A DNA stretch of 26,229 bases, from positions 1-26,229 of IMG/VR virus record IMGVR_UViG_3300006737_000164; one strand, given 5' to 3'. This document shows positions 1 to 26,229 of this stretch, piece after piece. This DNA is from a virus. The notes under the pieces were generated by a model, which was not told the DNA's origin, did no database searches, and worked only from the letters and a program-made list of their open reading frames with translations. Position numbers and translations under genes: made by a program. Numbering within the stretch: the stretch's first letter is position 1; each line of letters opens with the position of its first letter.

Positions 1-700
1 AATCTACTTTTACTCCATCTCCTTTTAAAAAATTATGTTTACAAACCCCTATACCTAATGTCATTAAATCTAAGTCACATCTTTTTCTTGTTTGTTCATA
101 ATGATTTTCTGCTAATATAGTATTGATAGCACATTCATTTGCAATTTCTACAGCTGGTTTATAATTCATTTGCATATACAGCTCCATCTCTAAATCAGTT
201 TCTGGTAATTCTTGTGGATCAACCTGAAACACATCTAATCCAAAATCTTCTTCTATTTGTTGAAATAAAGGTTTAGCTATCACATTTGTTTCTATCATTT
301 GCTGAAACTCGCCTCTTTTTTCTGATGACATTGCGTCTTGAGCATAAGTCTTAACATGAAAAAGACGATCGCTCATGCCATTAACAACTATGTCTACAAA
401 CTTAGGTATTACAGGTACAGGTGTCCAGTCTAAATTTAAATAGCTTAAGTCACCGTCTACAGCTAATTCATTTTTATATTTTGCTATTGATTGCTCTCCT
501 CTTGCATAAAGTCTAAGCCTGTTGAACTCAGCCCATTGATCGTAAAACCTACATGAATTATACGAACCTCCTTTTCTAAACCACTCGTATTGAATCGCCT
601 GTCCGATTTGTAATCCATACTCTTTTGTTTTCTTTTTTGAATCAGAAACAAATTGGTCAGGAAAAGCAGTAGATTTTATATCTATAGTTACTCCTTTCAT
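1..700 (-). CDS. Phage portal protein, partial (C-terminus beyond left edge)
   Basis: The first 233 codons of a minus-strand gene are visible; the rest lies outside the window. The ATG follows the terminase TAA directly with no gap, which fits terminase-then-portal coupling. The portal forms the dodecameric ring at the capsid vertex through which DNA is packaged and to which the tail attaches. The N-terminal part contains a Y-x-Q-W-A-E-F-N-R-L-R-L-Y-A-R-G-E-Q stretch, then LNLDWTPVPVIPKFVDIVVN around residues 88-107 and an acidic middle part. I recognise these from portal proteins of crAss-like and marine Bacteroidetes phages (memory, no search). Position next to TerL supports the call. No cleavage or fusion is seen in the visible part. 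Confidence 0.8.
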   Translation of the reverse strand, partial: MKGVTIDIKSTAFPDQFVSDSKKKTKEYGLQIGQAIQYEWFRKGGSYNSCRFYDQWAEFNRLRLYARGEQSIAKYKNELAVDGDLSYLNLDWTPVPVIPKFVDIVVNGMSDRLFHVKTYAQDAMSSEKRGEFQQMIETNVIAKPLFQQIEEDFGLDVFQVDPQELPETDLEMELYMQMNYKPAVEIANECAINTILAENHYEQTRKRCDLDLMTLGIGVCKHNFLKGDGVKVD

Positions 701-2947
701 TTATCTTATTATTTGACTTATGGAACTCTTATTGTTATATCTTGCAAAGTTAACACTTATTTTTGATTTTTGTTTAGTGGGTGTATACAGGTGCTTTTGA
801 TTAGCCATAATGGCCAAGCCAGAACTTATACTGGCATCAAACCTTGTTCTATTATTAATATCAAACTTTGCCCAGTCTTCTAAAGTTCTTTGAAAATACA
901 TGGTTCCTATTACTTCTGCATCTCTATAACTTCCTTCAAAATCAAAACCTATATGCTTTTCTATATACGACTCTATAGCGGCAGCATGAGACTGTTTTAC
1001 GTCTTCAGAAGAGTTTGGTATTCCTCCTAATTCTTTTTCTGTTTTTGATAATTTATTAAATCTTTTATCTGGTCTATTCATACAGTAACCCCTGTAACCT
1101 CTATTTTTAAAATGATACAATAATCTTGGTTTGTTATTTTCACACAATATAGGCATACCATAAAATACGCAGGCCATCAATACTTCTTCAAAAAATATTT
1201 CTGCTGTTTGAGGTCTTGCAATGTATTCTAAAAAAAATTCATTTGATGGCGCGTGATCCATGTTAAATTTAGTTAGACCATGCAACGCACCGTTAGACCC
1301 CTTTCCGACTACTACCCCAGAAATATCATAACTATCACAACCAAAAGATCCAATATGGTCATTACCAGGATATTTTTTTCCTAATTTAAGTATATGCCTG
1401 TTTTGCAATCTTTTCTCTGGCGTCCAAGTTACTAAAAATCTACCACTTTTATTTGGGCTAAATATTACTTCAGTATCTTTAACCCCGTCTTTCCAATGAA
1501 AAGACCCACGAGTAACATGATGATCTAATATGCATGAATCATTATAATCAATTTGTTGATATATTTTAGTTAAATTAAATAACGACTGCTTGCTTTCATC
1601 TCTAAATGCATGAGACTCAGTTCTTGGAAATTGTCTATAAAATTCGTTTAATGCATCAGCATCATTACTTAAAGAGCTTACTTCGTTTTCCCAATAATCT
1701 ATTGCTCCTATAGTAATGTCTTCTCCGTCAATACCAATGACAGGTTTTTTTGGAAGATGTAAAACAGGCATACCGTATTTATCTATATACCCTTCAAAAT
1801 TCCATTCCATAGGTATAAATAAATTATATAGACCTGATTTTGTTTGACCGTTTTGATTTCTTTTTGATGCGTCTGAATCTTCATATAATTTTTTAAAATT
1901 AGCCCCTCCTTTATCTAACGCATTAGATGTTGAGCCCATCATACATTTACCTATTATTTTACTACCAAGCCTTAAACAGGTCTTAGTAACTCGCCAATTA
2001 TTTAATATATTTTCTGGTCTTTCCCACTTACCACTTTCATCATGTAATAAGTATTGTAGCTTTTCACCATCATAAGAGTTATCAGACGTATTCTTCCAAT
2101 CAATAGTAGTATCAAGACCGTCAAGTTCCTCATCTCCAGTGTCATACATATTTTTCTTAGTAATTTTTGATGCTGGTACTCTGTATGCTAATTCTGTTTT
2201 TGGCTTATCCATACCATCTTGAATAGGTTTAAAGAAGAAAGGATAGTTATTAGATATAGGCACAACTTTGTCAGTAAACATTTTTTTAGCATCAGCTCCT
2301 GTTTTTGACAATATACCAATACGAGCGTCTCTGGTTATTGTTGCTTGATTTACACCTTCACAAGAACTCATAAAAGAAAAACCCGAACGTCTTATTTTTA
2401 AATAACACATTCCAAAACTTCTTTTGTCTGCTTTACAAGCCTCCCAAAAAATATAAAAAATTCTATTAGCTTCTCTAAAATCAGGGTTTCCTACATCTAT
2501 TTTTGTCCACTGTAAATACATATAATGAGTGCCAGTTATATATGTTGGCGATCCATTATTCATAAACCAATGTCCTTGCTCTCTTCTGTCAAACTCTTTT
2601 TCTATATAATCAACCCATTCTGATTTAAAATTTGGAGGGGTAGCGTGCCACTGAAATATTGACTGTATTCTTTTTAATTGTTTTGGTAAAATAGTAGGCG
2701 ACCAAAACTGATCTTCTTTTTTTTCTTTAGAGTTTACAAATTTTAAAGGTTTTTTTGGCAGTGCAATAATTACATTACTAATATTATATATTTCACCTAT
2801 TGTTCCGTCTCTTGATATTACTACTACTTTATATTTTTCATTGTATCCGTATTTCCAAGAACGTGCTTTATTTTTGTTGGTTACAACAGATTTAGGAATA
2901 TAATTATTTAATATTCTATATAAATTATTTTGATCTTGATTCAGCAA
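701..2947 (-). CDS. terL: Terminase large subunit (ATPase plus nuclease)
   Basis: The 748-residue protein is the motor that translocates and cuts phage DNA at the portal. The N-terminal ATPase domain shows a Walker A-like loop around residues 184-191 (KIRRSGFS), which replaces the usual GxxGxGK(S/T) form, and a Walker B around 299-305 (LLHDESG) with the DE pair. A motif C-like GSTSN sits near 338-342. The C-terminal RNase H-like nuclease domain has candidate acidic residues at D538 (GCDSYD) and E603 (CENNK), with a third metal ligand probably further on. Length and wording match TerL of crAss-like and marine Bacteroidetes phages as I remember them. It overlaps the preceding small gene by 23 bases and abuts the portal start. 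Confidence 0.93.
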   Translation of the reverse strand: MLNQDQNNLYRILNNYIPKSVVTNKNKARSWKYGYNEKYKVVVISRDGTIGEIYNISNVIIALPKKPLKFVNSKEKKEDQFWSPTILPKQLKRIQSIFQWHATPPNFKSEWVDYIEKEFDRREQGHWFMNNGSPTYITGTHYMYLQWTKIDVGNPDFREANRIFYIFWEACKADKRSFGMCYLKIRRSGFSFMSSCEGVNQATITRDARIGILSKTGADAKKMFTDKVVPISNNYPFFFKPIQDGMDKPKTELAYRVPASKITKKNMYDTGDEELDGLDTTIDWKNTSDNSYDGEKLQYLLHDESGKWERPENILNNWRVTKTCLRLGSKIIGKCMMGSTSNALDKGGANFKKLYEDSDASKRNQNGQTKSGLYNLFIPMEWNFEGYIDKYGMPVLHLPKKPVIGIDGEDITIGAIDYWENEVSSLSNDADALNEFYRQFPRTESHAFRDESKQSLFNLTKIYQQIDYNDSCILDHHVTRGSFHWKDGVKDTEVIFSPNKSGRFLVTWTPEKRLQNRHILKLGKKYPGNDHIGSFGCDSYDISGVVVGKGSNGALHGLTKFNMDHAPSNEFFLEYIARPQTAEIFFEEVLMACVFYGMPILCENNKPRLLYHFKNRGYRGYCMNRPDKRFNKLSKTEKELGGIPNSSEDVKQSHAAAIESYIEKHIGFDFEGSYRDAEVIGTMYFQRTLEDWAKFDINNRTRFDASISSGLAIMANQKHLYTPTKQKSKISVNFARYNNKSSISQIIR

Positions 2948-3203
2948 ATCCCTTTGGTGTGTTATTATTTGAGCTTACAATATTTCCTTCTAATAAATTT
3001 TTTTCTTCTTCTATTTTTCTTAATATTTCAAAAGCGTCCATTATACAAAGTTTTTTAGTTGCAGCTGCATTTTTTAATCTATCAGCCGCAAGCTCATCAT
3101 CAGCATCATATTTAATTATATCCTCCTTTGCAACTTTTATTAATTGTGCAACCGCCTTTTTGCCAGCTTCTATTATTTTTATTTTCAGCTCTTTACTTTC
3201 CAT
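2925..3203 (-). CDS. Small helical protein upstream of TerL (candidate small terminase subunit)
   Basis: The 92-residue, charged, predicted all-helical protein has a conserved-looking core A-D-R-L-K-N-A-A-A-T-K-K near residues 40-51, followed by an amphipathic D-A-F-E-I-L-R-K-I-E-E-E helix. Its end overlaps TerL by 23 bases and its start overlaps the preceding gene by 11 bases, so it is translationally coupled to both. A small helical protein directly before TerL is where the DNA-recognising small terminase subunit normally lies, but I see no clear helix-turn-helix DNA-binding motif. The TerS role is inferred from position only; a structural or scaffolding role is possible. Confidence 0.6.
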   Translation of the reverse strand: MESKELKIKIIEAGKKAVAQLIKVAKEDIIKYDADDELAADRLKNAAATKKLCIMDAFEILRKIEEEKNLLEGNIVSSNNNTPKGFAESRSK

Positions 3204-3765
3204 CTAATATAGTTGTTATATTGTTAGTAAACATTCTGTATAATAATTCTCCATCAATATTAAACTCATATTCACTTTCTGGTTTAAATATTATTTTGTC
3301 TCCTTCTTTTACTCCTAACTTATCCAGTTGTAAATTAGAATATTTAAGTATACCTTGTAATGGCTCGTGCTTTGTGTTTTTTAACAATACTGAATCTTCA
3401 ACAGGTATTGGTTTTACAAAACAATATTTACCATGTGCTTTCCAGTTATTGTTTCTTTTATATAAAAAAAACTGATCGTTTTCAACAAAAAATAAATTTT
3501 CTTTAAAATAACTTTTTCCGCTTTTTCTACGACCATACATGTCATTATAAAATTTAAAAACATTGTGATGAACTATTAGTGTGTCTCCTGGCTTTACTTC
3601 TCCTTTATAATTTAAAGGAAGAGAAATTACAGTAGCAAAACGGTTAGATGATTTATGATCTTCTTCAGAAACGCTTGTTATAAAATCTATATCTTTAAGC
3701 TTCTTAATGTTATCATATCTTCTTTCATTATAAGGTTTTACAATAAAGGAATCAATTGATTGCAT
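3193..3765 (-). CDS. Tandem GroES-fold protein next to the packaging genes
   Basis: The 190-residue protein appears to contain two successive GroES-like beta-barrels. Copy 1 spans about residues 5-103: FIVKP, then ATVISLPLNY, the VKPGDTLIVHHNVFKF strand pair, and LFFVENDQFFLY at the end. Copy 2 spans about 112-187: KYCFVKPIPVEDS, then EPLQGILKYS, GVKEGDKIIFKPESEYEFNI, DGE, and YRMFTNNITTIL. The order VxVKP / G-x-V / VKxGDxVxFxKxxxxE / DGExYxxxxxxDIxxIL is that of GroES. The GGIxL-type mobile loop that binds GroEL is not evident in either copy. It is distinct from the conventional GroES at 22385-22642. It starts inside the stop of its upstream neighbour (TAATG). The fold call is moderately sure; the function is unknown. 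Confidence 0.65.
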   Translation of the reverse strand: MQSIDSFIVKPYNERRYDNIKKLKDIDFITSVSEEDHKSSNRFATVISLPLNYKGEVKPGDTLIVHHNVFKFYNDMYGRRKSGKSYFKENLFFVENDQFFLYKRNNNWKAHGKYCFVKPIPVEDSVLLKNTKHEPLQGILKYSNLQLDKLGVKEGDKIIFKPESEYEFNIDGELLYRMFTNNITTILDGK

Positions 3766-3989
3766 TAAAAATTTATATTATATTCTAAAGTTATTGGCAA
3801 GGTATATAAAAATTCTTTCCAAATAAATATTTCTTGATTTTTTTCTACCCACAATTTATAAGATTGCGATTTTTCGTTTGCTTGTATTAAGTGTATTTTA
3901 TACTCACCACCCAGAACAGGTTGATTTACAATATAGTGCATTGACCCTGACTTATAGTCAGATCCAATGGAAATCTTTCTTATATCCAT
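3765..3989 (-). CDS. Small protein of unknown function, packaging operon
   Basis: The 74-residue protein has no motif I can assign. It is moderately charged and probably beta-rich, with alternating hydrophobic residues in YIVNQPVLGGEYKIHLIQ and KLWVEKNQEIFIWKEFLYTL. The stop codon overlaps the next start in a TAATG junction, so it is co-translated with the tandem GroES-fold protein. I have an impression of similar short proteins in this position in related marine phages, but this cannot be checked here. Confidence 0.7.
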   Translation of the reverse strand: MDIRKISIGSDYKSGSMHYIVNQPVLGGEYKIHLIQANEKSQSYKLWVEKNQEIFIWKEFLYTLPITLEYNINF

Positions 3990-3995
3990 TTTATT

Positions 3996-4130
3996 TTATT
4001 TTTTATCTTCTACTAAGCCTTTATTAATCTCCGCTGTAATTTCTTCCACTATAGATAGTGCACTAATTGGTAGTGATTGTAATAAGCGGTTTATATGTTT
4101 AATAGACTCTTCATTTAATTCTACTCTCAT
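3996..4130 (-). CDS. Very small protein of unknown function (44 aa)
   Basis: A 44-residue frame begins MRVELNEESIKHINRLLQSL and ends in EDKK-stop. It is a predicted amphipathic helix. It fills the gap between the giant fibre gene and the 74-residue protein, leaving 15 bases on one side and 6 on the other, which matches the tight packing of the region. Its ATG has the AT-rich leader AAATTAAATTGAATG, shared in form with the leaders of groEL and the 89-residue gene. No function is suggested by the sequence. Confidence 0.6.
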   Translation of the reverse strand: MRVELNEESIKHINRLLQSLPISALSIVEEITAEINKGLVEDKK

Positions 4131-4145
4131 TCAATTTAATTTAAT

Positions 4146-7100
4146 TTATGGTGCTGCTACTATTGGTATTAAGTAGTTAACACCATTTATTCTTACCTCC
4201 CAAGTTTTATTTGGAGTTATAGTTTGTGTTACAATAGATCCTAAGTTTTGAGCTGCTGTACCAAAAGCAAGTTGATTTGCCGCATTAGTTGATGCACCCG
4301 CTCCAATTGCCACACTGTAATCGTCAATAACTTGTGCGTTATCACCTAAAGATATAGACTGTGCTCCTGTTGTTGATGCATTACGTCCTATGGAAATTGA
4401 TTTAGTTCCTGCTGTGTTAGCGTCATTACCAATAGCTATACTGTCTGTGCTTGCAGCACCATCTCCAGCTGAAGCTTGACAACCTATAGCTATAGTACAA
4501 GAACCTTTGGCTTTTGATTGATATCCTAATGAAATAACAGCAGAAACAACATTTACTGTATTGGTATTTGCGTCTGTTCCAATAGCTATATTATTGTTAC
4601 CAGTTACTGTTGCAGTACGCATTGCACCTTTACCAATAGCAACATGCGACTCACCTCCTATTGTTGGTGAAGCAGCATCTTCCATTGCAAGGTATCCTAT
4701 TGCAATAGATTGACTTGGTACGGTAAACTTCATTGCATTATAACCTATTGCTACTTGTCCAAATCCTGCTGTTGTTATACCATTAGTATTATTACCAGCA
4801 TAATAACCAACGTAAACAGCACCACCAACCACTGATGTCGCATTAAACTCTCCTGCATGACCTCCTAACGCTACGTTTCCGACCCCTTGTACCGCAGTTC
4901 CTGAGCCTCCTGCTAACGCTTTGTATCCGATAGCTACTCTTCCTGTTTCTTCGTTAGTATTTACATTTGGAGTTGAGTTTGATCCATAAAGAAGAGCTTG
5001 ATAACCAATACCAATATCTGCTCCACCAAAGGATTCCATACCTGCTTGATACCCCATGAATATATTATCTGTTTGAACCAGTACCCCATCTGCAAGAGCC
5101 TGATGTCCTATAGCTATGTTTCTTGCTCCTGATGTTAATGTAGATAATGTGTTTTTACCTAATGCAATATTTTGGTCTGCATCTGCACTATTTGCTGTTG
5201 ATAAAGAAAGTTCTCCTATTGCTATATTGTCATCAGCAGCTGCAAGCGATTGTCCTGCGCTTTTTCCTATTAATATATTTCTTGCTCCCGCAAGTAATGC
5301 TTTCCCTGAGTCTGTTCCTAATGCTATATTACTTGCTCCATTAGTAGATGCTAATAAGGCATTTGAACCTATACCTATATTATCTGTATTGCTTGCAGCA
5401 GCAGCACCCGCATTAGCACCAATAAATATTGAGTTTGTTGATGAGTCAGTTGTTCCTGCCGCATCTACATTGCTCCATCTGTATGTTGTGTTTCCTGCAT
5501 TAAATATATATGCTCTTGAATTTTTAGAAGCTCCTAAAACTAAAGTATATCCTTCTTTTGCAACTTCATTGTTTGCTATAGCTAAACTCTTGTAAGTATC
5601 ATCATATCCATAAAGAATACTCTTTTCTAATCCCATAGCCGAACTACCAGTCTGATCGTTAGCTCTATACACCCAATACTCATTTTCATCTGGTATAGCA
5701 AAACCTTTTATGTCTAAATTAAATCCGCTTGCGGTTGTAGAAATTCCGTTAAAATGATCTGTAGTAGCTCCAGCAGAGGCTGATGTTATACCGTCTATAT
5801 CAAAAGTTCCACTGGAAGTAATTGCGCTACCTGTACCTGTGTTCCCTGTTAAATTAACCGAAGTAACAGTTCCATTATTAGCTGCGTTTACAGTTACATT
5901 TCCTGTAGCTCCTGAAACAGTTATTCCTGTACCTGCCACAATGCTTGTCACTAATCCATCTAAACTCCAAGTTCCGTCTCCTTTTAAATATTTTGTTTGA
6001 TCGTCAGTAGAAGAAATTGGTTGCGGTACAAATCCAGATACACCATCTGCTGAATTAGTGGCTCCCTGATATGCACTTGGTAAAGTAACAGTTTTTGTGT
6101 TTACAGCAGTAATGTGTCCCGTTCCGTTTGATGTTATTGAATCTATAGCGGTAAAGTTCCCTCCTACCACAATAGAAGAAGAGCTTGTGCTGTTAGTTCT
6201 TGTTACTGTACTCTGATTAAATGTTACTGTATTACCTGTAACAGAAGTAGTAATAAGAGTTCCTCCAGAGAAAGTAAATGACCCAGTAGTTGTAATTCCT
6301 GTTCCAGCTGCATTATCTGCTGTTATTCCTACTGATGATACTGTTCCTGAATTATTTGTAAATGGTAAGTCACTAATTTTAAATTTAACTGTTGTATTAG
6401 TTGTTGTTTCTTCACCTGCTATAAAATCATTTCCTGTTACTGTACTTTGTGTAAGCTTACTTACATCTAAGTCAGTTGTTATAGTGTTTGGCGATCCAGT
6501 AGCTATGGTTGTATTTACTCCTACTCCTCCTACCCATTTAACTTGACCTGCGTCATTAATACTTACTCCTGCCGAATTATCTGCATCTGCACTCCAAGAA
6601 TAACTTGTTGCTGGCGTAGCCCACGTTCCATCACCTTTTAAGAATTTATCATAATCTGTATTTAAACCCTGACCCAATGGTATTGGTACACCCCCAGCAA
6701 CTCCATTTGTTCCGCTTGACGCTCCTGAAAATGCTTGTAATGATATGTTTACAGCATCTGGTGTTGGATTAGAGGTTAACGCAACAGTAATACCTCCAAA
6801 ACCGTTCATTGTTACCGTATCATTTGAGCTTATAGTATGATTGTTACCCTGATCTCCCGCAAGTGTCCAGTCTTGGTAATCGTCAGAATTAGGCAGTGTA
6901 ACAGTAACAACATCAGCTGCTGTTATATGTCCTTGTGCAGAAGATGTTATGTCTTTTATTACACTAAAAGAACCTCCTTGTCCAGGTGTTGCAGTGCTTG
7001 CTGTATCAGTTCTTGTAATAGTATCATGACTAAATGTTACAGTGTCAGTTGCTGAAACAGCAGATGTTATATCAGTTCCCCCGCTAAATGTTATTGTATT

Positions 7101-10100
7101 TCCGTCTGTTATAGTTTGTGTTGCTGGAACATTATCAGATATATCAAAACTAAATGATGTAGTTACTGTTGACCATGTACCGTCACCCTTTAAAAACTTA
7201 TCATAATCTTGAGATGCTGCCAGTGGTGCTGGTACAGCACCTTTTGTACCATCAGCAGGGGCACTTGTTGCTCCTGTAAAAGTATTTACAGATACCGCTG
7301 GTATTGCTGGGTTTGTTGTGTTATCAACTTGTATAGGTAGGGTACCAGATACTGATGTTACTGTACCACCCCCAGCCATTGTTGTCCAACCTGCTGTGCT
7401 CAAGAACTTTCCGTCATCAGCTACCTGAGGAGCTGGTACAGCTCCTTTTAATCCTGGATTACCTCCTGGAACATCTGGCGCTGTAAAATCATCTAAATTA
7501 ATAGTTACCTTACCTGGGTTAAAACCTGCTGGAGCTGTCGCAGATGTTGTTACCCCAGTTCCTCCTACCCAATTTACAGCTACGCCATCTAATACTCCTA
7601 AACTCTGTGTGCCATCACTACCAAACTTCCAGGCAAAATAAGAATTATTTACTTCCCAAGTACCATCTACTTTTAAAAACCTTCCTGTACCAAAGTATGA
7701 AGATAATGGTGCAGGAACCGCCCCTATTGTTCCAGCCGCTGTAGCAGTAGGACCTGTAAAAGCACTTAATCCAAAGTTAATAATTGGATCTATTGATGGA
7801 GAAGTTGGAGATGTTACTGTTACGTCTATACCTGCCGAATCTACAAATTTAATTTTACCCTTAGGAGTATTACCTAAATAATTTGGAAAATTTTTACCTA
7901 TCTGTACATTTGCTGTAGTGGTATTATCAGTTACTTCTATACCAGAGTTATATATAACAGATTTTGCAACTGAGTTTAAAGTAAGTCTTGTAACATCATC
8001 ATTTGGAAACTGGCTTGAATTTTTAGAAATAAGCATATAACCTTCATCAGACCAACCTGTTATTAGAGCATCAGCCGCTGTCATTATTAAGTTGTTAGGG
8101 CTATCATTATAGTTTAATGAAACTACATTAGTAGTAGCATTTATATCAATAGGATCTGTTGATGTATACACCTGCCCTGGTGCTGTTGTCCAACCTGCTG
8201 TGCTTAAAAATTTACCATCATCTGCTACTAATGGTGTTGGAACTGTCCCTTTTGATCCATTCGTACTTGTTGAAACGTCTGGCCCTGTAAAGTCATTTAT
8301 GTTTAATGCTGGTATTGCTGGATCTGTTGTTGAATCTACAGTTAATGGAGCGGTTACAGAAACCCCTGTTAGTGTTCCTGATCCTGAAGGTGTACCCCAT
8401 GTTCCATCTCCTTTTAAAAACTTATTGTAATCATTACTTGCTGCCAAAGGTTGAGGAACTAATCCTACTGTTCCATTTGTTCCGTTTGGTAGTGGTGTGC
8501 TTGCTGCACCCGAAAATACGCTATATTCTGTATTCGGTGGTATAGCCCACGTGTTATCTGCTCTTAAATAAGACTGAGATACAGTTGTCCCATCTAAGCC
8601 TGCTGTTGAAGCTGTTAATCCAGCAGTTAATATATTTGTTCCGCTAATATCTAACCCAATGTATCTATAATCAACAGTATCTATAGTATTTATTTGTTCA
8701 GTAAATGTTAGAGTGTTGTTTGTTACGTCTATTGTTCCAGTATTACTTGTTGGGTCAGTAGCTATTCCAAATGAGGTTAATCCTGATGCTGTAGCAGAAT
8801 CTATAGTAATTCCGTTTGCTGTTGTTGTTATAGTAGTACCCCCTGTTCCTGTTAGTGTTACAACATCATCTGTTCCATTTCCAGATAATACAATTTGATT
8901 TGCAACAGGAACTGTTCCAACTGCAAAAGTAGCATTACCATCTCCTCCTGTTACTGTTATAACTTCTGAATCTACATATCCTGACCCACTTTGTACTGTG
9001 CTAAATGCAGTGATATCACCATTACCCCCAACACTCACTACGTTTACTGTAAATCCTCTTCCGTTTCCGCTTGATGTAGTTTGGTATATTCCAGGAGTAT
9101 AATTAGTTCCAGTGTTTCCTTGTGATATTATTGAATTTGTTATACCTGGTCCAGCTCCTAACTGATAATCAGTAGAGCCATTACTTATAGCTGTTACAAT
9201 ACCTCTGTCCGATACAGTAACATTAGCTGATGTGTATGATCCAGCTACTACCCCAGATGTAGGTATTTCAACTGTTAAGGTTCCGCTTGTTGTTATTGGA
9301 GAACCAGTTACGGTTAAATTTGTGCTTGTAAGAGCTACGCTTGATACACTTCCGCCTCCTGCTGATGATGATAGTGTTAAATCATTGGAAGCGTCTACAG
9401 TCATAGCAATGTTACTACCCGCGTCTATATTTACTGTACTTGATCTTGTTCCGTCTGTGTTTGTTAGTCCTACTGTGTTTGTTGTTACTGATGCTATTTC
9501 AAAAGTAGCATCATCTGAAGAACCACCTTGTATTACTGTTATTACATCTCCCACTGAGTATCCTGTAGGAGAACCTCCTAATGCGTCTATTACTGTAACC
9601 TCTCCTGCTACAGCAGTTATATTAACAAGTAAGCCTGATCCTGATGAAGATTGTGTTCCAACCCCAGTAGCTGTTACGTATCCTGTTGACCCTGTACTTG
9701 ATAAATTACTTGCTGATGCTGGTGTTCCTGTTTTTGAAAAACTTAAATTCCAGTCTGATCCAACTGGAACAGAAAACGCTCCTGACCCGTCATAGTATTC
9801 AGTTGCTAACCCCCCTGCTAATCCATTTGTTATTAAAGACGCTGTAACGTCTGGAAAATCTGTTGGGTTTGAAACGCTTAAGTCTAAATATGTGCTGTCT
9901 GTAACGCTAACTGATTCAACTGTTCCTGTTCCTGTTCCTGCATTTGACCATGATGGTCCAGCGTTAGCCCCTCCAGAAATTAAAACTTGTCCTGCTGTAC
10001 CTACGTCTCCATCTAAAAAGAGTTCTGTATCTTCTAAAGATAAAGATCCAGATTCTACAGTTAGTAAACCATTAGTTGCGCTTGCAGTAGCATCACCGTT

Positions 10101-11180
10101 ACCAGTTAAATATATATTTGCAAGGTTTGTACCTACTGCATCTGCTGTCCCTCCGTTATTTAAAACTGACTGTAAGTCTTGAGTACCAGCAGCAGTAGAA
10201 CTCCATTCCATTGCATTACCCGCTGCATTTATAGCTAATACTTGACCCGCTGTTCCTGAAGAACCAGTTACGTTATTACCAAGATATATTCTACTACCTG
10301 TGTCTATAGTTATTGCTGCATCTGTTTGTCCTGTGCCTAATCCAGCAAATTGATTGTTTCCATTAAAAGAGTTATTTCCTTGTGATATTATTCTTGACTC
10401 AACATCAAGATTTATATTTGAGCCTCCCGTTCCCGTTCCGTCTCCCGTCATGCTAAACCCTTGCATAAGAGCTACGTTTCCTGCTGTTAAAACTTCTTGA
10501 AATGTAGGTGTTGTATTTGTTGGTGCGGCTGACCATTCTAACCCATCAGCAGCAGCATTTACAGCTAAAAATTCTCCAGCTAATCCAAAGGTTCCGTCTA
10601 CGGTTAATTGCTGTTTAGAATAAAAGTTAACCGCATAAGCATTAGTTCCAGTTGGATCTCCTAAATCTAAATTGTTATTTATAGCGGCAGGACCAGCCCA
10701 TAAAAATGAAGTATATTCACTACCAGTTAAAGATCCTAATGTTAGAGCAGTATTAGTAAAGTTCATACTACTATCGTCCGCATTTAAGACTCTACCCGTT
10801 ACTGTGTTTCCTTGCGCTACAGTCTCGTCCCATGTTTGAAGACCAGATGCTGAAGAATATTCCAAACCTGTAGCTGTTGCATTAACAACTAAAACCTGAC
10901 CCGCAGTACCAAATGAACCATTAACGGTTATTTGGGTACTTGCGTCCAGTTCTAATGTTCCAGTTAAATCAATTGTACCAGTGAGGTTTATATCCTCAAT
11001 GGCAGTATCTCCTGTTGTAAGTACAGATTGCAAATCTTGCAATACAGTTCCTGCGGCAAGGAGGTCGCTGACTAAAAAAGTTACTGTCTTATTGTTATCA
11101 CTTACGTCCGTTGCTATTAGTAAATCACTTGCATTAGGAGTGACCGTTGGATAAGCAGTCGTATTTTTTATTTTAGCCAT
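4146..11180 (-). CDS. Giant tail fibre / adhesin with YadA-like head repeats
   Basis: The 2344-residue protein is rich in Thr, Ser, Gly, Asn and Val and nearly free of Lys and Arg, typical of beta-structured fibres. The N-terminus (SDLLIATDVSDNNKTVTFLV, residues ~19-38) resembles the virion-docking start of the fibre at 16332-17054. A first block (about 90-420) repeats GTAGQVLxxNAxxxGLEWS four times. The middle (about 450-1750) repeats a module with a KFLKGDGTW signature at least five times, plus GKFLSTAGWTT twice. The last ~400 residues (about 1914-2311) hold some 23 xxIAIGxxAL-type repeats, the left-handed beta-roll of trimeric autotransporter heads. The C-terminus (TWEVRINGVNYLIPIV) may be a trimerisation cap. 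It probably forms long host-binding trimers. It lies 17 bases after the upstream gene. Confidence 0.85.
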   Translation of the reverse strand: MAKIKNTTAYPTVTPNASDLLIATDVSDNNKTVTFLVSDLLAAGTVLQDLQSVLTTGDTAIEDINLTGTIDLTGTLELDASTQITVNGSFGTAGQVLVVNATATGLEYSSASGLQTWDETVAQGNTVTGRVLNADDSSMNFTNTALTLGSLTGSEYTSFLWAGPAAINNNLDLGDPTGTNAYAVNFYSKQQLTVDGTFGLAGEFLAVNAAADGLEWSAAPTNTTPTFQEVLTAGNVALMQGFSMTGDGTGTGGSNINLDVESRIISQGNNSFNGNNQFAGLGTGQTDAAITIDTGSRIYLGNNVTGSSGTAGQVLAINAAGNAMEWSSTAAGTQDLQSVLNNGGTADAVGTNLANIYLTGNGDATASATNGLLTVESGSLSLEDTELFLDGDVGTAGQVLISGGANAGPSWSNAGTGTGTVESVSVTDSTYLDLSVSNPTDFPDVTASLITNGLAGGLATEYYDGSGAFSVPVGSDWNLSFSKTGTPASASNLSSTGSTGYVTATGVGTQSSSGSGLLVNITAVAGEVTVIDALGGSPTGYSVGDVITVIQGGSSDDATFEIASVTTNTVGLTNTDGTRSSTVNIDAGSNIAMTVDASNDLTLSSSAGGGSVSSVALTSTNLTVTGSPITTSGTLTVEIPTSGVVAGSYTSANVTVSDRGIVTAISNGSTDYQLGAGPGITNSIISQGNTGTNYTPGIYQTTSSGNGRGFTVNVVSVGGNGDITAFSTVQSGSGYVDSEVITVTGGDGNATFAVGTVPVANQIVLSGNGTDDVVTLTGTGGTTITTTANGITIDSATASGLTSFGIATDPTSNTGTIDVTNNTLTFTEQINTIDTVDYRYIGLDISGTNILTAGLTASTAGLDGTTVSQSYLRADNTWAIPPNTEYSVFSGAASTPLPNGTNGTVGLVPQPLAASNDYNKFLKGDGTWGTPSGSGTLTGVSVTAPLTVDSTTDPAIPALNINDFTGPDVSTSTNGSKGTVPTPLVADDGKFLSTAGWTTAPGQVYTSTDPIDINATTNVVSLNYNDSPNNLIMTAADALITGWSDEGYMLISKNSSQFPNDDVTRLTLNSVAKSVIYNSGIEVTDNTTTANVQIGKNFPNYLGNTPKGKIKFVDSAGIDVTVTSPTSPSIDPIINFGLSAFTGPTATAAGTIGAVPAPLSSYFGTGRFLKVDGTWEVNNSYFAWKFGSDGTQSLGVLDGVAVNWVGGTGVTTSATAPAGFNPGKVTINLDDFTAPDVPGGNPGLKGAVPAPQVADDGKFLSTAGWTTMAGGGTVTSVSGTLPIQVDNTTNPAIPAVSVNTFTGATSAPADGTKGAVPAPLAASQDYDKFLKGDGTWSTVTTSFSFDISDNVPATQTITDGNTITFSGGTDITSAVSATDTVTFSHDTITRTDTASTATPGQGGSFSVIKDITSSAQGHITAADVVTVTLPNSDDYQDWTLAGDQGNNHTISSNDTVTMNGFGGITVALTSNPTPDAVNISLQAFSGASSGTNGVAGGVPIPLGQGLNTDYDKFLKGDGTWATPATSYSWSADADNSAGVSINDAGQVKWVGGVGVNTTIATGSPNTITTDLDVSKLTQSTVTGNDFIAGEETTTNTTVKFKISDLPFTNNSGTVSSVGITADNAAGTGITTTGSFTFSGGTLITTSVTGNTVTFNQSTVTRTNSTSSSSIVVGGNFTAIDSITSNGTGHITAVNTKTVTLPSAYQGATNSADGVSGFVPQPISSTDDQTKYLKGDGTWSLDGLVTSIVAGTGITVSGATGNVTVNAANNGTVTSVNLTGNTGTGSAITSSGTFDIDGITSASAGATTDHFNGISTTASGFNLDIKGFAIPDENEYWVYRANDQTGSSAMGLEKSILYGYDDTYKSLAIANNEVAKEGYTLVLGASKNSRAYIFNAGNTTYRWSNVDAAGTTDSSTNSIFIGANAGAAAASNTDNIGIGSNALLASTNGASNIALGTDSGKALLAGARNILIGKSAGQSLAAADDNIAIGELSLSTANSADADQNIALGKNTLSTLTSGARNIAIGHQALADGVLVQTDNIFMGYQAGMESFGGADIGIGYQALLYGSNSTPNVNTNEETGRVAIGYKALAGGSGTAVQGVGNVALGGHAGEFNATSVVGGAVYVGYYAGNNTNGITTAGFGQVAIGYNAMKFTVPSQSIAIGYLAMEDAASPTIGGESHVAIGKGAMRTATVTGNNNIAIGTDANTNTVNVVSAVISLGYQSKAKGSCTIAIGCQASAGDGAASTDSIAIGNDANTAGTKSISIGRNASTTGAQSISLGDNAQVIDDYSVAIGAGASTNAANQLAFGTAAQNLGSIVTQTITPNKTWEVRINGVNYLIPIVAAP
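4246..5440 (-). repeat. About 23 YadA-head-like IAIGxxA protein repeats
   Basis: Within the giant fibre, units such as NIAIGSNAL, NILIGKSAG, NIALGKNTL, RVAIGYKAL, QVAIGYNAM, SIAIGYLAM, NIAIGTDAN, SISIGRNAS and SVAIGAGAS recur at intervals of roughly 14-30 residues. This [NS]-[IV]-[AS]-[IL]-G-x-x-A pattern is that of the trimeric autotransporter adhesin head. The DNA of the units has diverged, so these are protein repeats and not recent DNA duplications. Confidence 0.8.
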
Positions 11181-11197
11181 ATTGCGACATTTTTAAT

Positions 11198-11470
11198 TTA
11201 CTTGGTTTCTACTTTTTTTAATTCAGGAGCCTCTTTGCTTTCTTCTTCCTTTTCGGAAATTTCTCCTGTTTCTAAATTGATTGTTACGTCTTTTCCGTAT
11301 TTATCCATTAGCTCTTTTTCTTTCTCACCAAATTGAGATTTTATCATCTCTATTGATTCCATTATTTTACTTTGCTGTAAAACAGTGTTTCCCAGCTCTA
11401 ATTTAGCTGTGTTAAAATCTTTTTGTAAGTTCTGTAAATTTGCTAACTCGTCTTTAGTTAATTTTTTCAT
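11198..11470 (-). CDS. Coiled-coil protein of unknown function before the giant fibre
   Basis: The 90-residue protein is strongly helical: heptad-like hydrophobic spacing runs from residue ~8 to ~52, followed by a short T-I-N-L-E-T-G-E-I strand pair and an acidic, lysine-rich tail (EKEEESKEAPELKK). It sits 17 bases before the giant fibre start and has its own candidate promoter 28 bases upstream. The place and size would suit a fibre assembly chaperone or a linker subunit, but this is inference only; no family is recognised. Confidence 0.72.
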   Translation of the reverse strand: MKKLTKDELANLQNLQKDFNTAKLELGNTVLQQSKIMESIEMIKSQFGEKEKELMDKYGKDVTINLETGEISEKEEESKEAPELKKVETK

Positions 11471-11498
11471 TTAATTATATTTAAAGGTTAATAAAACA

Positions 11499-11506
11499 CA
11501 AAGATA
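11499..11506 (-). promoter_or_regulatory. Candidate -7 promoter box (TATCTTTG)
   Basis: Minus-strand TATCTTTG, 28 bases before the ATG of the coiled-coil gene. It would give that gene and the giant fibre their own transcript. The 56-base gap is otherwise AT-only, with a 14-base self-complementary AATAAATATTTATT next to the box. Confidence 0.5.
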
Positions 11507-11526
11507 ATAAATATTTATTTATATAA

Positions 11527-12402
11527 TTATGTTGGAACATTAGTGCTCCAAGTTGGGCTGTTAACTCCTGTACCTGTAAATCCATTACCCGAACTATCAG
11601 TGTATGATGTTCCTGTTCCTTCATTAAATCTCCACCAACCTAAAAGACTTGAAGACTCGTCATAGTTTCCGTTATTTGAACTTATATCAAAAGGAGATCC
11701 TGAGTTATATACCGCTGTTATATTTGATTGGTCTAAATCAGTATTCCATATAGCGCAATTATTTAATTCTCCATGCCAGTAGTTTCCACTTAGGCCATTT
11801 GCTCTATTCCACCAGCCTATTTGAGATGTTCCGCTATAAGTTAAGGTTACGTTTTGATTACCTGAGTAAGTAATACCAGAAACAGCTACACCATTTTTAT
11901 AAAACTTCCAAGTGCTTCTTGTTAAACTTGGCATAACAAAAGCAACGTGATACCATTGTCCTGTTGCTATTGTGCTATTTGGTGTACGCCCAGTATTCCG
12001 ATTGTTTGATCCTGATCCTGCAAAACCTTGATTTAAACCCATTACATGAATTACCATATGACCAAATTTACCAATAATAATTTGTATTCCATAATAGTTT
12101 AGCGTGTTGCTAACCCCAAGAGAGAAAATCTGATGAGAATGATTATCAAAGGAATCTATATATATCCAGCCAGCATATGTATATCCTGTACTGTTAAATT
12201 GAGTAGTTGTTGGGTTTAAAAGAGAGCTTGTTTGTGTTCCTAACGCAGCATACTGACTTGATCCGTTAAGATCTATTGAATAATCAACTGCAAATCCTGA
12301 GGGTATAGTTATTGAGTTTATACTTGCTATTGCAGTCTTTTCTTTACCATTAACACCACTAATTACATTTAGTTCTACGCCATTGATTCCTGCTAATGAC
12401 AT
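11527..12402 (-). CDS. LamG / concanavalin A-like lectin-fold tail protein
   Basis: The 291-residue protein has a short N-terminal part (about 1-36) and then a LamG-type jelly roll. Seen markers are VDYSIDLNGSSQYAAL at about 39-54, TYAGWIYIDSF, a HQIFSLG strand, GQWYHVAFVMPS with the following WKFYKNGVAVSG (the usual W-x-H-V-A-x-V ... x-Y-x-N-G-x), and the closing NCAIWNTDL-x-x-S-x-I-T-A-V-Y-N-S-G and SLLGWWRFNEGTG. Such domains bind glycans, so it is likely a host surface-binding tail protein. One base separates its start from the stop of the preceding fibre gene, so they are co-expressed. I see no catalytic residues of glycoside hydrolases. Confidence 0.82.
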   Translation of the reverse strand: MSLAGINGVELNVISGVNGKEKTAIASINSITIPSGFAVDYSIDLNGSSQYAALGTQTSSLLNPTTTQFNSTGYTYAGWIYIDSFDNHSHQIFSLGVSNTLNYYGIQIIIGKFGHMVIHVMGLNQGFAGSGSNNRNTGRTPNSTIATGQWYHVAFVMPSLTRSTWKFYKNGVAVSGITYSGNQNVTLTYSGTSQIGWWNRANGLSGNYWHGELNNCAIWNTDLDQSNITAVYNSGSPFDISSNNGNYDESSSLLGWWRFNEGTGTSYTDSSGNGFTGTGVNSPTWSTNVPT

Positions 12403-12403
12403 A

Positions 12404-13417
12404 TTAAGATAGCGTTATAAATGTATAGTCTGGGTTAAAAAATACTTGCCCATTGGTAGAATCAAGTAATTGACCCACTATCCTTACCACATCACCTGTA
12501 CCACTTGGTGGTTCTGGGTGCAAATTACCCGCATTTGTAGAAAGATAAAGAATATCACCATCGTTACCTAAATCTGTTAAAGTAACTATACCTCTTGTTA
12601 ACATACCTACCGTAGAGGCCGATCCATTACCTAAAGCAACCGCTAAAGTACCTGATGCGGTTGATACGGCGTCTGCATCAGACGCTATCCAATCTCCTCC
12701 TGAGTAAACATATACCTTGCCTTTTACTACAGTTCCAGCTCCAAAAAATACTCTTTCACCCTGAAAATCTACAGATGTTGAAGAAGTTTTAGTTAATGTT
12801 GTATTACTATTCCACGTTCCTGTGGTTACAGTTCCTGTAGTTGCTAAATTAGATAATGAAGTTACTGCTGTTGAATCAAAACCTATTGTTCCTGAACCTG
12901 TAATTGTTCCACCAGTAATTGGTGATGATGTCGCTACTGATGTAACTGTTCCAACATTTTGAGTTATTGTTGTCCACTCCATTCCTGAAGCAACACTTTT
13001 TAAAAACTTACCAGTTCCTGAGTCACCGTCTATTTGAATATTTCCAGTAGCTGACATAAGAATATCCGAGCCATTTTCCATGTTTAACTCACCACCTAAT
13101 TGAATATCACTATCATAAATAGAAGTTCCAACAGTTAATGCAGAAGTTATTGTTACTCCATTATTTGTTGTTTCAAGCTTTTTAGAGTTATCAAAATAAA
13201 GTTCTACAGAGCCATTTTCAGTAGCGTTAACCATTAACTCATTTATCGCTGCATTATATACTCTAAATTGATTTGTACAAAGTCTTAACCCACCGCTTCC
13301 TGAATCTTCAATATAACTATGGCTACCATCATGATATATTTGTAAATCTTGACCATTTCCAAACTGTAACTTTGCGTTATCAGAAAAATTAGAAGTTTGA
13401 ATAAAATTTATAGGCAT
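12404..13417 (-). CDS. Tail fibre protein
   Basis: The 337-residue, beta-rich protein begins MPINFIQTSNFSDNAKLQFG, nearly the same opening as the next fibre upstream (MPINFLQN...), so both probably use this end to dock on the same virion part. LQIYHDGSHSYI follows (residues ~26-37), a phrase common in marine phage fibres as I recall. Later come GTGKFLKSVASGMEWTT, related to the KFLKGDGTW modules of the giant fibre, and TVTSVATSSPITGGTITGSG. The C-terminal part (about 210-337) has SVDFQGERVFFGAG and GDVVRIVGQLLDSTNGQVFF, resembling a knob. A candidate promoter and a large hairpin lie just upstream. Confidence 0.8.
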   Translation of the reverse strand: MPINFIQTSNFSDNAKLQFGNGQDLQIYHDGSHSYIEDSGSGGLRLCTNQFRVYNAAINELMVNATENGSVELYFDNSKKLETTNNGVTITSALTVGTSIYDSDIQLGGELNMENGSDILMSATGNIQIDGDSGTGKFLKSVASGMEWTTITQNVGTVTSVATSSPITGGTITGSGTIGFDSTAVTSLSNLATTGTVTTGTWNSNTTLTKTSSTSVDFQGERVFFGAGTVVKGKVYVYSGGDWIASDADAVSTASGTLAVALGNGSASTVGMLTRGIVTLTDLGNDGDILYLSTNAGNLHPEPPSGTGDVVRIVGQLLDSTNGQVFFNPDYTFITLS

Positions 13418-13433
13418 GAAAAATAGATTTTTA

Positions 13434-13441
13434 CAAATATA
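13434..13441 (-). promoter_or_regulatory. Candidate -7 promoter box (TATATTTG)
   Basis: On the minus strand this reads TATATTTG, matching the Bacteroidetes TAnnTTTG consensus, with 16 bases to the ATG of the 337-residue fibre gene. No clear TTG at the -33 position is seen; the upstream DNA is AT-rich and forms a hairpin. Confidence 0.5.
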
Positions 13442-13482
13442 CGAATTATATTAAAAGATATTTCTTTTAATATAACTCGTAT
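13439..13482. terminator. Long hairpin between two fibre genes (probable terminator)
   Basis: A 13-bp perfect inverted repeat (TTATATTAAAAGA / TCTTTTAATATAA) with a 4-base loop is extended, after one A-C mismatch, by six more pairs (ATACGA / TCGTAT). It starts 12 bases after the stop of the 801-residue fibre gene and overlaps the promoter box of the next gene. The stem is AT-rich and the following T-run is short, so termination may be partial or the hairpin may serve RNA processing or stability. Confidence 0.55.
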
Positions 13483-13494
13483 ATGTAATCGTGA

Positions 13495-15900
13495 TTAAAG
13501 TACCTCAGTCACCAATACTTTAAGAACCCCTGTTCCTAAAGTTGCTGCTGTTTTAAGAGTAACATTATCAACATCAGTATGAATTACCTCTACAAATTGT
13601 TGTTCATATGGACTTGCATTATCATAAACATACACCATAACGTCTCTTGTGTTAAGGTTATGATTTATTGTAAATGGTCCTGCTCCTGTAATTGTAGTTT
13701 TAAAGTTATAGTTTGTACTAATACAAGAAGCTACAGCTGAACAGAAATCTGTAATTTGTGACGCTGGTATTGCAATTGCTTGTTCTGATAAAGAAGTAAG
13801 TAAACCTTTTGCAGTAACTGTTGCGCTTAAAGATTTTGTTACACCTCCTACTGAGCCTGCACTTACACCAGTGTTTTTTAATTGTGTCCAACCATTAGCA
13901 GTAACTTGGAAGTTTGCACTATCAAATCCAGCCACACCTTTTTCGGTACCTCCATCTGTTGATCCTGCACCTGCAATATTTGCGTCTTGTATTACAATAG
14001 TATATTTTGTAGCTGCTGGATTAGAAGATGCTGTAATTGATTCATTAGCAAAAATTAAATCTCCTACCTCTACTGTAACAACAGAACCATTAAAAGAAAT
14101 ATTTCCGTCAGTTGTTACAACGTAATAGTCACCTGTATCAGCCGCAATGTTACTTGATCCTGCTATTGCTGGAGAGTTTGTAGATGCGTTATAACCTCCT
14201 TGGAATACACCAACTCCAGCTACTAATGACTGAACTTGTCCTAAGTTAACACCATCTGTTCCACTTGTACCTGTTGCAACATCTAATAGTTTGTTTCCAC
14301 CAAGGTCTACATCTGCTTCAGCATCTCCAAACTGATTTAAATGAATATCATCTATATCAATCTTTTTATTACCAGAACTATTAATGATTAATTCATCTGT
14401 TGCTGCTGCCGAAGTAATTGTAGTTAATTCGTTCAAATCAAGACTTACTGTTACTGTACCTCCAGACTCTGCTGTGTCTATACCAGTTGAACCAGCAACT
14501 GTCGCTGTGCTTCCGTTTGAAATTGTAGAAGTACCACTGTCCCCTGCTAAAGTCCAAGAAGACATTGATCCTGTCCCTCCAGTATATGCTACAGTTACAC
14601 CTCCAGCGCCATCACCAGTTGCAGATATGTTTGATCCTGCTGTAATTGTAATAGTACCATTATTTGCTATAGTAGAATTACTTCCTCCTGAAGAACCTGC
14701 TAATGTTATACTATTAAATGGTAGTGAGTTAGTAATTGTTAAGTCATCAGTTGCTCCTGCTGCTGTTGTAATACCAGTTCCTCCAAGGAAAGAAGCGGTT
14801 TGTCCTGATGATATTGTTTGAGTTGTTCCTCCTCCATCTCCAGCTAATGACCAAGAACCATAATTATCAAAAGACCCCATTGTTATGGTTTCTACATTGA
14901 TTGCTGTAACGTGACCTGTTGCGTTAGTAGTTATTGAGTCAACCTTTGTAAATGTTCCTCCAGAACCTACTGTGTCTGTGCTTGTAGTATCACTTCTTGA
15001 TGTACTATCATGATTTACAGTTACAGTTCTTGATGATTCAACACTTGTTAAATATGTTCCACCAGCAATATCTACGGTTTCACCATTTCCAACACTTGAG
15101 CTTCCACTATCTCCTTGAATTGTCCAGCTGTTCATTGATCCCGTACCTCCTGTATAAGAAATTGTTACCGCTCCTGATGAAGCACTAACTGCAATAGGAG
15201 AAGACCCAGATAAAGAAGTAACCCCAGTGTTTGTAATAGTTAATGTGTTTGGAGTGCCTGATGCTACTGCGGTGCTAATTCCAGTACCACCTGTAAAGTC
15301 TACTCTAAGTCCATCTGTTATATCTACAGTTGTTGCATTGTCTCCTTCTAAACTCCATGAAGTATATGCTCCTGCTGGTGTAGCCCAAACATTATCCCCT
15401 CTAAGGAATGTGGTTGCACTTGGTGATCCTGAAGCTGATAAGTCAATAGTTCCCATTGTAACAGCACCAGTTGCAGCCGAGTTTTGAGTACCTGCCGAAA
15501 CAAAGGTTCCGTTAGTGTTTGTAAATGTAGCAACACCAACATTATCTGTACCACTTGAAGCAGCTGTTATAACACCCTGTGCATTTACTGTTACTGTTGC
15601 ATTAGTGTATTGCGCTGCGGTAACCCCAGAAGCTGGCATATCTACAGATATGGTACCACTTGTAGTTACAGGCGTGCTTCCTACTGTAAAATAATTACTT
15701 GATATACCTACTGATGTAACCGACCCAACTGTTTTCCAGCTATTAGATCCTGTATGATAATGTAAAGTATTATCATTAGATTTGTAGATTAATTGTCCCT
15801 CACCAGATAAGCCCGAAGGTAATGTTAATGAGTTCTCTACTTTAAAATTTTGTAGCTCGGTATTATTGAGCGATACATTTTGTAAAAAATTAATAGGCAT
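13495..15900 (-). CDS. Large tail fibre protein with repeated beta modules
   Basis: The 801-residue protein opens MPINFLQNVSLNNTELQNFK, sharing its docking end with the 337-residue fibre. Its centre holds four copies of a ~32-residue unit of the form SWxLxGDxGxxxxISxGxxxxxxGGTGI (about residues 178, 255, 345 and 450), plus one TFLRGDNVWATPAG unit. A switch region DGVNLGQVQSLVAGVGVFQGGY (near 560) leads to a C-terminal part that ends in a TINHNLNTRDVMVYVYDN domain with a closing LKVLVTEVL. A similar terminal domain closes the fibre at 16332. Fibre trimers for host recognition are the likely role. Its stop is followed by a long hairpin. Confidence 0.82.
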   Translation of the reverse strand: MPINFLQNVSLNNTELQNFKVENSLTLPSGLSGEGQLIYKSNDNTLHYHTGSNSWKTVGSVTSVGISSNYFTVGSTPVTTSGTISVDMPASGVTAAQYTNATVTVNAQGVITAASSGTDNVGVATFTNTNGTFVSAGTQNSAATGAVTMGTIDLSASGSPSATTFLRGDNVWATPAGAYTSWSLEGDNATTVDITDGLRVDFTGGTGISTAVASGTPNTLTITNTGVTSLSGSSPIAVSASSGAVTISYTGGTGSMNSWTIQGDSGSSSVGNGETVDIAGGTYLTSVESSRTVTVNHDSTSRSDTTSTDTVGSGGTFTKVDSITTNATGHVTAINVETITMGSFDNYGSWSLAGDGGGTTQTISSGQTASFLGGTGITTAAGATDDLTITNSLPFNSITLAGSSGGSNSTIANNGTITITAGSNISATGDGAGGVTVAYTGGTGSMSSWTLAGDSGTSTISNGSTATVAGSTGIDTAESGGTVTVSLDLNELTTITSAAATDELIINSSGNKKIDIDDIHLNQFGDAEADVDLGGNKLLDVATGTSGTDGVNLGQVQSLVAGVGVFQGGYNASTNSPAIAGSSNIAADTGDYYVVTTDGNISFNGSVVTVEVGDLIFANESITASSNPAATKYTIVIQDANIAGAGSTDGGTEKGVAGFDSANFQVTANGWTQLKNTGVSAGSVGGVTKSLSATVTAKGLLTSLSEQAIAIPASQITDFCSAVASCISTNYNFKTTITGAGPFTINHNLNTRDVMVYVYDNASPYEQQFVEVIHTDVDNVTLKTAATLGTGVLKVLVTEVL

Positions 15901-15925
15901 TGTTCTTTTCTTTTTTTATTTTAAT

Positions 15926-16321
15926 TTATAATTTATAAGTTAAGCTTAATTTTAGCTCTCCTTCATAATCTTCGTTTTCTAAGTCCATTAGGTAAGATGG
16001 TTCTATGTATAATTCATTCCATACATTAAGAGAATAACCTACTCCCAAAGATACATTTTCTTCTTCTGTTGTAATTAAGCCATATGCAAATAGCTTTTCT
16101 CCTAAAGAGTATCTTGCTGCTAAATCATACTCTTCTCCGTTCATCATTATCCCTACACTAATCTTGTCAAAAGAGTACATTACTCCAATGTTATCAGTTA
16201 AGTTGTCTAAACTCATTTCTTCTCCGTCTGCTGGCTCGCTTATCATGCTTGTTACCATAAATTGTGCCGAAGCAAAAATTGTCATTAAACTTAATACTGA
16301 TGTTAAAAATATTTTTTTCAT
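15926..16321 (-). CDS. Small secreted beta-rich protein, possible outer-membrane barrel
   Basis: I start the gene at the ATG giving MKKIFLTSVLSLMTIFASAQ, a textbook signal peptide with an A-S-A cleavage site before QFM; a longer in-frame reading from 16366 would put 15 polar residues before it and run into the neighbour. The mature part is about 111 residues with alternating hydrophobic positions: NIGVMYSF, KISVGIMMN, YDLAARYSL, LFAYGLIT, VSLGVGYSL, LYIEPSYLM, and a terminal ELKLSLTYKL. That is the pattern of outer-membrane beta-strands, though with only about eight strands. Within a fibre operon it could alter the host surface or be a virion component. No family is certain. Confidence 0.68.
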   Translation of the reverse strand: MKKIFLTSVLSLMTIFASAQFMVTSMISEPADGEEMSLDNLTDNIGVMYSFDKISVGIMMNGEEYDLAARYSLGEKLFAYGLITTEEENVSLGVGYSLNVWNELYIEPSYLMDLENEDYEGELKLSLTYKL

Positions 16322-16331
16322 TTTGTTTTTT

Positions 16332-17054
16332 TTAGTTAAAAAATGCTTTTCCTGTGTGCGCGCCATTAAAAGTTATTGTTACCTCATTCAAACTATCATA
16401 CACTACATCTCCGTATACTATTTCTGTTGAACTGTTAACTACACTAACAGAAGGATACTTATTTAAATTATGTGTTACCACCCAAGTAGCTGAAGCTACG
16501 TCTTGTGAAAAAACAAAATTTTTGTCTCCTGTACTGCTTGACGCATACTGGAGCAAAGATATGAAATAATCTTTATTGTTAATTAAGCTTCCTGTGCTGG
16601 CCTGTAGGGTTACAGAAATATCATAAAAATTTGGCTCTTGCGCGTCTTGTGTTACACTATTCCATGTGTATATACCAAACTTTGATGGATCATCAGCTTG
16701 TGATATTACTACGCTTGATCCAACTAATGGTACTGAATAATAAGATGATACGTCTATGGTTGATGCTAACTGAAATTTACTTATCATAAAACTACTTATA
16801 GAATTAAAAGCTGGGCTTCCTATATTAGATGTTGAAAAAGAAATAGTTCCTGGATCTCTTGTTTGACCTGCTAACCAGTTTTGAAATCTATACTTTAATG
16901 CATTAACCTCTATTTTATTAAAGGTGTTTAAAAATATTGCAACAGCATCAGCACTAAAGTTTTTTGTTTGACCGTCATTTACCATGTCAGAACCTATCCA
17001 CTTATCTGATCCTACTACTACATTTTGTAATGGATAACTAACAATTCTTGACAT
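16332..17054 (-). CDS. Tail fibre or fibre-adaptor protein
   Basis: The 240-residue protein begins with a docking-like motif (VVGSDKWIGSDMVNDGQTKN, residues ~13-32) comparable to the opening of the giant fibre (SDLLIATDVSDNNKTVTF). A beta-rich middle part follows (TISFSTSNIGSPAF ... YGIYTW-like). The last ~55 residues form the fibre end domain ATWVVTHNLNKYPSVSVVNS ... VYDSLNEVTITFNGAHTGKA, also found at the end of the 801-residue fibre. It starts two bases after the holin-type gene's stop side, in one tightly spaced transcript, and ends just before the secreted protein gene. Confidence 0.78.
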   Translation of the reverse strand: MSRIVSYPLQNVVVGSDKWIGSDMVNDGQTKNFSADAVAIFLNTFNKIEVNALKYRFQNWLAGQTRDPGTISFSTSNIGSPAFNSISSFMISKFQLASTIDVSSYYSVPLVGSSVVISQADDPSKFGIYTWNSVTQDAQEPNFYDISVTLQASTGSLINNKDYFISLLQYASSSTGDKNFVFSQDVASATWVVTHNLNKYPSVSVVNSSTEIVYGDVVYDSLNEVTITFNGAHTGKAFFN

Positions 17055-17056
17055 TT

Positions 17057-17461
17057 TTACTTATTTTTTATTTTTGTTCCTTTTTCGTATGATCTACCAC
17101 CAAAGTATGCAGCAACCACTGTAACAAGTAAAACTTTTAATAAATCTTTCCACTCGTCATCAACTACAAAGGTAATAAATCCTGAGTCAATAAAAATAAG
17201 CAATATTGTGCTAAAAATTAAGAAAATTAAAACAGCTGGTCGTACTGATTTTGACAGCTTGTTATCTGATGTCATGTCACTTTTCCACCTCTCAGTAATG
17301 TTTTTTTGCTCATCAGCAACGCTATCAGAAAAAACCTGCATCATCTGTTTTTTAAACTCTTTCTTCTCATCAGGGGTTTCAACAAATTTATCAACGACCT
17401 GACTAACTTTGTCTGCCACTTCCATTCCTGCGGCTCCAAATATTTTGTTCCAAATACTCAT
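17057..17461 (-). CDS. Holin-like membrane protein (GTA-type 3TM holin family)
   Basis: The 134-residue protein has a charged, helical N-terminal half (DEKKEFKKQMMQVFSDS), then ERWKSDMTSDNKLSKSVRPA, and two clear membrane segments: about residues 75-96 (PAVLIFLIFSTILLIFIDSG) and about 107-123 (LKVLLVTVVAAYFGG), with a basic end RSYEKGTKIKNK. The W-K-x-D-M-x-S-D-x-x-L-S-K-x-x-R-P stretch is typical of the phage holin family named after gene transfer agents. It overlaps the amidase stop by four bases (ATGA), the usual endolysin-holin pairing. It would make the inner-membrane holes that release the endolysin. Confidence 0.8.
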   Translation of the reverse strand: MSIWNKIFGAAGMEVADKVSQVVDKFVETPDEKKEFKKQMMQVFSDSVADEQKNITERWKSDMTSDNKLSKSVRPAVLIFLIFSTILLIFIDSGFITFVVDDEWKDLLKVLLVTVVAAYFGGRSYEKGTKIKNK

Positions 17462-17871
17462 ATGTCTTTATATTCTTTTTTTGCATCAAAGCTTGGACAA
17501 GCTTTAGTTGAAAAATCTCTGTGTCCATATACAACTGCTTCTGGGTGAAACTTTTTTAAAGTCTTAAGCAGCATAATTAAAGATTCTTTTTGTTCTTCTG
17601 TTCTGGTATCTTCCCATTCTGTCATTTCTTTGTCCATTCCACCAATGTAACAAATACCTAAACTATCATAATTATGCCCACTAACATGAGCCCCATACTT
17701 ATCCACCATTCTTCCATACTCCATAGATCCATCAAGCCTAATAACATAGTGGTATCCTATATCGTCCCAACCATTTCCTTTTACGTGCCAGTCTCTAATA
17801 TCTTCAGCCGAAAAGTCTTTGTTTCTTGGTGTAGCAGAACAGTGAACAATAATTTTTCTTATTGTTCTCAT
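17458..17871 (-). CDS. N-acetylmuramoyl-L-alanine amidase (endolysin, T7-lysozyme type)
   Basis: The 137-residue Amidase_2 domain cuts the bond between N-acetylmuramic acid and L-alanine in peptidoglycan for host lysis. Zn ligands are H10 (IIVHCSAT), H117 (YGHRDF) and C125 (KACPSFD). Catalytic partners are Y40 (DIGYHYVI) and K123. Spacing of the last three (H, +6 K, +2 C) is the same as in T7 lysozyme H122/K128/C130. The segments GSMEYGR and GHNYDSLGICYIGG are those expected around the active site. There is no signal peptide or binding domain, so release depends on the holin gene it overlaps. All key residues are intact. Confidence 0.95.
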   Translation of the reverse strand: MRTIRKIIVHCSATPRNKDFSAEDIRDWHVKGNGWDDIGYHYVIRLDGSMEYGRMVDKYGAHVSGHNYDSLGICYIGGMDKEMTEWEDTRTEEQKESLIMLLKTLKKFHPEAVVYGHRDFSTKACPSFDAKKEYKDI

Positions 17872-17874
17872 GGT

Positions 17875-18141
17875 TTACTTTTTTAAACTATAAATTCTAT
17901 CGTCTAATCTGTTGAGAGTTTCTTTCATCTCTAACATTTCTGTTTTAATAAAAGTTAGCTCTTTTTGAATTTGTATCATTTGTTCAGTAGGAACCTGTGT
18001 TGGCTCTGGTAATTCTCTTGCTTCTTGAATGTCTGCTTGTAATGTGTAATACATACCTACAAAACTTACAATTAATACAATAATAGTAATAAAGTTTTTA
18101 GGACTTAAACTAACTTTTGTATCTTCAGAAATAATAGTCAT
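17875..18141 (-). CDS. Single-TM protein with coiled coil, lysis cassette
   Basis: The 88-residue protein has a short polar start, one membrane segment at about residues 17-34 (FITIIVLIVSFVGMYYTL), a proline-bearing linker (ELPEPTQVPTEQ) and a heptad-like C-terminal helix (KELTFIKTEMLEMKETLNRL). It lies three bases before the amidase gene. An N-in, C-out topology with a periplasmic coiled coil fits an i-spanin or a holin regulator; a second i-spanin candidate exists at 21520-21735. Similar proteins occur beside the amidase in related marine phages as I recall. Function is inferred from place and topology. Confidence 0.72.
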   Translation of the reverse strand: MTIISEDTKVSLSPKNFITIIVLIVSFVGMYYTLQADIQEARELPEPTQVPTEQMIQIQKELTFIKTEMLEMKETLNRLDDRIYSLKK

Positions 18142-18142
18142 A

Positions 18143-18874
18143 TTACCAAATAGCTAAATAACCGTCAGCTTCAGATCCCGTAGAAAATAATTTTTTTACT
18201 TGAACAGGTAAATAATTTCCTGTTGGAAACTTTTTAAATAAAACTCCAGTTGAATTTCCTACAGGTAAAACACTTGTATTTTCTGCTGATCCAGTATTAT
18301 CTCCTACATACAACAAGCAACCTTCAGATGATTTTAACCCTCCTTCTTGTCCAGTAAAAACAGTATAAGTATCATTAGCTGTTACATTAGTTCCAAAAAG
18401 ATCAGCGCTTAATGTTAGATCAACTTCATTATTTACTGTTATTACATATGCCGCTTCAAAAGTTTGTGTGTTCCATATAATATCTCCCGCCTTAACTCCA
18501 GAAGTTATAAATGTAGCTGTGGTATCTATTAAATGATTTGGTCTTGTTATTAAATAATTTTCTGGTGTATTTTGAAATATATCAGAAGCAAAGTCTAATG
18601 TTGTTGCAGCCACTCCAGTTACCAATGCATTAGCTGGTGTTGTTGTATTAAATACTTTATCACCAACAACTACTGGAAAAGGGGCTGTGGTTGAAGTAAA
18701 GGTTGCTCCGCCATCTATTAATTGATCTTGATTTGTTGAGGTGTTAGCTCCGTTGTCTAAGAAAGTTCCTGTTCCTGTTATTTGAGCTCCAGGCCAAGGT
18801 ATATCTACTGTATCGCTTTTTACTAAAAGGTCTAATACTAATCCTGTATTGACCGTAATTTTTGGGTATGCCAT
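18143..18874 (-). CDS. Beta-rich structural protein with internal duplication
   Basis: The 243-residue protein looks like a virion component. Two copies of a ~60-residue unit are visible: one from about residue 52 (LIDGGATFTSTTAPFPVVVGDKVFN-type ... DFASDIFQNTPENYLI) and one from about 114 (LIDTTATFITSGVKAGDIIW ... DLTLSADLFGTNVTANDTYTVF). Each has LID-x-x-ATF, a V-x-x-GD-x-[VI]-[FW]-N-T turn and a closing strand. The C-terminus LPVQVKKLFSTGSEADGYLAIW is a phrase I associate with phage head or tail decoration proteins. It is followed within one base by the coiled-coil gene. No enzyme motif is seen. Confidence 0.72.
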   Translation of the reverse strand: MAYPKITVNTGLVLDLLVKSDTVDIPWPGAQITGTGTFLDNGANTSTNQDQLIDGGATFTSTTAPFPVVVGDKVFNTTTPANALVTGVAATTLDFASDIFQNTPENYLITRPNHLIDTTATFITSGVKAGDIIWNTQTFEAAYVITVNNEVDLTLSADLFGTNVTANDTYTVFTGQEGGLKSSEGCLLYVGDNTGSAENTSVLPVGNSTGVLFKKFPTGNYLPVQVKKLFSTGSEADGYLAIW

Positions 18875-18902
18875 TTTTTAAATTTTGAGGTTAAAAATCT
18901 CT

Positions 18903-19097
18903 TTATCTATTATAAGGAAATACTCTATTTAAAGTATCTCTTCTGTCATTACAACCGCAGTCAGATTTACCTGCTGCTTTTGCCATTGTTTTTGCTACTC
19001 TATCAAGCCCTGTTGCTTTTGTAACTTTTGCAATAGTATCTCCCAAACCTCTTGACTTGTTTAGATTTTGCATGAACATTTGTCTTTTGGACAACAC
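18903..19097 (-). CDS. Small basic protein with C-terminal cysteine motif
   Basis: The 64-residue reading starts at GTG; a TTG two codons... or the ATG at 19079 (MFMQNLNKSRGLGD) are alternatives, and the frame is open up to a TGA at 19128 with no in-frame ATG, so the start is uncertain. The conserved-looking part is GLGDTIAKVTKATGLDRVAK followed by GKSDCGCNDRRDTLNRVFPY, with a C-G-C pair that could bind metal. A candidate promoter box lies 59 bases before the GTG. It closes the run of small basic genes. The function is unknown; I recall similar proteins in marine Bacteroidetes phages. Confidence 0.65.
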   Translation of the reverse strand: MLSKRQMFMQNLNKSRGLGDTIAKVTKATGLDRVAKTMAKAAGKSDCGCNDRRDTLNRVFPYNR

Positions 19098-19156
19098 TCT
19101 ACGTCCATAGTTAAAAATCTCATTAAGTCATTCCAGCTGCATTGTAAATAACAATA

Positions 19157-19164
19157 CAAAGATA
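19157..19164 (-). promoter_or_regulatory. Candidate -7 promoter box (TATCTTTG)
   Basis: Minus-strand TATCTTTG lies in the 87-base gap after the 89-residue gene, so it could start a transcript covering the 64-residue protein, the structural protein and the lysis genes. No -33 TTG at the expected distance is evident. Confidence 0.5.
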
Positions 19165-19184
19165 TTAATTTTTCTTTCATATTT

Positions 19185-19454
19185 TTAGTTTGTTTGATCT
19201 TGCCTTTCTCTCATATTAAAAGCAGTTCTTGGTCTGCTTGTAGTATATGTTTTTGTAGGCACTTTTTCTTTTTCTTTTTCGCTTAAAACCTTAATAGTCT
19301 TTTTTAACTCTTCAATAATTTCAGGAGGTGGAGCAACTGTTCTACCTGTGACAGTTTTATCTGCCTTAATTTTATTTTCGTAAGTTAAATTTTCTTTTTG
19401 CTTAGGGTCTTTTTTAAGCAAGTCTTTTCTTTTGCCTTTTGATTTTTTTGCCAT
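19185..19454 (-). CDS. Small lysine-rich protein
   Basis: The 89-residue protein is very basic at the start (MAKKSKGKRKDLLKKDPKQK), has a proline patch (VAPPPEIIEELKKTIKVLSE), and ends in a polar tail. It is probably partly disordered. Its ATG is preceded by the leader TAAAATTAAATTCAATG, nearly the same as that of groEL. It is one of ten small, mostly basic genes in a row; binding to DNA or packaging in the virion is only a guess. Confidence 0.7.
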   Translation of the reverse strand: MAKKSKGKRKDLLKKDPKQKENLTYENKIKADKTVTGRTVAPPPEIIEELKKTIKVLSEKEKEKVPTKTYTTSRPRTAFNMRERQDQTN

Positions 19455-19473
19455 TGAATTTAATTTTAGTTAA

Positions 19474-19680
19474 TTACGCTTTTGTTTTACAACCAAAGTT
19501 TTTAGCATAATTAGCCATCTTTACAACGGGCTCAGAATATTTTTTAGTGTTTTTCATTACAGCGTTAGCTGCGCTGCAAGCGTCACTAAAACCATTACGT
19601 TTTGCCCAAGATGTAAATTTACCTTGGTTGCTTTTTTTTATTTCTGGAAAAGCTCCTTTCTTCTTTGTACGACCTGGCAT
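19474..19680 (-). CDS. Small basic protein of a phage-common type (68 aa)
   Basis: I choose the ATG at 19680 (MPGRTKKKGAFPEIKKSNQG) because it sits in a TAATG overlap with the stop of the upstream gene; the longer reading adds nine residues that lie in the neighbour's frame. The protein continues KFTSWAKRNGFSDACSAANA and ends YAKNFGCKTKA. The W-A-K-R-x-G-x-x-x-A-C-x-A-A-x-x-V-M core and terminal N-F-G-C are familiar from small basic proteins of marine phages, from memory. Function is unknown. Confidence 0.72.
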   Translation of the reverse strand: MPGRTKKKGAFPEIKKSNQGKFTSWAKRNGFSDACSAANAVMKNTKKYSEPVVKMANYAKNFGCKTKA

Positions 19681-19874
19681 TACTTTAAATGATCGTGAGT
19701 CTTCCAAGATGAAGTATGTCTGTATGACATAGACTTGTCTGCGCCATATGAATGACCATACATCTTCTTTGACATAGCTTTTGATTCATCTCTTCTGTCT
19801 TTCATTGATTGAGACTTCTTTCCATTTCTCATTCCTAAAGATTCGTCTAATCTATCGTTGTATCCTTGTTTCAT
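19680..19874 (-). CDS. Small Lys/Arg/Met-rich protein (64 aa)
   Basis: I place the start at the ATG at 19874 (MKQGYNDRLDESLGMRNGKK). A longer reading to 19952 would overlap the upstream gene by 62 bases and adds an unconserved-looking segment. The protein repeats a short D-R-R/L-D-E-S motif (DRLDESLGMRNGKK and DRRDESKAMSKKMYG) and ends with Y-R-H-T-S-S-W. This doubled motif suggests nucleic acid or virion protein contact, but no family is recognised. It is joined to the next gene by TAATG. Confidence 0.65.
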   Translation of the reverse strand: MKQGYNDRLDESLGMRNGKKSQSMKDRRDESKAMSKKMYGHSYGADKSMSYRHTSSWKTHDHLK

Positions 19875-19890
19875 TTTTTTATTTTTAAAA

Positions 19891-20061
19891 TTAATAACCT
19901 GAATTAGTTTTCTTCTCCATGCCATAATTAGGATTGTTCTTAATAGAACCATTCATAGTTTTGGCAAATTCTACTGCTTGAGCTTTTCCAACTGCATTGT
20001 AAGGAAAAGTTCTTTTCATTTTCTTACCCGTCATTGGGCATTTGTGAGTTACTGTAGGCAT
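19891..20061 (-). CDS. Small protein with CPMTGKK motif (56 aa)
   Basis: A 56-residue frame begins MPTVTHKCPMTGKKMKRTFP, followed by YNAVGKAQAVEFAKTMNG, and ends NSGY. The basic CPMTGKKMK part and the helix with a K-A-Q-A-V-E-F-A-K pattern suggest a compact small domain. Its start lies three bases past the stop of the 57-residue gene (4-base gap region), matching the tight packing of the cluster. No function is suggested. Confidence 0.62.
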   Translation of the reverse strand: MPTVTHKCPMTGKKMKRTFPYNAVGKAQAVEFAKTMNGSIKNNPNYGMEKKTNSGY

Positions 20062-20063
20062 AG

Positions 20064-20237
20064 TTAAGCTTTTTTATTTTTTTTATTTCTATTTCTTAAT
20101 GCTGCAAAATCACTACCAGTAATTTTATTAAACGGTGGTGTCATTCCAGCTATTTTTTTCTGTCCTGCTGACAACTTATCAATATCTTTATTTTTAAAAT
20201 TAATATTGTTGTAGTCTTTTTTATTCATTTTTCCCAT
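20064..20237 (-). CDS. Small basic protein with ITGxDFxALR motif (57 aa)
   Basis: The frame begins MGKMNKKDYNNINFKNKDID, continues KLSAGQKKIAGMTPPFNKIT and ends GSDFAALRNRNKKNKKA. The combination S-A-x-Q-K-K-I-A and N-K-I-T-G-x-D-F-x-A-L-R is one I remember from very small proteins in marine phage structural regions. A promoter box ends only four bases before the first ATG, so the transcript would be almost leaderless, or the real start is the second ATG at 20228 (54 residues). Function unknown. Confidence 0.68.
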   Translation of the reverse strand: MGKMNKKDYNNINFKNKDIDKLSAGQKKIAGMTPPFNKITGSDFAALRNRNKKNKKA

Positions 20238-20241
20238 AGTG

Positions 20242-20249
20242 CAAATATA
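20242..20249 (-). promoter_or_regulatory. Candidate -7 promoter box (TATATTTG) with almost no leader
   Basis: Minus-strand TATATTTG ends four bases before the ATG at 20237. With a start of transcription 5-7 bases after the box, the RNA would begin at or inside the first codon. This implies a leaderless message or use of the ATG at 20228. Confidence 0.5.
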
Positions 20250-20261
20250 ATAATTAATTTA

Positions 20262-20558
20262 TTAGCATCTCCAACGTCTTAAAGCCATAGCTTTTCTTGT
20301 TGGTCTTCCCTTTTTATCTTTTAGTGGACCCTTCATTCCTTTCATTCTTGCACAAAAAGATTTTCTTCTCGCTGCTCTTTTTCCTTTTGGGTCTTTTTCT
20401 GTTACCGCTGTTTTTAATTTACTACCAGGATTTGCTCTTCTATATGCCTTTACTCCCTTTTCAGTCATTCCAGCTCCTGACTTTGTAGATCTATAGTTAC
20501 CACCTTTACCAGTAGTCCTTCTTATTTGTCCCTTTTTAGTTCTTCCTCTGGTTGCCAT
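20262..20558 (-). CDS. Very basic small protein (possible DUF6321-type)
   Basis: The 98-residue protein is rich in Arg and Lys. After GRTKKGQIRRTTGKGGNYRS comes the core GMTEKGVKAYRRANPGSKLK, then TAVTEKDPKGKRAARRKSFC and ARMKGMKGPLKDKKGRPTRK, ending ALRRWRC. This wording matches a family I recall as DUF6321, present in phages and some algal viruses; I cannot verify it here. The charge and size suggest nucleic acid binding, perhaps virion DNA condensation, but that is inference. Its start overlaps the stop of the next upstream gene in TAATG. Confidence 0.75.
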   Translation of the reverse strand: MATRGRTKKGQIRRTTGKGGNYRSTKSGAGMTEKGVKAYRRANPGSKLKTAVTEKDPKGKRAARRKSFCARMKGMKGPLKDKKGRPTRKAMALRRWRC

Positions 20559-20788
20559 TACGATCTAACTTTTGCGTCTTTAGTATTACTAACTACTGTT
20601 TTGTTTGACTTCTTTTTTTTCCTTGCTGTTGCAGCTAATTGTCTTTTTGACAAAGAACGAGCTTTAGCCAAAGGCAGACATCTGTCTGGCTTTTTTTTAT
20701 TTTTTGATGTACCGCATGGTCCTTTTATTTTACCGTCTGTACCTATGCGAACCCATTTTTGTTTTACCCAGTTCTTTAAAGCCCCCAT
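20558..20788 (-). CDS. Small basic cysteine-containing protein (possible DUF5872-type)
   Basis: The 76-residue protein shows NWVKQKWVRIGTDGKIKGPC, GTSKNKKKPDRCLPLAKARS and LSKRQLAATARKKKKSNKTV. The arrangement W-V-x-I ... G-x-C-G ... R-C-x-P-x-x-K-A-x-S-[LM]-[ST]-K is that of a small family I remember as DUF5872, seen in cyanophages and large algal viruses (memory only). The two cysteines could bind metal or form a disulphide. It begins in a TAATG overlap with the 43-residue gene and ends in another with the 98-residue gene. Confidence 0.74.
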   Translation of the reverse strand: MGALKNWVKQKWVRIGTDGKIKGPCGTSKNKKKPDRCLPLAKARSLSKRQLAATARKKKKSNKTVVSNTKDAKVRS

Positions 20789-20919
20789 TACTTCTTCTTC
20801 TTTGGCTTTGATTTCATTGACATTAACATCTTATCTATTTTAGCTGCCTGTCCTTTGTGCATAGCTGACGCTTTTTTAAGTTCAGAAGCTATTTTTTTTA
20901 ATTTATTCTTATCTATCAT
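20788..20919 (-). CDS. Very small helical basic protein (43 aa)
   Basis: The frame begins MIDKNKLKKIASELKKASAM and ends MKSKPKKKK. It is a lysine-rich amphipathic helix. Its ATG overlaps the stop of the upstream gene (ATGA) and its stop overlaps the next start (TAATG), which strongly supports translation in spite of its size. No function can be given. Confidence 0.68.
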   Translation of the reverse strand: MIDKNKLKKIASELKKASAMHKGQAAKIDKMLMSMKSKPKKKK

Positions 20920-21074
20920 TTTGATTTTTTTGCGTAATTAGGGTCTTTACAATATTTACTTGCGGCCATGTTAGCATATGCACTTGGATAAGTATCAAAA
21001 GTTCTTTTTGCCCAAGCTATACCTGCTGCACAAATTTTATTGCCCTTACTTTTAGTTCTACCTTTTTTTGCCAT
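20916..21074 (-). CDS. Small basic protein with YPSAYAN motif (52 aa)
   Basis: The frame begins MAKKGRTKSKGNKICAAGIA, then WAKRTFDTYPSAYANMAASK, and ends YCKDPNYAKKSK. The K-I-C ... W-A-K-R-x-F-D-x-Y-P-S-A-Y-A-N core is one I recall from short basic proteins of marine phages and of large algal viruses. It is the first gene of the small basic cluster, with a promoter box 18 bases before the ATG, and its stop overlaps the next ATG by four bases. A virion-associated or DNA-binding role is a guess. Confidence 0.74.
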   Translation of the reverse strand: MAKKGRTKSKGNKICAAGIAWAKRTFDTYPSAYANMAASKYCKDPNYAKKSK

Positions 21075-21092
21075 CGTATTTATTTATTTGAA

Positions 21093-21100
21093 CAAAGATA
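21093..21100 (-). promoter_or_regulatory. Candidate -7 promoter box (TATCTTTG)
   Basis: Minus-strand TATCTTTG lies between the lipoprotein gene and the small basic cluster, 18 bases before the ATG at 21074. It is well placed to drive the cluster. Confidence 0.55.
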
Positions 21101-21101
21101 A

Positions 21102-21527
21102 TTAAATTTCAATATTTTTTTGTAGCCATCTAAATGCTTTGTTTACCAAACTGTTTTCTTTTTTTTCTTGTCTTGCCAAACAAACTTTACATAATGAGTC
21201 TGATACACTAATTCTTACTGAGTCTACTACTTGAGTTACAACTATTTTATAATCAACAACTATACTGTCTGAGGTAATTAATTTTAAATTGTTTAATTCG
21301 TATATACTGTCTGTATATTTCTTTTCAATTTTTTTTATATCTCTTTTTTTCCTCCATAAATCTTGCTCCAGCAAGATTTTTTGTTTTTTTTGATTATTAA
21401 CCTTATTTATTGTAACATCTGCTAAACTATCTACATTAATAAGATTTAAATCTTCTTGTTCTGGTAATGTTTCTGGTTGAGAACAAGATAATACTGTAAT
21501 TAATAATATATAAACAAACTTATTCAT
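21102..21527 (-). CDS. Lipoprotein with coiled coil (candidate o-spanin)
   Basis: The 141-residue protein starts MNKFVYILLITVLSCSQPET: a short hydrophobic signal with a lipobox ending V-L-S-C, so cleavage before C15 and lipid attachment are likely. The mature part has a long charged helix (about 45-85, LEQDLWRKKRDIKKIEKKYT) and then beta-prone DSIVVDYKIVVTQVVDSVRI; a second C-x-x-C (CKVC) lies near 114-117. Its start overlaps the end of a TM plus coiled-coil gene by eight bases, the arrangement of Rz/Rz1 pairs. It could be the outer-membrane half of a spanin that fuses both membranes at lysis. It is longer than Rz1, so a different envelope role is possible. Confidence 0.68.
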   Translation of the reverse strand: MNKFVYILLITVLSCSQPETLPEQEDLNLINVDSLADVTINKVNNQKKQKILLEQDLWRKKRDIKKIEKKYTDSIYELNNLKLITSDSIVVDYKIVVTQVVDSVRISVSDSLCKVCLARQEKKENSLVNKAFRWLQKNIEI

Positions 21528-21735
21528 TTATTTCTTGCAGTGTTTCTATAAATTTATCATTCAGCTTTTTATAGTCACTTCTTAATGTTATAACTTCTTC
21601 TTGTAATGCTTTTATTTGATTGGTTAAAGTAGTTTTGTTATCAATATACAAATAACCTATGGCAATTAAACAAAAAAACAACAAACCTGTAACAGGATTT
21701 GCTGCAAAATCTTTAAAATCTATTGGTGATTTCAT
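21520..21735 (-). CDS. Membrane-anchored coiled-coil protein (candidate i-spanin)
   Basis: The 71-residue protein has one membrane segment at about residues 15-31 (VTGLLFFCLIAIGYLYI) followed by a heptad-like helix to the end (TTLTNQIKALQEEVITLRSD, then YKKLNDKFIETLQEINE). This is the i-spanin layout: N-terminus in the cytoplasm, coiled coil in the periplasm. The next gene encodes a lipoprotein and overlaps it by eight bases. The pair is about 3 kb from the amidase and holin genes, farther than usual, which leaves some doubt. Confidence 0.68.
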   Translation of the reverse strand: MKSPIDFKDFAANPVTGLLFFCLIAIGYLYIDNKTTLTNQIKALQEEVITLRSDYKKLNDKFIETLQEINE

Positions 21736-21740
21736 ATTTT

Positions 21741-21944
21741 CTATGGTATTATTAGAGTATCACCATGTTCTTTCATGCTTAAAGCTACTTCTTCATCAGT
21801 AAATGTATAAGATCCATCATCATCTACCATATCTACAAATAAATCTACATCAAGAGTATATATTTCATAAAGCTCTTCGCCATTAGGTATCATATACTGA
21901 GTGACAAAATCATAATATTCTTGAGATCCTTTTATTATTTCCAT
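21741..21944 (-). CDS. Small acidic protein of unknown function
   Basis: The 67-residue protein is strongly acidic (YTLDVDLFVDMVDDDGSYTF) and has no recognised motif. It has a promoter box 13 bases before its ATG and is five bases from the i-spanin candidate, so it is the first gene of that transcript. Size and charge would be compatible with a DNA mimic or a host-interaction protein, but nothing in the sequence proves this. Confidence 0.68.
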   Translation of the reverse strand: MEIIKGSQEYYDFVTQYMIPNGEELYEIYTLDVDLFVDMVDDDGSYTFTDEEVALSMKEHGDTLIIP

Positions 21945-21957
21945 TTTTGTATTTTTA

Positions 21958-21965
21958 CAAAGATA
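21958..21965 (-). promoter_or_regulatory. Candidate -7 promoter box (TATCTTTG)
   Basis: Minus-strand TATCTTTG lies 13 bases before the ATG at 21944, in the 34-base gap between divergent genes. The plus-strand gene starts 13 bases to the right of it, so both promoters must overlap here. Confidence 0.55.
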
Positions 21966-21978
21966 ATAATTAAATTAA

Positions 21979-22416
21979 ATGAAATATTCCCACGACTATC
22001 TAAAGTATTGGAGAGTTATTAGGTATTGGGTCAAGGCTAAATATGGTATTGGAACCCCTGATATTGATATGCTATTGTTTTTATACAGCGAAGACTACTT
22101 CAATAAAACAAAATTTAAAGAATTTGAAGAGCTAATGTCATGGGACGAAAAAAGATTTAACAGTATGCTGTCAAATGGATATATTCAAGTATGGAGAAAA
22201 GGATATGGTAAGCATACTACTTTATATGAGTTATCTCACAAAGGTAAGACTATAGCCAGAACAATATATCGTAAATTAAATGGAGAAGAAATATCTGAAA
22301 CAGCTCATCTAAATCCTCTATTTAGAAAAGACGCTTCTTATACTGACAAGCTTTACAGAAATTCTATAAAGAAACTTAATGAGTTTATAAAACAACAACG
22401 ATATCTCTCTCAGTAA
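21979..22416 (+). CDS. Winged-helix-like putative transcription regulator
   Basis: The 145-residue protein is the only plus-strand gene between 1 and 25.6 kb. It starts MKYSHDYLKYWRVIRYWVKA, continues with TPDIDMLLFLYSEDYFNKTK, then LSWDEKRFNSMLSNGYIQVW (putative recognition helix) and a basic wing RKGYGKHTTLYELSHKGKTI, which is the order of MarR-type winged helices (helices, recognition helix, L-x-x-x-G, wing, L-T/S-x-x-G-x). A C-terminal helical arm follows. I recall similar proteins in crAss-like and marine Bacteroidetes phages. Its last 32 bases overlap the end of groES on the opposite strand, so its transcript would be antisense to groES. A role in the early-late switch is inference. Confidence 0.72.
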   Translation: MKYSHDYLKYWRVIRYWVKAKYGIGTPDIDMLLFLYSEDYFNKTKFKEFEELMSWDEKRFNSMLSNGYIQVWRKGYGKHTTLYELSHKGKTIARTIYRKLNGEEISETAHLNPLFRKDASYTDKLYRNSIKKLNEFIKQQRYLSQ

Positions 22417-22642
22417 TAATAGTGTAAGAAGTATTATGGATAAGAAGGCTGAAACCAGCAGACTTGTCATAATAGATAATGTCGTTTGCTTTGATCGCTT
22501 GAACATCTGTTCCTTGTTTTATTACTTTACCTTTTTTATATCTGAACTCTCCTACATCAGCCGCAGTTAGTAAAAGCCCAGACTGTGTTTTTAACTCTTC
22601 TTCTATTGGTTGTATTATAACATTCTTTCCTATTGCTATCAT
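22385..22642 (-). CDS. groES: Co-chaperonin GroES
   Basis: The 85-residue protein is the lid that closes the GroEL chamber. It shows NVIIQPIEEELKTQSGLLLT, in which the segment EEELKTQSGLLL (about residues 14-25) corresponds to the mobile loop with its GGIVL-like tripeptide that contacts GroEL. Then come GKVIKQG, IKANDIIYYDKSAGFSLLIH and YTIITERDIVVVL, the typical closing strands. It is slightly shorter than the bacterial protein (about 97 residues), mainly in the roof region. It lies after groEL, separated by two small genes, in reverse of the common bacterial groES-groEL order. It is likely needed for folding of capsid or tail proteins. The end is overlapped by the plus-strand gene. Confidence 0.88.
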   Translation of the reverse strand: MIAIGKNVIIQPIEEELKTQSGLLLTAADVGEFRYKKGKVIKQGTDVQAIKANDIIYYDKSAGFSLLIHNTSYTIITERDIVVVL

Positions 22643-22643
22643 A

Positions 22644-22874
22644 TTATCTTTTTAGCTTATCATTTAATTGGTCGTGTAAAAACCTTTTAAAAGCTTTCTC
22701 CAAAGAATAAGCCTCTCTTACAGTTATCATTTGTTCTTCAAAAAGATCAGAAGCTAATTTATCTGCATATAAATCTACGTATAAATCCTGATCTAACCAT
22801 TCATTCCCATCTTTATCTACACCTCTAAGTAGGCTGTTTTTGCTAAACTGCTTTGTTCTGCTGTTTACTTTCAT
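22644..22874 (-). CDS. Small protein of unknown function in the chaperonin operon
   Basis: The 76-residue protein has an acidic centre (NEWLDQDLYVDLYADKLASD) and basic ends (MKVNSRTKQFSKN; FKRFLHDQLNDKLKR) and is probably helical. It stands one base before groES and just after groEL, hence is co-transcribed with both. It could be a substrate adaptor or unrelated; no motif is known to me. Confidence 0.7.
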   Translation of the reverse strand: MKVNSRTKQFSKNSLLRGVDKDGNEWLDQDLYVDLYADKLASDLFEEQMITVREAYSLEKAFKRFLHDQLNDKLKR

Positions 22875-22944
22875 ATTTTTTTAAATTTGATTCTATTTTA
22901 TTAATATCCCTTACCCTAAATAACCACAATAGCAGCTTAATCAT
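22843..22944 (-). CDS. Possible 33-residue hydrophobic/basic peptide after groEL
   Basis: One base after the groEL stop (TAATATG) an ATG opens a frame that begins MIKLLLWLFRVRDINKIESN and ends QQNKAV-stop. Its last 32 bases overlap the next gene in another frame. It fills an otherwise empty 71-base gap, and a start right next to a stop favours re-initiation. The hydrophobic start could reach the membrane. It may still be chance. Confidence 0.38.
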   Translation of the reverse strand: MIKLLLWLFRVRDINKIESNLKKYESKQQNKAV

Positions 22945-22945
22945 A

Positions 22946-24535
22946 TTACTCTGCTCTTACGTTCGTTACAATAGCATTAGTGCTTAATATTGTTGTTGCA
23001 ACACTAACTGCATTTATTAATGCGTTCTTTGTTACTTTTAATGGATCTATTACACCCATCTTAAACATATCACCAAAACAATCATTCTTCAGATCATACC
23101 CAGTATTGTATGGCTTATCAAATATATGATTTATTATTTTATCATAATCTTTTCCGCCATTATCTATAATTTGTTTTATAGGTGCCCTTAATGCTGTCTT
23201 TAAAATTAATGAAGCTACCTCAGCATTTTCATCTTTACTTTTGTGTTTGTCTAAAAGTAAAGATGCGCGAAATAATGAGATACCTCCACCAGCTACTATC
23301 CCTTCTTCTAATGCAGATCTTACTGCACATACAGAGTCATCAACTCTATCATACTTTTCTTTTTGCTCTATATCACTATTACCTCCAACATATATACAGC
23401 CAATAGATCCTGCTAAACTTGCTATTCTTTCATTGATAAACTTTCTGTCTACATTTTTTTCTACTGAATCTCTGGCTTCTTTTAATTCATCAATTCTAAT
23501 TTGTAGTTCTTCAGTTTTATTATGTTCTTTAATAACTATAGTGCTTTCATTGTTACATATTATTTTTTCTGCATGACCTAAATCTTTTGGCATAATAAGA
23601 CTTAAGTCGTCTCCAGTTTTTTCACTAAAGTATTTAGCTCCCACTGCTAATGCTATATCTTGCATTAGTTCATGGGTTTTATATCCAAATGATGGTGGGG
23701 CTATATTGCAAAACTTTAATCCATTACGAACTACGTTAGCCGCTAACGTATTTATAACATTAGTTGAACATGGAGCAATGATTAATAACTTGTCACCATT
23801 ATTTATTACTGGCTTCAAAACATTTTCTATTTGTAATATACTTTCTATAGATGCATCACACACTAATATCTTTACATCTTCAAGTATACACTCGTCTTTC
23901 TTTTGATTATTGATAAATAAGTTAGAAGAATAACCTCTTTCTATTTTTAATCCGTTTGTGACCTCTGCATATGTTGAAGAACTTTTAGATCTTTCAACAG
24001 TGACTATTCCGTTTATACCAACTTTGTCATATGCATCAGCTATTATATTACCAATAGACTTATCATTGTTTGCTGAAATACAAGCAACATCTAATAAACG
24101 ATCTTTAGTAATCTTTCTTGATTTCTTTTTTACTCCACCTATAACATCTTGAGTTAATTTATTTATATGTCTAATAATCTCTGTGGTATTATGCTCAGGT
24201 TTAATAAACTCTTGACCTGCCATAACAATTGCTTCCGTCAATACTATAGCAGTTGTTGTACCATCACCAGCAGAATTAGCAGTTCTATCTGCTGCACCCT
24301 TCATCATTTGAACAGCAAGGTTTTCAATAGGATCATTTAGAAATATAGAACGAGCTACTGTAACCCCATCTTTAGTTATTGTCATGCCTGATGTATGCTC
24401 AGGAGATTCTAACAAAACTGTTTTGCCTAATGGCCCTAATGTACTCTTTACTGTTTTAGATATTGATGTTATGCCTGTGATTAATTTTGATCTACCTTCA
24501 TCATCAAAACTCAAGGTCTTTGGAATGTAAGTCAT
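22946..24535 (-). CDS. groEL: Chaperonin GroEL (60 kDa family)
   Basis: The 529-residue protein forms the ring chamber for ATP-driven folding. Diagnostic segments: TVKSTLGPLGKTVLLES (28-44), TITKDGVTVARSI (52-64), SAGDGTTTAIVLTEA (88-102) with D91 matching catalytic D87 of E. coli GroEL, RVDDSVCAVRSALEEGIVAG (397-416) with D400 matching D398, GGG at 416-418, and GVIDPLKVTKNALINAVSVA (494-513). The apical part around 195-330 is the most divergent. The C-terminal GGM tail is absent; it ends VTNVRAE. It is strongly diverged from the bacterial type but all key ATP-site residues are kept, so it should be active. A promoter box lies 26 bases upstream and the leader is AT-rich. Confidence 0.95.
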   Translation of the reverse strand: MTYIPKTLSFDDEGRSKLITGITSISKTVKSTLGPLGKTVLLESPEHTSGMTITKDGVTVARSIFLNDPIENLAVQMMKGAADRTANSAGDGTTTAIVLTEAIVMAGQEFIKPEHNTTEIIRHINKLTQDVIGGVKKKSRKITKDRLLDVACISANNDKSIGNIIADAYDKVGINGIVTVERSKSSSTYAEVTNGLKIERGYSSNLFINNQKKDECILEDVKILVCDASIESILQIENVLKPVINNGDKLLIIAPCSTNVINTLAANVVRNGLKFCNIAPPSFGYKTHELMQDIALAVGAKYFSEKTGDDLSLIMPKDLGHAEKIICNNESTIVIKEHNKTEELQIRIDELKEARDSVEKNVDRKFINERIASLAGSIGCIYVGGNSDIEQKEKYDRVDDSVCAVRSALEEGIVAGGGISLFRASLLLDKHKSKDENAEVASLILKTALRAPIKQIIDNGGKDYDKIINHIFDKPYNTGYDLKNDCFGDMFKMGVIDPLKVTKNALINAVSVATTILSTNAIVTNVRAE

Positions 24536-24561
24536 TTGAATTTAATTTAATTATATTATGG

Positions 24562-24569
24562 CAAATATA
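24562..24569 (-). promoter_or_regulatory. Candidate -7 promoter box (TATATTTG) for groEL
   Basis: Minus-strand TATATTTG, 26 bases before the groEL ATG. The following leader ATTAAATTAAATTCAAATG contains no Shine-Dalgarno. Confidence 0.55.
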
Positions 24570-24591
24570 ACAAAATAAATATAATGAAGCG

Positions 24592-24698
24592 TATGTCGTA
24601 ATTCCAGTTTATCTTGAATTTCTATGGCTCTTTATATATTTTTTTATTTATATAATATATATTTTTTTATTTACTTTTTACTAATTAAGTACGACATA
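24592..24698. repeat. Inverted pair TATGTCGTA / TACGACATA
   Basis: TATGTCGTA at 24592-24600 is the exact reverse complement of TACGACATA at 24690-24698. Their core CGACATA is the same as in the 11-bp tandem repeats nearby, which suggests one DNA-binding protein. Confidence 0.6.
24633..24673. repeat. Two 18-bp AT-only direct repeats
   Basis: TATATATTTTTTTATTTA occurs at 24633-24650 and again at 24656-24673, 23 bases apart start to start, about two turns of the helix. Such AT-only DNA melts easily and is bent. Confidence 0.7.
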
Positions 24699-24765
24699 AT
24701 AACATAGTTTTTATATAATATATTGTAAATCAATAAGTTAAGTCAAGTTACCTAAAGTTTTAGAA

Positions 24766-24820
24766 GCGACATAAACGCGACATAAACGCGACATATACGC
24801 GACATATACGTAACATATAG
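24766..24820. repeat. Five tandem 11-bp repeats (GCGACATAAAC type)
   Basis: The units are GCGACATAAAC (24766, 24777), GCGACATATAC (24788, 24799) and the degenerate GTAACATATAG (24810). A period of 11 places all copies on nearly the same face of the helix. The units are directly joined, with no spacers. Confidence 0.85.
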
Positions 24821-24854
24821 AAAAAAAAATAGGACAATCATTTTGATCGCCCTA
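24820..24854 (-). terminator. Rho-independent terminator after the 97-residue gene
   Basis: On the minus strand TAGGGCGATCA pairs with TGATTGTCCTA (11 positions, two of them G-U) around a 3-base loop and is followed by nine T residues (24829-24821). It lies 29 bases after the stop of the gene at 24884-25177 and separates it from the repeat region. Confidence 0.85.
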
Positions 24855-24883
24855 CTTTCACTAACTAAAACAACGGGGAAGTC

Positions 24884-25177
24884 TTATAGTTCGTAAATAT
24901 TTTTATCACCGTCCATTCTCATCTTAGCTCTTTCAATACCGTCAGCTATACAATCTATCTTGTATTGTTTTTTCATTTGTGATCTATACATAGACGCTTG
25001 TTGTATACCACTCATACCGTCAGGCCTTGCATTAATTAAACGACCGTCTTTTACATATAGACCGTCTACCATATCAGACATTGTACTGCCTGGTGAAACT
25101 CTTTTATCGTATGCCATGTTTTTATTTTTTTGAGAACCGTATGTCTTACAAGGATTCTGTCCGCAACCGCAGTTCAT
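24884..25177 (-). CDS. Small cysteine-bearing protein of unknown function (97 aa)
   Basis: I choose the ATG at 25177 (MNCGCGQNPCKTYGSQKNKN) since a -7-like TATCTTTA box lies 16 bases before it; a longer frame from 25258 would run through that box into the GC-rich island. The start holds four residues of a C-G-C-x-x-x-x-C cluster (C3, C5, C10), perhaps a metal site. Then follow YDKRVSPGSTMSDMVDGLYV, DGRLINARPDGM and a basic helix SMYRSQMKKQYK, ending DKNIYEL. An internal ATG at residue 21 is a less likely start. It is the first leftward gene from the strand switch and has its own terminator. Confidence 0.68.
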   Translation of the reverse strand: MNCGCGQNPCKTYGSQKNKNMAYDKRVSPGSTMSDMVDGLYVKDGRLINARPDGMSGIQQASMYRSQMKKQYKIDCIADGIERAKMRMDGDKNIYEL

Positions 25178-25694
25178 ATTATTTTCTTTTTTGTAAAGAT
25201 AATAAATTTTTGTTAGATAATTAGGGGTTGAGGGTACTACTACGTTATGCGCACACACGTGCCGCCAGAAAAACGCTTTTTTTTTGGGGTGGGGGGTTGT
25301 GATTTGTTTTTTTTTGGCTGGTTGTTTTGGCTTTTACTTTTGCCCTGTCTGGCTGCTGCTGGTCTGCTGCTGGTCGTCTGGCTGCTGCTGTTGGTGTCCT
25401 TGTTTGGTGTCCATATGCTGGACCGCGTCCCGCCCTTCCGCGTTCTCCTTCCCCCGTCTGGGGAGCTGTACACGTCCAAGCCTTCCCTTTTACCCCAGAG
25501 CGAACACGACCGAACACAAACAAAACCAACCGACAAAGTCACCGTAATTAATTGATTTTTAAATAGTTATTAACAATATTAATTAATTTATCAACAAGAG
25601 CTTATTTTTAATAAATTATTAACTATTTATTGTAGTTATTCCAATATTTTTTTGTAGTATTGCAAGTACAAATATTAATTAAATAAATAAACAC
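25178..25694. other. Divergent intergenic region at the strand switch with a GC-rich island
   Basis: Leftward genes end here and rightward genes begin. The middle (about 25245-25545) is around half G+C by hand count, against roughly one third around it. Its plus strand is G/T-rich on the left (two T9 runs, GGGGTGGGGGG, many CTG triplets) and C/A-rich on the right. Several frames are open on both strands, as expected from biased composition, and no single one looks like a protein. The last ~140 bases before 25695 are AT-rich with an inverted AAATAGTT / AACTATTT pair (25561, 25621). It may hold promoters, an origin or a structured RNA. Confidence 0.5.
25194..25201 (-). promoter_or_regulatory. 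Weak -7-like box (TATCTTTA)
   Basis: Minus-strand TATCTTTA differs from the TAnnTTTG consensus at the last base. It is 16 bases before the ATG at 25177, the same spacing as the clear boxes in the window. Confidence 0.35.
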
Positions 25695-26045
25695 ATGATT
25701 AAAAATCCTATTATCACAATTACAGACAAGCAGCGAAAAAATTACGTTGCGGGGTCTGTTTCTGATTTCGTTCTTTTGTATAATACCAAAGTATATAACG
25801 AACTTGAACGCATTAAACTAACCTACAAAGACCAGCCGAAAACGGGCTTTAAAACTTCATTATCTATGATGGAAGATGAGGCAGAATGGAACGTATCAAA
25901 TATATATTATGAAATCCTTCTGGACTGTATCAAGGATAAAAAGCCAGATATGAAATTCAAAGCGGTCCGCATGGTAGCTAATAACCTTTTGTTTGACTGG
26001 AGATTATCGGACTGGAAACTTCTAAGAACTTTAATAAACTATTAA
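25695..26045 (+). CDS. Protein of unknown function, first rightward gene
   Basis: The 116-residue protein starts MIKNPIITITDKQRKNYVAG and appears helical from about residue 20 on. It contains SVSDFVLLYNTKVYNELERI, an EDEAEWNVSNIYYEILLDCI segment and a terminal LLFDWRLSDWKLLRTLINY with three tryptophans. I recognise no family. The leader is AT-rich (TAATTAAATAAATAAACAC). A strong GC hairpin follows the stop. Its codons are somewhat richer in G and C than those of the leftward genes. Position suggests an early gene. Confidence 0.72.
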   Translation: MIKNPIITITDKQRKNYVAGSVSDFVLLYNTKVYNELERIKLTYKDQPKTGFKTSLSMMEDEAEWNVSNIYYEILLDCIKDKKPDMKFKAVRMVANNLLFDWRLSDWKLLRTLINY

Positions 26046-26059
26046 TTAAATACTAACCA

Positions 26060-26092
26060 GAGCGGGGAACATTTCCCCGCTCACAAATTTTT
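26060..26092 (+). terminator. Strong GC hairpin with T-run between two rightward genes
   Basis: GAGCGGGGAA (26060-26069) and TTCCCCGCTC (26073-26082) pair perfectly over ten bases around a 3-base loop, followed by ACAAATTTTT. It starts 14 bases after the stop of the 116-residue gene. The next ATG is only five bases past the T-run, so it may act as an attenuator or partial terminator. Confidence 0.8.
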
Positions 26093-26097
26093 ATATT

Positions 26098-26229
26098 ATG
26101 AAGATTAACTTAATTTATGCAACTTACGAACTTAACGAGGACTACCGACCCCTCCCAATGTGGCAACTCAACGGTGAGATTAAGGAGGAACAGATAGACC
26201 TTGAAACATACGAACGTATTACCTCAGAG
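26098..26229 (+). CDS. Protein of unknown function, partial (runs off right edge)
   Basis: Forty-four codons are visible from ATG, beginning MKINLIYATYELNEDYRPLP and continuing MWQLNGEIKEEQIDLETYER. Too little is present to name it. The codons (CTT AAC, GAC TAC CGA CCC CTC) are richer in G and C than those of the leftward genes. The ATG sits just after the hairpin and T-run, so no room remains for a separate promoter between them. Confidence 0.6.
   Translation, partial: MKINLIYATYELNEDYRPLPMWQLNGEIKEEQIDLETYERITSE

What the first reader, a model, noticed from the sequence alone, without database searches (positions are those of the whole stretch)
22385..24535. Phage-borne GroEL and GroES pair with separated, reversed order
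A full-length, strongly diverged GroEL (ATP-site D91 and D400 kept, GGM tail absent) and a short GroES (85 residues) are encoded together, with one or two unknown small genes between. Most phages that bring chaperone genes carry only a GroES substitute (T4 gp31 type); a full GroEL is rare, and a pair in one operon is rarer. The small proteins between them are candidate specific partners.
Basis: partly seen in the sequence, partly recalled or inferred. Interest (0 to 1): 0.75.

Follow-up and report, generated by a model that had tools for sequence, protein, structure and literature searches.

The report
Phage chaperonin with two different lids

Summary
The pair is real. GroEL (529 aa, 22946-24535, minus) has an intact ATP site; GroES (85 aa, 22385-22642, minus) follows it with a 303-bp gap. 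Order GroEL->GroES on one strand held in 81/81 testable viral loci, the reverse in 79/79 bacterial loci. GroEL lies in a phage-only clade (support 100/100; nearest bacterial GroEL about 39%), so it is not a recent host capture. Phage GroEL/GroES pairs, and variable gene order, are already in the literature.

The "specific partners" idea fails: the 76-aa ORF between the genes is absent from a phage whose GroEL is 99% identical, lies between 9-bp direct repeats, and other relatives have nothing or unrelated genes there.

Less expected, and outside the given coordinates: a second, 190-aa GroES-like protein (3193-3765) sits just upstream of the terminase; its predicted fold matches Cpn20, the two-domain chloroplast co-chaperonin. 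It occurs in 26/28 records checked. All tandem-lid records of 56 kb or more also carry GroEL and single GroES. The GroEL client/GroES-binding groove is rewritten and fixed (E. coli L234->E, E238->K, V263/V264->A). I read this as an old, self-contained phage chaperonin module. The second lid's function is inferred.

The parts
22946..24535 (-). Phage GroEL (group I chaperonin), 529 aa
   Evidence: dN/dS 0.02-0.13 against relatives
22385..22642 (-). Phage GroES (single-domain co-chaperonin), 85 aa; roof loop reduced to 6 residues, mobile loop region 18 residues
   Evidence: AF2 model pLDDT 91.7 and Foldseek to GroES structures
22644..22874 (-). 76-aa ORF between GroEL and GroES; part of a recent, dispensable insert
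   Evidence: no significant Pfam, PHROG or phage match (best E 0.035); close homologue only in L004, absent in L003 and L005
22843..22944 (-). 33-codon ORF starting 1 base after the GroEL stop and overlapping the 76-aa ORF; doubtful gene
   Evidence: read from the sequence (alignment); not tested further
22638..22646 (-). 9-bp direct repeat TAATATGAT (stop + GroES start), one end of the insert
   Evidence: sequence
22940..22948 (-). 9-bp direct repeat TAATATGAT after GroEL, other end of the insert
   Evidence: sequence
3193..3765 (-). Second GroES-like protein, 190 aa, predicted tandem of two GroES folds (Cpn20-like), upstream of the terminase
   Evidence: phrog_13932 1.5e-23; 26/28 related records; AF2 pLDDT 85.1, Foldseek best hit Cpn20 7ekq_R; beside TerL in every locus examined
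2925..3203 (-). 92-aa ORF between the tandem GroES-like gene and terminase, unknown
701..2947 (-). Terminase large subunit (conserved neighbour of the tandem GroES-like gene)
   Evidence: phrog_6681 5.6e-172
21979..22416 (+). 145-aa gene converging on and overlapping the GroES 3' end; weak match to a PHROG transcriptional regulator; the conserved neighbour of the pair
   Evidence: phrog_12817 1.2e-6; convergent within 300 bp of GroES in 72 of 81 loci

Best explanation
The phage encodes its own working group I chaperonin. GroEL subunits form a seven-fold ATP-driven ring that takes up non-native (most likely phage) proteins. The 85-aa GroES is its dedicated lid; a conserved mobile loop (KTxSG[L/I]LLS) docks into an apical groove that has been rewritten relative to bacterial GroEL, so the pair is probably private and works beside, not through, the host machine. 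The lid's roof is nearly gone, as in T4 gp31, which would suit a bulky client such as a capsid or packaging protein. In this lineage the module has a third part, a 190-aa tandem GroES-like protein beside the terminase, most likely a second lid for the same chaperonin, used for virion or packaging proteins. Shown here: genes, ATP-site residues, phage-only ancestry, conserved order, fixed apical changes, purifying selection, tandem fold prediction, co-occurrence. Inferred: ring formation, lid binding, privacy from the host system, client identity and the second lid's role.
For: ATP-site residues T32, G34, K55, D56, D91, T93-T95, D400, D497 identical in 88/88 clade members. Purifying selection on GroEL, GroES and the tandem protein: dN/dS 0.02-0.13, 0.14-0.25, 0.03-0.13. 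GroEL->GroES on one strand in 81/81 viral loci. Phage-only clade 100/100, nearest bacterial GroEL 39.1%. Apical site: E. coli L234->E in 87/88, E238->K in 81/88, V263->A in 87/88, V264->A in 88/88, Y203->L in 81/88, while bacteria keep L/E/V/V/Y. GroES roof 6 residues in 37/37 against 10-15 in most bacteria, mobile-loop region 18 against 16; T4 gp31 likewise lacks the roof and has a longer loop (PMC6318259). Tandem protein. The related phage phi38:1 makes its GroEL (gp054) in infected cells and it is detected in free virions (PMC13288928).
Against: No experiment on this phage. E. coli L234E is, from memory of GroEL mutagenesis, a loss-of-binding change, so client or lid binding could be weakened rather than retuned. 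Inter-ring contact residues are not conserved, so ring architecture is uncertain. Jumbo-phage GroELs EL, OBP and AR9 work without any GroES (PMC9598537). The first half of the tandem protein is GroES-like by predicted structure only, not clearly by sequence.
Confidence: 0.72

Rival explanations
1. The tandem GroES-like protein is not a lid for GroEL but a virion or packaging factor that kept the fold; for instance a ring cap acting on the portal or terminase, much as GroES-type subunits sit in a Chlamydomonas ClpP complex.
For: Beside the terminase in every locus examined, not beside GroEL; best structural match is the Cpn20 chain of a ClpP complex entry; the second domain lacks a recognisable mobile loop.
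Against: All tandem-protein records of 56 kb or more also carry GroEL and a single GroES; no record of that length with the tandem protein but without GroEL was found; the first domain has a low-confidence loop with an IGGxxFITS-like motif in relatives resembling a GroES mobile loop.
Confidence: 0.25
2. Phage GroES and/or the tandem protein act mainly on host GroEL, T4 gp31-style, and phage GroEL is a side component.
For: gp31 precedent with similar roof and loop changes (PMC6318259); GroES keeps a mobile loop of the general group I type.
Against: GroEL has been kept with its ATP site under strong purifying selection and with GroES beside it; GroEL apical changes are fixed in the same lineage.
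Confidence: 0.12
3. Recent capture of a host groE operon, or an assembly chimera.
For: Some other phage GroELs (Bacteroides DAC16, several Vibrio phages) do fall inside bacterial clades.
Against: This GroEL lies in a phage-only clade on a stem of about 1.1 changes per site, gene order is the reverse of the bacterial one, and 80 viral contigs share the gene.
Confidence: 0.02
4. The small ORF(s) between GroEL and GroES are specific partners of this chaperonin.
For: Cotranscription is plausible; 51 of 81 loci have more than 60 bp between the genes and many of these hold an ORF.
Against: Absent in the 99%-identical L003 and in L005; 30 loci have a gap of 60 bp or less; the ORFs found belong to several unrelated families including a 2OG-Fe(II) oxygenase and a homing-endonuclease-like protein.
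Confidence: 0.05

Closest known systems
GroEL/GroES of phi38:1-like flavophages (Cellulophaga phages phi38:1/phi40:1, Flavobacterium Elemovirus, Maribacter phage Panino)
   Same: GroEL plus single GroES plus the tandem GroES-like gene next to terminase; GroELs on one side of a branch, support 100/96
   Different: GroEL only about 36-37% identical; Callevirus has GroES before GroEL with one ORF between; the fixed apical changes of the window clade are mostly not shared
Caudoviricetes sp. MW202828 (Manatee Spring)
   Same: GroEL 57%, GroES 48%, tandem protein 55% identical, same order, convergent gene annotated as repressor
   Different: GroEL and GroES genes overlap or abut; no ORF between
Bacterial groESL operon
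   Same: Group I chaperonin and co-chaperonin, ATP site
   Different: Reverse gene order, 35-39% GroEL identity, rewritten apical groove, no Gly-Met tail, shorter roof
T4 gp31
   Same: Phage co-chaperonin without roof loop and with longer mobile loop (PMC6318259)
   Different: gp31 works with host GroEL; here a phage GroEL is encoded beside the lid
Cpn20 (chloroplast/apicoplast double co-chaperonin)
   Same: Two GroES-like domains in one chain; best PDB match for the 190-aa protein
   Different: Pf-Cpn20 keeps mobile and roof loops in both halves (PMC3542282); here the second half lacks an evident mobile loop and the first half is GroES-like by predicted structure only; found in phages
Jumbo-phage chaperonins EL, OBP, AR9
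   Same: Phage-encoded GroEL-like proteins
   Different: Phage EL GroEL about 25% identical; they need no co-chaperonin (PMC9598537); this one has its own GroES

Membership tests
Group I chaperonin (GroEL/Cpn60) | Full-length Cpn60 homology over equatorial, intermediate and apical domains | tested here: met
   529 aa, aligned 6-524 to PDB Cpn60s, E 2e-106
Group I chaperonin (GroEL/Cpn60) | ATP-binding and hydrolysis residues (D52, D87, D398 and others, E. coli numbering) | tested here: met
   88/88 conserved in the clade
Group I chaperonin (GroEL/Cpn60) | Hydrophobic apical client/GroES site | tested here: inconclusive
   Y199, F204, L237 kept; L234->E, V263/V264->A, Y203->L
Group I chaperonin (GroEL/Cpn60) | Heptameric ring(s), ATPase, folding activity | not testable with these tools
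   Inter-ring contact residues not conserved, so double ring is open
Cpn10/GroES | Cpn10 fold with GroEL-binding mobile loop | tested here: met
   Pfam 6.6e-11; KTxSG[L/I]LLS loop conserved; Foldseek TMq up to 0.82 to GroES
Cpn10/GroES | Roof (dome) hairpin | tested here: not met
   6 residues where E. coli has 15 and most other bacteria sampled 10; gp31 lacks it too, so not a defining feature for membership
Cpn20 (tandem co-chaperonin) | Two GroES domains in one chain | tested here: inconclusive
   Structure: 7ekq_R E 1.2e-5, prob 1.00, TMq 0.55 over 211 columns. Sequence: second half matches GroES (hhalign E 2.6e-8), first half weak (8e-4)
Cpn20 (tandem co-chaperonin) | Mobile loop in each domain | tested here: inconclusive
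   Loop-like low-confidence segment (residues 21-40) with IGGxxF motif in relatives, degenerate in the window; none evident in domain 2
Cpn20 (tandem co-chaperonin) | Caps a chaperonin | not testable with these tools
   Co-occurrence only
EL/OBP/AR9-type phage chaperonin | Works without co-chaperonin | not testable with these tools
   Only the indirect sign was tested: a GroES is encoded beside GroEL in 81/81 testable loci, which argues against this type

The most novel reading that the evidence does not exclude
These phages run one private chaperonin with two interchangeable lids: a small roof-reduced GroES for general phage clients and a Cpn20-like tandem lid, encoded with the packaging genes, that forms a different (possibly symmetry-mismatched or mixed) ring for large capsid, portal or terminase clients. 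A two-lid phage chaperonin of this kind was not found described in the papers searched.
Probability: 0.3. Interest if true: 0.75.

Novelty: new variant of a known kind. Interest (0 to 1): 0.5.

Why it matters
Phage GroEL/GroES pairs are known but, as far as I found, the paired type has no structural or biochemical study; that work has been on the lid-less EL, OBP and AR9 chaperonins. This lineage offers a small (about 60 kb) phage with a complete private system, culturable relatives (Cellulophaga phi38:1, Flavobacterium Elemovirus), a fixed change at the best-studied substrate/GroES-binding residues of GroEL, and a double lid so far associated with chloroplasts and apicoplasts. It makes testable how a chaperonin-lid pair becomes orthogonal to the host's, and whether tandem lids serve particular clients.

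Tried and rejected
Recent host capture: rejected by identity, gene order and tree. Small ORF as conserved partner: rejected; weak 16-bit similarities to ORFs in L027 and L053 only. Bacteroidota-type promoter upstream of GroEL: a lone TAnnTTTG 34 bases before the start without a -33 box, too weak to use. Marine et al. 2017, the key prior paper, is not in the library; its content is cited through PMC7185714 and PMC9611531. Tandem protein domain 1 versus domain 2 by profile comparison: no significant internal repeat signal, so the duplication rests on the model.

Full report
OBSERVATION. The window is a 26-kb virus record with portal, terminase, amidase, holin-like and tail-fibre-like genes. GroEL (22946-24535, minus, 529 aa) and GroES (22385-22642, minus, 85 aa) are unambiguous.

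HOW COMMON. In 50,697 phage records 263 have a GroEL match, none over 60% identical to this one; the nearest is MW202828 at 57%. In IMG/VR, 183 confirmed stretches were found and the best 80 kept, 59-99% identical. In all 81 viral loci where both genes could be seen (two others showed no GroES in the stretch held), GroES follows GroEL on the same strand. In 79/79 bacterial loci where GroES was seen the order is the reverse. So reversed order is a lineage trait. It is also known in general: PMC9611531 quotes Marine et al. 2017 that subunit order follows GroEL phylogeny, and Nishimura et al. 2017 (PMC5332604) report GroEL in 36 of 78 phi38:1-like genomes.

THE GAP. The gap is at most 60 bp in 30 of 81 loci and up to about 1 kb in others, with ORFs of several unrelated families, including a 2OG-Fe(II) oxygenase and a NUMOD-domain protein. 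The closest phage, L003 (GroEL 99.1%), has a 1-bp gap. In the window and L004 an extra 302 bp are present, with TAATATGAT at both ends (22638-22646 and 22940-22948); this is the GroEL-stop/GroES-start sequence itself, as expected of an insertion or loss through a short repeat. The 76-aa ORF differs from its L004 copy by amino-acid changes only and no silent ones, too little to judge selection. These ORFs look like passengers. The steady neighbour is instead the convergent 145-aa gene at 21979-22416, a homologue of which lies within 300 bp of GroES in 72 of 81 loci.

ANCESTRY. A careful tree (52 rows) puts the window in a phage-only clade (100/100). With Elemovirus, Panino, Callevirus and one more viral GroEL it forms one side of a branch against bacteria and other phages (100/96). 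Long branches make the deeper joins uncertain. Phage GroELs of DAC16, LR756501 and Vibrio phages do fall inside bacteria, so the test can detect recent capture and did not here. Host: relatives infect Flavobacterium, Cellulophaga and Maribacter, so a Bacteroidota host is inferred, not shown.

ANATOMY. The ATP site is invariant. The apical groove is not: E. coli L234->E, E238->K, V263->A, V264->A and Y203->L are nearly fixed in 88 clade sequences (some near-identical) while bacteria keep the original residues; by eye the local alignments are ungapped. From memory of GroEL mutagenesis, L234 is a residue whose change to Glu abolishes binding in E. coli, so a fixed Glu implies retuning to a private lid or client, or weakened binding. 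Inter-ring contacts (R452, A109, V464) are not kept, so single-ring operation is possible. GroES keeps its mobile loop, two residues longer, and has a 6-residue roof, resembling gp31 (PMC6318259).

THE SECOND LID. Window 3193-3765(-) encodes 190 aa, PHROG 'co-chaperonin GroES'. It occurs in 26 of 28 records behind GroEL loci; the two misses are contigs of 44 and 56 kb. In the phage collection it is in 77 records: 68 Flavobacterium sp. BAL314 phages (the Elemovirus set), 7 Cellulophaga, Panino and MW202828. It lies just upstream of terminase in every locus examined. Of 16 tandem-positive records, nine have GroEL and the same nine a single GroES; all seven of 56 kb or more do, and the seven without are 41-54 kb contigs. 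The AF2 model (pLDDT 85, pTM 0.79) best matches Cpn20, E 1.2e-5, then single GroES chains. By sequence only the second half is clearly GroES. Flavobacterium phage MaF61 has a 187-aa protein with two Cpn10 stretches directly before its own, very divergent GroEL, so double lids may have arisen more than once in phages.

MECHANISM AND LIMITS. I take the GroEL/GroES pair as a functional private chaperonin made during infection (0.72 for the whole statement); the phi38:1 homologue is found in infected cells and virions (PMC13288928). That the tandem protein is a second lid is a likely but untested inference; a packaging-motor role is the main rival. No paper found in the searches describes the two-lid set, but the library is incomplete.

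Noticed in passing
window 21979-22416(+): A 145-aa gene with weak similarity to a PHROG transcriptional regulator overlaps the GroES 3' end convergently; a homologue is in that place in 72 of 81 loci.
   Followed up: partly
L053, L054, L059, L060, L061, L067 between GroEL and GroES: A 185-aa 2OG-Fe(II) oxygenase (Pfam 3.5e-14 in L054) sits between GroEL and GroES in six related contigs.
   Followed up: partly
L071:5965-6639(+): A NUMOD-domain, homing-endonuclease-like protein inserted between GroEL and GroES.
   Followed up: no
L201:2412-2975(+), Flavobacterium phage MaF61: 187-aa protein with two Cpn10 stretches directly upstream of a divergent GroEL: another double co-chaperonin in a different phage lineage.
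   Followed up: partly
window 4146-11180(-): 2344-aa repetitive protein ending in YadA-like repeats (AIGxxAxxxA...); likely a giant adhesin or fibre.
   Followed up: no
window 19185-21074(-): Cluster of small, very lysine/arginine-rich ORFs (52-98 aa), possibly DNA-binding or packaged proteins.
   Followed up: no
window 25250-25550: Short, visibly G+C-richer low-complexity stretch with overlapping ORFs on both strands between divergent gene blocks; possible control region or assembly artefact.
   Followed up: no
window 24750-24830: Short tandem repeats (CGACATAAACG / CGACATATACG) upstream of GroEL.
   Followed up: no
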